This document shows, piece by piece, positions 1-64,000 of a stretch of 64,000 nucleotides of DNA (the first letter of the stretch is position 1; each line of letters starts with the position of its first letter). The stretch is taken from contig CACZUR010000003.1 of assembly GCA_902784435.1 (NCBI GenBank), positions 54,085-118,084 on the forward strand, read 5' to 3'. Below the pieces are notes generated by a model. It had not been told where the DNA came from and did no database searches. It saw only the letters and a program-made list of their open reading frames with translations. The stretch comes from an uncultured Bacteroidia bacterium (GTDB taxonomy: Bacteria > Bacteroidota > Bacteroidia > Bacteroidales > UBA932). The translations under genes and the position numbers were made by a program.

Positions 1-675
1 GGCCTGTGCCTGAGCAAGGACAAGGACTTCCTCTGGGGCGTGCACGACAAGGGCACCCTGTACAAGATTTACTTCGACGGAAGCTTCGAGAAACACTGGT
101 ACCACGATGCCGACATGGAAGGCATTACCCTGGACCCGGACACCGGAGACCTGTATATCGGCCTGGAGAGCAGTTCCAAGTCGGCCTATAAGGTTCCCGC
201 ACCGGGTTACAACTCCTATTCTTCCCTGTTCGCGGTGGAAGGCGTGGCCGATATGGGCAACTCCGGCGTGGAAGGCATTACCTGGCACAAGGGGAACCTG
301 TACTTCGGCACGCAGACCGGCGCCCGCCTGTTCGAATACAAGCTGGACGGCACGCAGCTGTGGAAGAAGAGCCTGCGCGATGTCACGTCCACCATCTCCG
401 AGGTGGGAGACCTGTGCTACGACCCCGTGAGCGACTACCTGTGGGTACTGGATTCCAACAGCAACAAGGACAAGCCGCAGTATCTGGGCTTCACGCTGTA
501 TCTGTTCACCGGCGACGGCAGCAAGCTGCTCAATACCTACTATGTGGGCGACTTTGCCAACTGGAACCCCGAAGCGGTGTGCGTAGACCACGGAAACAGC
601 TGTATCTGGATTGCCGACGACTGCGACAGCGGCAACCCTTCCTGGCTGCACAAGGTTGAGTTTACAAATCTTTAG
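1..675 (+). CDS. SdiA-regulated-like beta-propeller protein (3' part)
   Basis: The reading frame is open from the first base, so the 5' end lies outside the window; 224 codons are visible. The sequence has recurring blade-like segments of the type GITxDPxTGDLYIGLE and GVEGITWHKGNLYFG, with an acidic ME-G-I motif, which is how SdiA-regulated/esterase-like propellers look. Such proteins are usually exported and of unknown ligand. No signal peptide can be judged because the start is missing. It is convergent with pheS and is followed by a good hairpin terminator. Family call is moderately sure; function is not known. Confidence 0.6.
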   Translation, partial: GLCLSKDKDFLWGVHDKGTLYKIYFDGSFEKHWYHDADMEGITLDPDTGDLYIGLESSSKSAYKVPAPGYNSYSSLFAVEGVADMGNSGVEGITWHKGNLYFGTQTGARLFEYKLDGTQLWKKSLRDVTSTISEVGDLCYDPVSDYLWVLDSNSNKDKPQYLGFTLYLFTGDGSKLLNTYYVGDFANWNPEAVCVDHGNSCIWIADDCDSGNPSWLHKVEFTNL

Positions 676-708
676 GAAATCTTAATGTGGGTTTTCGTAA
701 ATTGGGAG

Positions 709-746
709 GTGCGCTACGCAAATTGAAAATTTCGTGGCGCACTTTT
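709..746 (+). terminator. Intrinsic terminator after the propeller gene
   Basis: Long hairpin with arms GTGCGC-ACG-AAATT and AATTT-CGT-GCGCAC, three-base loop GAA, single-base internal mismatches, then TTTT. It lies 34 bases after the stop codon. Confidence 0.7.
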
Positions 747-823
747 CGTATATATTTGCTACCGACCTATTAAAGTTGGTTATCAGGTTATTAATTGGTT
801 AATGCTTTGGGACTCCCCAAAGA

Positions 824-865
824 AAACTTGCGACCCGGGTGGAAACTCCGGCCGCAAGTTTTTTT
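824..865. terminator. Bidirectional terminator between convergent genes
   Basis: Perfect arms AAACTTGCG and CGCAAGTTT enclose a small inner CCGG pairing. A run of seven T follows on the plus strand and TTTTCTTT follows on the minus strand, so it can end pheS transcription (minus) and back up the upstream terminator (plus). Confidence 0.7.
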
Positions 866-887
866 GTGATTCCGCGTTGAGGGGTGT

Positions 888-1922
888 TTACACCTCCGTG
901 GCAGTGGCGAATTCCTGCAGGAAACGCATGTCGTTTTCGAAGTAGTGGCGGAGGTCGTTCACCTGCCACTTGAGCATGGCGATGCGCTCTACGCCCATGC
1001 CGAAGGCGAAGCCGGAATAGACCTCCGGGTCTATGCCGCTGGCTTTGAGTACGTTCGGGTCTACCATGCCGCAGCCCATGATTTCCAGCCAGCCGGTGCC
1101 TTTGCAGATGTTGCAGCCTTTGCCGTGGCAGATGTTGCAGCTCACGTCCACTTCGGCCGAAGGCTCCGTGAACGGGAAGTAGGAAGGACGCATACGAATC
1201 TCGGTTTCCGGGCCGAACATCTCGCGGGCGAACAGCAGGATGGCCTGCTTGAGGTCTGCGAACGTGACGTTTTTGTCAATGTACAGGCCCTCTACCTGGT
1301 GGAAGATGCAGTGGGCGCGGGCCGATATGGCCTCGTTGCGGAACACGCGGCCGGGGCACACTACGCGGATGGGCAGCGGCTGGGTTTCCATGGTGCGCAC
1401 CTGGACGGAAGAGGTGTGGGTGCGCAGCAGCAGGGGATTCACATGGCCGGTGCTCACAAAGAAGGTATCCTGCATCTCGCGGGCCGGGTGGTTGGGCGGG
1501 AAGTTCAGGGCCTCGAACACGTGGTAGTCGTCCTCGATTTCCGGGCCCTCCGCCACGTCGTAGCCAAATTTGCGGAAAATGTCCACAATCTGCTGCCGGA
1601 CGATGGAAACGGGATGGCGGCTTCCCAGCGGGAAGGCATCCCCGGGCATGGTCAGGTCTTCCTTGGGGGCGAGATCCTGCGCGGCTTCCTCGGCGGCCGA
1701 CTTCAGCTCTTCGATGCGGGCCAGGGCGGTCTTCTTGAGTTCGTTCAGTTTCTGGCCGTATTCACGCTTGAGTTCCGGCGCCACGGTGCGGAACTGCTCC
1801 ATCAGGGCCGTGATTTCGCCTTTTTTGCCCAGGAAACGGATACGGGCTTCCTCGGCCTCTTTCTGGGTGCTGGCCCGGAGCTCTTCCAGCTCCTTGCAAA
1901 TCCTGTCAATCGCTTCTTTCAT
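888..1922 (-). CDS. pheS: Phenylalanine--tRNA ligase alpha subunit
   Basis: 344 residues, the usual length. Charges tRNA-Phe together with PheT (not in the window). An N-terminal coiled coil (about residues 1-100) is followed by the class II catalytic core: motif 2 region VVCPGRVFRNEAISARAHCIFHQVEG and motif 3 region GFAFGMGVERIAMLKW. The CNICHGKGCNIC insertion (CxxC pairs) is the form seen in Bacteroidetes PheS. The start ATG is three bases downstream of the stop of the small exported protein gene, so the two form one transcription unit read leftwards. Confidence 0.97.
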   Translation of the reverse strand: MKEAIDRICKELEELRASTQKEAEEARIRFLGKKGEITALMEQFRTVAPELKREYGQKLNELKKTALARIEELKSAAEEAAQDLAPKEDLTMPGDAFPLGSRHPVSIVRQQIVDIFRKFGYDVAEGPEIEDDYHVFEALNFPPNHPAREMQDTFFVSTGHVNPLLLRTHTSSVQVRTMETQPLPIRVVCPGRVFRNEAISARAHCIFHQVEGLYIDKNVTFADLKQAILLFAREMFGPETEIRMRPSYFPFTEPSAEVDVSCNICHGKGCNICKGTGWLEIMGCGMVDPNVLKASGIDPEVYSGFAFGMGVERIAMLKWQVNDLRHYFENDMRFLQEFATATEV

Positions 1923-1925
1923 ATC

Positions 1926-2339
1926 TTATTTCTTGTTTTTGCGTTTGTCGCGGGCGGCCTGCGCGCGCTTGCCGCCGTTTTTCCAGTACTTGGCCCACTG
2001 CTCCGGGGTGAAGTACTTCTTGTAGGTATTGTCTATCTGCTGCATCCACTTGTCCTGCACATTCTGGTACAGGTCCGTGTTCTCTACCTTGGCCTTGGAC
2101 ATGTTCTCCATTTCCTCGGTCATGGCCTTGTAGTCGTGCGTAAGGGTGGAGTCTACGTAAAACTCCTGCCAGTATTCCAGCTCCAGCATGCCGGAGAGGC
2201 GCTGCACCTCCTTGTCGATGAATTCCATCAGCTGCTTTTCCTTCTCTTCTGGGGTCTTTGGCGCCTGGTTTTGGGCCTTCGCGGCAAAAACCGACAAGCT
2301 TACGGCAGCGATGACGCTTATAAAACGATAAAAATTCAT
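1926..2339 (-). CDS. Small exported protein of unknown function
   Basis: 137 residues. An N-terminal signal peptide (hydrophobic stretch FISVIAAVSLSVFAAKA, cleavage likely before QNQ) is followed by a highly charged, helical, Glu/Lys-rich body ending in a basic tail (RDKRKNKK). No catalytic motif is visible. Co-transcribed with pheS, from a promoter box about 26 bases upstream; genes of this sort next to pheS are common in Bacteroidales but I do not recognise a named family. Likely periplasmic. Confidence 0.7.
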   Translation of the reverse strand: MNFYRFISVIAAVSLSVFAAKAQNQAPKTPEEKEKQLMEFIDKEVQRLSGMLELEYWQEFYVDSTLTHDYKAMTEEMENMSKAKVENTDLYQNVQDKWMQQIDNTYKKYFTPEQWAKYWKNGGKRAQAARDKRKNKK

Positions 2340-2346
2340 ACCTTTG
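2339..2346 (+). promoter_or_regulatory. -7 box for the C69 peptidase gene
   Basis: TACCTTTG matches the Bacteroidetes TAnnTTTG box. It overlaps the start codon of the divergent small-protein gene and gives a leader of roughly 50 nt. Confidence 0.5.
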
Positions 2347-2364
2347 TAAACTAATCTTAACCCG

Positions 2365-2372
2365 CAAAATTA
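2365..2372 (-). promoter_or_regulatory. -7 box for the small protein-pheS unit
   Basis: Minus strand reads TAATTTTG (plus strand CAAAATTA), fitting TAnnTTTG, 25 bases before the start codon. Confidence 0.45.
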
Positions 2373-2400
2373 CGCAAAATATAGAAAAAGCCCAAATACG

Positions 2401-4185
2401 ATGAGAAAAACCATCCTCAAACTGGCGGTATCGGCCCTGGCGGTGCTCTCGTTCCAGCCCGCAGGCAACAGCTGCACCAACGTGATTATTACCCGCGGCG
2501 CCTCTGCAGACGGCTCCGTCCTGGTGTCTTATGCGGCCGATTCCCACTACCTCTTCGGCGAACTGTATTACCATCCGGCGGCAGACTGGAAAGCCGGTTC
2601 CATGCTTCCCATCTACGACTGGGACACCAACCGCTACCTGGGAGAGATTGAGCAGGTATACCACACCTACCAGACGGTGGGCAACATGAATGAGCACCAG
2701 CTCATCATCACGGAAACCACCTGGGGCGGCCGCACGGAACTGGAGGACAAGAAGGGCGGCATCGACTACGGTTCGCTCATCTACATCGCCCTGCAACGCG
2801 CGCGCACCGCCCGTGAGGCCATCGACGTCATCGTGAACCTGGCCAACGAATACGGCTACGCCTCCGAGGGCGAAACCTTCTCCATCGCCGACAAGAATGA
2901 GGCCTGGATCATGGAGCTCATCGGCAAGGGCACGAATATCCGCAACGGCGTGAATACGCAGAAAGGCATCGTCTGGGTGGCCCTGCGCGTGCCGGACGGG
3001 GCCATCTGCGCCCATGCCAACCAGGCGCGCATCGGCAAGTTCCCCCTGAACGATCCCGACAACTGCCTGTATGCCCCGGACGTGATTTCCTTCGCCCGCC
3101 GCAAGGGCTATTTCGAGGGTCTGGACAGCGAATTCAGCTTCAAGAAAGCCTACTGCCCCGTGGATTTCGGCACTGTGCGCGGCTGTGACGCCCGCGCCTG
3201 GAGCGCCTTCAACATCCTCACGGACGGCTGGTTCTCGTTCTACGACGAGGAAGGCAACCCCATCACGCGGGACGCCTATTCCTACCTGGACTACGTGATG
3301 GGCAACAACCTGGAAGGGGACTTCCCGCTGTTTGTCTATCCCCGCCGCAAGGTGAGCGTGAAAGATGTGGCCGATGTCATGCGCGACCACTTCGAGGGCA
3401 CCCCCATGGACATGACCCAGGACATTGGCGCCGGCGGAAACGCCCTGCCGTACCGCTGGCGGCCCATGGAGTTCAGCTTCGACGGCAAAACCTACGTGAA
3501 CGAGCGTGCCATCGCCACCCAGCAGACCGGCTTCTGGATGGTGGGCCAGGCCCGCAACTACGTCCCCGACGTGGTGGGCGGCATCCTTTGGTTCGGCACG
3601 GACGATGCCGCCACCTCCTATCTCACCCCCATCTACACCAGCACCACCAAGGTGCCGGACTGCTTCCGCGAAGGCAACGGAGACCTGCTGCATTATTCCG
3701 ACAAGGCGTCGTTCTGGATCAACAACCGCATTTCCAACGCCTGCTACAAGATGTACAATGTCATGGCCCCGCACGTGCGCGCCAAGGCCGACCTGTTCGA
3801 GTACGACCAGATGGAGCGCCGCACCCACTCCGTGGACAGCATGGCCGTGGTCATGTACAACCAGGTGGTGGTGAAGCTCCAGAAGAAGATGGAGTCCAAG
3901 GGCATTGAGATGGTGTCCCGCCAGCCCTTCTCCAAAGTGGTGAAGTACGTGACGGACTATACCGTAAAAACGGCCCAGGACCAGTTCGAGGAATGGAAAA
4001 AGCTGGAAGAGGAGCTGCTGGTGAAGTTCATGGACGGCAATGTGAAGCCCCAGAATCCGGACGGCACTTTCGTGCACTCCGAATACAGCGAAGGCATTCC
4101 GGAAAAGGTGGAGTGGCCCGGCTACACGGAACTCTGGAAAGAGACCGTGGCCCAGGAGCACGGAGAAACCATCCGCGTGCCGTAG
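2401..4185 (+). CDS. Family C69 dipeptidase, exported
   Basis: 594 residues. Family C69 (PepD-like, Ntn-hydrolase fold) cleaves dipeptides using an N-terminal Cys exposed by processing. Here a signal-like stretch is followed by NSC25TNVIITRGAS; Cys25 is the expected nucleophile that becomes residue 1 after cleavage. Further family segments are the TTWGGR and IDYGSLIYIALQRA regions and AYSYLDYVMG. Length is somewhat above the bacterial PepD norm because of a C-terminal helical extension. Own promoter; it stands alone, ahead of the porin operon. Likely periplasmic peptide turnover. Confidence 0.88.
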   Translation: MRKTILKLAVSALAVLSFQPAGNSCTNVIITRGASADGSVLVSYAADSHYLFGELYYHPAADWKAGSMLPIYDWDTNRYLGEIEQVYHTYQTVGNMNEHQLIITETTWGGRTELEDKKGGIDYGSLIYIALQRARTAREAIDVIVNLANEYGYASEGETFSIADKNEAWIMELIGKGTNIRNGVNTQKGIVWVALRVPDGAICAHANQARIGKFPLNDPDNCLYAPDVISFARRKGYFEGLDSEFSFKKAYCPVDFGTVRGCDARAWSAFNILTDGWFSFYDEEGNPITRDAYSYLDYVMGNNLEGDFPLFVYPRRKVSVKDVADVMRDHFEGTPMDMTQDIGAGGNALPYRWRPMEFSFDGKTYVNERAIATQQTGFWMVGQARNYVPDVVGGILWFGTDDAATSYLTPIYTSTTKVPDCFREGNGDLLHYSDKASFWINNRISNACYKMYNVMAPHVRAKADLFEYDQMERRTHSVDSMAVVMYNQVVVKLQKKMESKGIEMVSRQPFSKVVKYVTDYTVKTAQDQFEEWKKLEEELLVKFMDGNVKPQNPDGTFVHSEYSEGIPEKVEWPGYTELWKETVAQEHGETIRVP

Positions 4186-4231
4186 CTGCAAAAAATTAGC
4201 CCCGGGGAGTACACTTTTGCGCAAAGTTTTT

Positions 4232-4239
4232 TAACTTTG
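4232..4239 (+). promoter_or_regulatory. -7 box for the porin operon
   Basis: TAACTTTG fits TAnnTTTG; the leader to the porin start would be about 65 nt and AT-rich. Confidence 0.5.
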
Positions 4240-4309
4240 GGTTTAGAATTGAGATAGTTAGACAATTATTTTCAATTTATAACCAATTCTAACCATTATT
4301 TTTAACACT

Positions 4310-5656
4310 ATGCGCAAGCTTATTTCCCTCATTGCCCTGGCGCTGCTCACCCTGTCGGCAGCGTATGCACAGAAGGTCAACCAGTATGGTGTGGCCGTGC
4401 AGAGTGATCGCTTGGACGTAGAGGCCCAGGACGGTATCCTGGTGCTGGCATCGCCCAATTCCGCCTACAAACTCTGGTTCGACATCCGTGTCCAGGCCGA
4501 TGCCGCCGTGTTCACCGGCGCACCCGCCTTTGCCGACAAAATCGGTAACGGCGTAAGCATCCGCCGCGCCCGTTTTGCCGTGAAAGGCCAGGTGGACGAA
4601 AACTGGTATGGCGAATTTGACATGGACCTGGCCAACGGCCTGGTAGAACTCAAGGACGCCATTGTACGTTACACCGGCGTTCCCAACCTGGAACTCCAGG
4701 TAGGTAACTTCAAGGAGAACTTCTCCATCCAGCGCAACACCACTTCCCGCTACCTGCAGTTCATGGAGCGTCCCATGGTGTGCTCGGCCCTGACGCCTTC
4801 CCGTCATCTGGGTATCAACGCCAAGTATGCCAAGGACTGGCTGTGGGCCAGCCTGGGCTGGTTCGGCCCCGAGATTGCCGGTTCCGAAGAGTGGACCTAC
4901 ATTGCCGACAACAACAAGGACTTTGGCTACAACGCCGGCTACTCCATCACCGGCAAGCTGGTGCTGCGTCCGCTGTTCAAGATGGACAACGCCAGCCTGC
5001 ACCTGGGCGGCGCCGTTTCCTACCGCACCCCCAAGGTGAGCGTAGAGAAATACGGTAACTACCGTGCCAGCTCCCGCAACTCCACCAGCATCAACCGCAA
5101 GAAATACCTGGATACCGACAACCTGCCCGGCTACGACCACAATCTCCTGTGGACGGTAGAACTGGCCGGTCACTGGAAAGGCCTGCGCTACGAGGCCGCC
5201 TACGTCCAGGACAACGTGGCCTTCAAGGCCGATGCAGCCGACCCCACCCCCAAGAAATTCTGGGGATGGTACGCCCAGGCAGGCTATCTGCTCTTCGGCG
5301 GTTCCCAGCGCTACGACGCCAACGGCGGCAAGTACACCAAGGTAAAGCCCGGCAAGAAGTGGGGCGATGTGGAACTGTGCGCCCGCTATGAATACTGCGA
5401 CCTGAACAGCGGCATGGTCTTCGGCGGCGCCGCCGAGGCCTACACCCTGGGCCTGAACTACTGGGTTACCAACAATGTGAAGATGCAGCTGAACTACCAG
5501 TTCAACAACAACGACCGTTACGCCAACGGCAAGAACAAACTGTTCGTGGGCCTGGACGAGGCCGGCAATCCCACCAAGGACTTCGGCAAGATTGCGTCCA
5601 AGAGCGCCGGCGTAGACTATCACATGCTGGCCGTCCGTTTCGAGATTGACTTCTAA
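4310..5656 (+). CDS. Phosphate-selective porin O/P-family outer membrane protein
   Basis: 448 residues with a signal peptide ending near SAAYAQ. Alternating aromatic/polar beta strands run to a C-terminal strand ending in Phe (MLAVRFEIDF), typical of outer-membrane barrels. Family segments include RRARFAVKGQVDENWYGEFDMDLANG and LELQVGNFKENFSIQ, characteristic of OprP/OprO-like porins. OprP passes phosphate and OprO pyro/polyphosphate; substrate here is inferred only. First gene of a tightly packed set with a lipoprotein, two CYTH proteins and an anion transporter. Confidence 0.85.
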   Translation: MRKLISLIALALLTLSAAYAQKVNQYGVAVQSDRLDVEAQDGILVLASPNSAYKLWFDIRVQADAAVFTGAPAFADKIGNGVSIRRARFAVKGQVDENWYGEFDMDLANGLVELKDAIVRYTGVPNLELQVGNFKENFSIQRNTTSRYLQFMERPMVCSALTPSRHLGINAKYAKDWLWASLGWFGPEIAGSEEWTYIADNNKDFGYNAGYSITGKLVLRPLFKMDNASLHLGGAVSYRTPKVSVEKYGNYRASSRNSTSINRKKYLDTDNLPGYDHNLLWTVELAGHWKGLRYEAAYVQDNVAFKADAADPTPKKFWGWYAQAGYLLFGGSQRYDANGGKYTKVKPGKKWGDVELCARYEYCDLNSGMVFGGAAEAYTLGLNYWVTNNVKMQLNYQFNNNDRYANGKNKLFVGLDEAGNPTKDFGKIASKSAGVDYHMLAVRFEIDF

Positions 5657-5669
5657 AATGCAACGCCTT

Positions 5670-6491
5670 ATGAAAAAGCTCATCATATCCCTGGCCGCCG
5701 TCCTGGCCCTTTCTGCCTGCGTAAAGGATGCCCTGTATCCCTATCCCAGCGTGGCCGACGTGAAAAACACCGTGGCCTATTATGATACCGACGACGTCAC
5801 CGTCACCACCACCATTTCGGCCCTGGTGGACATCCAGGAAGTGAACCTGGTCTATACGGCCGGCAGCGCCGCCGCCAAGACTGTGAAGATGACCGCTTCC
5901 GGAAAAACCTATACCGGCGTCATCCCCGCCCAGCCCATGGGCACCGAGGTGAAGTACTTCATCGAGGCCCTCACCGCCGGCGGCAAGACCACATCGGCCA
6001 CCGCGTCCTACAAAGTGGGCGAGGCCCCGGTAGACTACACCAAGCTCAAGCTGAACGAGCTCAACGGTAACGACAAGTTCATCGAAATCATCAACACCGG
6101 CAAGGATCCCGTGACCATGAAGGACGTGACCATCTTCAAGGATTCCGGTGCCGAAGCCACCTGGACGGGTCCCGCCACCCTGCTGCAGCCCGGTGCCATC
6201 CTCCTGCTGTACAGCGAAGACGTAACCGCGGCCGGAAAGGCCCAGGAAGGCTATGACGAGGCCCTGGTATTCCATTCCGGCCTGTCGGCCAAGAAGGCCG
6301 TGCGCATCCAGCTCAAGGACCCCGCCGGCAACGACGTGGACGACTTCAACCTGGTAACCGTGGCCAAGACGGCCCCCGCCTCCTACAGCCGCGTTCCCGA
6401 CGGTACCGGTAAATGGTGCTACACCGACGCCACGCCCGGCGCCAAGAACGCTACCGACGCTTCCGATCCCGTGACCGGTTTTGCACAGTAA
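5670..6491 (+). CDS. Lipoprotein with lamin-tail domain
   Basis: 273 residues from the ATG at 5670, chosen because it gives a clean lipoprotein signal MKKLIISLAAVLALSAC17 (lipobox LSAC). An in-frame ATG at 5658 is possible. Residues about 20-120 form an Ig-like beta region. From about residue 125 LKLNELNGNDKFIEIIN followed by VTMKDVTIFKDSG and LLQPGAILLLYS is a lamin-tail (LTD) beta-sandwich, a domain often found on secreted nucleases and surface proteins. No enzymatic motif is seen. It starts 14 bases after the porin stop, so it is probably a partner lipoprotein of the barrel. Confidence 0.75.
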   Translation: MKKLIISLAAVLALSACVKDALYPYPSVADVKNTVAYYDTDDVTVTTTISALVDIQEVNLVYTAGSAAAKTVKMTASGKTYTGVIPAQPMGTEVKYFIEALTAGGKTTSATASYKVGEAPVDYTKLKLNELNGNDKFIEIINTGKDPVTMKDVTIFKDSGAEATWTGPATLLQPGAILLLYSEDVTAAGKAQEGYDEALVFHSGLSAKKAVRIQLKDPAGNDVDDFNLVTVAKTAPASYSRVPDGTGKWCYTDATPGAKNATDASDPVTGFAQ

Positions 6492-6512
6492 ATCGCTAAC
6501 AGACAAGTAATT

Positions 6513-7151
6513 ATGGCAGAACTCAAAATTGGTGAACAGTCCAAGCCCCGCTTCGAATTCCGCAGCTTTGGACAGAACTTCGACGCCGCCGCCAAACGGA
6601 TGGCCCGTCTGAGCGTTCCCGTCCCGGAGAAAGTCTGGGAGCGCGAGAGCGACGAAATCTATATCATCAGCGCCAAGAACGACATCAACAACACCAAGAT
6701 CCGTAATGGCAAGATGGACATCAAGACCTATGTCCAGACCGTCGACGGACTGGAGCAGTGGAATCCCCTGATGAAGGGCGAATTCCCCATCTCCCGCGAA
6801 GTGCTGGAGAAGGAAGTGTTTCCGGCCTTCATGGTAGAGATGCCCGCCCTCACCCAGGACACCTACACGTATGAGGAATTCATCGCCATGGTCAAGGCCA
6901 ACCGCGACCTGGCCGCCGTGCGCGTGCACAAGCAGCGCTTCGGCTACATGGTGAACGACACCATCTGCGAGGTGGGCAACGTCATCATCAACGGCGCCAA
7001 GGTGGTCACCATCAATTCGGAATCCACCGAGATCGAGGACATCAAGAAAACCATCGCGGACTGCGGTCTGGAAGGGGTGGAGAACATCAACTACCTGCAG
7101 GCCATCAAGCGCGTGATCGGCATGAGCGACAAACCCTTAGCAAACGAATAG
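6513..7151 (+). CDS. Divergent CYTH-like protein lacking catalytic acids
   Basis: 212 residues, no signal peptide, so cytoplasmic. I recognise no named family at sight, but the second half (VRVHKQRFGYMV...ICEVGNVIINGAKVVTINSES...TIADCGLEG...NYLQAIKRVIG) has the strand/loop rhythm of the C-terminal half of CYTH tunnel-fold proteins. The usual Asp/Glu positions read Asn/Gly. The N-terminal ExExK signature is not clear (FEFRSF). It is followed 3 bases later by a canonical CYTH gene, supporting a duplicated and diverged, perhaps regulatory or nucleotide-sensing, partner. Inference, medium-low certainty. Confidence 0.45.
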   Translation: MAELKIGEQSKPRFEFRSFGQNFDAAAKRMARLSVPVPEKVWERESDEIYIISAKNDINNTKIRNGKMDIKTYVQTVDGLEQWNPLMKGEFPISREVLEKEVFPAFMVEMPALTQDTYTYEEFIAMVKANRDLAAVRVHKQRFGYMVNDTICEVGNVIINGAKVVTINSESTEIEDIKKTIADCGLEGVENINYLQAIKRVIGMSDKPLANE

Positions 7152-7154
7152 GCC

Positions 7155-7631
7155 ATGGCACAGGAAATTGAAAAGAAATTCTTGGTCAAGGGAGACTTCA
7201 AGGCCGATGCCTTCAAGGCCACCCGCATCACCCAGGGCTACCTTTCCTCCGTTCCGGAGCGCACGGTGCGCGTCCGCGTGAAAGGGGAGAAGGGCTTCAT
7301 CACCATCAAGGGCATCGGCAACGCCTCCGGCGCCGCCCGCTTCGAGTGGGAGAAGGAAATCCCCGTAGAGGAAGTCAAGTCCCTGCTGGAGCTGGCCGAA
7401 CCGGGCGTCATTGACAAGACCCGCTATCTGGTCAAGAACACCGACGGCGTGCACACCTGGGAAGTGGACGAGTTCTACGGCGACAACGAAGGCCTTACCG
7501 TGGCCGAAGTGGAACTCGCCGACGAGAACGAGCCCTTCGACAAGCCGGCCTGGCTGGGAGAGGAAGTGACGGGAGACCCCAAGTACTTCAACTCCATGCT
7601 CATGAAGAACCCTTACAAGAACTGGAAGTAA
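7155..7631 (+). CDS. CYTH domain protein, probable triphosphate tunnel metalloenzyme
   Basis: 158 residues, the length of single-domain CYTH/TTM proteins. The N-terminal signature EIEKKF (residues 4-9) and the basic/acidic strands TVRVRVKG, FITIKG, RFEWEKEIP, KTRYLV, TWEVDEFYGDNEGLTVAEVEL are those of the NeuTTM-type inorganic tripolyphosphatases. These hydrolyse PPPi (or act on other triphosphates) with Mg or Mn in a tunnel of charged residues. The gene sits between a divergent CYTH homologue and an anion transporter. Enzyme class is well supported; the precise substrate is not. Confidence 0.85.
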   Translation: MAQEIEKKFLVKGDFKADAFKATRITQGYLSSVPERTVRVRVKGEKGFITIKGIGNASGAARFEWEKEIPVEEVKSLLELAEPGVIDKTRYLVKNTDGVHTWEVDEFYGDNEGLTVAEVELADENEPFDKPAWLGEEVTGDPKYFNSMLMKNPYKNWK

Positions 7632-7632
7632 G

Positions 7633-9210
7633 ATGATGGACCCGCTGGACATGAACAACTACCGGGTTGAGAAACTGCCCAAGATGCAGAAATCGACCTT
7701 TGAGGTGTGGATGGCCCGCTTGGGCGCTCCACTCGCCCTCATCGCGTTTGTCTGGATTTGCTGGTTCTGTCACATCGGGTTCATCGACAACCTGGACCAG
7801 AGCACCTTGGCGGCCACGGCGCAGAAGCGTCTGGCCGCCCTGGGCCTGGACGGGTTCATCCGGGCCAATTATGCCATGCTGGCCATTTTCGTGGCCAGTC
7901 TCATCCTGTGGATGACGGAGGCCATTCCCAATTACCTGACCTCCCTCATCCTCATCCTGGGCGTGGTGCTGTTCAACGTGACCACGCAGAAAGAAGCCCT
8001 GGCCCAGCTGGGGCATCCCGTGATGTGGCTGAATATCCTGAGCTTCGTCCTGGCCTCCATGCTGGTGAAAACGCGTTTTGCCAAGCGGCTGGCGCTCGCT
8101 TTCGTGATTAAATTCGGTCGAAGCGCCAAGGGGGTGCTCTGGAGCTTCCTCCTGATTAACCTGGTGCTCAGCGCCTTCATATCGGCCACCACGGTGAAGG
8201 CCACCATCATGCTGCCCATCTTCATGGTCATCTGCGCCATCTACGGGGCCAGTGACGGCCATCGCAACAATTTCGGCCGCAACCTGGTCATCCAGAACCT
8301 GTTTCAGGTGAACATCGGCGCCAATGCCTTCTATACCGGCAGCGGCGCGCACCTGCTGGCCATCTCCCTGATTGCCGGCTTCGTGGGCAGCTGCGACTTC
8401 GGCTACAAAGAATGGCTCATCGCCGTGGGCCCCATGAGCATCATCATCCTGGTGGTGGGCCTGCTGCTGGGTATGTATGTGTTCTTCCCCATGAAAAAGG
8501 AAGAGCAGGTGCCCCAGCTGGAAGGCGGTATCGAGCGCCTGAAAGCGGAACTCTCCGCCATGGGGAGGATGTCGGCCCAGGAATGGAAGGCCGTGGGCAT
8601 TTTCCTGGTGGTGCTGTTCCTGTGGGTGACCAAGGGCACCTTCCACAACATTGACGAAACCATCGTGGCCCTGATCGGCGCCGTCCTGGCCCTGCTGCCG
8701 GGCATCGGCGTAGTCAAATGGAACGATGTGGACATTCCCTGGCACCTGATGCTCTTCAGCGCCGGTGCCTATGTGCTGGGCAGCGGCCTCAACGCCACGG
8801 ACCTGCCCAATACCATGGTCAACGCCGCCTTCGATTCCCTGGGCATTACGGCCGACACCCCCTTCTGGGTGCTGTACGTCATCCTCACCTTCCTGATGAT
8901 GTACTCCGGCCTGGTCTTTCAGAGCAAGACCATCCGCACCATGGTGTTCGTGCCCATCGCCCTGGGCGTAGAGAAGCGTTTCGGCTTCCCGCCCATGAGC
9001 CTGGCCCTCCCGGTGTCCATGCTCATCGAGCACTGCTACGTGCTCCCCTTCAACAGCAAGCCCGCCGCCCTGCTGTACACCACCAATCACTACAGCATGA
9101 CCGACGCCTTCAAATACGGCATCACCATGATGACCTTCTCCTGGCTGCTGATCCTCTTCTTCGGACAGACCGTCCTCAAATGGTTAAACATTACCCCGGG
9201 TTTGTTCTAA
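7633..9210 (+). CDS. SLC13/DASS-family anion symporter
   Basis: 525 residues, about 12 hydrophobic segments. Family features: the ANYAMLAIFVASLILWMTEAIPNYLTSL entry helices, the SATTVKATIMLP segment of the first hairpin, and a matching second-half SNT-like region. DASS proteins move dicarboxylates, sulfate or phosphate with Na+. The start is one base after the CYTH stop, so translation is probably coupled. In this company (phosphate-type porin, CYTH enzyme) an inorganic or small organic anion is likely, but the substrate cannot be read from sequence. Confidence 0.82.
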   Translation: MMDPLDMNNYRVEKLPKMQKSTFEVWMARLGAPLALIAFVWICWFCHIGFIDNLDQSTLAATAQKRLAALGLDGFIRANYAMLAIFVASLILWMTEAIPNYLTSLILILGVVLFNVTTQKEALAQLGHPVMWLNILSFVLASMLVKTRFAKRLALAFVIKFGRSAKGVLWSFLLINLVLSAFISATTVKATIMLPIFMVICAIYGASDGHRNNFGRNLVIQNLFQVNIGANAFYTGSGAHLLAISLIAGFVGSCDFGYKEWLIAVGPMSIIILVVGLLLGMYVFFPMKKEEQVPQLEGGIERLKAELSAMGRMSAQEWKAVGIFLVVLFLWVTKGTFHNIDETIVALIGAVLALLPGIGVVKWNDVDIPWHLMLFSAGAYVLGSGLNATDLPNTMVNAAFDSLGITADTPFWVLYVILTFLMMYSGLVFQSKTIRTMVFVPIALGVEKRFGFPPMSLALPVSMLIEHCYVLPFNSKPAALLYTTNHYSMTDAFKYGITMMTFSWLLILFFGQTVLKWLNITPGLF

Positions 9211-9223
9211 GGGCTTTTTTTCT

Positions 9224-9231
9224 TATCTTTG
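9224..9231 (+). promoter_or_regulatory. -7 box for mgtC, 4 nt before ATG
   Basis: TATCTTTG, a perfect Bacteroidetes -7 box, is followed by CGTT and the ATG at 9236, so the transcript should begin at or next to the start codon. Confidence 0.65.
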
Positions 9232-9235
9232 CGTT

Positions 9236-9862
9236 ATGGAAGTGAATTGGGTACTCATCACCCGGCTGGTGATTGCCGGGGTTTTCGGGGGTCTCATCGG
9301 CCTGGAGCGGGAGTTCCGGGCCAAGGAGGCCGGCGTGCGCACACACTTCATCGTGGCGCTGGGCAGTGCCCTGTTCATGATTATTTCGCAGTTTGCCTTT
9401 GAGGGCAAGCAGCACGATGCCGCCCGCGTGGCGGCGCAAGTGGTTTCAGGCATCGGCTTCATCGGGGCTGGCGTCATCATTTTCCAGCAGAACGCCGTGC
9501 GGGGCATCACCACGGCGGCGGGCCTGTGGGTGGCGGCGGCCATCGGCATGGCCTGCGGCGACGGCATGTACTCCGTGGCCCTCGCGGCCACCCTGCTCAC
9601 CATCTGCGTGATGGAGATGATGCATTTTATCAACCTGCACCTGAACGACCGGGCCATGGAAGTGATCCTGGTTCCGCCGCCGGGATACGACCCTCTCTCT
9701 TTCCCGGACCAGCTTAAACAAATGAAAATCAAAATGGAATCCTTCTCCTATGACAGCGGTCAGATTCACCTGATGCTCCGTTTCCGCCACAAGGACCATC
9801 TGGGCCAGCTCCGGGCCATGATGGAGCGGCTGGAAGGGTTCACCGTCGTCAAAATCAACTAA
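9236..9862 (+). CDS. mgtC: MgtC/SapB family inner membrane protein
   Basis: 208 residues. N-terminal membrane domain with the MgtC signature RLVIAGVFGGLIGLEREFRAKEAGVRTH and GIGFIGAGVI, then a cytosolic ACT-like tail (about 150-208). MgtC proteins modulate ATP synthase and phosphate/Mg2+ homeostasis in pathogens; role here unproven. Its promoter lies directly against the ATG. hppA starts 12 bases after its stop with no intervening promoter, so the two probably share a transcript. Confidence 0.85.
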   Translation: MEVNWVLITRLVIAGVFGGLIGLEREFRAKEAGVRTHFIVALGSALFMIISQFAFEGKQHDAARVAAQVVSGIGFIGAGVIIFQQNAVRGITTAAGLWVAAAIGMACGDGMYSVALAATLLTICVMEMMHFINLHLNDRAMEVILVPPPGYDPLSFPDQLKQMKIKMESFSYDSGQIHLMLRFRHKDHLGQLRAMMERLEGFTVVKIN

Positions 9863-9874
9863 AACTATAACCTT

Positions 9875-12061
9875 ATGACCCACTTATTTTACCTGGTTCC
9901 GCTGGCCGCCGTGCTGGCGCTCGTGTTTGCCTGGATCTTCTTCCGGCAGATGATGAAAGAGAGCGAGGGAACCCCTACTATGAAAGAGATTGCCCAGTAT
10001 GTGCGGGAAGGTGCCATGGCGTACCTGAAACAGCAGTACAAAGTGGTAATCATCGTGTTTGCCGTGCTGGCTGTGCTCTTTGCCATCCTGGCCTACGGTT
10101 TCGGCGTACAGAATCCCTGGGTGCCGTTTGCCTTCCTGACGGGCGGTTTCTTCAGCGGCCTGGCCGGCTTCGTGGGCATGAAAACCGCCACGTTTGCCAG
10201 CGCCCGCACCGCCAACGCCACCATGCGCAGCCTGAACAGCGGTCTGCAGATCGCTTTCCGCAGCGGCGCCGTCATGGGCCTCACCGTGGTGGGCCTGGGC
10301 CTGCTGGACATCGCCATCTGGTGGTCCGTGCTCAAGATTTTCTATGAACCTTCCCAGGCGCAGAACCTGGTGGTGATTACCACCACCATGCTCACCTTCG
10401 GCATGGGTGCCTCCACGCAGGCGCTGTTCGCCCGCGTGGGCGGCGGCATCTATACCAAGGCGGCCGACGTAGGCGCGGACATCGTGGGCAAGGTAGAGCA
10501 GGACATCCCGGAGGACGATCCCCGCAACCCTGCCACCATTGCCGATAATGTCGGTGACAACGTGGGCGACGTAGCCGGCATGGGCGCAGACCTGTACGAG
10601 AGCTACTGCGGCTCCATCCTGGCCACCATGGCCCTGGGGGCATCGGCCTTCTTCAGTGAAGGAACGGATGTGCAGATGCGCGCCATCCTGGCGCCCATGA
10701 TGATTGCTGCCATTGGCGTAGTCCTTTCTATCTTAGGCATTTACGTGGTGCGTACCAAGGAAGGCGCTTCCCTGAAGGATCTCCTGGGCTCGCTGAGCCG
10801 CGGCACCAACCTGGCCGCCATCCTCATTGCCGTCATCGCCTTCGGCGTGTTCTATGTGCTGGGCTTCCCCAACTGGTGGATGCTGGCCCTTTCCGTGGTG
10901 AGCGGCCTGCTGGCGGGCGTGATCATCGGCAAGATTACGGAATACTACACGTCCCATTCCTATAAGCCCACCCAGAAACTGGCAGAGAGCTCCCAGACCG
11001 GTCCCGCCACCGTCATTATCAACGGCGTGGGCCTGGGCATGATTTCCACGGCCGTTCCGGTGGTCACCATCTGCGTGGCCATCCTGCTGGCCTACGGCTT
11101 CGCCACGGGCTTCCATTTCAGCGTAGACACCCTTTCGCATGGCCTGTACGGCATCTCCATCGCCGCCGTGGGCATGCTGTCCACCCTGGGCATCACCCTG
11201 GCCACGGACGCCTACGGTCCCATTGCCGACAACGCCGGCGGCAACGCTCAGATGAGTGAGCTGGATCCTTCCGTCCGCGAGAAGACAGACATCCTGGATT
11301 CCCTGGGCAACACCACCGCCGCCACCGGCAAGGGCTTTGCCATCGGCAGTGCCGCTCTTACCGCCCTGGCCCTGCTGGCTTCCTACATCGAGGAAATCAA
11401 GATCGGCCTGGGCCACATCGGCAAGACGGTGCTGGAAATCGGAGACCGGACGGTAGATACCGTATCGGCCAGCATCGTGGACATCGTGGACTACTACGAC
11501 ATCACCCTCATGAACCCGATGGTGCTGGTAGGTGTGTTCATCGGCGCCATGATGGCCTTCCTGTTCTGCGGCCTCACCATGAACGCCGTGGGCCGCGCCG
11601 CAGAGAAGATGGTGGTGGAAGTCCGCCGCCAGTTCCGCGAGATTGCCGGCATCCTGGAAGGCAAGCAGCGCCCGGACTACACCTCCTGCGTGCGCATTTC
11701 CACCAAGGCTGCCCAGCACGAGATGATCTTCCCGTCCCTGCTGGCCATCATCGTCCCCATGCTGGTGGGTGCCATCCTGGGACCTGCAGCCGTGATCGGC
11801 CTGCTGGCCGGCGGTCTGGGTGCTGGCTTTGTGCTGGCCATCTTCCTGGCCAACTCCGGCGGCGCCTGGGATAACGCCAAGAAGTACGTGGAGGAAGGCC
11901 ACTTCGGCGGCAAGAACTCCTCCAGCCACCACGCTACCGTCGTGGGCGACACCGTGGGAGACCCCTTCAAGGACACCTCCGGCCCTTCGCTGAACATCCT
12001 CATCAAACTCATGAGTATGGTCTCCATCGTCATGGCCGGATTGACCGTCATGCTTCACTAG
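9875..12061 (+). CDS. hppA: Membrane-bound, K+-dependent pyrophosphatase
   Basis: 728 residues with about 16 hydrophobic segments. Couples PPi hydrolysis to Na+ and/or H+ export. Substrate-site motifs are present: [55 protein letters not shown] and a late [26 protein letters not shown]. The segment [10 protein letters not shown] has Ala (about residue 482) where K+-independent enzymes have Lys, so it should be K+-dependent; Bacteroidetes members of this class often pump Na+ or both ions. A strong terminator hairpin follows. Confidence 0.95.
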
Positions 12062-12086
12062 CCGTTCATGCGGCATATAATATGGG

Positions 12087-12130
12087 AACCGGCGGGCATC
12101 GGTCAATTGAGCCCGCCGGATTCCTCGTTT
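12087..12130 (+). terminator. Terminator after hppA
   Basis: Arms CCGGCGGGC and GCCCGCCGG form a perfect nine-pair stem, followed by a T-rich tract (ATTCCTCGTTTT). Confidence 0.7.
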
Positions 12131-12154
12131 TATGCCTAAACGGTGGTGGCGGGA

Positions 12155-12460
12155 GAAAGGGCTGTTGTGGTGCAGGCTGCAGGCTTGTTTGGCGCAGACT
12201 GCAGGCTTGTTTGGCGCAGATATAGGTTTATTTGGTGCAGATGTCGGTCTGTTTGGCGCAGGTTGTAACGTATATGGCGCAGGCTGAATTATAAGGCCGA
12301 CACCTGCGCCACGAATCCCCATTCTGTGCCATCCTTTGGCGCAGGCATCGCCCCTGAAATCCGGCCTGCGCCATCCGAGCTCCGGCCTGCGCCATCCGGG
12401 CCTCGGCCTGCGCCATCTGGACCCCGGCCTGCGCCAAACAAGCCTACGCCTGCGCCATTT
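12155..12460. repeat. Two-armed array of TGGCGCAGG motifs, 21-bp period
   Basis: Between hppA and the SGNH gene, about six copies of TGG(C/T)GCAG at 12168, 12190, 12212, 12233, 12254 and 12275 read on the plus strand (steps of 21-22). From 12301 on, the reverse complement CCTGCGCCA appears at 12303, 12365, 12386, 12407, 12428 and 12449, the last five at exactly 21 bp. One forward copy (12337) interrupts the right arm. The minus strand can be read as heptapeptide repeats (MAQAGxx), but there is no gene-like start or codon pattern. Function unknown. Confidence 0.75.
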
Positions 12461-12482
12461 AGATAATGTCAAAGAAAATCCG

Positions 12483-12490
12483 TATCTTTG
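12483..12490 (+). promoter_or_regulatory. -7 box for the SGNH-MBOAT operon
   Basis: TATCTTTG, 8 nt before an ATG at 12499 and 34 nt before the SGNH start at 12525. Confidence 0.6.
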
Positions 12491-12498
12491 CATTCTCT

Positions 12499-12528
12499 AT
12501 GAAAGTGAGGTCGATGACTGTTCTATGA
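12499..12528 (+). CDS. Possible 9-codon leader peptide
   Basis: ATG at 12499 opens a nine-codon frame whose TGA overlaps the ATG of the next gene as ATGA. With the -7 box 8 nt upstream it would be the first codon on the mRNA. Translational coupling is plausible, but so short a frame may be chance. Confidence 0.25.
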   Translation: MKVRSMTVL

Positions 12529-13955
12529 AAGCAAGGCAGGTACTCATATTCTTCGTGGGCGTTTTTGCGCTGCTGGGGGTGCTGTGGCTGGCGGTGCCGG
12601 CCGATGGTATCCCGGTAGGCCCCATTACCCTCCGTTTCGCCTCTTATCAGGGTGCGCTGCGGGATGCCGGTGAGAAGAAGGTGGACGTGGATTCCATCCT
12701 CTCGGCCGTGAATGCGCGGTTCCGGATGGAGGAGGATACCCTCAGCTATTACCGCAAGTTCTTCTACGAGAACCCGGACCGCATTTTCCTGCCGGACAAC
12801 GACTACACGTTCTTCGATGATGTGTTTGCTCAGCTGGAGCAGGCCGGGGGAAAGGACCATCCAGTGCGTATCGTCCATTACGGAGACTCGCAGATAGAGA
12901 TGGACCGCATCTCGCAGGATCTGAGGCAGATGCTGCAGGAGCGTTTCGGCGGCGAGGGGACAGGCATGTTTCCGGCGCTGAGCAATGTGCCGTCGGCCAG
13001 TATTTCCAAGAGCGCTTCCGGCGGCTTTGTGCAGTATACCATGTACGGAGATTCCACCACATCCCGCGCCGGGCACAACCGCTATGGCATCCTGGCACAG
13101 GTGGTGCAGATGTACGGCGGCGGTACCATCACCCTTCGGAAAACGGCCTCCAAGACGGCCCGGGAGGGGGTAAAGCGCTTCCGCCGGGTGAGCATCCTCT
13201 ACGGCCGTGACCGGGGCTTCGACGCGGTCATCCGGAGCGACACCCTCAAGGCCACCGTACAGAAAACCGTAGGAGAAGGCGGCGCCACCCTCCTTACCTG
13301 GACCTTCCCGCGGGAGGTGGAAAAAGCCACCATCGGCCTGAAGGGAGACGCGGAAATCTATGCCGTCAGTGCCGATGGCCTCTCCGGCGTGGCAGTGGAC
13401 AATATCCCGCTCCGGGGCTGTTCGGGCACCATTTTCACCCGCATTTCCAAGCCGCTGATGGCAGACAGCTTCGACCTCACGGACACCCGTCTGATCCTGC
13501 TGCAGTTCGGCGGCAACTATATGCCCGTCACGCGCAGCACGGAGGTCATCGAGCGGTATCAGGAGCAGATTGCCGACCAGATCCGCTACTTCCAGGAGAT
13601 GGCACCCCAAGCAAAAATCCTGTTCGTGGGTCCGTCGGACATGGGCAAGAGCGTGAACGGCCGCGTCGTCACCTGGCCGCGGCTGCCCCAGATGGTGGAT
13701 TCCCTGAAGGCGACAGCCCTCCGCAACAATGCTGCCTACTGGGACATCTACCGCATGATGGGCGGTGAGAATTCCATGGGCCAGTGGGTGAAGCACAACC
13801 CGCCGTATGCCGGCCCGGACTACATCCACTTTACGCCCGCCGGTGCCCAGCGCGTAGGCGAGGCCCTGGGTCAGTCCTTCCTCACGTACTACGATTTCTA
13901 CCAGCTGCGGAAGACCCTTCCCCAACAGCGCGTCCGGGAGGCCATGCATCCGTGA
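12525..13955 (+). CDS. Exported SGNH/GDSL hydrolase-like protein, glycan O-acylation
   Basis: 476 residues from the ATG at 12525; the longer upstream frame runs into the repeat array and is rejected. One N-terminal membrane/signal helix (VLIFFVGVFALLGVLWLAV). SGNH block I is HYGDS122Q and block V is D432YIH435F, so the Ser-His-Asp set is present. It overlaps a second SGNH gene by four bases and is followed by an MBOAT gene, the arrangement of alginate-type O-acetylation systems (AlgJ/AlgX with AlgI). Probably transfers or removes acyl groups on a periplasmic or exported polysaccharide. Confidence 0.8.
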   Translation: MKARQVLIFFVGVFALLGVLWLAVPADGIPVGPITLRFASYQGALRDAGEKKVDVDSILSAVNARFRMEEDTLSYYRKFFYENPDRIFLPDNDYTFFDDVFAQLEQAGGKDHPVRIVHYGDSQIEMDRISQDLRQMLQERFGGEGTGMFPALSNVPSASISKSASGGFVQYTMYGDSTTSRAGHNRYGILAQVVQMYGGGTITLRKTASKTAREGVKRFRRVSILYGRDRGFDAVIRSDTLKATVQKTVGEGGATLLTWTFPREVEKATIGLKGDAEIYAVSADGLSGVAVDNIPLRGCSGTIFTRISKPLMADSFDLTDTRLILLQFGGNYMPVTRSTEVIERYQEQIADQIRYFQEMAPQAKILFVGPSDMGKSVNGRVVTWPRLPQMVDSLKATALRNNAAYWDIYRMMGGENSMGQWVKHNPPYAGPDYIHFTPAGAQRVGEALGQSFLTYYDFYQLRKTLPQQRVREAMHP

Positions 13956-15148
13956 AGCGCCTGACAATCATACTATTGTTGCTTTTGCCGATGCTTCCCG
14001 CCGGGGCGCGTCGTGCATCGTATTTCCCCTTTGTGCGGGCCGACCTGAACGTGGTTGAGGCACCCGCCGGCGCATCGCCCACCTACGATATTTTCCTGCG
14101 CAAGCTGGATACGCTGCTGCTGTCGGGCAGGGGAGACGTGCGCATCCTCCATGTGGGCGGTTCCCATGTGCAGGCCGGTACCTGGACAGACCGCCTGCGC
14201 CGTAATTTCCTGAGCCTCCGCTACGGCATGGACGGCGGCAGGGGGCTGGTTTTCCCTTTCTCGGCCGCCATGACCAATACGCCCGTGAGCTACAACAGTT
14301 CCTACACCGGAAACTGGGAGGGCGCCACCTGTGTGAAACCCGGCGGCGCGCCGTTGGGACTCACCGGGATGACGGTGACTGCGCGGGATACATCGGCCCG
14401 GGTGGTCATCGACCTGCTGCCCCGGGAAAAGCACCTGCTGCAGCACCGTTATGCCTTCCGCAGCGTGGATGTGCTGGGGGAGGGCAGCCTGGAACCGGTG
14501 CTGCTCCTGGGCCCCAAAGATACCCTGCGGGGCGTGAAAGGCCATTTCGACCTGCCTTATTATACAGACTGGCTGCAGCTGGCCTTTGCCGGCAGCGGGG
14601 AATATACGCTTCGCGGGCTGTATCTGGACCGTCCCAACACGGGTTTTACCCTGGTGGAGGCAGGCGTGAACGGTGCATCCACCTATCACTGGCTGCGCTG
14701 CGGACTGTGGGAGCAGGACCTGCGGCGCGTGATGCCGGACATGGTCATTTTCTCCGTGGGCATCAACGACATCCAGGGGGCCGATTTCAACGTGGAGCGC
14801 TTCAAGGAGAATTATCGGCAACTCGTGCGGGCCGTCCGACGCGTGAATCCCTATTGCGCCATCTTTTTCAGCGGCATCAACGACAGCTGGCGCCGCCGGG
14901 ACATCAATCCGCACACCCAGGCCGCCCAGGATGCCTTCCGCGAACTGGCCCATGAGTGTGCCGGCGTGTTCTGGGACTGGTACACCATCATGGGCGGCTA
15001 CGGTTCCATGGCCCTGTGGCAGGAGGCCGGGCTGGCCCAGGCCGACAAAGTGCATTTTACCGCCGCCGGTTACCGCCTGGTGGGAGATCTGCTGTTCGAT
15101 GCCATCATGGAGGATTATTCCAAACAAACGGAGCGAAGAAGCAGATGA
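13952..15148 (+). CDS. Second SGNH-like exported protein with altered block I
   Basis: 398 residues starting with GTG at 13952, overlapping the upstream stop as GTGA; this start gives a clear signal peptide (KRLTIILLLLLPMLPAGA). Block I reads HVGGS71H, with Gly replacing the usual Asp before the Ser. Block V keeps D365KVH368F, and VGINDIQG supplies the block III-like Asn. Ser and His are retained, so it is probably active or a binding variant. Stop overlaps the MBOAT start as ATGA. Expected in the periplasm, working with the MBOAT protein. Confidence 0.78.
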   Translation: MKRLTIILLLLLPMLPAGARRASYFPFVRADLNVVEAPAGASPTYDIFLRKLDTLLLSGRGDVRILHVGGSHVQAGTWTDRLRRNFLSLRYGMDGGRGLVFPFSAAMTNTPVSYNSSYTGNWEGATCVKPGGAPLGLTGMTVTARDTSARVVIDLLPREKHLLQHRYAFRSVDVLGEGSLEPVLLLGPKDTLRGVKGHFDLPYYTDWLQLAFAGSGEYTLRGLYLDRPNTGFTLVEAGVNGASTYHWLRCGLWEQDLRRVMPDMVIFSVGINDIQGADFNVERFKENYRQLVRAVRRVNPYCAIFFSGINDSWRRRDINPHTQAAQDAFRELAHECAGVFWDWYTIMGGYGSMALWQEAGLAQADKVHFTAAGYRLVGDLLFDAIMEDYSKQTERRSR

Positions 15149-17088
15149 CGCTCTGGGCTGTCATACGGGATTTTCTGCAGAACCTGTTCAGCTTCGACCA
15201 GGCGCATCCGCTGCTGTTCACCCAGTTTTATTTCTGGGCGTTCTTTGCTCTGGTGTTCGCGGTATTCTCCCTGTTCCATTCCAAAGTGCTTCTGCGCAAC
15301 GGCTACCTCTTTGCCTGCTCGCTGTTCTTCTACTACAAAACCAGCGGCGTGTTCCTGGCGCTGCTGGCTTTTGTGATTGTCTATAACTTCTTCGCCGCCA
15401 AAGGTTTGTATCGGCTTAAGAAAGAGGGCTGGAGAAAAGCGCTCACCATCCTGAGCATCGTGATAGACCTGGGCGTACTGGCCTATTTCAAGTACGCCTA
15501 TTTCCTCACGGACTTCCTGAATAACCTCCTGGGAACGCACTGGGTGGTGCACGACGTGCTGGGCGAATGGCTGAACATGCTCACCGGGGCGTCCATTTTC
15601 CGGGTCGATGCCATCGTCCTGCCCGTGGGCATCTCCTTCTTCACGTTCCAGGCGGTGAGCTACATCATGGACGTGAAGCGGGGGAAGATCCGGCCGGTGG
15701 CCCATTTCCTGGACTTCGGCTTCTACCTTTCCTTCTTCCCGCAGCTGGTGGCCGGGCCCATCGTGCGGGCGGCGGAATTCATCCCGCAGCTGCACAAGCC
15801 CTATAACCTTTCGCGCCGATGGTTCGGCATCGCCATCTTCTGGATCCTGAACGGCCTCCTGAAAAAGCTCATCCTGGCGGACTACATGGCCGTCAACTTC
15901 GCCGACCGCGTGTTCGAGAATCCGCTCATGTACAGCGGCTACGAGAATTTGTGCGCCCTTTTCTGCTATTCCCTGCAGGTGTATGCCGACTTCTCCGGCT
16001 ATACGGACATCGCCACCGGCGTGGCCATGCTCTTTGGCTTCTATCTGCCCAAGAACTTCGACTCGCCGTACAAGGCGGTGAATACCCAGCAGTTCTGGCG
16101 CCGCTGGCACATGACCCTGAGCCGATGGCTGCGCGACTACCTGTACATCCCCCTGGGCGGCAACCGCAATGCCACGCCGGCCACGTTCATCATCATTGCG
16201 GCGGTGGCCGTGTTCGGGTCCTTTTTGAGCGGGTCCTGGTGGGTGGCCTTCGCCGTGGCCGTGCTGGCGGCGGGTATCGGCCTCTGGGCCTGGCTGCGCC
16301 CGGACAAGCGCAAGCTCATCACTACCAACATCAACAGCATGAACACCATGCTACTGGGCGGTCTCTGGCACGGCGCCAGCTGGAATTTCATGATTTGGGG
16401 CGGCCTCAACGGCATCGGCATGGTCATCTATAAGATCTGGACCAAACGCCCCATGTGGGCCAAACTCCTGATTATCAGCGCCGTGACCCTGCTGTGCTTC
16501 GTGCTTTCCCGCACCACGCATTACCCCGTGTGGAACCTGTTCTTCGTGTGGACGCTCATCATCCTGGCCGGCACCTTGGTGAAGGCGCTCTATGCGGTGG
16601 TCCGCCGCCGGAGAGGCGGAGCGGTGGCGGGTGCTGCTGGTGCGGCTGGAGTTGGTGGTGTCGGTGGAGCCGTCATGCCCGGCTCCGACCGGGCATCTGT
16701 GGCCTGGATCTCCCGTGCCTGGGACATCTTCCAGACCTTCGTGTTCATCACCTTCACACGTCTGTTCTTCCGGAGCGGCTCCAACCTGGACCCGGCCCTG
16801 GCCAACGAACAGGCCTGGAACACCGCCAAGAACATGGTGAACCAGATCGGCGGCCCTTGGGACCTGTCCCTGGTGCCGGACATGACCCTGGCCCACTGGC
16901 CGGTGCTGCTATTGTTTGTGCTGGGCATGATCATCCACTGGCTACCGGAACGCTTCAAGCGCCGTTACCGCATTGTCTTCGCCCGTCTGCCCCTGGCCGT
17001 GATGGCCCTGGTGGTTGTGGTCGTAGTGGTGTTTTTCTACCAGTTCATCACCGCCGACCTCCAAAGCTTCATCTACTTCCAGTTCTAA
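15145..17088 (+). CDS. MBOAT-family membrane O-acyltransferase
   Basis: 647 residues from the ATG overlapping the previous stop; the longer upstream frame is an artefact. Multiple membrane helices; AlgI/DltB-like segments GISFFTFQAVSYIMDV, FFPQLVAGPIVRA, QQFWRRWHMTLSRWLRDYLYIPLGG and the catalytic-His region LWH409GASWNFMIWGGLNG. Moves an acyl group across the membrane for the SGNH partners. About residues 490-520 hold a Gly/Ala-rich stretch ending in a peptide encoded by a palindromic repeat (16672-16697), an insertion into a cytosolic or periplasmic loop. Confidence 0.9.
   Translation: MTLWAVIRDFLQNLFSFDQAHPLLFTQFYFWAFFALVFAVFSLFHSKVLLRNGYLFACSLFFYYKTSGVFLALLAFVIVYNFFAAKGLYRLKKEGWRKALTILSIVIDLGVLAYFKYAYFLTDFLNNLLGTHWVVHDVLGEWLNMLTGASIFRVDAIVLPVGISFFTFQAVSYIMDVKRGKIRPVAHFLDFGFYLSFFPQLVAGPIVRAAEFIPQLHKPYNLSRRWFGIAIFWILNGLLKKLILADYMAVNFADRVFENPLMYSGYENLCALFCYSLQVYADFSGYTDIATGVAMLFGFYLPKNFDSPYKAVNTQQFWRRWHMTLSRWLRDYLYIPLGGNRNATPATFIIIAAVAVFGSFLSGSWWVAFAVAVLAAGIGLWAWLRPDKRKLITTNINSMNTMLLGGLWHGASWNFMIWGGLNGIGMVIYKIWTKRPMWAKLLIISAVTLLCFVLSRTTHYPVWNLFFVWTLIILAGTLVKALYAVVRRRRGGAVAGAAGAAGVGGVGGAVMPGSDRASVAWISRAWDIFQTFVFITFTRLFFRSGSNLDPALANEQAWNTAKNMVNQIGGPWDLSLVPDMTLAHWPVLLLFVLGMIIHWLPERFKRRYRIVFARLPLAVMALVVVVVVVFFYQFITADLQSFIYFQF
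16672..16697 (+). repeat. GTCAT...ATC palindromic element inside the MBOAT gene
   Basis: GTCAT-GCCCGG-CTCCGA-CCGGGC-ATC; arms GCCCGG/CCGGGC. It keeps the frame and encodes VMPGSDRAS. Same core as the murB, rsmA and dapF insertions. Confidence 0.7.
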
Positions 17089-17178
17089 TGCCCCGCATGG
17101 CCATTTTAGCGCGGGACGTAGCCGGTGGTTGCGTCGTCCTGGCGCGGAAGTTCCTGATTGATAACGACTTGCATAAAT

Positions 17179-17204
17179 TCCGGTGCACATTTTGGTGCAC
17201 CGGA
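17179..17204. repeat. Intercistronic hairpin element E1
   Basis: Arms TCCGGTGCAC / GTGCACCGGA with loop ATTTTG, flanked by AT-rich tracts with TTGATAAC and TTGATTTAC. Lies 90 bases after the MBOAT stop with no T-run. Same arm sequence as the element before dapB. Confidence 0.65.
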
Positions 17205-17274
17205 TTGTTTGTAAATTATTGATTTACAGCCGATTGTCCGCCATATCCTTGTGCGTAGTAGCGGATTAGACGGT

Positions 17275-17460
17275 GTTTCGGGGGAGGTATGTACAGCTGG
17301 AATGCCGTAGAAGGGCGATTTTGTGTACATACCTGGTATGTACGGCGGCCGGAGAGGGGTTTCGGGGGAGGTATGTACAGCTGGAATGCCGTAGAAGGGC
17401 GATTTCGTGTACATACCTGGTATGTACGGCGGGCGGGACAGCATTTCCGGGGAGGTATGG
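17275..17460. repeat. 84-bp tandem repeat with GGTATGTAC palindromes
   Basis: Two copies start at 17275 and 17359 and a partial third at 17443. Within each unit, GTACATACC-T-GGTATGTAC is a perfect palindrome and a further GGTATGTAC lies near the unit start. The rest of the 17089-17521 gap holds hairpin E1 and the promoter of the next gene; no gene is seen. Confidence 0.75.
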
Positions 17461-17471
17461 CTCCTTTTGTG

Positions 17472-17502
17472 TTTTGTATTTTCCTGAAAAACAGTAACTT
17501 TG
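17472..17502 (+). promoter_or_regulatory. Promoter of the SusR-like regulator
   Basis: -7 box TAACTTTG at 17495-17502 with an upstream TTTTG at 17472-17476, 18 bp apart, which fits the Bacteroidetes -33/-7 pair. The start codon follows after 19 nt. Confidence 0.6.
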
Positions 17503-17521
17503 TTTCTGTCAATTACTTTTT

Positions 17522-19222
17522 ATGAGGAAGACGATCATTCTTGGCCTTTTTCTATGCCTCACAGTTGCGGCCGCTCGCGGGAGCCAAGGCCGCACACTGG
17601 CCTCTGCAATTACGCCCGCTCGGGGAAACCAGGGCGGCCTCCGCTCCCTGCTGGCCCCGGGGAGTCAGGGCCATGCGGCCGGACAGAACAAAGAAGTGGA
17701 GCGCAAACTGCGGGAAGTGGATGCGGCCCTCACCGAGAAGGCCGATTACGATGCCCGGAAGGAGGAAAAGATAGACCAGTTGCGGGGAGCCCTGCGGGAT
17801 GCTGTGGATGAAGGTGGCCGCTGGGACGCCACTTTCCAGCTGTTCAAAGAGTACGAAAGCTATAAGTACGATTCGGCCTACAACTACGCCCTGGAGCTGG
17901 GCAAGCTGGCCGCCCGGAGCCAGCAGGCAGACCTGCAGGCCGAGGCCGTCATCGCCAAGTTGTACTGCCTTATCAACGCCGGGCTTTTCAAGGAGGCTTT
18001 CGACGAGGCCGAAAATCTCACGGAGAAAGGGCTGTCCCCGCGCGTGCAGATGGATTACTATAAGGTGATGGTGCGCCTGAATTATTCGGCCCGCGGCTAT
18101 GCCCAAACCGCCCCGTATTGGGACCAGTATTCCCAGGCGGGGGAGTACTACAGCCGCCGGATCCTGGCCTCTGTCCCGGAGAATTCCCGCATCTGGCATG
18201 AGTACAACGCCAATCTCCTCATGGAGAACCGGGAATTTGACCAGAGTATCCGGGAGTTTCAGGACCTGCTGGCCAACCCCGGGCTGGACCTTCACTCCCG
18301 CGCCATCTTCGCATCTTCCCTGGGCTGGATGCTGCAGCTGCAGGGACAGGAAGACGAGGCCCTGCTGAGCATCTGCGAATCGGCCATCTACGATATCAGA
18401 TCGTCCACCAAGGAAACCACGGCCCTCAGGATGCTGGCGGAATACCTGTCGCGCCGGGGAGAGGTAGAGCGCCCTTCCCGCTATGTGAGGGCCTCCTTTG
18501 ACGATGCCAATTTCTACAACGCCCGATTGCGCAAACTGGAGGTGGGCGCCGTGCTCCCACTGGTAGAAAAAAACCACTACGACAGCCTGCAAAAGCAGCG
18601 TAACCTCCTGGCGGTGAGCATTCTCCTGGCCGTTTTGGTGGCTGTGGCCGCCATCGTGGCACTGCGGTTTTTCAGGAAGCAGAACCGCCGGCTTCACGAG
18701 GCCCGGCAGGGCATCGAAGAACGCAACCGGCAGCTGGAAGAGGCCAATGCCCGCCTGGCCGAGGCCAACGCCATCAAGGCCGAATACATTGGCAACTCCT
18801 TCTATCTGAATTCGGAATTCATCGAGAAAATGTCCCAGCTGTACAAGTGGGTAGACCGGATGCTGGTGTCCCACCAGTACGAAGAGCTGCGGCGATCGGT
18901 CAAGGAATCTACCCTGGACAAGGAAAGGAGCAGCATGTACGAGTCGTTCGACACCACCTTCCTGAAAATCTTTCCCACGTTCGTGAACGACTACAACGCC
19001 CTGTTCCCGGACACCGAGCAGGTGTACCCCTCGAACGGCCTCACCCCCGAAATGCGCATCTTCGCCCTCATCCGCCTGGGTATCTCGGAGACGGACCGTA
19101 TCGCCCGTTTCCTGGACTATTCCGTACACACCATCAACACCTACAAGACCCGCGTCAAGAACAAATCCTGGGTGGAAAACGAGCGTTTCGAGCAGGAAAT
19201 CATGCAGATCGGCACGAAATAG
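17522..19222 (+). CDS. SusR-like membrane-spanning transcription regulator
   Basis: 566 residues. Signal peptide or first helix (ILGLFLCLTVAAARG), a Gly/Ser/Gln-containing low-complexity stretch (about 20-58), TPR-like helical repeats in the periplasm, a membrane helix at about 361-383 (LLAVSILLAVLVAVAAIVALRF), a coiled coil, then a cytosolic C-terminus with a LuxR-like helix-turn-helix (TPEMRIFALIRLGISETDRIARFLDYSVHTINTYKTRVK). This is the DUF6377/SusR type of regulator, which senses maltodextrins in B. thetaiotaomicron. Directly upstream of susC, so it is the likely activator of this locus. Its ligand is inferred from context. Confidence 0.8.
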   Translation: MRKTIILGLFLCLTVAAARGSQGRTLASAITPARGNQGGLRSLLAPGSQGHAAGQNKEVERKLREVDAALTEKADYDARKEEKIDQLRGALRDAVDEGGRWDATFQLFKEYESYKYDSAYNYALELGKLAARSQQADLQAEAVIAKLYCLINAGLFKEAFDEAENLTEKGLSPRVQMDYYKVMVRLNYSARGYAQTAPYWDQYSQAGEYYSRRILASVPENSRIWHEYNANLLMENREFDQSIREFQDLLANPGLDLHSRAIFASSLGWMLQLQGQEDEALLSICESAIYDIRSSTKETTALRMLAEYLSRRGEVERPSRYVRASFDDANFYNARLRKLEVGAVLPLVEKNHYDSLQKQRNLLAVSILLAVLVAVAAIVALRFFRKQNRRLHEARQGIEERNRQLEEANARLAEANAIKAEYIGNSFYLNSEFIEKMSQLYKWVDRMLVSHQYEELRRSVKESTLDKERSSMYESFDTTFLKIFPTFVNDYNALFPDTEQVYPSNGLTPEMRIFALIRLGISETDRIARFLDYSVHTINTYKTRVKNKSWVENERFEQEIMQIGTK

Positions 19223-19257
19223 GGCAATAATTCCTTTATATTTCGGCCCCCTGGAGT

Positions 19258-19295
19258 ATTTGCCAACATTCTGAAAATCAGAGTGTTGGCAAAAA
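19258..19295. promoter_or_regulatory. Hairpin in the regulator-susC gap
   Basis: TTTGCCAACATTCTGA pairs with TCAGAGTGTTGGCAAA around AAA, one G-T wobble. There is no T-run on the plus strand. It may terminate the regulator transcript weakly or be an operator; it lies about 60 bases upstream of the susC promoter box. Confidence 0.5.
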
Positions 19296-19355
19296 TATTA
19301 TGCCATTTTGCATTATATTATCCATATGTTATTAGGACGCGTGTGTGTAAGGAGA

Positions 19356-19363
19356 TAATTTTG
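19356..19363 (+). promoter_or_regulatory. -7 box for the susCDE operon
   Basis: TAATTTTG fits TAnnTTTG; leader to the susC ATG about 42 nt. Confidence 0.55.
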
Positions 19364-19410
19364 CGAAACCAACGACACCAAACTATTTTCAATAACCATC
19401 ACGCTACCCT

Positions 19411-22341
19411 ATGAAAAGGATTATCTCCACGTTGACCCTCTGGCTCTGCCTGACGGTCATGGTGTTCGCCCAGGGCGGATACCAGGTGAAGGGTGTGGTC
19501 ATCGACGCCCACGGGCCTGTGATTGGAGCCACTGTCATGGAACAGGGCACCTCCAATGGCACGGCCACGGGACTGGACGGTGACTATGTCCTGCGCGTCT
19601 CTTCCGCCGAAGCACTGGTAGAAATCAGCTGCATCGGCTATGCCACCCAGGTGTATGCCGCCAAGGCGGTTCCCCCGCGGGTGACCCTGGAAGAAGACAC
19701 CGAATTCCTGGACGATGTCGTAGTCATCGGCTACGGTACCCTGTCCAAAAAAGAATTGTCTGCCTCCGTCGTGCAGGTGGACAGTAAGGATTTCTTCCGC
19801 GGAACCACCAACAACCCCATGACCATGCTCACGGGTAAGGTGGCCGGTCTGAACGTGGTCACCAGCCAGGGTTCCAACCCGAACTCCGGCTCCGACTTCC
19901 AGATCCGCGGCGCCACCTCCCTGAATGCCGGCAACGGCCCGCTGGTGGTGATCGACGGTATCCCCGGCGGTGAACTCCGCAGCCTCTCGCCCCAGGACAT
20001 CGAGTCCATGACCGTCCTGAAGGATGCCGCATCGGCCTCCATCTACGGTACCAGCGGTGCCAACGGTGTGATTCTGATCACCACCAAGAAAGGCTCCAAG
20101 GACGAACCTGGCACGGCCCATGTCACCTACGACGGCGCCTTCAACGTGAACTTTGCCAAGGCCCCCATCGCCGTGCTCACGCCCGACGAGTGGGTACGCT
20201 CCCGCCGCGGAACGGACTACGGCTACCGCACCAACTGGTACCAGGCCCTCCTGCGCGACTTCTCCTACGGCCATACTCATTATGTGTCCGTGGACGGCAG
20301 CACCGCCAAGGGTTCCTACAACGCCTCCGTGAATTACAAGAATTCCCTGGGCGTAGACCTGGTGGACGCCCGTGAGGAATACGGCGCCCGCGCCGCCCTG
20401 GAGCAGCGCCTGATCAAGGACATCTTCCAGCTCAACGTGAGCCTGAACCTGCGCCGCGTGAATGAGGAGTATGGCAACGACGGTTCCTTCGGCACCGCCC
20501 TCACCATCAATCCCACCTTCCCCATCTACAATGAGGACGGCAGCTACTATCAGCCCACGGCTCCTACCAACGCCACCAACCCGGTGGAGGCCATGCTCAA
20601 CAAGACGGCCAACGGCCAGCGCATGTTCGCCACCGCCGCCGTCTCCCTGAAGGCCAACATCTTCAAGAACGATATCCACAACGTGAGCTCCACGGTCACA
20701 TACTCGCTGGACTACAACGACTACAAGTCCAACAACTACACGCCCATCGAGTCCCACGATAAGTATTGGAACGGCTACGAAGGCACCGCCTCCCTGAGCT
20801 ATTCCAAGAACTGGCGCAACCAGCTGGAATGGCTGTTCAACTACTCCTTCCACAGCGGCGCCCACCACATCAACGCCGTGGCCGGCTACTCTTACCAGGA
20901 TTTCAACTCCGAGAGCATGAACATCACCAACCGCGGCTTCGCCTACGACTCCATTCTGTGGAACGATATCGGCTCCGGTACCGCCCGCACGGAGAATCCC
21001 GCCCAGACCAGCATGGGCTCCGGCAAGTCCCTGAGCAAGGTAATCGCCGTCCTGGCCCGTGTGAACTACAACTGGAACAACCTCCTCTTCGCCCAGGTCT
21101 CCCTGCGCCGGGAAGGCGCCACCAACTTCGGTGACAAGAACAAGTGGGGTAACTTCCCCGCCGCTTCCGTCGCCTGGGAAATGGCCAATATGGACTTCAT
21201 GCGCAACGCCACTTGGGTGAACAGCCTCAAGCCCCGTGTGTCCTTCGGTGTCACCGGCCGCCGCGGGGGTTCCAACGTGGCCCGTCCCACCTACGGAAGC
21301 CATGGCCAGTATTATATGGACGGAGAATGGGTGAAGGGCTATCGGCCCGCCTCCAACGAAAACCCGGACCTGCGCTGGGAGAAACTGGTGGCCATCAACC
21401 TGGGTGTAGACTTCTCCTTCTTCGACAACCGCCTGCGCGGTAACCTGGACCTGTACGACCGCGAGAGCCCGGACCTGCTGTACAACTACACGGCTCCCCA
21501 GCCTCCGTTCATCCACAGCTCCATCCTGGTGAATGTGGGTAAGACCCGCAACATCGGTGCGGAACTCTCCCTGGAAGGCGACGTGTTCACCAAGACGCCC
21601 GTCAAGTGGACCACCGGCATCAACGCCGCCATCGGCACGTCCCAGATCGTCACCCTGTCCAACCAGATTTACGGTGCTTCCTACATCGACATGCTGGGCA
21701 CCGGCGGCCTGGGCCAGACCTCTTACTACTACCGTTACACGGAAGGCAGCACCATCGGTACCCTCTATGGCTACGAGGCCGCCGGCGTGAACGAGTATGG
21801 CGACATGATGGTGTATGACAAGGAAGGGAATGTGATTACCGCCGCATCGGCCAGCGCCGACAGCAAGCGCTACATCGGCAATACCATTCCCAAGCTGTTC
21901 CTGTCCTGGAACAACACCCTCCGCTACAAGAACTTCGACCTGAACATCCTGATGAACGGCGCCTTCGGCCACATGATTTACAACAACCGCCGCGCCGGCA
22001 ACCTCCAGAGTTCCGGTAACGCCAATGTGTTCCGCACCGCCTACACCCGCGACAAAGCCATTCGCGAATACGGCGGCGTGGTCACTTCCTTCTTCCTGGA
22101 AAAAGGCGACTTCATGAAGATCCAGAATGTCACCCTGGGTTACACCCTCCATCCCAGGAAAAAGGATATCCTCCAGAGCCTGCGCGTGTTCCTCACCGCT
22201 ACGGACCTGTACACCTTCACCGGTTATACGGGAACGGATCCGGCCCTGCTGAGCACCAACGGACTTACTCCCGGCGTGGATAACGGTGTCGGTTACCCGG
22301 AAACCCGTGTCGTCACCCTGGGTGCCACCATCACTTTCTAA
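19411..22341 (+). CDS. susC: SusC-like TonB-dependent outer membrane transporter
   Basis: 976 residues, near SusC of B. thetaiotaomicron in length. Signal peptide ending at VFAQ; carboxypeptidase-like N-terminal domain (about 25-105, QVKGVVIDAHGPVIGATVM); a TonB-box-like segment DVVVIGYGTLSKKELSASV; plug domain with QIRGATSLNAGNGPLVVIDGIPGG; then a 22-strand-type barrel to a terminal TLGATITF. Imports oligosaccharide captured by the SusD partner, driven by TonB. First gene of the operon. The starch/maltodextrin substrate is inferred from the CBM26 and GH13/GH31 neighbours. Confidence 0.95.
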   Translation: MKRIISTLTLWLCLTVMVFAQGGYQVKGVVIDAHGPVIGATVMEQGTSNGTATGLDGDYVLRVSSAEALVEISCIGYATQVYAAKAVPPRVTLEEDTEFLDDVVVIGYGTLSKKELSASVVQVDSKDFFRGTTNNPMTMLTGKVAGLNVVTSQGSNPNSGSDFQIRGATSLNAGNGPLVVIDGIPGGELRSLSPQDIESMTVLKDAASASIYGTSGANGVILITTKKGSKDEPGTAHVTYDGAFNVNFAKAPIAVLTPDEWVRSRRGTDYGYRTNWYQALLRDFSYGHTHYVSVDGSTAKGSYNASVNYKNSLGVDLVDAREEYGARAALEQRLIKDIFQLNVSLNLRRVNEEYGNDGSFGTALTINPTFPIYNEDGSYYQPTAPTNATNPVEAMLNKTANGQRMFATAAVSLKANIFKNDIHNVSSTVTYSLDYNDYKSNNYTPIESHDKYWNGYEGTASLSYSKNWRNQLEWLFNYSFHSGAHHINAVAGYSYQDFNSESMNITNRGFAYDSILWNDIGSGTARTENPAQTSMGSGKSLSKVIAVLARVNYNWNNLLFAQVSLRREGATNFGDKNKWGNFPAASVAWEMANMDFMRNATWVNSLKPRVSFGVTGRRGGSNVARPTYGSHGQYYMDGEWVKGYRPASNENPDLRWEKLVAINLGVDFSFFDNRLRGNLDLYDRESPDLLYNYTAPQPPFIHSSILVNVGKTRNIGAELSLEGDVFTKTPVKWTTGINAAIGTSQIVTLSNQIYGASYIDMLGTGGLGQTSYYYRYTEGSTIGTLYGYEAAGVNEYGDMMVYDKEGNVITAASASADSKRYIGNTIPKLFLSWNNTLRYKNFDLNILMNGAFGHMIYNNRRAGNLQSSGNANVFRTAYTRDKAIREYGGVVTSFFLEKGDFMKIQNVTLGYTLHPRKKDILQSLRVFLTATDLYTFTGYTGTDPALLSTNGLTPGVDNGVGYPETRVVTLGATITF

Positions 22342-22353
22342 TTGGACTGCTTT

Positions 22354-24156
22354 ATGAGAAAGATATTCAATCTGACTGTCATCGCTGCCGTAGCCCTGAG
22401 CCTGAGTTCCTGCTTCGACCTCACCGAAAAGGCTTTCAACCGCATCGAAAAAGACAATTTCTACCAGAACGAGGGTAGTGTGAAGGGCGCCATCGCTTCC
22501 GTGTACTATACGGCGGAAGGTTCCTTCGGCGAGTACTTCTTCTACCTGAACGAATTCTCCGCCGACCAGATTGCCTGGCGCGTATGGAACGGCGGTACCT
22601 GGGGCTGGGACAACGCAGAGAAGTTCGTGCTTTCCTCGCATACCTGGACTTCCCAGTCTTCCATCATCCAGAGCGCCTGGAACAATACCTGGGGCGCCAT
22701 CGGCGAATGCAACAGCATTATCCATGACCTCCAGACCATCGACCTGGCCGCCATCGGCGTTACCTCCGAAAAGGCCAGCCAGTACATCGACGAGATGCGG
22801 ACCCTGCGCGCCTGGTGCTACTACAACCTCTTCGAGGTATGGGGCGGCGCCCTGCCGCTGAACACGGAAGTCACTTCCGAGGTTCCGCCCACCGCAGACC
22901 CGGACTTCGACACCTCCTGCAAGAAGATCTGGCAGTTCCTGGTGGATGAACTGGACGCCAGCCTGGCCGGCCTTCCGAAGAACAATGTGAACCGGATGAA
23001 CCAGGCCACCAACCGCATGATCAAGGCCCGCCTGATGTTCAACGCCGAGGTCTTTGTCAAGGAAAACCACTACAGCGAGGCCGAGGCCCTGTGCAACGAA
23101 ATCCTGAGCGGCACCTACGGCACCTATGCCCTGGCCGATGATTTCCGCGACATCTACAACATCGACAACATCAACTGCCCCGAGGTCATCTTCGCACTGG
23201 CTTCCGAGTACGGCAAGTCCCACGGCAATGCCTACAACTGCCGCGACGTGACCTTCCTCCCGTACAATGCCTTCGGCGATCCGCTCTCCATCCTGGGCAC
23301 CAACAACGACCAGGGCCGCTGGAACTGCGTGATCATCGCCCCGTCCCACGACAACACCGGCACCGTGCTGCCTACCGGCGGCACCGACACCGGCGGCAAG
23401 TCCTTCGTCTTTGACTACGGCGACAAACTGGGCGCCGTGTATGACAGGTTCGACGACCGCGACATCCGCAAGAAACCCTACCACGCCGACACCAACGGCA
23501 ATTGGGAAGGCCTCTTCCTGATCGGCGCACAGAAGGATTACTACACGGGCGCCGCCCTTCCGGCCGATGCCGACCGCGACGGCCAGGATCTGGTGTACGT
23601 GGACCAGGTGGGTACCTTCCAGAACAAGGGCCGCGACTTGGCCGACGTGATGTCCCCGCACTGGGGCGAGACCAACTCCGGCTACCGTATGCTCCGCTAT
23701 CCCATCCTTCCGGATGTGTGCGGCGTAGACTTCCGCGACATCGACGAGGTGGAATTCCGCCTCTCGGAAGTGTACTATATGCTAGCCGAGTGCAAACTGC
23801 GCGCAGGCGACAGCGGTGCTGCCAAAGACTTGGTGAACCAGGTGCGCAAGCGCTACTTCAAGGCCTCCGACTGGGCCGCCGCCAAGGATGAACCCGGTCC
23901 CGGCTTCACTGCCTTCGATGCCGACTGGATGCTTAACGAGTGGGGCAAGGAGTTCCTCTGCGAGGGACGCCGCCGCCGCACCGACCTCCGTCGCTTTGAC
24001 AAATTCACCCAGGGCCAGTGGTGGTTCTTCGGCCGTGGAAAGGACGACGACTTCTATCCCGCCCAGCGCGACCGCAAGTACGAGTGGTTCCCGCTGCCGC
24101 AGGCTGCCCTTACGGTGAATCCCGGCCTTGTTCAGAATCCTAACTACGTTGAATAG
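22354..24156 (+). CDS. susD: SusD/RagB-type glycan-binding lipoprotein
   Basis: 600 residues from the ATG at 22354, 12 bases after the susC stop; this start gives a lipobox (VALSLSSC20). SusD-family N-terminal TPR-like helices are seen, with EMRTLRAWCYYNLFEVWGGALPL, and the C-terminal RYPILPDVCGVDFRDIDEVEFRLSEVYYMLAECKLRAGD and EWGKEFLCEGRRRRTDLRRFD. Forms the lid on SusC at the cell surface and hands over glycan. Confidence 0.95.
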   Translation: MRKIFNLTVIAAVALSLSSCFDLTEKAFNRIEKDNFYQNEGSVKGAIASVYYTAEGSFGEYFFYLNEFSADQIAWRVWNGGTWGWDNAEKFVLSSHTWTSQSSIIQSAWNNTWGAIGECNSIIHDLQTIDLAAIGVTSEKASQYIDEMRTLRAWCYYNLFEVWGGALPLNTEVTSEVPPTADPDFDTSCKKIWQFLVDELDASLAGLPKNNVNRMNQATNRMIKARLMFNAEVFVKENHYSEAEALCNEILSGTYGTYALADDFRDIYNIDNINCPEVIFALASEYGKSHGNAYNCRDVTFLPYNAFGDPLSILGTNNDQGRWNCVIIAPSHDNTGTVLPTGGTDTGGKSFVFDYGDKLGAVYDRFDDRDIRKKPYHADTNGNWEGLFLIGAQKDYYTGAALPADADRDGQDLVYVDQVGTFQNKGRDLADVMSPHWGETNSGYRMLRYPILPDVCGVDFRDIDEVEFRLSEVYYMLAECKLRAGDSGAAKDLVNQVRKRYFKASDWAAAKDEPGPGFTAFDADWMLNEWGKEFLCEGRRRRTDLRRFDKFTQGQWWFFGRGKDDDFYPAQRDRKYEWFPLPQAALTVNPGLVQNPNYVE

Positions 24157-24158
24157 CC

Positions 24159-26603
24159 ATGAAAAGACTCTTTACATATTTCACCATTCCGGTCCTGGCC
24201 CTGCTGGCGGCCTGCTCTCCCAAGCTGGAGATCGAGTACGCCCACGAAGCCCAGGCATTCCAGACGCAGAGCAATCTGATCCTGGTCGAGGGCATCATGC
24301 CGCAAGCATCCACCGCCACCGAGGAAATCTACATTGTGGGTGCTTTCAACGGGGATGAGGCTGCCATCGGCAACCCTGAGTACCTGATGACACACTCCGA
24401 GACCATCACCTCCAAGTGGGGCATCTACCTGGATCCCGCCCGATTCGTAAGCGGCAAGACCCTGGCCGACGGCTTCACTTTCTACTCTGTCCAGCAGGGC
24501 TATGAGCGCTCTTCCCGCAACGAGCCCGTGCTGCACAAGCTCACCATCGGCCCTGGAGAGTGGGCCAACGTGTATGCCGACAAGTGGGAGCAGTTCTTCA
24601 AGCCCGTGGAGGAAGAACCCGGCGTTGAACTGCCGGAGCACGCCGGCGTCCGCATCTACATCATCGACCAGACCGGCTGGGATGCCATCGCGCTGTACCA
24701 GTGGGGCGACGCGAACAACTTCGGCGGCAACTGGCCCGGTGCGGCGGTGACCGGCACGTGGAAGGCCGATGGCGTGGAGTACAAGTACTTCGAGTACGGC
24801 GACGACATCTTCGGCCTGGGGCAGAACCTCATCTTCAACAACAACGACAACGGCACGCAGCTGGCCGACTACAACGTTCACTTCGATGAAGGCGTAGCCG
24901 ACTACTTCTTCCTGGTGACGGCCGACGGTGTCGAAGAGATCCCGAATCCGGCCAGCGGCGGCGCCTCCGATCCCCGCGATGCCATGAAGGATGCCAGCCC
25001 CTGGAGCGTGATCGGTTCCATCGCCAGCACCGGCAACAGCTGGAACGCCGATGAACCCATGCTCACCGACGGCACCTGGCACGTCTGCCTGGGCCTGACG
25101 CTCACCGCTTCCGACGAATTCAAGTTCCGCAAGGATGCCGGCTGGGATGTGAACTTCGGCGGCGCTTTCGCCGCCGTCGGAGAAGCCTTCGAGGTAACCC
25201 AGGGCGGTGCCAACATCCTGGTGACCGAAGACGGAACCTACGACCTGTTCCTGAATCCGGATGCCGCCAAGGTGATCATCGTCTTTGCCGGGGACCGCGT
25301 GAACCTGGACGCCGGTGACAACCCCGGCGGCGAAGATCCCGGTCCCGTGGAACCCGCCCAGCCCAATGACCCCGTCACCATCTACGTGCAGGATCTGTCC
25401 GGCTGGGAGGCCCTGGCCCTGTACATGTGGGGCGACAAGAATATCGAGGGTGCCGATGTCAGCGGTGCCTGGCCCGGCCTGCTTCCCGCCGAAAAGACCG
25501 TAAAGCTTGGTACGGTGAGCTACAAGGTATTCGAAGTGCCGGATGCCCTGGGCCGTGCAGAGAACCTGATTTTCAACAACAACGGCGGCGGCGTGCAGAC
25601 GGCCGACCTGGCCCTCACCCTGGAGCCCGTCCAGTACATCCAGCTGGCCGACAACGGGGAAGGCACCATCGTGGCAACGGTCATCGATCCCACCAACCCG
25701 GACATCAAGATTCTCATCAACAACAAGACGGACTGGGAGGAAGTGGCCCTGTATGCCTGGGGCGATGCCGAAGCCTTCGGCGGCTGGCCCGGTGCGACGC
25801 CGGTGACCACCGAGGTGGTGAAAGGCGTGGAATACCTGGTCTTCGGCCTTCCCGCCGACATGGCCGGCAAGAGCCTCAACCTCATCTTCAACAATAACAA
25901 CAATGGCAAACAGCTGGAAGGCTTTGCCATCACGGTTCCCGAAGATGAGATCTTCCTAACCATCAATGCGGCCTACAGCCTGGGCAATGTGGAGGGCAAC
26001 CCCCGCGGCGAAGCTTCCACCATCTACGTGGTGAACAAGCAGGGCTGGGAGACGCTGAACCTCTATGCCTGGGGCGATGCCGAGGTCTTCGGCGGCTGGA
26101 CCGGTGCAGCCGGTACCAAGATCGGCACCTGGTGCGGAGAACCCGTCTACACCTTTGATGTGTCTGCCGATGCTTCCGGCAAGAATGAGAACCTGATTTT
26201 CAACAACGGCGAAGGCGCCCAGTTCGACGCCCTTTCCACCACGCTGGGCGAAGACCTGTTCCTGGAAATCGAGAACTCCACCTGCACCGAAACCACGCCG
26301 GCTACCCGCGTGTACGTGATCGACGAAACCGGTTGGGACGAGATTGCCCTCTATGTCTGGGGCACCTCCGAAATCTTTGGCGGATGGCCGGGCGCAGCCC
26401 CTGCCGGAACCCAGGAGATCGGCGGCGTGACTTACAAGTATTTCGAAGTGCCTGCCGCTGCCTTCGGCAACACGGCCAACTTCATCCTGAACAACAACAA
26501 TAACGGTGTTCAGCTGGAGAACTTCGACATCCTGAAGGGTCAGACCATCAAGACCGACTTCTACTTCCGCTTCACGGCAGACAACGTGACGGTCGTCGAA
26601 TAA
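24159..26603 (+). CDS. SusE/F-position surface lipoprotein with five CBM26-like repeats
   Basis: 814 residues, lipobox LALLAAC19. A SusE-type N-terminal beta domain (about 50-150) is followed by a repeated module of about 95 residues that starts at about 165, 407, 517, 620 and 717, each with the pattern IYxxxxxGWxxxALYxWGD...FGGWPGA...NLIFNNNxNG. This is the look of starch-binding family CBM26, where the Trp and Tyr residues stack on glucose. A SusF-like segment (WNADEPMLTDGTWHVCLGLTL) lies between repeats 1 and 2. It occupies the SusE slot two bases after susD. Predicted to hold starch granules or maltodextrin at the surface. Confidence 0.85.
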   Translation: MKRLFTYFTIPVLALLAACSPKLEIEYAHEAQAFQTQSNLILVEGIMPQASTATEEIYIVGAFNGDEAAIGNPEYLMTHSETITSKWGIYLDPARFVSGKTLADGFTFYSVQQGYERSSRNEPVLHKLTIGPGEWANVYADKWEQFFKPVEEEPGVELPEHAGVRIYIIDQTGWDAIALYQWGDANNFGGNWPGAAVTGTWKADGVEYKYFEYGDDIFGLGQNLIFNNNDNGTQLADYNVHFDEGVADYFFLVTADGVEEIPNPASGGASDPRDAMKDASPWSVIGSIASTGNSWNADEPMLTDGTWHVCLGLTLTASDEFKFRKDAGWDVNFGGAFAAVGEAFEVTQGGANILVTEDGTYDLFLNPDAAKVIIVFAGDRVNLDAGDNPGGEDPGPVEPAQPNDPVTIYVQDLSGWEALALYMWGDKNIEGADVSGAWPGLLPAEKTVKLGTVSYKVFEVPDALGRAENLIFNNNGGGVQTADLALTLEPVQYIQLADNGEGTIVATVIDPTNPDIKILINNKTDWEEVALYAWGDAEAFGGWPGATPVTTEVVKGVEYLVFGLPADMAGKSLNLIFNNNNNGKQLEGFAITVPEDEIFLTINAAYSLGNVEGNPRGEASTIYVVNKQGWETLNLYAWGDAEVFGGWTGAAGTKIGTWCGEPVYTFDVSADASGKNENLIFNNGEGAQFDALSTTLGEDLFLEIENSTCTETTPATRVYVIDETGWDEIALYVWGTSEIFGGWPGAAPAGTQEIGGVTYKYFEVPAAAFGNTANFILNNNNNGVQLENFDILKGQTIKTDFYFRFTADNVTVVE

Positions 26604-26660
26604 GCTTTTCGGGCCGGAGCCCCTGACCGGACTCCGGCCTGCCAGTAAAACCCGAACAAT

Positions 26661-27992
26661 ATGAAAAAGATACTGTATTTCCTCGCGCTGGCCATCGCCT
26701 TCACGGCGTGCGGCTGCGGAAAACCCAAGGAACTGCCCATCATCCATACGGGAGACCAAGCCAATGCGCCTACCGAACTCCTGTCCCTGGAAGCATCGGC
26801 CCGCGACAACTGGCAAATCTATCAGGTGAACCTGAAACTGTACGGCAATTCCGGCGCTTTCGGCAAGGTGCAGGCCCGCCTGGACGACATCAAGGCCCTG
26901 GGCACGGAAATCCTGTACCTGATGCCGGTGTACGCCGATGGAAAGACCGTTTTGCCGGGTTTGCCCGGAAACAAGCCTTTCGGCTCGCCCTACTGCATCA
27001 AGAACTACAAGGAAGTGAACAGCCTGTACGGCTCGCTGGAAGAGCTGCGCTCGCTGGTGAAGGCCGCCAAGGGCAAGGGCATGAAAGTGATGTTCGACTG
27101 GGTGGCCAACCACACCTCCTGGGACAACGTCTGGCTCACCGAGCACCCGGAGTGGTACGAGCACAAGGCCGACGGCAGCATCGCCTGGCCCACCAAGGAC
27201 GGTGAGTGGAAGGATGTCGCGCAGCTGGACTTCGGAAAGAAAGAGCTGTGGGCCGCCATGGAGGATGCCCTGGAATACTGGGTGAAGGAACTGGACATCG
27301 ACGGCTACCGCTGCGACTATGCCCACGGGGTGCGGGACGACTTCTGGAAAGAAGCCATCGGCCGCCTCAAAGAGCTCAAGCCCGGCTTTGTGATGCTGGC
27401 CGAAAGCGACTTCGACCGGATGTACAACAATGGCTTCGACATCATCTTCGACCGCGCCATGAAATCCAATATGCGCAAGCTCTTCTCCGGCGGGAAACCG
27501 GCCGATTTCGTGTCCTGGTACAAGGGTGACCTGGCCAAGGCCCCCGCGCCCAAGACCAAGCTCTACTTCGTCACCAACCACGACGACGCTACGGAGGGAA
27601 CCCCTGCCGCCCAGTTCGGCTCCAACGAGGCCGCCCTGGCCGCTTACGTGCTCATGAGCGCCCTCAACGGCAGCGCCATGGTTTACGGCTCGCAGGAAAC
27701 AGGCTACTCCTCCACCATCAACTTCTTCAATACCCAGACCATGGACTGGAAAGCCAATCCCAGTCTGACCCAGGCCTACCAGGCGGCCCTTTCCGACCTG
27801 GCGGCCGGCGACCGCAGCAAGGCCGTCAAGATTTACGGCCTGGAGTCCCTGGTGGTGGTCCGCTATGCCTCCGGCTTCACCGTGGCGGTGAATACAGGCA
27901 AGACGGGCCTCACCGCCAACTTGTCCAAGATAGGCACGGGCCTTCCCGAAAAGCAGAGCTTCGGCGCATACGAATTCAAAATCTGGAAATAG
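26661..27992 (+). CDS. GH13 alpha-amylase-type lipoprotein
   Basis: 443 residues, lipobox AIAFTAC17, so probably surface- or outer-membrane-anchored (SusG position). GH13 (beta/alpha)8 barrel: region I-like VMFDWVANHTSW, region II DGYRCD219YAHG (nucleophile), region III LAE248SDF (acid/base), region IV TNHD308DA. It lacks long extra carbohydrate-binding domains and is shorter than SusG (692). Likely endo-acting on starch or maltodextrin, making pieces for SusC. Four bases separate it from the SusA-like gene. Confidence 0.9.
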   Translation: MKKILYFLALAIAFTACGCGKPKELPIIHTGDQANAPTELLSLEASARDNWQIYQVNLKLYGNSGAFGKVQARLDDIKALGTEILYLMPVYADGKTVLPGLPGNKPFGSPYCIKNYKEVNSLYGSLEELRSLVKAAKGKGMKVMFDWVANHTSWDNVWLTEHPEWYEHKADGSIAWPTKDGEWKDVAQLDFGKKELWAAMEDALEYWVKELDIDGYRCDYAHGVRDDFWKEAIGRLKELKPGFVMLAESDFDRMYNNGFDIIFDRAMKSNMRKLFSGGKPADFVSWYKGDLAKAPAPKTKLYFVTNHDDATEGTPAAQFGSNEAALAAYVLMSALNGSAMVYGSQETGYSSTINFFNTQTMDWKANPSLTQAYQAALSDLAAGDRSKAVKIYGLESLVVVRYASGFTVAVNTGKTGLTANLSKIGTGLPEKQSFGAYEFKIWK

Positions 27993-27995
27993 ACC

Positions 27996-29921
27996 ATGGA
28001 CAGGATTGCCAAAAAATTAGTAGCTTTGGTATGCGGAATCCTTTGTTCCGTCACAGCCATGAATGCACAGAAAATTATTCAGCACGTAGAGCCGCTGTGC
28101 TGGTGGACCGGCATGAACACCGAGCTGCAGCTGCTGGTGCACGGCCACCAGATCGGCCAGGCCGATGTTACCCTGGAGGGCGGCGCCGGCGTATACATCA
28201 AGGCCGTCCACAAGGCCGACAGCCCCAACTACCTGTTCATCGACCTGCAGATTGACGCGGCCGCCAAGCCGGGCACCTATACCTTCGTTTTCCGGCAGGA
28301 TGGCGTCACCGTGCGCTACCCCTACCAGATCAACGCCCGCGCGGCCGGGTCGGCCCTGCGGGAAAGCTACACCACCGCCGACCTTATCTACCTCATTGTC
28401 CCGGACCGCTTTGCCGACGGAGACCCTTCCATCGACTCCACCCCGGATACGGCCGAAAAAGCCAACCGGCAGCAGCCCATGGGGCGCCACGGCGGTGATA
28501 TCCAGGGCATCATCGACCACCTGGACTATATCGCGGACCTGGGTGCCACGGCCCTCTGGAGCACGCCGCTGCTGGGCGACAACGCCCGCCACGGCTCCTA
28601 CCACGGCTATGCCTGCAGCGACTACTACCACATCGACCCCCGCTATGGCACCAACGAGAAATACAAAGAGCTGGTGGAGGCCGCCCACGCCAGGGGCATC
28701 AAGATCGTGATGGACGTGGTCACCAACCACGCCAGCACGGAGCACTGGTGGATGAAAGACCTGCCGTTCAAGGACTGGATCCATGTGAACGAGCCTTACA
28801 TCAATTCCAACCACACCATGAGCCTGGCCCTGGATCCCAACGCCTCCAAGGCCGACCTGGCCGTCATGGAAGAGGGCTGGTTCTCCCGCGGCATGCCGGA
28901 CATGAACCTGGACAACCCTTACATGCTCAAGTACTTCCAGCAGTGGGCAGTGTGGTGGATCGAGTACTCGGGCCTGGACGGTTTCCGGGTGGATACCTGG
29001 TTCTACAACGAGAAAGTGCCCATGTCGCAGTGGGCCAAGGCCGTGACGGATGAATACCCGCATTTTAACATCGTGGGAGAGAACTGGAACGCCAATCCGG
29101 ATTACTGCGCCTACTGGCAGAAGGACAATCCCAACCGGGACGGTTTCAATTCCTACCTGCCCAGCATCATGGACTTCCCGCTGCAGGGCGCCATCTCACA
29201 GGCTTTCTCCGCGCCCATCCCCCGGGAGGGTGCAGCGGAGCAGCAGCCTGCCCGCGGACGCCGCGGGGCCGACATCTCGGCCGTGTACAATGCCCTGTCG
29301 CACGACTTTATCTACCACGACCTCAGCCACATGCTCATCTTCCTGTCCAACCACGACATCGCCCGTATCGGTGACACCTTCGGACAGGACCCGCGCCGCA
29401 TGAAGATGGCTTTCACGCTGCTGGCCACGCTGCGGGGCATCCCCCAGCTGTTCTACGGGGACGAGATGATGTTCACCATCGGCAACCCCCGCCGCGACGA
29501 CGGGCGCCTGCGCATGGACTTCCCCGGCGGCTGGGCGGGCGACCCGGTGAATCTCTTCACCGAGGAAGGGCGCAGGAAGGCATCGGCTGCGCCGGAATGG
29601 GCCCACGCCCAGGACCTGCACGACTATGCCCGCACCCTTTTCCAATGGCGCAAGGGCAAGGAGGTGATCCATGCCGGCAAAACCCTGCACTTCCTGCCCC
29701 AGGACAACACATACGGCTATTTCCGCTACAACGAAAAAGAAGTGGTGTTTGTGTTCGTAAACAACTCCCAGGAGGCTAAAAACGTTCCCTGGACGCGCTT
29801 CAAGGAGATTTCCGAAGGCCTGGGCGCCGGTAAGGATGTCATTACCGGAGAGCGTATTACGGTGTCGGACAGCACGGTGGTTCCGGCCTTGAGCACGCTC
29901 ATCGTGGAATTTCAGAAATAA
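27996..29921 (+). CDS. susA: GH13 neopullulanase/cyclomaltodextrinase, SusA-like
   Basis: 641 residues; signal peptide ending at MNAQ, so periplasmic. An N-terminal beta-sandwich (about 25-115, as in SusA and neopullulanases) is followed by the GH13 barrel with MDVVTNHAST, FRVD333TWFY, VGE362NWN and LSNHD454IARIG, and a C-terminal beta domain. Degrades imported maltodextrins or cyclodextrins to maltose/glucose. Ends the first transcription unit; a strong terminator follows. Confidence 0.93.
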   Translation: MDRIAKKLVALVCGILCSVTAMNAQKIIQHVEPLCWWTGMNTELQLLVHGHQIGQADVTLEGGAGVYIKAVHKADSPNYLFIDLQIDAAAKPGTYTFVFRQDGVTVRYPYQINARAAGSALRESYTTADLIYLIVPDRFADGDPSIDSTPDTAEKANRQQPMGRHGGDIQGIIDHLDYIADLGATALWSTPLLGDNARHGSYHGYACSDYYHIDPRYGTNEKYKELVEAAHARGIKIVMDVVTNHASTEHWWMKDLPFKDWIHVNEPYINSNHTMSLALDPNASKADLAVMEEGWFSRGMPDMNLDNPYMLKYFQQWAVWWIEYSGLDGFRVDTWFYNEKVPMSQWAKAVTDEYPHFNIVGENWNANPDYCAYWQKDNPNRDGFNSYLPSIMDFPLQGAISQAFSAPIPREGAAEQQPARGRRGADISAVYNALSHDFIYHDLSHMLIFLSNHDIARIGDTFGQDPRRMKMAFTLLATLRGIPQLFYGDEMMFTIGNPRRDDGRLRMDFPGGWAGDPVNLFTEEGRRKASAAPEWAHAQDLHDYARTLFQWRKGKEVIHAGKTLHFLPQDNTYGYFRYNEKEVVFVFVNNSQEAKNVPWTRFKEISEGLGAGKDVITGERITVSDSTVVPALSTLIVEFQK

Positions 29922-29986
29922 GTGCGACGTCGGGAGACGTCCGGTTTCCAATGTTCATTAGTGTGTAGTTTTTTAGCATTGGACTG

Positions 29987-30019
29987 AAGGGGGTGAGTGT
30001 TGGTTATCACCCCCTTTTT
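29987..30019 (+). terminator. Strong intrinsic terminator after the SusA-like gene
   Basis: Arms GGGGGTGA / TCACCCCC around GTGTTGGTTA, then TTTTT. Confidence 0.85.
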
Positions 30020-30032
30020 CGTAAAAAATCCG

Positions 30033-30040
30033 TATCTTTA
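30033..30040 (+). promoter_or_regulatory. -7 box for the GH13-GH127 fusion gene
   Basis: TATCTTTA, one base off TAnnTTTG, 15 nt before the start; together with the terminator upstream it makes a separate unit. Confidence 0.55.
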
Positions 30041-30055
30041 CAAACGACAGGCTTT

Positions 30056-33000
30056 ATGAGATTCCGTCTAATCATACTGGCTCTTCTGCTGCCGGTCCTT
30101 TCCCGGGCCATTGCCATAGACCGCATGGACCCGCCCTTCTGGTATACGGGCATGCAGAACCAGGAGGTCCAGATTCTGTTTTACGGCCCCGGCGTCGCCC
30201 GGGCGCAGCTCAGTCTGGACCCTTATCCGGGCGTGAGCCTGAAAGAGGTGGCCACCGTCCAGAATCCCAATTACCTTTTCGTCTACCTGAATGTGGCGCC
30301 CGAAGCGCAGCCCGGCACCCTGCAGTTCACTTTCAAAGAGGGCCGCAAGAAGACCGTGCAGTCCTTCCGGCTGCATGAGCGCAATCCCAAGCCCGGAGCG
30401 CAGGGTTTTACCTCGGCCGATGTGCTGTATCTCATCATGCCCGACCGCTTTTCCAACGGCAATCCCGGCAACGACGTGCTGGGGGAGTGGGGTGTGAACC
30501 GCGGTAACGGCGGCGGCCACCACGGCGGCGACCTCCAGGGCATCCGGGACCACCTGGACTATCTGGATGCGCTGGGCGTGACGGCCATCTGGCTGAACCC
30601 GGTGCAGTTCAACAAGGGAAACGCTTCCCACGGCTACTCCATCTCGGACTATTATCAGGTGGATCCGCGCCTGGGCAGCAATGAGGAGTATTGCCAGTTC
30701 ATCGACGCCGCCCACGAAAAGGGCCTGAAGGTGGTCATGGACATGATTTTCAACCACTGCGGTCGTTCGCATTGGTGGATGGAAGACCTTCCGGAGCCGG
30801 ACTGGATTCATCCCAACATCGAAAGGACCACCCATTACAAGTGGACGCTGATGGATCCGCATGCTCCAGAGAGCGAGAAAGAGGTGCTGGTAAACGGCTG
30901 GTTCTCGGGCGGCATGCCGGACCTGAACCAGAAGAACCGCCACCTGGCCGCCTATCTGATCCAGAACAGCATCTGGTGGATAGAATATGCCCGCATCGAC
31001 GGCATCCGCATGGACACCTACCCGTATGCCGATTACGACTTCATGGTGCGCTGGTGCAGGGAAGTGGAAGCCCAGTACCCGGACTTCAACATCGTGGGCG
31101 AGGGCTGGTATCCCCGCAATTCTGCCGCCGGCTGGTGGCAGGGAGGATCGGCCCTGAACCCCTCCGACCCGCATCTGAAGACGGTGATGGACTTCGACCT
31201 CACCTTTACGGCCAAACGGGAAATGCTCAGGGAGAGCAACACCTCAGAAGGCTCCGAGGCCGGTCTTTTCAAGCTGTACGAATGCATCGCCCAGGACTTC
31301 CTGATTCCTGACCCTGGTCACGTGCTCACTTTCCTGGACAACCACGACATCGCCCGCTTCATGGAGCCCGGCGAGCCTGCCTGGAAGCTGAAGCAGGGCC
31401 TGGCCTTCCTGCTCACCACCCGCGGCATCCCGCAAATCTACTACGGGACCGAGATTGCGATGGGCGGGCGGGATGCCCTCCGTGCCGATTTCCCCGGCGG
31501 CTGGGCCGAAGACCCGCGCAGCGCCTTCACCCGGGAAGGGCGTACGGCCTTTGAAAATGAGTGCTGGGATTTTGCCAGCAAGCTGCTGAACTGGCGCCGG
31601 ACCTCCGGGCCTGTGGCTAATGGCAGGCTCATCCACTATACCCCGGACAATGCCACCAAGTGCTATGTCTATGCCCGCACGGACGGGAAAAACACCGTGC
31701 TGGTCATCCTGAACGGCTCCGACAAGGAACAGACCGTGCCCATGGGACGGTTCCGGGAGGCCATCGGCACCTATGACATCGGCCGGGATGCCGTCAGCGG
31801 AGAGGTGGTCAAGCTTACGGAACCCGTGAAAATAGCCCCCAGGGGGGTGTATGTGCTGGATCTGGCGCAATCGGCCCCGGCGTACGCGGTTTTTGACGAA
31901 GGTCTCATAGACCGCATTCAGGCGCAGGGCTGGCTGGCGGAAATCCTGAAACGCCAGCGGGAAGGCCTTACGGGCCACCCAGAGGCCATGGCCTACCCCT
32001 ACAACTCTGTGCTCTGGGCCGGAGAACTGAAGCGGGATTCCGACAGGCGCGGGGCCGACTGGTGGCGCTTCGAGCAAACCGCCTACTATCTGGACGGACT
32101 CACCCGCCTGGGCTATCTGCTGGACGACGAAGCCCTCCTGGCCAAATGGCAGGAAAACATAGAATATGTGCTGGCGCATCCGCTGCCTTTCAAAGAAGGG
32201 GTGGAACTGCCGCCGGCCGAACCCCGCGGAGGGCGGAGTTTCGGTGCGCAGGTGTCGGAGGACCCCCGCGCCCAGCAGCGGATCCAGCGCTTCCGGGAGC
32301 GGGATGCCCGCCGGCGCCGGATTGCCGCGATAGACCGTCCGGAAGGCCGTCTGGGCCCCGAAACCGAATCCATGGCCTGGCCCTGGGCCGTTTTCTTCCG
32401 GGCCGTCAAGGCATATTATGAGGCCACCGCAGACCCGCGCATCCCGGCCGCCCTGGAGAAGAATTACCTGTCCTATCCGGTGGAGGAACTGGGAATGGAC
32501 CGCTTCGTGGTTAACGTGGAGGGTATGCTGTGGACTTACTCCCTCACCGGGAATCCCGCCCTGCTGGAGCGTGCCGTGGCCGCCTGGAAGGAGAATGCCT
32601 CCGAGCTTACGCAGGCATCGGCCCTGGACGGGAGCGAATTCCACATGCACGGGGTTACCATGAACGAACTCCTGAAGGTTCCGCTGCTGCTGTACGAATA
32701 CACCGGCGAAAAGCCTTACCTGGATGCCGCGCTGCACGCGATGGCCAAGATGGAAGGGCCCAATATGCTGGTGGACGGTGTGAATTCCTCGTCCGAGGCC
32801 CTCGCGGGCAACGACGCCCTGGCCAGCCACGAGACCTGCGATGTCAGCGACTACACCTGGACGGCCGGTTACTACCTCATGGCTACCGGCGACGGCAGCT
32901 GGGCCGACCGCATAGAGAACGCCATCTTCAACGCGGGCCTGGGCTCCATCACCAAGGACTTCCGCTCCATGCAGTATTTCTCCTGCCCCAACCAGGTCAT

Positions 33001-33868
33001 CGCCACGGGTAACTCCAACCACAACCGTTTCAAGCACGGTCTCACCTGGATGGCTTACCGGCCCATCCACGAGACGGAATGCTGTATAGGCAACCTGCAC
33101 CGCTATATGCCCAATTACGTGGCCCGCATGTGGCTCAAGGACCGGAACGGGCAGCCGGTGGCCGCCCTCTACGGGCCTTCCACCGTTGAATACGGCCTGG
33201 GCGGCGGCCTCAGCGTGCGCATCGTGGAAGAGACCGCCTATCCCTTCGAGGAGCAGGTGCGCTTTACCTTCCGCTTCTTCCGGAACGGGGCCGAAGTAAG
33301 CACTCCCGTTCCCATGGATTTCACCTACCGCATTCCCGGGTGGTGTCCGTCGGCCCAGGGAAAAGGCTTCCATACCGTTTCGCGCAGCTGGGTGAGCGGT
33401 GAGAGCTTTACCGTACAGCTTCCTATGCAGGTGGAGCCGGTAGAGACGCCCGGAGGCGGCCTTTCGCTTCGCCGCGGCCCCATCCTGTACACCTATGCCG
33501 TTCCTGCCAGCGTACAGGAAGATACGGCAGTTTATGACAATCTGGCCGGGAAAGTGTCGGCCAATCCGGATTTCAAGAGCTGGTCCATGACTCCCGCCGG
33601 GGCCTGGAACTATGCCCTGGTGCAGGACCGGCTGCAGGAAGTGAAACTGGTCCGGACCGGTGCCGAAGGCTTCCCCTTCGACCCTTCGGCCGTACCTCTG
33701 AAACTGCGGGTGCCCGTGGTGAAGGTCCAGGGCTGGACGCTGGACCAGGACCGGTATACGCCTGCCTTGCCCCAGACCGTAGTGCCGGAAAGCCGGAAAG
33801 TCTCCTATATAGAACTTGTACCTTACGGGAGCACCACGCTCCGGCTCACCATATTCCCGAAATACTAA
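30056..33868 (+). CDS. Fusion of GH13 neopullulanase and GH127-clan hydrolase
   Basis: 1270 residues from the ATG at 30056 (signal peptide RLIILALLLPVLSRAIA; the longer frame starts inside the terminator). Residues about 20-610 are a complete SusA-like GH13 with N-terminal sandwich, MDMIFNHCGR, IRMD320TY, VGE349GWY and LDNHD431IARF. Residues about 616-1270 are a DUF1680/GH127-type (alpha/alpha)6 region with SSE914A, E926TC928D and E1008C1009C1010IGN, matching the Glu and Zn-binding Cys set of beta-L-arabinofuranosidases. Both active sites look intact. A linker of about 60 residues near 740-790 is Arg- and Gln-rich. The GH31 gene follows 12 bases later. Two-enzyme polypeptide, periplasmic; real substrate of the second half unknown. 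Confidence 0.88.
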   Translation: MRFRLIILALLLPVLSRAIAIDRMDPPFWYTGMQNQEVQILFYGPGVARAQLSLDPYPGVSLKEVATVQNPNYLFVYLNVAPEAQPGTLQFTFKEGRKKTVQSFRLHERNPKPGAQGFTSADVLYLIMPDRFSNGNPGNDVLGEWGVNRGNGGGHHGGDLQGIRDHLDYLDALGVTAIWLNPVQFNKGNASHGYSISDYYQVDPRLGSNEEYCQFIDAAHEKGLKVVMDMIFNHCGRSHWWMEDLPEPDWIHPNIERTTHYKWTLMDPHAPESEKEVLVNGWFSGGMPDLNQKNRHLAAYLIQNSIWWIEYARIDGIRMDTYPYADYDFMVRWCREVEAQYPDFNIVGEGWYPRNSAAGWWQGGSALNPSDPHLKTVMDFDLTFTAKREMLRESNTSEGSEAGLFKLYECIAQDFLIPDPGHVLTFLDNHDIARFMEPGEPAWKLKQGLAFLLTTRGIPQIYYGTEIAMGGRDALRADFPGGWAEDPRSAFTREGRTAFENECWDFASKLLNWRRTSGPVANGRLIHYTPDNATKCYVYARTDGKNTVLVILNGSDKEQTVPMGRFREAIGTYDIGRDAVSGEVVKLTEPVKIAPRGVYVLDLAQSAPAYAVFDEGLIDRIQAQGWLAEILKRQREGLTGHPEAMAYPYNSVLWAGELKRDSDRRGADWWRFEQTAYYLDGLTRLGYLLDDEALLAKWQENIEYVLAHPLPFKEGVELPPAEPRGGRSFGAQVSEDPRAQQRIQRFRERDARRRRIAAIDRPEGRLGPETESMAWPWAVFFRAVKAYYEATADPRIPAALEKNYLSYPVEELGMDRFVVNVEGMLWTYSLTGNPALLERAVAAWKENASELTQASALDGSEFHMHGVTMNELLKVPLLLYEYTGEKPYLDAALHAMAKMEGPNMLVDGVNSSSEALAGNDALASHETCDVSDYTWTAGYYLMATGDGSWADRIENAIFNAGLGSITKDFRSMQYFSCPNQVIATGNSNHNRFKHGLTWMAYRPIHETECCIGNLHRYMPNYVARMWLKDRNGQPVAALYGPSTVEYGLGGGLSVRIVEETAYPFEEQVRFTFRFFRNGAEVSTPVPMDFTYRIPGWCPSAQGKGFHTVSRSWVSGESFTVQLPMQVEPVETPGGGLSLRRGPILYTYAVPASVQEDTAVYDNLAGKVSANPDFKSWSMTPAGAWNYALVQDRLQEVKLVRTGAEGFPFDPSAVPLKLRVPVVKVQGWTLDQDRYTPALPQTVVPESRKVSYIELVPYGSTTLRLTIFPKY

Positions 33869-33880
33869 AACAAAACCCAT

Positions 33881-36226
33881 ATGCGTAAACTGTTGCTCAT
33901 AACCGCTCTTGTTGCGGCCGCTTTCCAGGCCTTTGCCGCCTCCGGAAACAATCCCGTAGCCAATCCCAAAGCCCAGGTGGTGGAAGGAAAGGCCCGTTTC
34001 ACCGTGCTCACGGACCGGCTCGTCCGCCTGGAATGGGCGGCCGACGGCCAGTTTGAAGACCATGCCTCGCTGGCCGTCGTGAACCGCGACCTGCCGGTGC
34101 CGGCCTTCAGCGTTTCCCGTTCCGGCGGGGCCCTGACCCTGAAAACGAAGTCCCTTACCCTCGTGTACAAGGGCGGGGAAGGTCCTCTTTCGGCCGACAA
34201 TCTTTCCGTCACTTTCAAAATGGGCGGGAAAACCGTGAAATGGCATCCCGGCCTGGAAGACACGGGCAACCTGATGGGCACCGCCCGCACGCTGGACGGC
34301 TGCGAGGGCCCGGACAAGATTAACTTCAACGACCCCATGGAGAAGGGCATCCTGTCCCGCGACGGCTGGGCCGTGGTGGACGAGAGCCAGCGGCATCTGC
34401 TGGTGCCCGACGACAGCGACTGGGGCGAATGGGTGGCCGCCCGTCCGGAAGGGGAGCGGCAGGACCTGTACCTGTTTGCCTACGGCCACGACTACAAGGC
34501 CGCCCTGGCCGATTATACGAAGGTGGCCGGCAGCATCCCCATGCCCCCGAAGTTTGTCTTCGGATACTGGTGGAGCCGCTACTGGGCCTACACGGACCGG
34601 GAATTCCTGGCCCTGGGACAGGAATTCCGTGAGCGGAAACTGCCCATCGACGTGATGGTGATTGACATGGACTGGCACCACACCTGGCAGCATGCCAGCC
34701 GCGAAGAAAAGCGCAAAGGCATCGGCTGGACCGGCTACACCTGGAACCGCGACCTCATCGCCCAGCCGGAAGCATTCCTGGCGCAGGTGCATGCCCTGGG
34801 GCTCAAGACGTCCCTGAACCTGCATCCGGCCGGCGGCATCAGCCCGCGCGAGAATCAGTATCCGGCCTTCCTGGCCGACTATCTGTCCCGGACCAGCGAC
34901 TATGACGGCCCGCGCGGCTACCTCCTGCGCGACGGCAATTACACCGATGTGCCGTTCCGGATCGACCAGCGTGCCTGGACCGACGCCTATTTCAATTCCG
35001 TCCTGCATCCCCTGGAGAAAGAGGGCGTAGACTTCTGGTGGCTGGATTGGCAGCAGTGGAAGGAGAGCAAGTATACCCCCGGCTTGAGCAACACCTTCTG
35101 GCTCAACCATACCTTCTTCAACGACAAGGTACGCCGCAACCGCGGCCTGGCCCCCGAGAAGGCCGAACGTCCGCTCATCTATCACCGCTGGGGCGGTCTG
35201 GGCAGCCACCGGTATCAGCTGGGTTTCTCCGGCGACACCCACATCAAATGGGAGGTGCTGGGTTACCTGCCGGAATTCACCGCTACGGCTTCCAACGTGC
35301 TCTACGGCTACTGGGGCCACGACCTGGGCGGCCACATGCAGCGCGGCGACCACCCCACAGACCCGGAACTGTTCACCCGCTGGCTGCAGTATGGTGTTTT
35401 CTCGCCCATCTTCAAGACACACAGCACCTCATCGGCCGTCCTGGAGCGCCGCATCTGGATGTTCCCGGACCACTACGAATACATGAAAGCGGCCCTGGAG
35501 CTCCGTTATGCCCTGTCCCCGTACATCTACGACATGGCCCGGGAGGCCTATGAGACGGGCATTTCCCTGTGCCGGCCGCTCTACTACGAGTATCCGGAAA
35601 AGGCCGAAGCCTACCAGTGGAAACAGGAGTACTTCTTCGGCGACAATATCCTGGCCGCCACTGTGTGCGAGCCCGTCGGGGCCGACGGCCTGGCTGGCCG
35701 CGACGTATGGCTTCCCGCCGGTACCCAGTGGTACGACATGGCCCACCACCAACTGCTGCCGGGCGGCACCGTGCAGAAACTGCAGTACGCCATCGGGGAA
35801 AACTGCTGGTTCGTGAAAGCCGGCGCCATCCTGCCTCTGGCCGGGGAAGGCATCCAGAACCTGCAGTCCGTGTCTGATGAACTGCGCATCTACATTGCCC
35901 CGGGTAACGGCCGCAGCAGCTACACGCATTTCGAGGACGACGGCGTTTCGCAGGCCTATCCCACCCAGTTCTCCGCCACGAAGATTGTCAAGGTGGCCAG
36001 CGGTTCCGGCGTGACGGTGGAAATCGGCCCGGCCGAAGGCTCCTATGCCGGCAAACCCGCCAGCCGCAAGCTCTCGCTGGTGCTGGGCGGCGCCTCCCGC
36101 TGCCCCAAGGCCACGCTGAACGGCCAGCCGCTGGAGTGCCAATACAATGCCGATACCCGCGAAGCCTCGGTCTTCCTCCCCGCCACCCCCGCCGCCCAGG
36201 CCCAGAAGGTGGTGGTGAAGTGGTAA
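33881..36226 (+). CDS. GH31 alpha-glucosidase, exported
   Basis: 781 residues, signal peptide ending at FAAS. N-terminal GH31 beta-sandwich, then the barrel: PPKFVFGYWWSRYWAYTD, nucleophile region FWWLD389WQQW, acid/base region FSGD452THIKWEV, and LYGYWGHDLGGHM. C-terminal beta domains complete the fold. Splits glucose from the non-reducing end of oligosaccharides. It fills the role that SusB (GH97) has in the classical Sus locus. Co-transcribed with the fusion gene; hairpin E2 follows. Confidence 0.93.
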   Translation: MRKLLLITALVAAAFQAFAASGNNPVANPKAQVVEGKARFTVLTDRLVRLEWAADGQFEDHASLAVVNRDLPVPAFSVSRSGGALTLKTKSLTLVYKGGEGPLSADNLSVTFKMGGKTVKWHPGLEDTGNLMGTARTLDGCEGPDKINFNDPMEKGILSRDGWAVVDESQRHLLVPDDSDWGEWVAARPEGERQDLYLFAYGHDYKAALADYTKVAGSIPMPPKFVFGYWWSRYWAYTDREFLALGQEFRERKLPIDVMVIDMDWHHTWQHASREEKRKGIGWTGYTWNRDLIAQPEAFLAQVHALGLKTSLNLHPAGGISPRENQYPAFLADYLSRTSDYDGPRGYLLRDGNYTDVPFRIDQRAWTDAYFNSVLHPLEKEGVDFWWLDWQQWKESKYTPGLSNTFWLNHTFFNDKVRRNRGLAPEKAERPLIYHRWGGLGSHRYQLGFSGDTHIKWEVLGYLPEFTATASNVLYGYWGHDLGGHMQRGDHPTDPELFTRWLQYGVFSPIFKTHSTSSAVLERRIWMFPDHYEYMKAALELRYALSPYIYDMAREAYETGISLCRPLYYEYPEKAEAYQWKQEYFFGDNILAATVCEPVGADGLAGRDVWLPAGTQWYDMAHHQLLPGGTVQKLQYAIGENCWFVKAGAILPLAGEGIQNLQSVSDELRIYIAPGNGRSSYTHFEDDGVSQAYPTQFSATKIVKVASGSGVTVEIGPAEGSYAGKPASRKLSLVLGGASRCPKATLNGQPLECQYNADTREASVFLPATPAAQAQKVVVKW

Positions 36227-36314
36227 TGCCGGTGTGACCTTCCCCAAAATGCCCCATGATCTTCCCCGGCCGTTTTGTGGCTGGCTCGTAAGTGTTTGAT
36301 TTATAGTATGTTAT

Positions 36315-36351
36315 GGATTTTTATCGGAGCAAATTGCGCCGATAAAAATCC
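36315..36351. repeat. Hairpin element E2 between convergent genes
   Basis: Perfect 13-bp arms GGATTTTTATCGG / CCGATAAAAATCC around AGCAAATTGCG, flanked by TTTGATTTATAG and CTCGTTGATG. Lies between the GH31 gene and rsmA and can stop either transcript. Same arms, with one change, as the element before asd. Confidence 0.7.
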
Positions 36352-36409
36352 ACAACTCGTTGATGGTGAGGCGTTTGTGCACCAGGCATACCCAGCCTTT
36401 CGGGGGTAC

Positions 36410-37261
36410 TTAGGCCAGCAGATTGGTGAGGGCCGCGAAGTCCTCCACGGAGAGCTGCTCCGGGCGCTGGGAAAAGACGGGTTGGGCCAGGAAGGCCGAC
36501 AGGGCGTCCTCCGACCAGCCCTCGCGTTCCGCTTTGGCGCGGGCGAGCGGCTTCAGGGGGTTCCGCATCATCTTGCGGCGCTGGCCGAAGGCGGTTTTTA
36601 CCACGGCCTTGAACAGGGATTCGTCGCAGCCCAGGGACGTGCGGCCGTTCCGGCGCAGCCGGATGACGGCGCTCTCCACCTTGGGCGGCGGGGCGAAGCA
36701 GCCGGAACCCACGGTGAACAGATACTCGATGTCGTACCAGGCCTGCAGCAGCACGGACAGGATGCCGTAGGTCTTGGAGCCCGGCGGACAGGCGATGCGC
36801 TCGGCCACCTCCTTCTGCACCATGCCCACCACTTCGGGGATGCTGTCCTTGTAGTCCAGCACCTTGAAGAAAATCTGGGACGATATGTTGTAAGGGAAAT
36901 TGCCGATGATGCCGAACTGCCCGGGGAACAGTTTCTCCAGCCGGAGCCGCAGGAAGTCCCCTTCCATGAGCCGGCCCTGCATGCCCTGGAAGTGCGTGAG
37001 GAGGTATTCCACGCTTTCGGTGTCAATCTCGATGAGCCGGAGGTCGATGTCTTCCCGCTCCAGCAGGTACTGGGTAAGGACCCCCATTCCCGGCCCCACT
37101 TCCAGGACGGGGAAGGGATGCCCGGTCGGGGCCGGGAATGACAAGGCGCCGTCATTCCCGGCCTGACCGGGAATCTTCAGGGCGTCCACAATGGCGCGGG
37201 CCACCTTCTGGTCCGTGAGAAAATGCTGCCCGAGGGCCTTTTTTGCGCGTACTTCCGTCAT
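36410..37261 (-). CDS. rsmA: 16S rRNA dimethyladenosine transferase with inserted peptide
   Basis: 283 residues. KsgA/RsmA dimethylates two adenosines near the 3' end of 16S rRNA. N-terminal VRAKKALGQHFLTD, SAM motif VLEVGPGMGVLTQYLL, and catalytic IIGNFPYNISSQI are intact. Between AL28 and VLEVG about 20 extra residues (KIPGQAGNDGALSFPAPTGH) replace the short normal linker; they are encoded by a compound palindromic element and keep the frame. The promoter box sits 5 nt before the ATG. Runs leftwards, converging on the GH31 gene. Confidence 0.96.
   Translation of the reverse strand: MTEVRAKKALGQHFLTDQKVARAIVDALKIPGQAGNDGALSFPAPTGHPFPVLEVGPGMGVLTQYLLEREDIDLRLIEIDTESVEYLLTHFQGMQGRLMEGDFLRLRLEKLFPGQFGIIGNFPYNISSQIFFKVLDYKDSIPEVVGMVQKEVAERIACPPGSKTYGILSVLLQAWYDIEYLFTVGSGCFAPPPKVESAVIRLRRNGRTSLGCDESLFKAVVKTAFGQRRKMMRNPLKPLARAKAEREGWSEDALSAFLAQPVFSQRPEQLSVEDFAALTNLLA
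37117..37175. repeat. Compound palindromic insert inside rsmA
   Basis: Two GTCAT...ATC elements in opposite orientation: 37117-37142 (GAT-GCCCGG...CCGGGA-ATGAC) and 37151-37175 (GTCAT-TCCCGG-CCTGA-CCGGGA-ATC). Length keeps rsmA in frame. Confidence 0.75.
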
Positions 37262-37266
37262 GCTTG

Positions 37267-37274
37267 CAAAGATA
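37267..37274 (-). promoter_or_regulatory. -7 box for rsmA, 5 nt before ATG
   Basis: Minus strand TATCTTTG then CAAGC then ATG; leaderless transcript expected. Confidence 0.65.
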
Positions 37275-37286
37275 CACTATTTTCCA

Positions 37287-37294
37287 TACCTTTG
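37287..37294 (+). promoter_or_regulatory. -7 box for the toxin-antitoxin pair
   Basis: TACCTTTG, 28 nt before the DUF3990 start; divergent from the rsmA promoter only 12 bp away. Confidence 0.55.
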
Positions 37295-37322
37295 CAAAGT
37301 AACGCTATAACGTCACTCTTGT

Positions 37323-38003
37323 ATGGAAACAATACTTTTTCACGGGTCCGACAAGGTAATTGATTGGCCCACCAAACGGGGCGGGAAGGTGCACAACGAC
37401 TTTGGCCAGGGTTTTTACTGCACCCCGGATTTGGAACTGGCGCGGGAATGGGCCTGCACGGAGTACCCGTCGGCCTTCGCCAATCACTATTGTTTCGAGC
37501 CCGCATTCGACCTGAAAGTCTGTGACCTCTCCGGACCGGATTATCATGTGCTCAACTGGTTGGCAATCCTGTTGGAAAACAGGGTTTTCGAGACACGTCA
37601 TCCTGTTCCGCAGGCCCTCAAAGCATATATCATACAAACGTTTCTTCCGGACTTGTCGGGCTTCGACATCATAAGGGGTTACCGGGCCGATGACTCCTAT
37701 TTCGACTATGCCAGATTCTTCCTGGACGGAGGGATGAACCTGGACCAGCTGCGCGATGCCATGCGCCTGGGTAAACTTGGAGAGCAGATATTCCTGCAGA
37801 GCGAAAGAGCGTTTGAGGCCCTGGTATTCCTTTCGGCAGAGCCTGTAGACCGGTCTGTGTACCTTCCCAGGCGGCAGGTACGGGAAACCCGTGCCCGTGA
37901 CGAATTTCATAAGATCAAGTACGGCCCCAAAGTTTTCGAGGGCATTTTTGCCCTGGATCTTTACAGGCAACAAATCAAGAACGACGATGCACGCTTACGA
38001 TAA
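37323..38003 (+). CDS. DUF3990 protein, probable ADP-ribosyltransferase-type toxin
   Basis: 226 residues, cytoplasmic. DUF3990 belongs to the ADP-ribosyltransferase fold; visible signature elements are ILFHGSDKVI near the N-terminus (first NAD-binding strand with His), DFGQGFYCTPDLELAREWA (the Tyr/Thr strand-helix) and FDIIRGYRADDSYF then LGEQIFLQS with the late acidic/Gln motif. The 3' end overlaps the next gene, an HTH protein, by 17 bases. Such pairs behave as toxin-antitoxin modules; target unknown. Confidence 0.75.
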   Translation: METILFHGSDKVIDWPTKRGGKVHNDFGQGFYCTPDLELAREWACTEYPSAFANHYCFEPAFDLKVCDLSGPDYHVLNWLAILLENRVFETRHPVPQALKAYIIQTFLPDLSGFDIIRGYRADDSYFDYARFFLDGGMNLDQLRDAMRLGKLGEQIFLQSERAFEALVFLSAEPVDRSVYLPRRQVRETRARDEFHKIKYGPKVFEGIFALDLYRQQIKNDDARLR

Positions 38004-38625
38004 AGATATGATGCTGTCGGCACGGGACAACTTTGCCGTGATGATAGACTATGCCGTCACCTGGTGCGGCAAGGACCTCAGGGAGTTTTATAACCGCTTT
38101 CTGGGCAGTTTGATAGACATTGCCTTCGGCATCGGCCATCCCAAATTCACACTGGGGATGAGCGGTATCGAACTGGCCGGCCGGGTGTACGAAAACACCG
38201 GCGGAGAACTGCCGCTGGACGGCAGTTACCGCTTCCCTTATGCCGATTCCAGCTACTATTGGACCGGCTGGGCGCTTTGCCAATACCAGTGGTACAAAGG
38301 CGTTCCCTTCGCGTCCATCGACCGCAACGGCCTTCCTGTCGAAAAGATTCACGAACTCTTCCATCCCCTGCACGAGGCCGATATCACCAAAGTCTTCGAT
38401 GTCTTCGATACCTGTTACCGGCCCCGGGCGCGCTCTCTGAAAGAGTGCCGGAAAGCCATCGGCCTCACCCAGGCGGCACTGGCCGGACGCAGCGACGTGT
38501 CGCTCCGGATGATCCGCGCCTACGAACAGGGAACCCAGGACCTCTCCCGGGCAGAAGCCTCCACCCTCCTGCGCCTTTCCCGGGCCCTCTGCGTGCCTCC
38601 GGAGCGCTTGGTGGAGGGGTTGTAA
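37987..38625 (+). CDS. HTH antitoxin-like partner of the DUF3990 protein
   Basis: 212 residues from the ATG at 37987 inside the end of the toxin gene (the longer frame upstream is rejected). N-terminal about 140 residues form a domain seen in DUF3990 neighbours: FYNRFLGSLIDIAFGIGHPKFTLGMSGIELA and YWTGWALCQYQWYKG, LHEADITKVFDVFD. C-terminal 60 residues are a Cro/XRE helix-turn-helix (LKECRKAIGLTQAALAGRSDVSLRMIRAYEQG). Probably binds the toxin and represses its own promoter. Confidence 0.75.
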   Translation: MHAYDKDMMLSARDNFAVMIDYAVTWCGKDLREFYNRFLGSLIDIAFGIGHPKFTLGMSGIELAGRVYENTGGELPLDGSYRFPYADSSYYWTGWALCQYQWYKGVPFASIDRNGLPVEKIHELFHPLHEADITKVFDVFDTCYRPRARSLKECRKAIGLTQAALAGRSDVSLRMIRAYEQGTQDLSRAEASTLLRLSRALCVPPERLVEGL

Positions 38626-38835
38626 GCTTTGATTTTCCGTCCTTTATTCGTATTTTCGTGGAAGATAGGGAGCTTGCCACTGTTTATCAGTAAGGTTAGT
38701 TGTATATTGACTTGTAGCTTTAATTGGATGGTACTCATAATGTTACGAAAAAATGTTTCGGTAAACCTACAGATTTTTAATTATTTGCGGCTCTATTGGC
38801 AATTATTTCACTCATATTTAAACAGCTTCTAGTCT
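38626..38835. other. AT-rich spacer without a recognised gene
   Basis: Base composition drops sharply after the HTH gene. A partial -7-like TATTTTCG at 38651 and a small CGAAA...TTTCG hairpin near 38744 are all I can see; the short open frames here have no recognisable content. Confidence 0.4.
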
Positions 38836-39439
38836 ATGCATAGTTTAAAACAAGGAATAAGCTTTTCATTAACAGAACGTTGCCGGGGAATTGGCTTTGT
38901 AAAAAAAAAGCAATTGGTATATTAGGAACTCATGTAATGTGGGTTATAAGGATTTACTATCTTTTAGTTTTTATAATTACAAATCTTCTCTTGGGCTCAG
39001 TTGCTTTTCAGGAATATGTAATTCGCAAGTTGATGAGCTTTACAAAACAATGACAGGAAATCGGACTAATGCCCCAATTCCTTTAATTTGTATTAATTTG
39101 GGGTATATTGAACCATACGGACGTTTTAAAGATTGGCTTGTTCAAGAAAACAATAATTATAAAATAATAGAAGACAATATTTTCAGAGAGATACAGGAAT
39201 ACACTACGCCATTTTATAAAGAGTATAGCGACGTTGAGCGTTTACTATTATCTTTTGAAAAAATGGAGTTGAACATTGACAAGGAGCAACAGTTTTTCAT
39301 GCTGCCATTGTTATATTTAATTACTGGACAAAAACAACGGGGGATAGCTTTCATGAATAATCTATTGTCATCAAGATTTGTGCTTGATGATTATAAGAAG
39401 AATTACATGTCAAATTACTTCTCTTATGGCGAAAAATAG
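38836..39439 (+). pseudogene. Frameshifted DUF4304-like gene in an AT-rich patch
   Basis: ATG at 38836 opens MHSLKQGISFSLTERCRGIGFVKKK and then hits a stop at 38923. A shift within the A9 run at 38901-38909 joins it to the next frame, which continues KSNWYIRNSCNVGYKDLLSFSF... to the stop at 39439, about 200 residues in all. The joined product has the helix-GF-KKK-strand opening, then a CINLGYIEPYG strand, which resembles DUF4304 proteins (often immunity-like). Low GC and codon use unlike neighbours point to horizontal origin. Either broken, a sequencing indel, or slippage-controlled. Confidence 0.5.
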
Positions 39440-39827
39440 ATATCAGTTATTCTTTGCCTTTTCTCTTCCCGAGCTCCTTGTTGTTCTCGTGATTATAGGC
39501 ATCCTCGTGCTTGTGGCCCTTCCGAACCTTATGCCCTTGATTTCAAGGGCTAAGGCTACGGAGGCGCAACAGCAGCTTACCTTTCTGCATTCACTAGAGC
39601 AGAGCTACTTCTATACTTATTCCCGGTACTCTGGCTTTGGACAGGAGGATGGGAATCTGGCTCTGAGGCCGCAGGGGTTCTGCGTCCGAGAATCGTCTCT
39701 GGAAGCGGGACGAGACCAACATCGCGACAAATCATCAAAAATAAAAAAGTATTATTATGAAACGGATTATTGTTATTTGCATCGCAACCCTGTCGTGTCT
39801 GTCAATGTCGGCGCAACAAAAAGGTGA
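39426..39827 (+). pseudogene. Prepilin-like N-terminus with degenerate tail
   Basis: From the ATG at 39426: MAKNRYQLFFAFSLPELL then VVLVIIGILVLVALPNLMPLISRAKATEAQQQLTFLHSLEQSYFYTYSRYSG. This is a class III prepilin leader and type IV/type II pseudopilin helix with the F-(S/T)-L-x-E site. After about residue 75 the protein loses pilin character and runs 71 bases into the next gene in another frame. No other pilus or secretion genes are nearby. Most likely a truncated or recombined remnant. Confidence 0.5.
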
Positions 39828-40389
39828 TATGTATATTGCCGCTTCTGCGAGTGCTTCTTTTGGTGTTCAAGGAACGAAGACCTTTGATGGCGTTTCGACA
39901 GAGGGGATGCGTCGGCCTACGGCAACTTCTGCGAGTGCATCGGCCGAATTCGGCTTTTTTGTTGTCAATCACCTTCGGCTGGCATTGGGCATCGGGGTTC
40001 CTTACCTCTCTTCGCCGATAGGGGAGACATATCATAGAAATCGAACAGTCGCTTTCCTCGTAAATCCGAACGTCGCATATTATATCCGGTTGGCAGACGG
40101 TTTATATTATACGCCGGAAATTGGATTCGCTTATCAGGTAGGCGCATATAAAGAAGAGCTGTCGGCACAGACATCTTATAATGCCAACTATGGTAGTTGG
40201 CAGGTGTATCTCAACTATCTGGCGTTGGAATACAAGATTAACCGTAAATTCGCATTGGGCGTTGGGATCGGTGCTGTTTCCTATGGCGCCGCCCATGTCA
40301 AGGACAAGGCATCGGCGGCCTATGTCAAGAATGAGATGCTCAACGTTAACCTAAATACGGCTTCGGTACACGTCCGGTTTTATCTGTAA
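39757..40389 (+). CDS. Small outer-membrane beta-barrel protein
   Basis: 210 residues; signal peptide ending MSAQ, then alternating amphipathic strands (YIAASASASFGV, SASAEFGFFVVNHLRLALGIGVPYL, VAYYIRLADGLYYTPEIGFAYQVG, ALEYKINRKFALGVGIGAVSYG) and a C-terminal SVHVRFYL strand ending in a hydrophobic residue. Fits the eight-stranded OmpA/OmpW-like or PorT-like porin families. Lower GC than the flanking housekeeping genes. Its start lies inside the degenerate tail of the pilin fragment. No specific function. Confidence 0.7.
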   Translation: MKRIIVICIATLSCLSMSAQQKGDMYIAASASASFGVQGTKTFDGVSTEGMRRPTATSASASAEFGFFVVNHLRLALGIGVPYLSSPIGETYHRNRTVAFLVNPNVAYYIRLADGLYYTPEIGFAYQVGAYKEELSAQTSYNANYGSWQVYLNYLALEYKINRKFALGVGIGAVSYGAAHVKDKASAAYVKNEMLNVNLNTASVHVRFYL

Positions 40390-40492
40390 GGCCACGTTGA
40401 CGGAAAATGTGATCTGTGTGCGTTCTGGCTGTCAACGCGGCAATGAATAAAAATTGGGGCACCCACCCTCTTTTTTTGACCTGAAAAATGCC

Positions 40493-40500
40493 TATCTTTG
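40493..40500 (+). promoter_or_regulatory. -7 box for aspS
   Basis: TATCTTTG, 28 nt before the aspS ATG. Confidence 0.6.
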
Positions 40501-40528
40501 TAAACTGGAATATAACTTAAACAACTAT

Positions 40529-42307
40529 ATGTACAGAACACACACGTGCGGGGAACTCCGCATAGAGAACAAGGGACAGCAGGTGACGCTTTCCGGATGG
40601 GTGCAGAAGGCCCGCAAACTGGGCGGCATGACGTTTATCGACCTCAGGGACCGTTATGGCATTACCCAGCTGGTGGTGGAGGCCGATGCCCCCGCCGCCC
40701 TGGTGGAAACCGCTACTTCCCTGGGCCGTGAATTCGTGATCCAGGCCATCGGCGAGGTGGTGGAGCGCAGCGCCAAGAACCCCAAGATGCCTACCGGCGA
40801 CATCGAAATCAAACTTCAGGACATCCACATACTCAACAAGAGCGTGACCCCGCCCTTCACCATCGAGGAAGAGAGCGACGGCGGTGAGGACCTCCGCGCC
40901 AAATACCGTTACCTGGACCTGCGCCGCGGTCCGCTGCAGCGTGCCCTGGCGCTTCGGCACAAAGTGGCCCACGAAGTGCGCAACTACCTGGACGCCAAAG
41001 GCTTCATGGAAATTGAAACCCCGTACCTGATCAAGAGCACCCCGGAAGGGGCCCGCGACTTCGTGGTGCCTTCCCGCATGAATCCCGGCCAGTTCTACGC
41101 CCTTCCGCAGAGCCCCCAGACCTTCAAGCAGCTCCTGATGGTGGCCGGCTACGACCGCTACTTCCAGATTGTACGCTGCTTCCGCGACGAAGACCTCCGG
41201 GCCGACCGCCAGCCGGAATTCACCCAGATAGACTGCGAAATGTCCTTCGTGGAGCAGGAAGACGTCCTGAATATGTTCGAGGGCATGATGCGCACCATCT
41301 TCAAGAACGTCCTGAACGTAGACATCCCCAACCCCATGCCCCGCATGAGCTGGTACGACGCCATGGACCGCTACGGCTCCGATAAACCGGATGTCCGTTT
41401 CGGCATGACCATCCACGAGCTCACGGACGTGGCCAAGGGCAAGGGCTTCAGCGTGCTGGACGATGCTGCCTACATCGGCGCCATCTGCGTTCCCGGCGCG
41501 GCGGAGTACACCCGCAAGCAGATTGACGAGCTCACCGAATGGGTGAAACGCCCGCAGGTGGGCGCCAAGGGCCTCATCTACGTGAAAGTGAATGCCGACG
41601 GCAGCTTCAAGAGCTCCGTAGACAAGTTCTACGACGCTGCAGCGCTCGCCGCCTGGGCCGCCGCCGCAGAGGCCAGGCCCGGCGACCTGATGCTGGTGAT
41701 GAGCGGCCCCGCCAAGCGCAAGGTCCAGACCATGCTGGGCGTGCTGCGCCTGGAAATGGGCGGCCGCCTGGGCCTCCGGAACCCGCGCGAGTTCGCACCC
41801 CTTTGGATCGTGGACTTCCCGCTCCTGGAATGGGACGACGAAACCCAGCGCTTCTACGCCATGCACCATCCCTTCACCGCTCCCAAGCCGGAGCATGAGA
41901 AGTGGTTCTACTCCGATGCCAAGGAAGACCTGGAGCGCGTATGCGCCAACGCCTACGACTTCGTGCTCAACGGCAACGAACTGGGCGGCGGCAGCATCCG
42001 TATCCACAATGCCGATATGCAGAAACGCATGTTCGAGGTCCTGGGCATCGGCCCGGAAGAGGCCGAATACAAGTTCGGCTTCATCATCAACGCCTTCAAG
42101 TTCGGCGCTCCGCCGCACGGGGGCCTGGCCTTCGGCTTCGACCGCGTGTGCGCCCTCATGGGCGGCCAGGACACCATCCGCGACTACATCGCCTTCCCCA
42201 AGAACAACCAGGGCCGCGACGTCATGATCGACAGCCCGTCGGCCATCGACCAGTCGCAGCTGGACGAACTCCAGATAGACCTGCGTGTTTCGGAAAGCGC
42301 TCAGTAA
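40529..42307 (+). CDS. aspS: Aspartate--tRNA ligase
   Basis: 592 residues, normal for the bacterial type. N-terminal OB-fold anticodon domain ([29 protein letters not shown]), class II core with [42 protein letters not shown] (motif 2), a GAD insertion (about 280-420), and motif 3 [17 protein letters not shown]. Start at 40529 chosen because the upstream extension crosses the promoter. The murB leader element follows directly. Confidence 0.98.
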
Positions 42308-42320
42308 CAGTTGCTTATGA

Positions 42321-42352
42321 GTTTTGCTCCCGGCGTTTTTGCTGGGAGCAAA
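42321..42352. repeat. Hairpin element E3 upstream of murB
   Basis: Arms TTTTGCTCCC / GGGAGCAAAA with a GC-rich loop; ends 30 nt before the murB start. Trailing sequence ACAG-TATCAACG resembles that after element E4 before dapF. Confidence 0.65.
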
Positions 42353-42382
42353 ATGTATAACCGCCACAGTATCAACGGGTTA

Positions 42383-43486
42383 ATGAAAACGGTAAAAGAC
42401 TACGACCTTTCCGGCCGCAACACCTTCCGCATGAAGGTGAAGTGCGCGCTGTATGTGGAGATAGAGGCCGAGGCCGAGCTCCCGGCCCTGGACTGGGCCT
42501 CCCTGCCCCAGCCCGTGATGGTCATGGGCGGCGGCTCCAACCTGCTCTTTACCAGGGACTTTCCCGGGACGGTGCTCCATGTGGGGATTGCCGGTCAAGC
42601 CGGCAATGACGGCCCCTGCCCGGCCCCTGCCTCGTCCTGCCCGGCCCCGACCGGGCATCTTCTGGTTACCTGCGGCGCCGGAACGGTCTTCGACGATTTC
42701 TGCGCTTGGGCTGCGGCGGAAGGCCTCTGGGGGCCGGAGAACCTGTCGCTCATTCCGGGGGAATGCGGGGCCAGCGCCGTGCAGAACATCGGCGCGTATG
42801 GCGTGGAAGCCAAGGACATCCTGGCCGATATCCGCGCCTGGGACTGCCAGGAGCGCCGTTTCGTGCATATTGACCCGGCCGATTGCCGGTACGGCTACCG
42901 CACCTCCCGTTTCAAGACAGAGTGGAAGGGCCGGTACATCATCACGGCTGTCACCTACCTCCTGAGCCGCGAGCCGCAGCCCAAATTGGACTACGGCGGC
43001 ATCCGGAAGGCACTGGAGATTGCCGGTCAGGCCGGCAATGACGGCGCTTCGTCATGCCCGGCTCCGACCGGGCATCTTACCCCGCAGCTCATCCGGGACA
43101 CGATCATCGGCATCCGCAATGCCAAACTGCCGGACCCGGCGGTCGTGGGCAGTGCGGGCAGCTTCTTCTGCAACCCGGTCATCAGCCGGGAACACTTTGC
43201 CCGTATCCAGGAAATTGCCCGGCAGGACAACGGCCCGGACTACCAGGTGCCGCACTATGACACCCCGGACGGGGTCAAGGTCCCGGCGGCCTGGATGATC
43301 GAACAGTGCGGGTTCAAAGGCGCTACCAACGGCGGGGCACAAGTATATCAGAACCAGCCGCTGGTGATTGTGAATGCCAGCGGGAATGCCACGCCGGAAG
43401 AGATCATCGGCCTGGAGCAGCGGGTCATCGCGGCCATTGCGGCTAAATACGGCATCACCCTCCACCCGGAGGTGGAGCATGTATAG
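42383..43486 (+). CDS. murB: UDP-N-acetylenolpyruvoylglucosamine reductase with two inserted peptides
   Basis: 367 residues from MKTVKDYDLSGRNTFRM (42383); the upstream frame runs through hairpin E3 and is rejected. Reduces the enolpyruvyl product of MurA to UDP-MurNAc with FAD and NADPH. FAD segments MGGGSNLLF, LSLIPGECGASAVQNIGAYG and YRTSRFK, and the late GSAGSFFCNPVIS Ser loop are intact. Two peptides encoded by palindromic repeats, AGQAGNDG...CPAPTGHL at about 69-92 and again at about 213-231, have no counterpart in typical MurB. Both keep the frame. Confidence 0.96.
   Translation: MKTVKDYDLSGRNTFRMKVKCALYVEIEAEAELPALDWASLPQPVMVMGGGSNLLFTRDFPGTVLHVGIAGQAGNDGPCPAPASSCPAPTGHLLVTCGAGTVFDDFCAWAAAEGLWGPENLSLIPGECGASAVQNIGAYGVEAKDILADIRAWDCQERRFVHIDPADCRYGYRTSRFKTEWKGRYIITAVTYLLSREPQPKLDYGGIRKALEIAGQAGNDGASSCPAPTGHLTPQLIRDTIIGIRNAKLPDPAVVGSAGSFFCNPVISREHFARIQEIARQDNGPDYQVPHYDTPDGVKVPAAWMIEQCGFKGATNGGAQVYQNQPLVIVNASGNATPEEIIGLEQRVIAAIAAKYGITLHPEVEHV
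42586..42660. repeat. Palindromic insert 1 inside murB
   Basis: 42586-42610 GAT-TGCCGG-TCAAG-CCGGCA-ATGAC, then a GCCCGGCCCC-type stretch ending CCGGGC-ATC at 42659. In frame. Confidence 0.75.
43018..43076. repeat. Palindromic insert 2 inside murB
   Basis: 43018-43042 GAT-TGCCGG-TCAGG-CCGGCA-ATGAC followed by 43051-43076 GTCAT-GCCCGG-CTCCGA-CCGGGC-ATC, the same pair order as in insert 1. In frame. Confidence 0.78.
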
Positions 43487-43495
43487 GTGCTGTCC

Positions 43496-44737
43496 CTACA
43501 GAAACTTCCGCTCACGGGCTTTGGTTAGCATCTCGGCGGTATTCTTCGCATCAAATTTGGCAATAAGGCGCTGGCGCCGCCACTTGATGGTCTGTTCCGT
43601 GAGGAAGAGACGTCTGGCGATGTCTTTGCTGGTCAGTCCTTCGGCCAGCATCGGGAGGATCTCCGCTTCTCCCCGGCTCAGGACGACGCGATCCTCCTCT
43701 TTCCGGACAGGCGGGGCGTCACGCATGTCCAGTTCGTTCATCGCTTCGCCGATGGCTTCATCGGCCGCTGCATTCTCTTTCTTGAGGCGGAGGGTCCTGC
43801 GGGCGATAATCAGGAGGGAAAGGGAAACGAAAGTCATGATCGCAAAGGCAAGCGCAAGCATCGTCCGCTGCCGTTTCTGCGTCTGGTAGGCCTGACTCAT
43901 GATGTCCAGGGTCGCAATTCGGTCGTAATACTCCTGATCCTGGTGCTTGGAGTAATACTCATCGGCTTCCTGCAGATACTGCAAGGCCTTGGTGACCTTG
44001 CCCTGCCGCAGATACAGGGCGCCAAGCCCCAGCTTCGGTGACGCTACCCAAAGGGAGTCCCCGGCTTCCCGGGCGAATTGGATGGCGTTATTGTAGGATT
44101 CGATGGCTTTTGCGTCATTCCCTTCCCCGGCCCAGATGTCGCCCAGATTGTGTTCCAGGATGGCGCTGCTGACGGTCCAGTTGTGTTTTCGGAAAAGGGC
44201 TCCCGCCTTGGCATAATAGGCCATGGCCTGCGGCAGGGAGTCAATTTCATAGTACAGGTTGCCGATATTGCCGTACAGGCTGGAGGCGGCATCGTCTATC
44301 TTTTCCTGCGGATATCCTTCCGGCGTGTCCGGTCCGGCCTCTCCGGCGGCCATCCGTTCCAGATAGCCCAGCGCCAAGCGATAGTAGCAGAGGGTGCTGT
44401 CGTACTGCTCCTTGTCGTAATACAACTGGCCGATGAACTTGGAAGCCAGATAAGGCTGATACAGGGAAACCAACTCGTTGCCCAGCTCATAAGCCCTTTT
44501 CGCCGCATACATGGCGCGGTTCGGGTTGATGCGCTCGTATCCGTACATTAACTGGGAAAAGGCCAGGCAGACACCGGCCTTGGTTTCAACAGGGGCGACG
44601 GACACCCGCTCAGGCGTCCATCCGGCCACGACGTTTTCCAGGGAATCCAGTTTCCGGTCGCGGTGGTCGTTGTACTGTGCACTGGAAATCCCGCCGCACA
44701 GCGCCAGCAGAGACAGTATGATGAAAAGCCGTTTCAT
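43496..44737 (-). CDS. TPR-containing membrane regulator with LuxR-type HTH
   Basis: 413 residues. Signal peptide (LFIILSLLALCGGISSAQ), TPR repeats in the periplasm (about 50-285), membrane helix at about 290-311 (LALAFAIMTFVSLSLLIIA), then a cytosolic LuxR helix-turn-helix (LSRGEAEILPMLAEGLTSKDIARRLFLTEQTIKWRRQRLI). Architecture parallels SusR-like and other Bacteroidetes inside-out regulators. Convergent with murB. The divergent neighbours are two exported proteins, its possible targets. The promoter box lies 7 nt before the ATG. Confidence 0.82.
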   Translation of the reverse strand: MKRLFIILSLLALCGGISSAQYNDHRDRKLDSLENVVAGWTPERVSVAPVETKAGVCLAFSQLMYGYERINPNRAMYAAKRAYELGNELVSLYQPYLASKFIGQLYYDKEQYDSTLCYYRLALGYLERMAAGEAGPDTPEGYPQEKIDDAASSLYGNIGNLYYEIDSLPQAMAYYAKAGALFRKHNWTVSSAILEHNLGDIWAGEGNDAKAIESYNNAIQFAREAGDSLWVASPKLGLGALYLRQGKVTKALQYLQEADEYYSKHQDQEYYDRIATLDIMSQAYQTQKRQRTMLALAFAIMTFVSLSLLIIARRTLRLKKENAAADEAIGEAMNELDMRDAPPVRKEEDRVVLSRGEAEILPMLAEGLTSKDIARRLFLTEQTIKWRRQRLIAKFDAKNTAEMLTKARERKFL

Positions 44738-44744
44738 GACAGGA

Positions 44745-44752
44745 CAAATTTA
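44745..44752 (-). promoter_or_regulatory. -7 box for the TPR-LuxR regulator, 7 nt before ATG
   Basis: Minus strand TAAATTTG followed by TCCTGTC and ATG; near-leaderless transcript expected. Confidence 0.5.
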
Positions 44753-44903
44753 GCAAAATGCTTTCATCTAAGCTATGTGACGCGTGAAAAACTGATGCGG
44801 GAGACTCAAATTTATACTTTTGTATAATTCTGAAGTGCCTGGGATTGCCGACCTTTGTACACGGAAACTAATCCCGGGCGAATGTTTAATCAACAACGAT
44901 ATT

Positions 44904-45620
44904 ATGAAAAAACTATCTGTTATCCTTATGTGTTTGGCTGCCGTCGCACTTGTGTCCTGCGGTGGCAACTCCGGCAAAAAGGGCGGCGGAAAGGCTGCCG
45001 GGACAAAGACATCGGCATCCGTTTCTGATGCGGTGGACCTTGGCCTCAGCGTCAAGTGGGCCAAGACCAATCTGGGTGCCAAAGACGCCTCTGATTCAGG
45101 CAACTTCTATGCTTGGGGTGAGACCGCCGAAAAGAAGGAGTATAACGGCGACACCTATAAGTTCAAAGACGGTTACAAAGTTACGAAATACTCCACCGAG
45201 GACGGACATGCCAGTTCCGGAACCGCTGACAGGCTGATTGTCCTGCAGCCTGAGGATGATGCGGCTACAGCGGCTCTTGGCAAGGGCTGGCGTATGCCTA
45301 CCCGTGCCGAAGCCATGGAGCTGTTCACCCAATGCACATTCAGTTATGATAAGCCCGGACTGGTGACGGTGACTGGCCCTAACGGCAACAGCATTGATTT
45401 CCCCAAGACTGGCTACTATGTGGGCGACAAACTCCAGGAGTCAAACTATCCATGGTGCTGGACAGCTTCGATGGCCCTGGCGTCAGGTACCCCGGAGGGC
45501 AGTGAGGCTGCCATCGAATGGCACGAGCGCAAGCAGGGTGATGCGATGCGTTTCGGCCACACGGACTGCTACGGTCTGCCCCGTGAGAACGGTCTGCCCA
45601 TCCGTCCGGTCAAAGACTAA
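44904..45620 (+). CDS. Lipoprotein with Bacteroidales/Fibrobacter paralogous domain
   Basis: 238 residues from the MKK start at 44904 (lipobox AVALVSC19). After a Gly/Lys linker, DLGLSVKWAKTNLGAKDASDSGNFYAWGE is the opening of the FISUMP-like domain that is abundant in Bacteroidales surface lipoproteins; GWRMPTRAEAMELF and the C-terminal GLPIRPVKD complete it. No catalytic residues known. The next gene starts 10 bases after its stop. Confidence 0.75.
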   Translation: MKKLSVILMCLAAVALVSCGGNSGKKGGGKAAGTKTSASVSDAVDLGLSVKWAKTNLGAKDASDSGNFYAWGETAEKKEYNGDTYKFKDGYKVTKYSTEDGHASSGTADRLIVLQPEDDAATAALGKGWRMPTRAEAMELFTQCTFSYDKPGLVTVTGPNGNSIDFPKTGYYVGDKLQESNYPWCWTASMALASGTPEGSEAAIEWHERKQGDAMRFGHTDCYGLPRENGLPIRPVKD

Positions 45621-45630
45621 GCCTGATGAT

Positions 45631-46410
45631 ATGAAAAAGAGTATCCTTATAGCGGCGGTGTTGCTGCCCATCGGCTTTGCGGCTTTCGCCCAGGTGCCGG
45701 ATCCCTATACCTACAACGATATTCCCGACATTGCCCTGGATGTCCCGCTCGGCCTTCCCGCCCACGACGAAGACCGGCAGCCCGGCTTTCAGAAACCGCG
45801 TCCGCAGGTTTCTTTCTGCGCCTACCGCATCAGTAGTCATGGCTTCCCGTCCAAGGTTTTTTACAATGCTGCAAACCGGCGGCAGTACAGCGTCTCTTCC
45901 GGCATCAATCCCGCGACAGGCGAAATCCAGGTTATCAAGACGTTGAGCATCCCGGACAGTCTGGCCATCTACAGGATCGACGATGCCACACGGACCATCA
46001 CCAAGATACCCGGGGAGGGGATGCAGGCCCTGAACAACATGGATGTCAAATCCAAGTCAGAACAAATGACGGAGGAAGAAATGGCCTATGCCTGCGACCG
46101 CTGGTGCTATATGAAGACCATCGTAACTACGGAGACTTTCGAAGGTCCCTACGGATCCCAAACGGACGAGCATTACCGTTCCAGTTATATCGACCCCGAA
46201 ACGGGGATCACCCTCTTTGAGGATGCCGATGGCATAGTGACTTATATGCGGAACATCCACCTGGGCGTTCCGCACCCGGAAGTCTTCGATTTTCCCGCGG
46301 GATACAGATTCGTGGTCCAGGATCTGTCGTCAGGCCTGGATGCCTACAAGAAGTTCGAAGAGCAGATGAAAGCCCGCTATCAGCAGCTGGAGCGGCTGAA
46401 GAACAGGTAA
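45631..46410 (+). CDS. Exported protein of unknown function
   Basis: 259 residues from MKKSILIAAVLLPIGFAAFAQ (45631), with cleavage expected after FAQ. The body is soluble, with mixed alpha/beta, two Cys close together (YACDRWC) and a helical C-terminus (YKKFEEQMKARYQQLERLKN). I do not recognise a family. Co-directional and 10 bases from the lipoprotein gene, so probably one transcript. Confidence 0.65.
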   Translation: MKKSILIAAVLLPIGFAAFAQVPDPYTYNDIPDIALDVPLGLPAHDEDRQPGFQKPRPQVSFCAYRISSHGFPSKVFYNAANRRQYSVSSGINPATGEIQVIKTLSIPDSLAIYRIDDATRTITKIPGEGMQALNNMDVKSKSEQMTEEEMAYACDRWCYMKTIVTTETFEGPYGSQTDEHYRSSYIDPETGITLFEDADGIVTYMRNIHLGVPHPEVFDFPAGYRFVVQDLSSGLDAYKKFEEQMKARYQQLERLKNR

Positions 46411-46470
46411 CCCGCCCGGTACTACGGGCCGCCCCCTTTCCGGCCACTTGGATATTTGGCCGATTTGGAG

Positions 46471-46478
46471 TACCTTTG
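46471..46478 (+). promoter_or_regulatory. -7 box for murA
   Basis: TACCTTTG, 25 nt before the murA ATG. Confidence 0.55.
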
Positions 46479-46503
46479 TTATTGGTAAAAAACACTTTGA
46501 CCA

Positions 46504-47811
46504 ATGGCAAAATTCATCATAGAGGGCGGACACAAACTCTCCGGAACCATCGTCCCGCAGGGCGCCAAGAACGAGGCGCTGGAAGTAATCAGCGCCGTGC
46601 TCCTGACCAGTGAGCCCGTCACCATTTCCAATGTTCCGGAAATCCTGGACGTGAAAAATCTCATCGACCTCCTGCAGCAGATGGGTGTTAAGGTTACCCG
46701 TCACGCCAAGGGCGTATATACGTTCCAGGCCGACGAAGTGGACACTTCCTACATCGAAACGGAGGAATTCGTGGCCAAATGCGCCCGGCTCCGCGGCAGC
46801 GTGATGGTGGTAGGCCCGCTCCTGAGCCGTTTCGGCAGCGCCTGGTTCGCCAAGCCGGGCGGCGACAAGATCGGCCGCCGCAGGGTGGACACCCACCTGG
46901 ACGGCATGCTCAAGCTGGGTGCCCGGATGGACTACGACCCTTCCCGCCGCGCCTTCCACCTTACGCAGGAGGGCCGCCTCACAGGCCGATACATGCTGCT
47001 GGACGAGGCTTCCGTGACCGGTACCGCCAACATCGTGATGGCCGCCGTACTGGCCAAGGGAACCACCACCATCTACAACGCCGCCTGCGAACCCTACCTG
47101 CAGCAGCTGTGCAAGATGCTGGGCCGGATGGGCGCATTCATCGACGGGGTGGGCTCCAACCTGCTGCGCATCCACGGCGTAGAGAACCTCCACGGCACGG
47201 AGCACGTGATTCTCCCGGACATGATCGAAGTGGGTTCTTTCATCGGCATGGCCGCTATCTGCCAGAGCGAAATCACCATCAAAAACGTCTCCTGGTACGA
47301 CCTGGGCATCATTCCGGACGCCTTCCGCCGCCTGGGCATCAAGCTGGAACAGCGGGGCGACGACATCTACGTCCCGGCGCAGGACTGCTATGAGATTGAG
47401 TCCTTCCTGGACGGCAGCATCATGACACTGGCCGATGCCCCCTGGCCCGGCCTCACCCCGGACCTGCTGTCCGTGCTGCTGGTGGTGGCCACCCAGTGCA
47501 AGGGCAGCGTGCTCATCCACCAGAAGATGTTCGAGAGCCGCCTGTTCTTCGTAGACCGCCTCATCGACATGGGGGCGCAGATCATCCTCTGCGACCCGCA
47601 CCGGGCGGTGGTGATCGGCCATGATCACCGGATCACGCTCAAGGCCTCGCACCTGGTGTCGCCGGATATCCGCGCCGGTATTGCCATGCTGCTGGCGGCC
47701 ATGAGCGCCCGCGGCACCTCCACCATCGACAACATTGAACAGATCGACCGCGGCTACGAGGACATCGAGGGCCGCCTGAACGCACTGGGGGCGCACATTA
47801 CCCGGGCGTAA
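46504..47811 (+). CDS. murA: UDP-N-acetylglucosamine 1-carboxyvinyltransferase, Asp-type
   Basis: 435 residues. First committed step of peptidoglycan synthesis: transfers enolpyruvate from PEP to UDP-GlcNAc. IIEGGHKLSGTIVPQGAKNEAL and the repeated inverse alpha/beta domains are clear. The catalytic loop reads PGGD121KIGRRRVDTH: Asp stands where E. coli has Cys115, the residue alkylated by fosfomycin. Convergent with dapF, two bases apart. Confidence 0.97.
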   Translation: MAKFIIEGGHKLSGTIVPQGAKNEALEVISAVLLTSEPVTISNVPEILDVKNLIDLLQQMGVKVTRHAKGVYTFQADEVDTSYIETEEFVAKCARLRGSVMVVGPLLSRFGSAWFAKPGGDKIGRRRVDTHLDGMLKLGARMDYDPSRRAFHLTQEGRLTGRYMLLDEASVTGTANIVMAAVLAKGTTTIYNAACEPYLQQLCKMLGRMGAFIDGVGSNLLRIHGVENLHGTEHVILPDMIEVGSFIGMAAICQSEITIKNVSWYDLGIIPDAFRRLGIKLEQRGDDIYVPAQDCYEIESFLDGSIMTLADAPWPGLTPDLLSVLLVVATQCKGSVLIHQKMFESRLFFVDRLIDMGAQIILCDPHRAVVIGHDHRITLKASHLVSPDIRAGIAMLLAAMSARGTSTIDNIEQIDRGYEDIEGRLNALGAHITRA

Positions 47812-47813
47812 TC

Positions 47814-48665
47814 CTACAGAAGCCGTTCTGCGGGGCCGGTAAGGAAGACGTCCTTGAAGCCGTCTCCCGCGGGCGTGAATTCCACTTCCAGCCAGTCTCC
47901 GCGGCGGCACTGAAGCCGGTAGGAGATGCCCGGTCGGGGCCGGGCATGACGTGCTCTGTCATCCCCGACAGGTGCTCTGTCATCCCCGACCTGATCGGGG
48001 ATCCCAAGGTGGTAGGCCGCGATGGCGCTGGCCGTGAGGCCCGTGCCGCAGGCAAGTGTTTCACCCTCAACGCCTTTCTCGAAGGTGCGGACCTTAAGGC
48101 CTTCGGGGGTGGACTCCACAAAGTTCACGTTGGTGCCTTCGGGCTGGAAGTCATCGGCCCATCTGATGGGCTTGGCCTCGGGCTCTATGTCTATGGCATC
48201 CACATTGTCCCTGAACTCCACGTAGTGCCGCGTTCCGGTGTTGAGGAAGTAGCCGTCCTTTACCTTGCTGATGCCCTTGACGTCAATCATTTTCAGGCGG
48301 ACGGTCCAAAGAGATTTCTCGGCTACGCTCGAAATGACAGTGGCGATGTGCGCTCCGTCCGGAGCCAAGAAATGCCATGTGCCGTCCTCTGAGGCCGGTT
48401 TCAGGCCCAGATAATCGGCAAAGGCAACGATGCATCGGCCGCCGTTGCCGCACATCATTCCGCCGGAGCCGTCGGGGTTGTAGAACTCCATCCCGAAGTC
48501 ATGGCCCGGAGCCTCCGTGAGGATCATCAGGCCGTCTGTGTGGTATTCCCGGCAAAGGGCCTGGATGCGCTCCGGCTGGCGGTACGCATCCATACCGCCT
48601 TCCCGGCCGTCAAAGACCACAAAGTTGTTGCCTGCTCCGGTGAATAAGTGAGGCGTTTTTGTCAT
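47814..48665 (-). CDS. dapF: Diaminopimelate epimerase with inserted peptides
   Basis: 283 residues from MTKTPHLFTGAGNNFVVFDG (start codon 48663-48665); the longer frame runs through hairpin E4. Converts LL-DAP to meso-DAP with a two-Cys acid/base pair, here C72 (MMCGNGGRC) and C206 (LACGTGLTA). Residues about 222-247 (PDQVGDDRAPVGDDRARHARPRPG) are an insertion made of two nested palindromic elements, and residues about 109-119 (VISSVAEKSLW) come from another element. Last gene of a unit started by the aminotransferase. Confidence 0.95.
   Translation of the reverse strand: MTKTPHLFTGAGNNFVVFDGREGGMDAYRQPERIQALCREYHTDGLMILTEAPGHDFGMEFYNPDGSGGMMCGNGGRCIVAFADYLGLKPASEDGTWHFLAPDGAHIATVISSVAEKSLWTVRLKMIDVKGISKVKDGYFLNTGTRHYVEFRDNVDAIDIEPEAKPIRWADDFQPEGTNVNFVESTPEGLKVRTFEKGVEGETLACGTGLTASAIAAYHLGIPDQVGDDRAPVGDDRARHARPRPGISYRLQCRRGDWLEVEFTPAGDGFKDVFLTGPAERLL
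47925..48003. repeat. Nested palindromic insert inside dapF
   Basis: 47925-47950 is a GAT-GCCCGG...CCGGGC-ATGAC element; 47979-48003 is GTCAT-CCCCGA-CCTGA-TCGGGG-ATC, preceded by a partial copy GTCATCCCCGAC at 47958. In frame within dapF. Confidence 0.75.
48311..48338. repeat. Second element inside dapF (GAGATTTCTCGG type)
   Basis: On the dapF strand GTCATTTCGAGCGTAGCC then GAGAAATCTC: the terminal GTCATTTC/GAAATC pairing marks it as a TCGAGC-type member of the same GTCAT...ATC superfamily. In frame. Confidence 0.6.
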
Positions 48666-48692
48666 CTCGTTGATTATTAACTGTTTACACAT

Positions 48693-48722
48693 TTTACTCC
48701 GGGCAAAATTGCCGGGAGTAAA
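48693..48722. repeat. Hairpin element E4 upstream of dapF
   Basis: Arms TTTACTCCGGGC / GCCGGGAGTAAA (one mismatch) with loop AAAATT, 27 nt before the dapF start on the minus strand and 8 nt after the aminotransferase stop. Confidence 0.68.
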
Positions 48723-48730
48723 TATCATAA

Positions 48731-49873
48731 CTACCTATGGTTCAATGCTTTAGCCAAAACGGTGGCCAGGAGCTTTATCCCCGGCTCCATCTTGGACTCC
48801 TCGATGAAGGAGAAGTTGAGGCGCATGGTGTTGCGGTGGCTGCCGTCCGGGTAGAAGAAGGAACCGGCGACGTAGGCCACGCCGGCCGATAGGGCTTCGT
48901 CGTAAAGCGCCACAGTATCAATGCATTCCGGAAGCGTGAGCCAGAGGAAGAGGCCGCCGTCAGGGTGCGTCCAGGACGTCCCTGCTGGCATATACTGTTC
49001 AAGGAGGCCCAGCATCAGGTCCCTGCGGCGTTTGTACTCTGCAATTGTATTAACCAGATTTGCATCAAGAGCGCCTGAAGTAAGGAACTCGCACGCCATG
49101 TACTGGTCCAGCACCGGCGGGCAGAGGTCCAGGCATTGCTTACACACATATATCTGCTCCAGAAGCGGTTCCGGGCCGATCATCCATCCCAGCCGGAACC
49201 CCGGCGCAAAGATCTTGGAGAAACTGCCAAGATGGAGCGTGCGCTCCGGCGCCAGTTCGCGGAGGGTGGGCAGCGCCTCTCCGGAATACCGGAGTTCACG
49301 GTACGGGCTGTCCTCCACGATCAGGATATCTTTCTCCCTTGCCAGCGCCACGATCTCCTTCCTCTCCTCCAGGGTCAATGTCTTACCCGTGGGGTTATTG
49401 AAGTCCGGAATGACGTAGATGAACTTGATGGGAGATTTCCCGGCTTTGCCCGCAATGACAGGACGGACCTCTGCCCTGTACGCCCGGAAACTTTGCAGGG
49501 CGCCCAGATACACGGGACTCTGGGCCAGGACGATGTCGCCGGGGTCCAGGAAAACGCGTGAACACACGTCTATGCCCTGCTGGGAAGACGTGGTGATCTG
49601 GACCTGCGACACGGGAACGCCATAGCGTGCGGCGATGGCGGCACGCAGTTCCGGAACGCCCTGTGTGGCGCCGTACTGGAGTGCCCGGGTGCCGTATTTT
49701 TTCAGCACCGCCGCCGCCAGGCCGGGGATTTGGTCCGTGGGGAAAGTGACCGCGGCGGGGTAGCCGCCGGCAAAGGAGCAGATGGACTGGAGGTCCACCT
49801 TGCGGAAGATTTCACGTACGGGGGACCTCAGGAACGAAGGCACATCGGCCGAAAAAAAGCGCTCATAATCCAT
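48731..49873 (-). CDS. PLP-dependent class I aminotransferase, dapC candidate
   Basis: 380 residues from MDYERFF (49873), immediately after a -7 box. It belongs to the 2-aminoadipate/MocR-domain-like fold I group: ALQYGATQGVPELRAAIAARYG, NNPTGKTLTLEERKEIV, DSPYRELRY and the Schiff-base LGSFSK220IFAPGFRLGW. It is not the DapL type (LL-DAP aminotransferase). Since dapA, dapB, dapD, dapE, dapF and asd surround it and no other aminotransferase is present, it probably supplies the N-succinyl-diaminopimelate aminotransferase step. Residues about 139-147 (IAGKAGKSP) come from a palindromic element. Confidence 0.8.
   Translation of the reverse strand: MDYERFFSADVPSFLRSPVREIFRKVDLQSICSFAGGYPAAVTFPTDQIPGLAAAVLKKYGTRALQYGATQGVPELRAAIAARYGVPVSQVQITTSSQQGIDVCSRVFLDPGDIVLAQSPVYLGALQSFRAYRAEVRPVIAGKAGKSPIKFIYVIPDFNNPTGKTLTLEERKEIVALAREKDILIVEDSPYRELRYSGEALPTLRELAPERTLHLGSFSKIFAPGFRLGWMIGPEPLLEQIYVCKQCLDLCPPVLDQYMACEFLTSGALDANLVNTIAEYKRRRDLMLGLLEQYMPAGTSWTHPDGGLFLWLTLPECIDTVALYDEALSAGVAYVAGSFFYPDGSHRNTMRLNFSFIEESKMEPGIKLLATVLAKALNHR
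49434..49461. repeat. Palindromic element inside the aminotransferase gene
   Basis: On the gene strand GTCAT-TGCGGGC-AAA-GCCGGGAA-ATC, imperfect arms. Keeps the frame. Confidence 0.6.
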
Positions 49874-49878
49874 AGGTG

Positions 49879-49886
49879 CAAAGTTA
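49879..49886 (-). promoter_or_regulatory. -7 box for the aminotransferase-dapF unit, 5 nt before ATG
   Basis: Minus strand TAACTTTG, CACCT, ATG; leaderless transcript expected. Confidence 0.62.
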
Positions 49887-49941
49887 GCAATTTTTGGCCG
49901 GGTTGTGTTGCCGATGCTCATAGAATTCCGGGGATTTTTTG

Positions 49942-49949
49942 TATTTTTG
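49942..49949 (+). promoter_or_regulatory. -7 box for dapA, 8 nt before ATG
   Basis: TATTTTTG then TATCTTGT and ATG at 49958. Divergent from the aminotransferase promoter, about 55 bp apart. Confidence 0.5.
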
Positions 49950-49957
49950 TATCTTGT

Positions 49958-50830
49958 ATGAAAGCACTTGATTTACACGGCTGCGGCACCGCGCTTCTCA
50001 CCCCGTTCAGGGGGGGAGAAGTGGACTATGAGTCCTTTGCCGCCACGGTAGACTGGCAGGTAGAAACCGGCATCGATTTTCTGGTTCCCCTTGGAACCAC
50101 AGGGGAAACGCCTACGCTCTCCGAATCGGAGAAACTCCAGGTCCTGGAGGTGACACTCCAGCACGCGAATGGACGTCCCGTGATGGCCGGTGTGGGGTCC
50201 AACTCCGTGAAGGGCACCCTTGACAACATCCGCCTCCTGCAGGATGCCGATGCCTTCCTGGTGGTGGTTCCCTTCTACAACAAACCGCCCCAGAGGGGTA
50301 TGTATGAATACTTTAAGGCTGTGGCAGGGGCAACGGAAAAGCCCATCGTGCTGTATAACGTTCCCGGCCGCACCGGTTCCAACATTGAGCCGGAAACCGT
50401 ATTGCAGCTGGCCCGGGACGTGCCCAATATCATCGGCATAAAGGAAGCCTCCGGCAAGATAGAGCAGAGCCTGAGGATCATGGCCGGCCGCCCGGAAGGC
50501 TTCAAGCTCCTTTCCGGCAACGACGAAGACACCCTTGCCCTCATGCAGAAGGGGGCCGATGGCGTCATCTCCGTCGCCTCCAACGTGTTCCCGTCGGCCA
50601 TGGCCGATTTCATCCACGCCCTGGAGGCGGGCAAAGTGGAGGAAGCAAGCCGGATGGACGCCCGTCTGAAGCCCCTTTTCAAGGCCCTTTTCGTGGAGCC
50701 CAACCCCATCCCCGCCAAAGCCGCCATGGCACAGCTGGGCCTGATGGAAAACAGCCTGCGCCTGCCGCTGGTACCCGCTACCCCCGAGACGGAGCAGCTC
50801 CTGGCAAAAACCCTTAAAGACTTGTTCTGA
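49958..50830 (+). CDS. dapA: 4-hydroxy-tetrahydrodipicolinate synthase
   Basis: 290 residues from MKALDLHGCGTALLTPF; the longer upstream frame crosses the promoter and the divergent gene. Condenses pyruvate with aspartate semialdehyde. Class I aldolase barrel with LVPLGTTGETPTLSESE (GTTGE), YNVPGRTGSNIEPET (catalytic Tyr), IIGIKEASGK (Schiff-base Lys) and SGNDEDTL. Its TGA overlaps the dapD ATG by one base, so the two are translationally coupled. Confidence 0.97.
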   Translation: MKALDLHGCGTALLTPFRGGEVDYESFAATVDWQVETGIDFLVPLGTTGETPTLSESEKLQVLEVTLQHANGRPVMAGVGSNSVKGTLDNIRLLQDADAFLVVVPFYNKPPQRGMYEYFKAVAGATEKPIVLYNVPGRTGSNIEPETVLQLARDVPNIIGIKEASGKIEQSLRIMAGRPEGFKLLSGNDEDTLALMQKGADGVISVASNVFPSAMADFIHALEAGKVEEASRMDARLKPLFKALFVEPNPIPAKAAMAQLGLMENSLRLPLVPATPETEQLLAKTLKDLF

Positions 50831-51606
50831 TGGAAGTTACACTGGAAAGATTCAACGAAGTGCTGGCCGCCCTGGAAAAGGGCGAACTCCGCGTGGCGGA
50901 AAAGAAAGACGGCGTGTGGGTGGTGAACAAATGGGTGAAAGAAGTCATCCTGGCCGGCTTCAGGCTGGGGGCCGTCACGGATATGTCCCAGGGGCAGTTC
51001 GCCTTCTTTGACAAAGCCACTTTCCCGGTGCGGCAGTTCAAGGCCGAAGACGGCGTCCGCATCGTTCCCGGCGGCACCTCCGTCCGCCGCGGTGCCTATC
51101 TTGCAAAAGGCAGCATCGTCATGCCTCCGGCCTACGTGAACGTGGGCGCCTACGTGGACGAAGGCACCATGGTGGACAGCCATGTCACCATCGGCTCGTG
51201 TGCCCAGGTGGGGAAGCATATCCACATATCGGCCTCCACGCAGATCGGCGGCGTGCTGGAACCGGCGGGCGCCCTGCCCACCATCATCGAAGACGGTGCG
51301 TTCGTGGGCGGCAACTGCGGCATCTATGAGGGCACCATCGTCCAGGAGGGCGCAGTCATCGCCTCCGGCGTTATCATTACCTCGTCCACCGCCATTTTCG
51401 ACGCCACCACCGGCGAGTTCATCAAGCGCAATGCCGATGGCCGCATCGTGGTGCCGAGGAACGCCGTGGTGGTGAGCGGTTCCAAGCCCATCGTCCGGGA
51501 CGGAAAGCCCCTGGAGAGCGGCGTGCACCTGTATTGCCCGGTCATCGTCAAATACCGCGACGAGAAAACCGCCGGCAGCGTGCACCTGGAGGAATTGCTT
51601 CGCTAG
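50830..51606 (+). CDS. dapD: Tetrahydrodipicolinate N-succinyltransferase
   Basis: 258 residues. Left-handed beta-helix acyltransferase with hexapeptide repeats (VRRGAYLAKGSIVMPPAYVNVGAYVDEGTMVDSHVTIGSCAQVGKHIHISA) and VLEPAGALPTIIEDGAFVGGNCG. Uses succinyl-CoA, committing the cell to the succinylase branch of DAP synthesis. Starts on the last base of dapA; element E5 follows, then asd. Confidence 0.96.
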   Translation: MEVTLERFNEVLAALEKGELRVAEKKDGVWVVNKWVKEVILAGFRLGAVTDMSQGQFAFFDKATFPVRQFKAEDGVRIVPGGTSVRRGAYLAKGSIVMPPAYVNVGAYVDEGTMVDSHVTIGSCAQVGKHIHISASTQIGGVLEPAGALPTIIEDGAFVGGNCGIYEGTIVQEGAVIASGVIITSSTAIFDATTGEFIKRNADGRIVVPRNAVVVSGSKPIVRDGKPLESGVHLYCPVIVKYRDEKTAGSVHLEELLR

Positions 51607-51643
51607 ACGCTAGTACGCAAGTGGTTGATAGTGAGTGTTTTAC

Positions 51644-51680
51644 GGAATTTTATCGGCGCAAAACGGACCGATAAAAATCC
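51644..51680. repeat. Hairpin element E5 upstream of asd
   Basis: Arms GGAATTTTATCGG / CCGATAAAAATCC (one mismatch), loop CGCAAAACGGA, 32 nt before the asd ATG. Flanked by GGTTGATAG and GTGATTAATAG. Confidence 0.7.
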
Positions 51681-51712
51681 ACAAGTGATTAATAGACAAT
51701 AATATACGCACC

Positions 51713-52702
51713 ATGAAAGTTGCTGTTGTCGGTGCCACCGGCCTGGTGGGTTCAAAAATGTTGCAGGTATTGCAGGAGCGGCATTTCCCCGTGACGGAGC
51801 TGCTGCCCGTAGCTTCCGAGCGCTCCTGGGGCCGGAAAGTGGAATTTCAGGGCCGGGAGTGGACGGTGATGCGGGCCGATGAAGCCATCGCCCGGAAGCC
51901 CGCCCTGGCGCTGTTCAGTGCCGGCGGCGCCGTTTCCGGAGAGCTGGCCCCACAGTTCGCGGCCGCCGGCTGCTATGTGGTGGACAACTCCTCCTTCTGG
52001 CGCATGGACCCTTCCGTGCCGCTGGTGGTGCCGGAAATCAATGCCGATGTCCTCACCCCCGAAGACCGGATAATCGCCAACCCCAACTGCTCCACCATCC
52101 AGATGGTACTGGCCCTGGCGCCGCTGCACAAGGCTTATGGCATCCGGCGCATCGTGGTGAGCACCTATCAGAGCGTGACGGGGGCCGGCCAGCGGGGTAT
52201 CGAACAGCTGGAGGCCGAAAGGGCCGGCGGCAGCGGGAGCAAGTTCCCGCATCCCATCGACCTGAACGTACTGCCGCATATAGACTCCTTCCTGCCGGAC
52301 GGCTACACCAAGGAAGAGATGAAAATGGTGAACGAGACGCGGAAGATCCTCCGGGACCCTTCCATCGCCGTGAGCGCCACTACCGTGCGCGTGCCGGTGA
52401 AAGGCGGCCACTCGGAGAGCGTGAATGTGGAGTTGGGAAAGGCCTATGACCTGTCGGACGTCCGCCGCCTGCTGGCCGATATGCCCGGCGTGGTGGTGCA
52501 GGACGACCCTTCCAACAATGTCTATCCCATGCCGCTGTATGCCTGGGGCAGGGACGAGGTGTTCGTGGGCCGCATCCGCCGGGACACTTCGGTGGAAAAC
52601 GGGCTCAATCTGTGGTGCGTGAGCGACAACATCCGCAAGGGTGCCGCCACCAATGCCGTCCAGATTGCCGAGGTGCTCCTTTCCAACGGCTGGTTGGGAT
52701 AG
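51713..52702 (+). CDS. asd: Aspartate-semialdehyde dehydrogenase
   Basis: 329 residues. Reduces aspartyl-phosphate to the semialdehyde, the branch point for DAP/lysine and homoserine. Rossmann motif VVGATGLVGSKML, catalytic Cys in NPNCSTIQMV, the active-site segment TYQSVTGAGQRGIEQLE and the late VRVPVKGGHSESVNVE His region. Sits between dapD and the dapE-like gene on the same strand. Confidence 0.97.
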   Translation: MKVAVVGATGLVGSKMLQVLQERHFPVTELLPVASERSWGRKVEFQGREWTVMRADEAIARKPALALFSAGGAVSGELAPQFAAAGCYVVDNSSFWRMDPSVPLVVPEINADVLTPEDRIIANPNCSTIQMVLALAPLHKAYGIRRIVVSTYQSVTGAGQRGIEQLEAERAGGSGSKFPHPIDLNVLPHIDSFLPDGYTKEEMKMVNETRKILRDPSIAVSATTVRVPVKGGHSESVNVELGKAYDLSDVRRLLADMPGVVVQDDPSNNVYPMPLYAWGRDEVFVGRIRRDTSVENGLNLWCVSDNIRKGAATNAVQIAEVLLSNGWLG

Positions 52703-52722
52703 CCTGTCATGCTGAAGCCTGT

Positions 52723-52747
52723 GTCATGCTGAACGAAGCGAAGAATC
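52723..52747 (+). repeat. GTCATGCTGA-type palindromic element abutting the dapE start
   Basis: GTCATGCTGAACGAAGCGAA followed by GAATC; a partial copy GTCATGCTGAAG lies at 52706. The element ends two bases before the ATG at 52750, so it forms the whole ribosome landing zone of dapE. Confidence 0.62.
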
Positions 52748-52749
52748 TT

Positions 52750-53928
52750 ATGGACTGGACTTTTTTTAAGGAACTGCTTAGCATCGATTCCACGACCGGC
52801 CGGGAGCGGGAAGTGGCTGAGTGGCTGCTGAAGGTACTGGAAGCCCCCTCGAAACAGGCTTTCGAGGTGGGCGACGGCACCTTGAACCTGCTGCTGTCCT
52901 GGGGCACGCCCCAGGTGGTATTTTGCACCCATATGGACACAGTTCCGCCGTATTTACCTCCGGTATTCGAGGGGGGTACGGTCAAGGGAAGGGGGGCAAA
53001 CGATGCCAAGGGGCAGCTGTTTGCCCTGTATACGGCCTGTAAGGAGCTGGAGGCCGAGGGATGCTCGGACTTCGGCCTGCTGCTGCTCTCCGGGGAGGAG
53101 ACTGGTTCCTGGGGGGCCAAGGCCTTTGCCAAGACAGACTTCCGGGCGCCGTTCCTCATTGTGGGGGAGCCCACGGAAAACAAGATGGTGAGCGCCTCCA
53201 AGGGCACTCTGTCTTACAACCTCACCTTTACCGGAGAGGCCTTCCATTCCGGTTATCCGCAGTACGGGGTAAGCGCCGTAGACCTGTTCAATCAGTTCTA
53301 TAACGCTCTCAAGACCAAGGATTTCGGCCTGGATCCGGAACTGGGGGAAACCACCTGGAACGTGGGCCTTCTGCATAGCGACAATCCGCAGAACATCCTG
53401 TCGCCGGAACTCACCTGCCGGCTGTATTTCCGCACCACCTTCCGCTCCCACCAGGCGGTGCAGGACTGGATGCAGCAGATGGCCGGTCAAGCCGGCCATG
53501 ACGCCTGCGGCCCCGCCGTTGCCGGCCATGACGCCTGCGGCCCCGTCGTTGCTGGCCATGACGCCTGCGGCCCCGCCGTTGCCGGCCATGACGCCTGCGG
53601 CCCCGTCGTTGCCGGCCATGACGCCCTGGGGCCAGCCCCCGTCACGCCCGGCTTGACCGGGCGTCTGTCCGTTACCCGCAACGGTTCCGGCGACGCTCCG
53701 GCGCACTATGTGACCCTTCCCGGCTTGCCATCGGCCCCGGTATCGTTCGGGAGCGACGCGCCGCACCTGTCCAACTTCGGCCACAAAATCATCTGCGGGC
53801 CCGGAAGCATCCGCACGGCGCACCGCAGCGACGAGCACATCCTCGTGAGCGACCTGGAAACCGCCGTCCGGCAGTACAAGCAGATGTACCACGCTTTGCT
53901 GCCTGGCGCGCAACCCATTGAACCATAG
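52750..53928 (+). CDS. dapE: M20-family deacylase, probable succinyl-DAP desuccinylase
   Basis: 392 residues from MDWTFFKELL (52750); the longer frame upstream is repeat-derived. Zn-hydrolase motifs: CTH61MD63TVPPY, GRGAND85AKGQ, SGE116E117TGS, and a late H near IRTAHRSDEH. The dimerisation/lid domain (about 165-310) carries an insertion of about 60 residues (about 244-305) made of a ten-residue repeat AGHDACGPxV. Family members also include ArgE and LysK-type deacylases; the dap neighbourhood favours desuccinylation of N-succinyl-LL-DAP. Confidence 0.82.
   Translation: MDWTFFKELLSIDSTTGREREVAEWLLKVLEAPSKQAFEVGDGTLNLLLSWGTPQVVFCTHMDTVPPYLPPVFEGGTVKGRGANDAKGQLFALYTACKELEAEGCSDFGLLLLSGEETGSWGAKAFAKTDFRAPFLIVGEPTENKMVSASKGTLSYNLTFTGEAFHSGYPQYGVSAVDLFNQFYNALKTKDFGLDPELGETTWNVGLLHSDNPQNILSPELTCRLYFRTTFRSHQAVQDWMQQMAGQAGHDACGPAVAGHDACGPVVAGHDACGPAVAGHDACGPVVAGHDALGPAPVTPGLTGRLSVTRNGSGDAPAHYVTLPGLPSAPVSFGSDAPHLSNFGHKIICGPGSIRTAHRSDEHILVSDLETAVRQYKQMYHALLPGAQPIEP
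53479..53666. repeat. 30-bp minisatellite within a palindromic insert in dapE
   Basis: Begins with a GAT-GGCCGG-TCAAG-CCGGCC-ATGAC element at 53479, then units of 30 bp at 53491, 53521, 53551 and 53581 and a partial one at 53611, alternating CCCCGCCGTT and CCCCGTCGTT ends, and closes with GTCAC-GCCCGG-CTTGA-CCGGGC-GTC (53641-53665). All in frame. Confidence 0.85.
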
Positions 53929-53942
53929 GGACTTATACAAAA

Positions 53943-53968
53943 TCCGGTGCACAAAAAATTGCACCGGA
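53943..53968. repeat. Hairpin element E6 upstream of dapB
   Basis: Arms TCCGGTGCA / TGCACCGGA, loop CAAAAAAT, 43 nt before the dapB ATG and 14 nt after the dapE stop. Same arms as E1. Confidence 0.68.
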
Positions 53969-54011
53969 GATTTCATAAATCATTAACAGACAAACAGTTA
54001 CAGGGCAGGCT

Positions 54012-54674
54012 ATGATCCAGGTAATTATCAGTGGCTACGGCAAGATGGGCCACATGGTGGAAAAAGAGCTCCAAAACCGGGGCATCACGCTGGTGGCGGC
54101 CAGCGAGGACATCACGGCCACGGATCCGGCGGTGGCGGCGGAGTGCGTCTGCATCGATTTTACCACGCCGGATGCCTTCCGCGCCAATTATCCGTTCATC
54201 GCACGGCATTTCAAGGCGGCGGTTATCGGCACTACCGGGTGGAACGACATCCGGGCCGATGTGATAAAGGCCTTCGACGAGGCCGATACCCCCATGGTCT
54301 ATGCCTCCAACTTCTCGCTGGGCGTGAACGCGCTGTTCAAGGCCATCCAGAAGGCGTCGGAGCTGCTCAGAGGCGCCGGTTACACGCCCGCCATCGAGGA
54401 AATCCACCACATCCACAAGCTGGATGCGCCCTCGGGCACGGCCAAGTCCATGGCCAGCCTGGTGGAACAGTGCCTGGGCGAAAAGCCGGAGATCACCTCT
54501 GTCCGGGAGGGCGAAGTGCCCGGTATCCATACACTTACGCTGAAATCGGCCTGTGACCAGCTGACGCTGCGGCACGAAGCCTTCTCCCGCGAGGGCTTCG
54601 CCAAAGGCGCCGTGGTGGCCGCCCTGCTGACCGAAGGCCTGAAGGGCTGTCACGAATTCATCGACCTGCTTTAA
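54012..54674 (+). CDS. dapB: 4-hydroxy-tetrahydrodipicolinate reductase
   Basis: 220 residues, shorter than E. coli DapB (273) as in the compact Bacteroidetes form. NAD(P) motif ISGYGKMGHMVE, TTGW, SNFSLGVNALF, the signature EEIHHIHKLDAPSGTAKSMA (catalytic His and Lys) and VREGEVPGIHTLTL. Product is tetrahydrodipicolinate, used by DapD. Last gene of the dapA-to-dapB run. Confidence 0.95.
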   Translation: MIQVIISGYGKMGHMVEKELQNRGITLVAASEDITATDPAVAAECVCIDFTTPDAFRANYPFIARHFKAAVIGTTGWNDIRADVIKAFDEADTPMVYASNFSLGVNALFKAIQKASELLRGAGYTPAIEEIHHIHKLDAPSGTAKSMASLVEQCLGEKPEITSVREGEVPGIHTLTLKSACDQLTLRHEAFSREGFAKGAVVAALLTEGLKGCHEFIDLL

Positions 54675-54730
54675 ATCCTACCCTATGAAACGCATCCTCC
54701 GGGGGCAATTGGGATTCTGTCAAGTTTTTG

Positions 54731-54738
54731 TATCTTTG
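54731..54738 (+). promoter_or_regulatory. -7 box for thrA, 8 nt before ATG
   Basis: TATCTTTG, CGGGGAAT, ATG at 54747. Confidence 0.6.
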
Positions 54739-54746
54739 CGGGGAAT

Positions 54747-56816
54747 ATGTACAGCGTCCTGAAATTCGGCGGGTCGTCCGTTGCGTCCGCCACCAACATA
54801 TCCCGCGTGCTGGACATCGTAGAAAAAGAAGCCGCGAAGGGCCGGGTAATCCTGGTGAGCAGCGCCATCAGCGGCTGCACGGACGCCTTGCTCAGCGGAG
54901 ACCGGGAACAGTTCCGGGACATGGAACGGCGGCACGGGGACATTGTGAAGCGGCTGTTCACCGGAGCGGACCGCGAGGCCCTGCAGAACCGCCTGGACGC
55001 CCTTTTCCTGCAAATGCGTGAGGCCCCTGCCGCAGAGCAGGTGACCTACGGAGAAATCTTTTCCACCACCATCCTGGCCGCCAAACTGGCCACCGAGGGG
55101 TACAAGACCGAATGGCTGGACTCCCGGGAACTGGTGGTAAAGGGCGATGAACCGCTTACTTACCGTCGTATCCGGGAGGCTCTCCAGGCTTCCCGGGCCG
55201 ATGTTTTCGTGGCCCCCGGCTTCATCTGCCGGAATGCCGCCGGCGGGGTGGATACTCTGGGCCGGGGCGGTTCCGACTACAGTGCCGCCCTGTATGCGGC
55301 GGCCGTGAAGGCCCGAAGCCTCCAGATCTGGACCGACGTCCCCGGCATCATGACGGCCAATCCCCGGCAGGTCCCGGCCGCCCGTACCATTCCCCGGATG
55401 TCCTACGAAGCGGCGCTGGATATGGCCAGCCACGGCGCCAAGGTGCTGTATGCACCTACCGTGGCGCCCGCCATGGCCGCCGGCATCGACATAGAAATCC
55501 GCAACACCTTTGCGCCGGAGGGCAAATGCACCCTCATCGGCAACTGCCCGGATGCCAGCCGTTGGATCGGGGTGGCGTCGGAAGGGAACGTCATCCGCCT
55601 GGTGGGGGCCCGGCTGCCCGGCATCGGCGGAGAGGACGCCCGGGAAACGGCCGGAAACGCTCTCCGGGAAGCGGGTATCGCCGCCCTGGGCATGACGGCC
55701 GACGGCCCCAGCCTGGATATCGAGGTGAAACCAGCCGTGCTGGACCAGGCGCTCCGGGCCCTGCACAGGGTGTTCTTCCAGGAGATGCCCGTAACGGAAG
55801 TGAACCTGTTCGTGGCCGGCGACGGCGCCGTGTCCCGGGCCCTGCAGCAGATGGTGCGGGAGAGCGCCCAGGCCGTGCGCGAACGCACCGGCAAGCAGCT
55901 GCGCATCGTGGGGCTGGCGAACAGCCGGGAATACGGAACAGACCTGGGCGGGAATCCTGTCATCGGCAAGAAAGGAGACTATATCCAGGCGGTGCTGGAA
56001 ACGGCGCCCAAGGGCTCGCTCTTCGTTGACGCCACCGACAGTGAAACCTTGTATCTGCGTTATCCGGAGCTGCTGCAGGCGGGTATCGGCATCGTCTCTT
56101 CCAACCGGCGCTCCTTTGCCGGCAGTTATGCCGATTTCGCCGCCATCCACCTCTGTGCCCGCGAAAACGGCGTTCCGCTGCGCTACGAAACCACGGTAGG
56201 GGCCGCCCTGCCCATCCTGGAGTCCATCGCCCGCGGGGCCAACAGCTGCGACGAAGTGCTTTCCATCGAGGCCGTGGTGTCCTGCACCCTGAACCAGATC
56301 CTGAGCGGTTATCGACCCGGCGGCGCGTCCTTCGCCTCGCTGGTGCGCCGGGCTCAGGAAAGCGGCCTTACAGAGCCGGACCCGCGCCTGGACTTGGGTG
56401 GCCGCGACGCCCTCCGGAAACTGCTCATCCTCGCCCGCGAGGCCGGCATTCCGTTGGAAGAGAGCGATGTGAAAGTGCGTCCCATTGTGCCCGAAACCCT
56501 GTTGCAGGGGAGCCTGCCCCAGTTCTACGAAGGGCTGGAGGCCTATGAATCCCAGTGGGCCAGCGAGGCCCTGGAGGCAGAACGGCAGGGCTTCCGCCGC
56601 CGTTTCGTGGCCTCCCTGGAAAAGACAGAAGGGGGCTATGTGGCGGGTATCGGCCTCAAGAACGTGCCGCCCGTGCATCCTGCCTACTACCTGCGCGGCA
56701 CGGAAAACGCCATCATCGTACGCAGCGCCTTTCACCCGTATCCCCTGGTGATCCAAGGCCCCGGCGAAGGCGCCCGCGAGGCCGCCTCCAGCATCTTGAA
56801 CGACATCCTGCGCTAG
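54747..56816 (+). CDS. thrA: Bifunctional aspartate kinase/homoserine dehydrogenase, short form
   Basis: 689 residues, against about 810-820 for typical ThrA. Kinase domain about 1-275 (VLKFGGSSVASATNI, GFICRNAAGGVDTLGRGGSDYSA). A single ACT-like segment about 285-345 (NVIRLVGARLPGIGGEDARETAGNALREAGI). Homoserine dehydrogenase from about 347 (VNLFVAGDGAVSRAL, VGLANSREYG, RYETTVGAALPIL, GTLNQIL-like CTLNQILSGY). The kinase-dehydrogenase linker is roughly 110 residues shorter than usual, which looks like loss of one ACT domain and may change feedback control. Own promoter. Confidence 0.93.
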   Translation: MYSVLKFGGSSVASATNISRVLDIVEKEAAKGRVILVSSAISGCTDALLSGDREQFRDMERRHGDIVKRLFTGADREALQNRLDALFLQMREAPAAEQVTYGEIFSTTILAAKLATEGYKTEWLDSRELVVKGDEPLTYRRIREALQASRADVFVAPGFICRNAAGGVDTLGRGGSDYSAALYAAAVKARSLQIWTDVPGIMTANPRQVPAARTIPRMSYEAALDMASHGAKVLYAPTVAPAMAAGIDIEIRNTFAPEGKCTLIGNCPDASRWIGVASEGNVIRLVGARLPGIGGEDARETAGNALREAGIAALGMTADGPSLDIEVKPAVLDQALRALHRVFFQEMPVTEVNLFVAGDGAVSRALQQMVRESAQAVRERTGKQLRIVGLANSREYGTDLGGNPVIGKKGDYIQAVLETAPKGSLFVDATDSETLYLRYPELLQAGIGIVSSNRRSFAGSYADFAAIHLCARENGVPLRYETTVGAALPILESIARGANSCDEVLSIEAVVSCTLNQILSGYRPGGASFASLVRRAQESGLTEPDPRLDLGGRDALRKLLILAREAGIPLEESDVKVRPIVPETLLQGSLPQFYEGLEAYESQWASEALEAERQGFRRRFVASLEKTEGGYVAGIGLKNVPPVHPAYYLRGTENAIIVRSAFHPYPLVIQGPGEGAREAASSILNDILR

Positions 56817-56875
56817 AATTGGTCCACCAGGCCGATGCCGGAACACCGGCCTTCCTCACCTCATCGGCAACTACC

Positions 56876-56977
56876 ACCCTATAACGCACTTTTGGGCGTT
56901 TTTCGCGTTACACGTCCCTTCGGCATGCACCCTATAACGCACTTTTGGGCGTTTTCCGCGTTACACGTCCCTTCGGC
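56876..56977. repeat. 53-bp tandem repeat with TAACGC/GCGTTA arms
   Basis: Copies start at 56876 and 56929, nearly identical, each holding TAACGC...GCGTTA, a potential hairpin, and ending CACGTCCCTTCGGC. The rest of the 56817-57085 gap holds only the dacA promoter. Confidence 0.7.
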
Positions 56978-57071
56978 GGCCGTCACAAGGCGTCACAGGG
57001 CTTCACGGGCACCCTGTGGCGCCGTGCGCTGCAGCCTGTAAGGCATTTTGGGATATGTCCGGAAAAAGTGT

Positions 57072-57079
57072 TAATTTTG
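57072..57079 (+). promoter_or_regulatory. -7 box for dacA, 6 nt before ATG
   Basis: TAATTTTG, CAAGCT, ATG at 57086. Confidence 0.6.
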
Positions 57080-57085
57080 CAAGCT

Positions 57086-57901
57086 ATGATGCCACTGGAA
57101 ACCATATTCAGTCTCTTGAACTTCGGCTGGGCAGACCTGCTGGATATCCTCATGGTGGCCGCGCTCATCTTTTTCCTGATCCGCGGCATCCGGGGAGACG
57201 GCACCGTGCTCAATATCGTGCTGGTGCTGGCGGTCCTGGTGGTGCTTCAGGCCATCGTCAGCGCCCTGAATATGCGCATGATGACCGTGCTGCTGAATAC
57301 CCTCCTGGATGTGGGTGTGCTGGCCATCATCATCCTGTTCCAACCGGAAATCCGGCACCTTCTGAACCGTTTTGCCGTGCAGTCGGGCATTACCCGGCGC
57401 ACCGGACAGCTGTTCAACCGTATTCTGGGCGTGAAAGAGGAAAAGATGGGCTCCCACAGCGCGGAGGAACTGGGGGAGGCCGTGCGGGCCATGTCGGCCG
57501 AAAAGACCGGCGCCCTCATCGTGCTCCAGCACAAGAGCTCCATGGAAGACTACATCAGCACTGGAGACCGCTTCGAGGCGGATATCAACCGGCGCCTGAT
57601 CATGAACATATTCTTCAAGAATTCTCCGCTGCACGACGGCGCCATGATCATCATCGGCGACCACATCGCCGCGGCCCGCTGTCAGCTGCCCATGACCAAC
57701 CGCACGGACATTCCGGCCCATTACGGGATGCGGCACCGGGCGGCCATCGGCGTCTCCGAAGACACGGATGCCGATGTACTGGTGGTGTCGGAAGAAACCG
57801 GGAATGTGAGCTTTGTGCGCGGCGGCGAAATCAAGACCGTCCAGGATATGAAGGAGCTCCGGCAGCTGCTCTCTTCGCTGATGACAGAGGAGGACAAGTA
57901 G
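57086..57901 (+). CDS. dacA: Diadenylate cyclase (CdaA type)
   Basis: 271 residues from MMPLETIF; a longer frame upstream reads through the 53-bp repeats and is rejected. Makes c-di-AMP from two ATP. Three N-terminal membrane helices (ADLLDILMVAALIFFLIRG and following), then the DAC domain with LHDGAMIIIGDHIAAARCQLP (DGA) and YGMRHRAAIGVSEDTDA (RHR). c-di-AMP commonly links to cell wall and K+ homeostasis. Four bases before mutS2. Confidence 0.95.
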   Translation: MMPLETIFSLLNFGWADLLDILMVAALIFFLIRGIRGDGTVLNIVLVLAVLVVLQAIVSALNMRMMTVLLNTLLDVGVLAIIILFQPEIRHLLNRFAVQSGITRRTGQLFNRILGVKEEKMGSHSAEELGEAVRAMSAEKTGALIVLQHKSSMEDYISTGDRFEADINRRLIMNIFFKNSPLHDGAMIIIGDHIAAARCQLPMTNRTDIPAHYGMRHRAAIGVSEDTDADVLVVSEETGNVSFVRGGEIKTVQDMKELRQLLSSLMTEEDK

Positions 57902-57905
57902 CAGG

Positions 57906-60416
57906 ATGGACACACGGCTGGAACAGAAACTGGGTTTTGACAAGGTGCGGGCGGCCATCCAGGCCCGGTGCTCCACGGACTACGCCTTTACCCGCGTGGC
58001 CGAGGAAGAGTTCTCTACCGATGCGGCCGAAATCCACCGGCGCCATCTGCTCTCGGACGAAATGCGCCTCATCCTCATGTTCGAGGAAAACTTCCCCACT
58101 TCTGGCTACATAGACGCCATCCCGTTCCTGGAGCCCATCGGCAAGAATGCCTCCATCGACCTGCTTTCGCTGGGCAAGCTGCGTACCCTGCTGGACACCC
58201 TGCGCAGGGCCCTGCACTTCTTCCACACGGTAAAAGAGGGCATCTATCCCAACCTGCAGCACCTGGCTTCCGGGGTGAATGCGCCCGCCGAGGTCCTGCA
58301 GCGCATAGACGGCATCCTGGACCGCCACGGGGAAATCAAAGACACGGCGTCGGACCAGCTGTATACCATCCGCCGCAGCATCAAGGAGAAAGAAATCAAC
58401 GTTTCCAAGCGGATGAACGCCATTTTGCGGCAGGCGCAGCAGGACGGCCTGGTAGAGGCCGATGCCAGCGTCTCCATCCGCGACGGCAAGATGCTCATTC
58501 CGGTGGCATCGGCCAAAAAACGCCAGTTCCAGGGCTTTATGTATGATGAAAGCGCCACCGGAAAGACCGCTTTCATGGAACCGGCCGAGATTGTGGCGCT
58601 GCAGAACGAAATCCAGGAACTGTACTTTGCCCAGACGCGGGAGATTGCCCGCATCCTGTACGAGTTTGCCGAATTCCTCCGCCCCTTTGTCCCGGAACTC
58701 ATCGCCGGGGCCACATTCGTGGGCGAACTGGACTTCAACATGGCCAAGGCGCATGTGGCGCTGGACTATATCGCCGGCATGCCGGTGGTGAGCACGGACG
58801 GCTCCCTGCGCCTTCGCAAGGCCCGCCATCCGCTGCTGGAGAAGAGCCTGCGGAAGGAAAAGAAAGCCATCGTACCCCTGACGGTCACCCTGACGCCGGA
58901 AAAGCGCATCCTCCTGATTTCCGGCCCCAACGCCGGCGGCAAGAGCGTGTGCCTGAAGACGGTGGGGCTGCTGCAGTACATGTTCCAGTGGGGTATGCTC
59001 ATCCCTACGTCGGAAACCTCGGAACTGCCTGTGTTTGATAGGATTATGGTGTCTATCGGGGACGATCAGTCCCTGGAGAACGACCTCTCTACTTATAGCT
59101 CCTTCCTCTCCGACATGAAGGCCATGCTGTCGGTGGCCGATGACAAGACGCTGGTCCTGATTGACGAATTCGGCTCGGGCACGGAGCCCGCGGCCGGCGG
59201 CGCCATTGCCGAAGCCATCCTGCACGAACTGGACAGCCGCGGCGCCTATGGGGTCATCACCACCCACTACACCAACTTGAAACTCTACGCTTCGTCGGCC
59301 GATACCGGCGTAGTGAACGGCGCCATGCAGTTCGACGCCGCCACCGTCACCCCGCTGTTCCGCCTGGAAGAAGGCCTGCCGGGCTCTTCCTTCGCCTTCG
59401 AGCTGGCGCGGAAGATGGGCCTGCCGGAACCCATCGTCCACGATGCGGAAGAGCGCGCCGGGGAACAGTTCGTGGGCATCGAGCGCAACCTCCGGAAGAT
59501 TGCCAAAAGCCGCCGGCAGCTGGACGAGAAACTCACGCGCATCCGGGCCACCGACAAAACCCTGGAAGGTCTGACGGACCGCTACGAGAAAGAACTGGAA
59601 GAGATCAAGGAACTGCGTCGGCGGGTGTTGGACGAGGCCAGGGCCGAAGCCGAAAAGATTGTCCGCGAGGCCAACCGGCAGGTGGAGAACACCATCCGTA
59701 CCATCCGCGAGTCCCAGGCCGGCAAGGAGCAGACGCAGGAAGCCCGCTCCCAGTTGCAGGGGTTCCTGGGCGCCCTGGCCGACAGCCGCGGCCGCCGCGA
59801 CGCCTACATCGACAAGAAGCTGCAGGGCGTGAAGGAGCACAAGGAACGGGAAAAGGCCCGCCGCCGCAAACGGGCCGACGGGGAAACCCTCCAGCAGATG
59901 GAGCAGGAAGAGGCCGAAGCCCGGAAGCTGGCCGCCTTCCGCAGCGCACCCCTGAAAGTGGGCGAAAAAGTGCGCATCAAAGACGGCGGCATGGTGGGCG
60001 AAGTGTCCAAAGTGAGCACCAAGGCCGTGACGGTGGTCGTGGGGAATATCACCACAAAACTGCCCTTGGACCGCGTAGAACGCATTACGGCCAACGAATT
60101 CAAAGCCATTGCCAAGGCGCCGGACACGCGGCCGCGGCAGGTATACGATTCGGCCATGACCGAGCGCAAAGCCCGTTTCAAGATGGAACTGGATGTGCGG
60201 GGAGAGCGGGTGACCGATGCTTTGGAAATTGTGATGCGATATATTGACGATGCCATCATGCTCGGCGTTCCTTCGGTCCGAATTTTGCACGGAAAAGGGA
60301 CGGGCGCCCTCCGGGAGGAAATCCAGAAATACGTGCGGACGGTGCCCGGTGTCACCAGCGTCGCGGACGAACATATCCAGTTTGGGGGTTCGGGCGTAAC
60401 GGTAGTGAAATTTTGA
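57906..60416 (+). CDS. mutS2: Endonuclease MutS2
   Basis: 836 residues. MutS-like clamp/lever (1-310), ATPase domain with ISGPNAGGKSVCLKT Walker A and VLIDEFGSGTEP Walker B, HTTHY-like ITTHYTNLKLY, a coiled coil (about 520-640), and a C-terminal Smr domain (LDVRGERVTDALEIV, RILHGKGTGALREEI). MutS2 suppresses recombination and rescues collided ribosomes. Probably co-transcribed with dacA. Confidence 0.96.
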   Translation: MDTRLEQKLGFDKVRAAIQARCSTDYAFTRVAEEEFSTDAAEIHRRHLLSDEMRLILMFEENFPTSGYIDAIPFLEPIGKNASIDLLSLGKLRTLLDTLRRALHFFHTVKEGIYPNLQHLASGVNAPAEVLQRIDGILDRHGEIKDTASDQLYTIRRSIKEKEINVSKRMNAILRQAQQDGLVEADASVSIRDGKMLIPVASAKKRQFQGFMYDESATGKTAFMEPAEIVALQNEIQELYFAQTREIARILYEFAEFLRPFVPELIAGATFVGELDFNMAKAHVALDYIAGMPVVSTDGSLRLRKARHPLLEKSLRKEKKAIVPLTVTLTPEKRILLISGPNAGGKSVCLKTVGLLQYMFQWGMLIPTSETSELPVFDRIMVSIGDDQSLENDLSTYSSFLSDMKAMLSVADDKTLVLIDEFGSGTEPAAGGAIAEAILHELDSRGAYGVITTHYTNLKLYASSADTGVVNGAMQFDAATVTPLFRLEEGLPGSSFAFELARKMGLPEPIVHDAEERAGEQFVGIERNLRKIAKSRRQLDEKLTRIRATDKTLEGLTDRYEKELEEIKELRRRVLDEARAEAEKIVREANRQVENTIRTIRESQAGKEQTQEARSQLQGFLGALADSRGRRDAYIDKKLQGVKEHKEREKARRRKRADGETLQQMEQEEAEARKLAAFRSAPLKVGEKVRIKDGGMVGEVSKVSTKAVTVVVGNITTKLPLDRVERITANEFKAIAKAPDTRPRQVYDSAMTERKARFKMELDVRGERVTDALEIVMRYIDDAIMLGVPSVRILHGKGTGALREEIQKYVRTVPGVTSVADEHIQFGGSGVTVVKF

Positions 60417-60432
60417 CTAAAACCTAAAACCA

Positions 60433-60807
60433 ATGAACGTATTGTCTACCAGCAAGATGGGAGCAATCGGGGAAGAAATGGCGTGTGACTTCCTGCTCTC
60501 CTGCGGCCACCAGATCCTGGACCGCAACTGGCGTGCTGGCCACCTGGAGCTGGACATTGTCACGGAAGCCCCGGACGGGGTTCATTTCGTAGAGGTGAAA
60601 GCCCGTACGGCTCCCACCCCCGCCACCATCCAGGACCAGGTAAGCACCCTGAAGCAAAAGCGTATCAGCGCCGCCGCCATCCAGTACCTGAAAAAAAAGA
60701 AGCTCGCAGGCCAGGAAATTTTCTTCGACATCGTTTCCGTCCTCTTCGACGGGCCCCAGACCGTGGTACGCTACATTCCGCAGGCCTGGATTCCCATGTA
60801 CGTATAA
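60433..60807 (+). CDS. yraN: YraN/UPF0102 nuclease-fold protein
   Basis: 124 residues, normal length. GAIGEEMACDFLLSCGHQILDRNWRAGHLELDIVTEAPDGVHFVEVKAR holds the restriction-nuclease-fold motif E...(D/E)xD...ExK (here E-L-D-I and EVK). Role uncertain; sits between mutS2 and the degenerate guanylyltransferase. Confidence 0.9.
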   Translation: MNVLSTSKMGAIGEEMACDFLLSCGHQILDRNWRAGHLELDIVTEAPDGVHFVEVKARTAPTPATIQDQVSTLKQKRISAAAIQYLKKKKLAGQEIFFDIVSVLFDGPQTVVRYIPQAWIPMYV

Positions 60808-60831
60808 CCAAGATAACCGTTATAAACTTTA

Positions 60832-61602
60832 ATGACAGAACACAGATACTGCGTGATCATGGCCGATGGTATCGGCTCTACCCGCCAGTTCCGCCACACC
60901 TATGAGCGTTTCCTGCAGGTAGTCCCCCGGGAGAATATCCTCATCGTTACCTTGGCCCGCTGTGCCGCGGATGCCCGCCGGGAACTGCCGGAGTTGCCGG
61001 AGCGGAACCTCATCCTGGAACCGTCGGCCCGCAAAACGGCCCCCTGCATGGCCCTGGCGGCCTATACGCTGCTGTCCCGGGACCCGGAAGCCGTCATCGT
61101 GGCCAGCCCCTGGGACCTGGTCATCCGGGACGAAGTCCAGTTCGCCGCCACCCTGGGCGAGGCCTTTTCCTATGTGGAGGAGAACGATGTTCTGATGACC
61201 CTTGGTATTGTCCCCAAGTCGCCGGACACCAATTTCGGCTACATTCAGGTGAAGGAAGGCCGCAACGCCCACCTGATGACGGGCCCGCTGCAGGTGAAAA
61301 CCTTCACGGAGAAGCCCCCGCTGGAGCTGGCGGAGGTCTTCGTGCGCACCGGTGAATTCTTCTGGAACAGCGGTATCTTCATCTGGAAGGCCGCTACCAT
61401 CATCTCCGAGATGGAAAAATACCTTCCGGAGGTCACGGAACTGTTCAAGGGCTGGCAGGAACACATCACCGAGCCCGCTTTCATTGAGACGGCCTATGCG
61501 GAATGCCCCAAGATGTCGCTGGACTACGGCGTTATGGAGCGTACCTCCCGCGCCTGGCTGTATCCCGCCCGCTTCGGCTGGGCCGACATAGAGCGGCTGT
61601 AA
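60832..61602 (+). CDS. Degenerate mannose-1-phosphate guanylyltransferase-like protein
   Basis: 256 residues against about 350 for the family. The match is good from HTYERFLQVVPRENILIVT on, with NLILEPSARKTAPCMALAAYTLLSRDPEA, FGYIQVKEG, VKTFTEKPPLELA, GEFFWNSGIFIWKA and MSLDYGVMER. But the nucleotide-binding signature GGxGxRxWPxSRxxxPKQF is gone: the N-terminus jumps from IMADGIGS to RQFRHTYERF. The C-terminus stops at GWADIERL where normal enzymes continue for about 90 residues. Catalysis is unlikely. Either a decayed paralogue or a product of local assembly error. Confidence 0.7.
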   Translation: MTEHRYCVIMADGIGSTRQFRHTYERFLQVVPRENILIVTLARCAADARRELPELPERNLILEPSARKTAPCMALAAYTLLSRDPEAVIVASPWDLVIRDEVQFAATLGEAFSYVEENDVLMTLGIVPKSPDTNFGYIQVKEGRNAHLMTGPLQVKTFTEKPPLELAEVFVRTGEFFWNSGIFIWKAATIISEMEKYLPEVTELFKGWQEHITEPAFIETAYAECPKMSLDYGVMERTSRAWLYPARFGWADIERL

Positions 61603-61633
61603 ATCCCGTTCACATCCACCCTTTAGTTTTCGG

Positions 61634-61666
61634 CAGCTTGTGAAAAAAGCTGTTGAAAACTTTTTG
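61634..61666 (+). terminator. Weak hairpin terminator before the ribosomal operon
   Basis: CAGCTT / AAGCTG around GTGAAAA, followed after 8 nt by TTTTTG, which also forms the -33 element of the next promoter. Confidence 0.4.
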
Positions 61667-61693
61667 TTTTTCAAAGAATTATCCGTATCTTTG
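61662..61693 (+). promoter_or_regulatory. Promoter of the ribosomal protein operon
   Basis: -33 element TTTTG (61662-61666) and -7 box TATCTTTG (61686-61693) with 19 bp between, the best full match in the window; leader about 70 nt. Confidence 0.75.
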
Positions 61694-61766
61694 CGGTCCG
61701 CAATTGTGCCCAAGAGGCCTACAATATGCGTTAAACTATTAAGTAACAATTAATTAACAAACACCA

Positions 61767-62224
61767 ATGCCTGGTTTAATTGGAAAGAAAGTCGGAATGA
61801 TTTCCGTCTTCGGTGCCGACGGGAAGAATATCCCGATGCCGCCGTGCAGCTTGCCTATGACGAAAAGAAAGAGAAACGCACCAGCAAGGCTCTGAAGGGC
61901 CATTTCGAAAAGGCTGGAACTACTCCCAAGAAGAAGCTCGTGGAATTCGCAGCAGACTTCGCCGGAGAGCTCAAGCTGGGTGATATCCTCACCGTCGCAG
62001 ACATCTTCACCGATGTGAAGTTCATCGACGTGGTGGGTACTTCTAAAGGTAAGGGTTTCCAGGGCGTCGTCAAGCGCCACGGATTCGCCGGTGTCGGTGG
62101 TGAGACCCACGGTCAGCACAACCGTCTCCGTCACCCTGGTTCCATGGGTGCATCCTCCTGGCCTTCCCGCGTTTTCCCGGGAATGCGCATGGCTGGTCAC
62201 ATGGGCAACATTCTGGAGGACTAA
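61767..62224 (+). pseudogene. rplC: 50S ribosomal protein L3 gene with two internal deletions
   Basis: L3 is normally about 205 residues. Here [23 protein letters not shown] is in one frame and [24 protein letters not shown] in another, the join being near 61833; about 20 residues of the CTVIEAGP-VV region are missing and the frame shifts by one. A second gap follows [10 protein letters not shown]: the next residues, ILED-stop, look like the true L3 end, so about 34 residues of the C-terminal strand region are missing. The central [15 protein letters not shown] core is intact. Essential single-copy gene, so an assembly or sequencing error is at least as likely as real decay. Confidence 0.8.
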
Positions 62225-62226
62225 TT

Positions 62227-62853
62227 ATGGAATTGAATGTTTTGAAGATTGACGGCACTCAGTCCGGAAAGAAAGTGGTTCTTGACGAAAAGGTGTTCGG
62301 CGTACAGCCCAACGACCACGTCATCTACCTGGACGTTCTCCAGTATCTCGCCGCCCAGCGTCAGGGCACTGCCAAGACCAAGGACCGCAGCGAGGTAGCC
62401 TATTCCACCAAGAAGCTGGGTCGCCAGAAGGGCGGCGGCGGTGCACGCCACGGTTCCCTGAAGGCCGGTATCTTCGTAGGTGGTGGCAATGTGTTCGGCC
62501 CCAAGCCGCGCGACTACCGTTTCAAACTGAACAAGAAAGTCAAGCAGCTCGCACGCGTGAGCGCCCTTTCTTATAAGGCTCAGGAAAACAAGATCGTCAT
62601 TGTGGAACCGTTCGCCATGGACGCTCCCAAGACCAAGGAGTTCAAGAACATCCTGGCCAACATCAAGGCTGGCGACCGCAAGGTCCTGTTTGTTCTCCCC
62701 GAGAACTCTGCCAATATCTTCCTGTCTTCCCGCAATCTGCCTGCCGTGCAGGTGATCACCGTTGACGAGATCAATACCTACGCCATTATGAATGCCCATT
62801 CCCTGGTGCTTGTGGACGGCGTGCAGGACATCCTCGCAGCAAGAGTAAAGTAA
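62227..62853 (+). CDS. rplD: 50S ribosomal protein L4
   Basis: 208 residues, full length. [35 protein letters not shown] is the extended-loop region that lines the exit tunnel. Starts two bases after the L3 stop. In E. coli L4 also represses the S10 operon; not tested here. Confidence 0.97.
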
Positions 62854-62858
62854 AGGAG
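62852..62858 (+). promoter_or_regulatory. Shine-Dalgarno site for rplW
   Basis: AAAGGAG eight nt before the ATG at 62867; unusual because most genes here lack such a site. Confidence 0.6.
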
Positions 62859-62866
62859 AAAAGAAA

Positions 62867-63157
62867 ATGGGTATTTTAATTAAGCCAATCGTAACCGAGA
62901 AAATGACGGCTGAGGGCGAAAAGCTCAACCGTTACGGTTTCATCGTGGACCGCAAGGCCAACAAGCTTCAGATTAAGGCCGCTGTGGAGCAGATGTACGG
63001 TGTGTCCGTCGCCGACGTGAACACCCTGAACTACCACGGAAAGCGCAAGCAGCGCTACACCAAGGCCGGTCTTCTGCGCGGTCGTATGAATCACTACAAG
63101 AAGGCCTACGTGACCCTCGCCGGTGAAGACAAGATTGATTTCTACGCTAACATCTAA
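62867..63157 (+). CDS. rplW: 50S ribosomal protein L23
   Basis: 96 residues. ILIKPIVTEKMT opening and VNTLNYHGKRKQRYTKAGLLRGR are typical; L23 sits by the exit tunnel and docks trigger factor and SRP. Order rplD-rplW-rplB as in other bacteria. Confidence 0.97.
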   Translation: MGILIKPIVTEKMTAEGEKLNRYGFIVDRKANKLQIKAAVEQMYGVSVADVNTLNYHGKRKQRYTKAGLLRGRMNHYKKAYVTLAGEDKIDFYANI

Positions 63158-63158
63158 G

Positions 63159-63164
63159 AAGGAG
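63159..63164 (+). promoter_or_regulatory. Shine-Dalgarno site for rplB
   Basis: AAGGAG eight nt before the ATG at 63173. Confidence 0.6.
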
Positions 63165-63172
63165 AATAAACT

Positions 63173-63997
63173 ATGGCAATCAAGAAGTACAAGCCGGTAA
63201 CCCCCGGCCAGCGCAACAAAGCTATCAGCTCCTTCGAAGAAATCACTGCGAAGAAGCCTTACAAGAAGCTCCTCGCTCCCCTGAAGAGCACCGGCGGCCG
63301 CAACAACACCGGTCAGATGACCGTGCGTTACCGTGGCGGCGGCCACAAGAGAATGTATCGTCTGGTGGACTTTGTCCGTAACTACGACGATGTAAAGGCC
63401 ACCGTGCTCACCATCGAGTACGATCCTAACCGCAGCGCCCGCATCGCCCTCATCCAGTACGAGGACGGCCGCAAGAGCTACATCATCGCCGCCAACGGCC
63501 TCAAGGTGGGCCAGGTGGTGGAGAACGGCCCTCAGGCTTCCCCGGATCTGGGCAACTGCCTGCCGCTGGCCAATATCCCCGTAGGTACCCTCGTTCACGC
63601 TATCGAGCTCCGTCCCGGTCAGGGCGCCGCAATGGCCCGTTCCGCCGGCACCTATGCCCAGCTCGCCGCCCGTGAAGGCAACTACGCCATCCTGCGCCTC
63701 CCTTCGGGAGAAACCCGCATGGTTCCCGTGACCTGCCGCGCAACCGTAGGTACCGTTTCCAACCCGGACCATAATCTGGAATCCGACGGTAAGGCCGGCC
63801 GTACCCGTCATCAGGGTCGCCGCCCGCACAACCGTGGTGTTGTGATGAACCCCCACGATCACCCGATGGGTGGTGGTGAAGGCCGCGCTTCCGGTGGACA
63901 TCCGCGTTCCCGTAAGGGTCTGCCTGCAAAGGGCTACAAGACCCGCAACCCGAAGGCCGTGTCCAACAAGTTCATCATTGAAAGACGTAAGAAATAA
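63173..63997 (+). CDS. rplB: 50S ribosomal protein L2
   Basis: 274 residues, complete. [67 protein letters not shown] (peptidyl-transferase His region) and the basic end FIIERRKK. The window ends 3 bases later; rpsS would be expected next. Confidence 0.98.
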
Positions 63998-64000
63998 CGG

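Follow-up and report, generated by a model that had tools for sequence, protein, structure and literature searches.

The window, by which we mean the whole 64,000-nucleotide stretch analysed here, contains a starch utilization locus (Table 1). Within this locus a single stop-free frame encodes one polypeptide in which a SusA-type GH13 half is joined to a GH127-like half. The sequence-only reading had placed the fusion in a starch locus beside a GH31 gene, and the annotation of the locus agrees. That reading had also described one frame with a complete GH13 part followed by a complete GH127 part, which the translation, the Pfam matches and the alignments bear out. Both halves carry conserved predicted active sites within the one open frame.

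Table 1. Features of the starch locus and of the fusion gene (positions in the window)
Feature	Position	Strand	Basis
SusC-like TonB-dependent receptor	19411..22341	+	
SusD-like protein	22342..24156	+	
Protein with five CBM26 (starch-binding) stretches	24159..26603	+	
GH13 alpha-amylase	26661..27992	+	
SusA2, second SusA-like GH13 gene, paralogue differing from the SusA half of the fusion	27996..29921	+	
Terminator-like hairpin with U-run, upstream of the fusion gene	29986..30017	+	-18.9 kcal/mol, z -4.2
TATCTTTA, differing by one base from the Bacteroidota -7 box	30033..30040	+	sequence
SusA-GH127 fusion gene, 1270 aa	30056..33868	+	open frame, Pfam, same fusion in 14/71 loci
Signal peptide, about residues 1-20, without lipobox cysteine	30056..30115	+	by-eye reading of the translation
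Cyc-maltodext_N, residues 23-110	30122..30385	+	Pfam
Catalytic domain of GH13 (residues 127-473), including D320, E349, D431	30434..31474	+	Pfam, alignments
Cyc-maltodext_C, residues 525-601, SusA end	31628..31858	+	Pfam, SusA alignment
Linker (fusion point), about residues 602-615	31859..31900	+	set against the ends of free SusA and the starts of free lipoproteins
Catalytic part of the GH127-like half (approximately residues 616-1030), including E914, E926, C928, C1009, C1010	31901..33145	+	alignments
GH127 middle domain, residues 1037-1124	33164..33427	+	Pfam
C-terminal part, residues 1125-1270	33428..33865	+	conserved among relatives in alignment A1
GH31 gene	33881..36226	+	starts 12 nt past the fusion stop codon

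The hairpin parts the fusion gene from the preceding gene. An own promoter had been proposed for the fusion. The strong upstream hairpin and TATCTTTA, judged against what we take to be the Bacteroidota -7 box consensus, speak for it; however, the two-box promoter pattern found no match at TATCTTTA, and a sigma-70 promoter scan of positions 27900-36500 found none. Terminator-like sites in the same interval showed no excess (8 versus a shuffle mean of 8.7), in a scan that cannot pick up the hairpin at 29986-30017 because its loop is too long.

The first half matched the Alpha-amylase Pfam family (2.7e-52), and its domain set of the cyclomaltodextrinase type is complete, with the N-terminal and C-terminal domains on either side of the catalytic one. 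Its best solved relative is the neopullulanase SusA (PDB 9fyz, 1e-172), along the length of which residues 20-601 of the fusion align. The residues D320, E349 and D431 align with the catalytic Asp, Glu and Asp of SusA and are invariant in all 12 rows of alignment A2, which comprises the window and 11 of the 14 fused relatives and so represents 12 of the 15 fused proteins identified. E914, E926, C928, C1009 and C1010 of the second half are likewise invariant in these 12 rows. In contrast to the fusion, SusA has no second enzyme, and its 610-residue chain stops where the linker starts. Of 43 NCBIfam families matched, the 25 listed are all GH13-type models or their relatives, each match lying under its cut-off. 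SusA-type neopullulanases cut imported maltodextrins. By its similarity to SusA, the first half is predicted to be a SusA-type GH13 neopullulanase.

The second half matched the GH127 catalytic family PF07944 at residues 820-1020 (8.8e-14, 51.7 bits against a cut-off of 24.9), a match that spans only profile positions 181-373 of 376 and not the whole catalytic part taken from the alignments. The GH127 middle domain PF20736 was matched with 30.6 bits against a cut-off of 24.2. None of the domain models searched matched residues 1125-1270. E914, E926, C928, C1009 and C1010 align with E322, E338, C340, C417 and C418 of HypBA1 and are invariant in all 83 rows of relatives of this half, window included. 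The acid/base Glu and the Glu-Cys3 zinc set are complete, as in HypBA1 and 4qjy. The GH127-clan assignment and the Glu and three-Cys zinc pattern read earlier from the letters are matched by Pfam, by the HypBA1 alignment and by these rows. In the profile comparison that had been proposed for this half, the similarity turned out to be of the GH127 type. The matches included 4qjy (1.4e-48), 5mqo (second best, 2.3e-40) and HypBA1 (3wkw, 6.8e-29). GH127 chains scored 103-169 bits versus 54-79 bits for 5opj, 8k7x and 8k7y, which we take to be GH146 chains. Identity to HypBA1 is 19.6% and to 4qjy 23.9%, over 398 aligned residues each. The second half is therefore, as far as similarity can tell, a GH127-type domain with its zinc-cysteine set intact, distant from the solved beta-L-arabinofuranosidases.

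5mqo is listed as a non-reducing end beta-L-arabinofuranosidase. We take it to be the rhamnogalacturonan II aceric acid hydrolase BT1003; it acts on another substrate, and we know of no starch link for it. PMC10850190 names R273, H194, H142 and Y145 as substrate-binding residues of HypBA1. None of the four is kept in the alignment, where T868, V818, S772 and W775 stand instead; R273 alone is anchored by an invariant neighbour, and H142, Y145 and H194 lie in a weakly aligned region. According to the same paper, GH127 and GH146 form one clan with a zinc site in common, and an aceric acid hydrolase belongs to GH127 (PMC10850190). The GH146 beta-L-arabinofuranosidases thus share clan and zinc site with the second half, and their profile match is weaker. 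The DagA alpha-1,3-(3,6-anhydro)-D-galactosidases also belong to GH127 (PMC5698469), which indicates that the family is not confined to arabinofuranose and can cleave alpha linkages too. DagA sits in a carrageenan locus, and the comparison with the second half is by described activity. The action on beta-L-arabinofuranosides or rare sugars stated by the sequence-only reading holds in these sources, and the range is wider, with anhydro-galactosidases (PMC5698469) and an aceric acid hydrolase (PMC10850190).

A survey for the same fusion, also proposed earlier, took the form of a species-level scan with 71 loci, 14 of which have it uninterrupted; the fusion is carried by some gut bacteria found in ruminants. 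The gene caller missed genes in several loci, so counts were made by six-frame searches. A genome survey, in the first look of which at most three candidates per genome were scored, gave 15 long SusA-type frames, which do not count as evidence separate from the 14 loci, since the assemblies are partly shared with the 71-locus contigs. Alignment A1 comprises the window and 66 of 82 listed relatives; L001-L003, identical rows and rows that were too short (L069, L072, L073) were left out of the relative set. In nine pairs, dN/dS was 0.01-0.17 in both halves, with dS near or above 1 in several of them; the analysis covered 14 of the 15 fused genes. Both halves of the fusion are under purifying selection. 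This and the recurrence of the fusion confirm that it is a genuine gene. The window comes from a draft genome of 42 contigs, and a gene boundary near 31900 might have been lost in assembly or sequencing, but the relatives, with record titles from several projects and with differing linkers, make such an artefact very unlikely, to the point where we set it aside.

Two SusA paralogues carry the GH127 domain: the window and L022-L025 have one of them, ten loci the other. A 38-row tree rejected a single clade of fused forms (p-AU 3e-48); it omits rows below 64% identity plus L048 and L062 and was set up after a quick tree had been inspected. Since two paralogues bear the domain and the fused forms are not one clade, the sequences point to more than one joining, or to a partner swap. 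We also considered recombination of the SusA half between paralogues. It was rejected: of 14 segments of 40 residues in the half from the window, 13 are closer to its own paralogue, the exception being residues 221-260 (0.63 versus 0.65). Six of the eight free copies and, for the other paralogue, 10 of 12 rows entered this check, with residues 581-605 compared by eye. Free forms of the GH127 gene mostly start with a lipoprotein-like signal, and the strict lipobox pattern is present in 25 of 34. In L039 and L040 the pair is unfused, the free GH127 gene starting 11 and 12 nt past the SusA stop, and in L064 a decayed SusA piece lies ahead of a free GH127 gene.

Further starch genes accompany 11 of the 14 fusions, and GH31 was found with 10 of the 14 (the match in L025 is distant, 28%). 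The three fusions without further starch genes (L026, L033, L035) lie among GH123_N, DUF5107 and GH123 genes, of which those of L026 alone are Pfam-annotated, and no other starch genes were found near them. Of the 58 stretches that lack the SusA fusion, 8 have a GH13 gene, two of them being L039 and L040, versus 1 of 20 control regions; part of this small excess is built in, as the proteins sought were partly drawn from these same loci. None of the sought genes was found near the nearest free-form clade (eight rows, about 70-73% identical). We rejected an argument from neighbouring genes to the substrate: the stretches without the SusA fusion occur in many settings, with no single common partner. 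In the genome of the window the fusion is the sole match to PF07944, and GH43 was matched in two places, one of them above the cut-off.

We tentatively favour a bifunctional periplasmic glycosidase of the starch utilization locus; its location, its exo action, the activity of each half and the substrate are what we infer. A neighbouring lipoprotein gene would have lost its signal and become joined to the end of SusA; the second enzyme, no longer lipid-anchored, would thereby enter the compartment of SusA. The neopullulanase half would cut imported maltodextrins. The second half may be a working GH127-type zinc-cysteine retaining exo-glycosidase with an altered sugar-binding site, and because of this alteration the sugar removed is probably not beta-L-arabinofuranose. 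Fused enzymes often share one target molecule. Both halves may act on the same incoming oligosaccharides, the alpha-glucan being attacked by one and a decoration or cap by the other.

A neopullulanase joined to the same zinc-cysteine domain by way of two paralogues points to a substrate that holds alpha-glucan plus another sugar, or to a maltodextrin cap. Either substrate, if true, would be a gap in the knowledge of gut starch use. It is possible, if doubtful, that the second half is a zinc-cysteine glycosidase of new activity, removing a non-glucose sugar from alpha-glucans or their oligosaccharides, so that the fusion would mark an undescribed, decorated form of starch, of glycogen or of a bacterial alpha-glucan within the ruminant gut. 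The joining to two SusA paralogues and the fact that all four HypBA1 sugar-binding residues are apparently lost argue for a decorated glucan or a new activity. Against a starch-specific substrate stand the low count of GH13 genes in the stretches lacking the SusA fusion and the fusions among GH123/DUF5107 genes. No title found by our literature search names a GH13-GH127 fusion; the texts themselves may mention one. The halves can be expressed separately, so the question is directly testable.

It is rather unlikely that the target of the second half is a glycan unrelated to starch, for example a hexosamine-containing one, with the SusA fusion being an effect of genomic neighbourhood. Relatives beside GH123, GH20, GH3 and GH2 genes (L052, L147, L128), beside esterases (L055), beside Gfo/Idh/MocA genes (L041) or beside none of the sought genes are consistent with this, as is a GH3-GH127 fusion in L128/L129. 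However, two SusA paralogues bear the domain and selection maintains it, an unfused pair with SusA lies inside a starch locus, and the genome of the window has no GH123 match. We also regard as unlikely an ordinary beta-L-arabinofuranosidase whose fusion serves only to save one signal peptide or to co-regulate two enzymes encountering the same plant material. The GH127 type and the complete zinc-cysteine set fit such an enzyme, but the low identity to HypBA1 and 4qjy and the missing HypBA1 sugar-binding residues do not. AraA_N was matched in 10 of the 14 other fusion-bearing genomes, which indicates that arabinose use is common there, and had no match in the genome of the window, an absence that weighs little at 82.6% completeness. 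We therefore dropped arabinose metabolism as an argument. The changed substrate residues would also suit a GH127-like half that is no longer hydrolytic and serves the neopullulanase as a binding or structural module. This is highly improbable, since the catalytic and zinc residues are invariant throughout the relatives and dN/dS is much the same in both halves.

The two-enzyme fusion in the window is real and conserved, and either its halves were joined on several occasions or one partner was exchanged. Translation of 30056–33868 (+) gives an uninterrupted ATG-to-stop frame of 1270 residues, and the proposal of the sequence-only reading that one polypeptide carries a GH13 half followed by a GH127-type half is confirmed. 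Using Pfam, we found three cyclomaltodextrinase/neopullulanase domains at residues 23–601 and, C-terminal to them, the GH127 catalytic and middle domains at residues 820–1124; the catalytic match is partial (51.7 bits against a cut-off of 24.9). Among solved structures, the first half is closest to SusA (9fyz, 1e-172). The opposite strand holds an open frame of 1392 residues, which most likely just mirrors the codon usage of GC-rich genes.

Both halves are of known kinds, and the second falls in an uncharacterised branch near GH127. The GH127-clan similarity expected of it was found with a profile of 67 sequences, the window among them: 4qjy (1.4e-48), 5mqo (2.3e-40) and the solved beta-L-arabinofuranosidase HypBA1 (3wkw, 6.8e-29) came ahead of 5opj, 8k7y and 8k7x (54–79 bits), which we take to be GH146. 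Identity is 78/398 aligned residues with HypBA1 and 95/398 with 4qjy. The complete GH13 triad and the Glu and three-Cys set, both claimed from the sequence alone, held up in the alignments. D320, E349 and D431 are unchanged across all 12 fused proteins aligned, and each of the 83 rows of the second half keeps E914, E926, C928, C1009 and C1010. These five align with HypBA1 E322, E338, C340, C417 and C418, respectively, presumably the catalytic and zinc residues. Judging from this conservation, the second half is likely to be catalytically active. A common Glu-Cys3 zinc site and a HypBA1 substrate-binding site of R273, H194, H142 and Y145 are described in PMC10850190. In the fusion protein, these four residues are replaced by T868, V818, S772 and W775. 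The R273/T868 position is well anchored by the invariant H865 three residues away; the other three fall in a part of the alignment with long gaps. Among the 50 rows of at least 45% identity, T868 is conserved in all and S772 in 46, and His occupies the latter place in 10 of the 33 more distant rows.

The fusion gene sits inside a starch locus. A terminator-like hairpin lies upstream of it, and in another fused locus (L023) the fusion and the GH31 gene are oriented opposite to the remaining starch genes. The two genes therefore look like a separate unit. The best single reading is that the second half would remove a sugar from alpha-glucans. A DUF3990 gene stands right after the starch locus and an rRNA adenine dimethylase gene.

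Features of the starch locus and neighbouring frames in the window
Feature	Position	Strand	Remark
SusC	19411		
SusD	22342		
Protein with five CBM26 stretches	24159		
Amylase	26661		
Second SusA paralogue	27996		
SusA-GH127 fusion gene	30056-33868	+	
GH31	33881		after fusion gene
Open frame of 1392 residues	31244-35422	-	
DUF3990 gene	37323-38003	+	

A species-level scan with one genome per species yielded 71 loci. The same fusion was present in 14 of them (L022-L028, L030, L033, L035, L050, L051, L065, L070); the titles of these records mention samples from sheep, goat, water buffalo, yak and cow, or carry just project codes. Counting the window's own genome each time, relatives occurred in 86/400 genomes of the window's genus (at 1e-60), in 13/299 of the family sample, all 13 in that genus, and in 2/393 of the order sample (at 1e-100). 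Records labelled Alistipes, Bacteroides and Parabacteroides also contain free relatives, at 63–68% identity.

A strict lipobox pattern was present in 25 of 34 free forms inspected; of the other nine, seven have by eye a cysteine ending the hydrophobic start, one is truncated where the contig stops and one is uncertain. A free GH127 gene begins 11 nt (L039) or 12 nt (L040) past the SusA stop codon. In the fused L028, the SusA end RGTYIFDLK continues directly into the lipoprotein mature start PAPEYAQFSEGLID, with no stop codon, signal peptide or cysteine between the two parts. The window linker is of the same kind but shorter. In the second-half tree, fused forms fall in two places, with L039 and L040 next to four of them; a single clade of fused forms was rejected in the 38-row tree (p-AU 3e-48), and a quick tree had already given the same picture. 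In the SusA-half tree, the GH127 domain is borne by two paralogues: that of the window and L022-L025, and another present in ten loci. Unfused copies of the former lie upstream of the fusion in L027, L028, L030, L050, L065 and L070. The window's SusA half is nearer its own paralogue in 13 of 14 comparison windows. Thus, from both trees and the paralogue comparison, the GH127 domain was joined to SusA repeatedly, or the partner was swapped through deletion. That an old fusion split and its second half regained a signal would be a less simple alternative. In L064, outside the two fused clades, a decayed SusA piece (paralogue judged by eye) still precedes the free GH127 gene, evidence in favour of an old SusA-GH127 gene pair. 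This remnant (L064:6220-7350) lies in more than one frame, lacks the N-terminal part and precedes the intact free GH127 gene, SusA2 and GH31. Both halves gave dN/dS of 0.01–0.17 (nine non-independent pairs, silent sites partly saturated).

We compared neighbours in 58 stretches that lack the SusA fusion, including L128-L130, which carry other fusions. The 58 stretches held GH13 (8), GH31 (5), GH97 (1), GH123 (4), GH20 (5), GH3 (7), GH2 (6), SusC (11) and BD-FAE esterases (9), counts biased upwards because the sought proteins were taken from some of those same loci. Twenty control regions, drawn from eight genomes in the window's genus, gave GH13, GH97, GH3 and GH2 once each, SusC four times, and no GH31, GH123, GH20 or BD-FAE esterases. 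Around 19 distant DUF1680 relatives, there were GH20 (1), GH2 (2) and SusC (9), and no GH13, GH31, GH97, GH123, GH3 or BD-FAE esterases. None of the sought genes was near eight close free forms. The fusions of L026, L033 and L035 lie amid GH123_N, DUF5107 and GH123 genes, with no further starch gene found within those stretches. Therefore, the sugar recognised by the second half is probably not peculiar to starch.

A GH3-GH127 protein of 1385 residues (L128:6119-10276, L129:6761-10918; Pfam on L128), adjoining a hybrid two-component regulator and GH123, is a second kind of GH127 fusion. L130:2868-5921 joins a GH127-like domain to a histidine phosphatase domain in a single frame. Free GH127 genes follow a GH31 gene amid GH123, GH97 and GH20 genes in L147 and, in L052, a GH2 gene ending 3 nt ahead, together with GH123, GH3 and GH123-GH20. 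The free gene of L041 is followed (12127-20550) by two Gfo/Idh/MocA oxidoreductases, SusC, SusD and a xylose-isomerase-like protein. In the starch locus of L039, an alkaline phosphatase gene (PF00245, 12014-13516) separates GH127 from GH31, and similar-sized gaps in L030, L040, L065 and L070 may hold the same gene. A GH28-like gene (PF00295, 2.1e-09) closes the L039 locus at 17877-19289.
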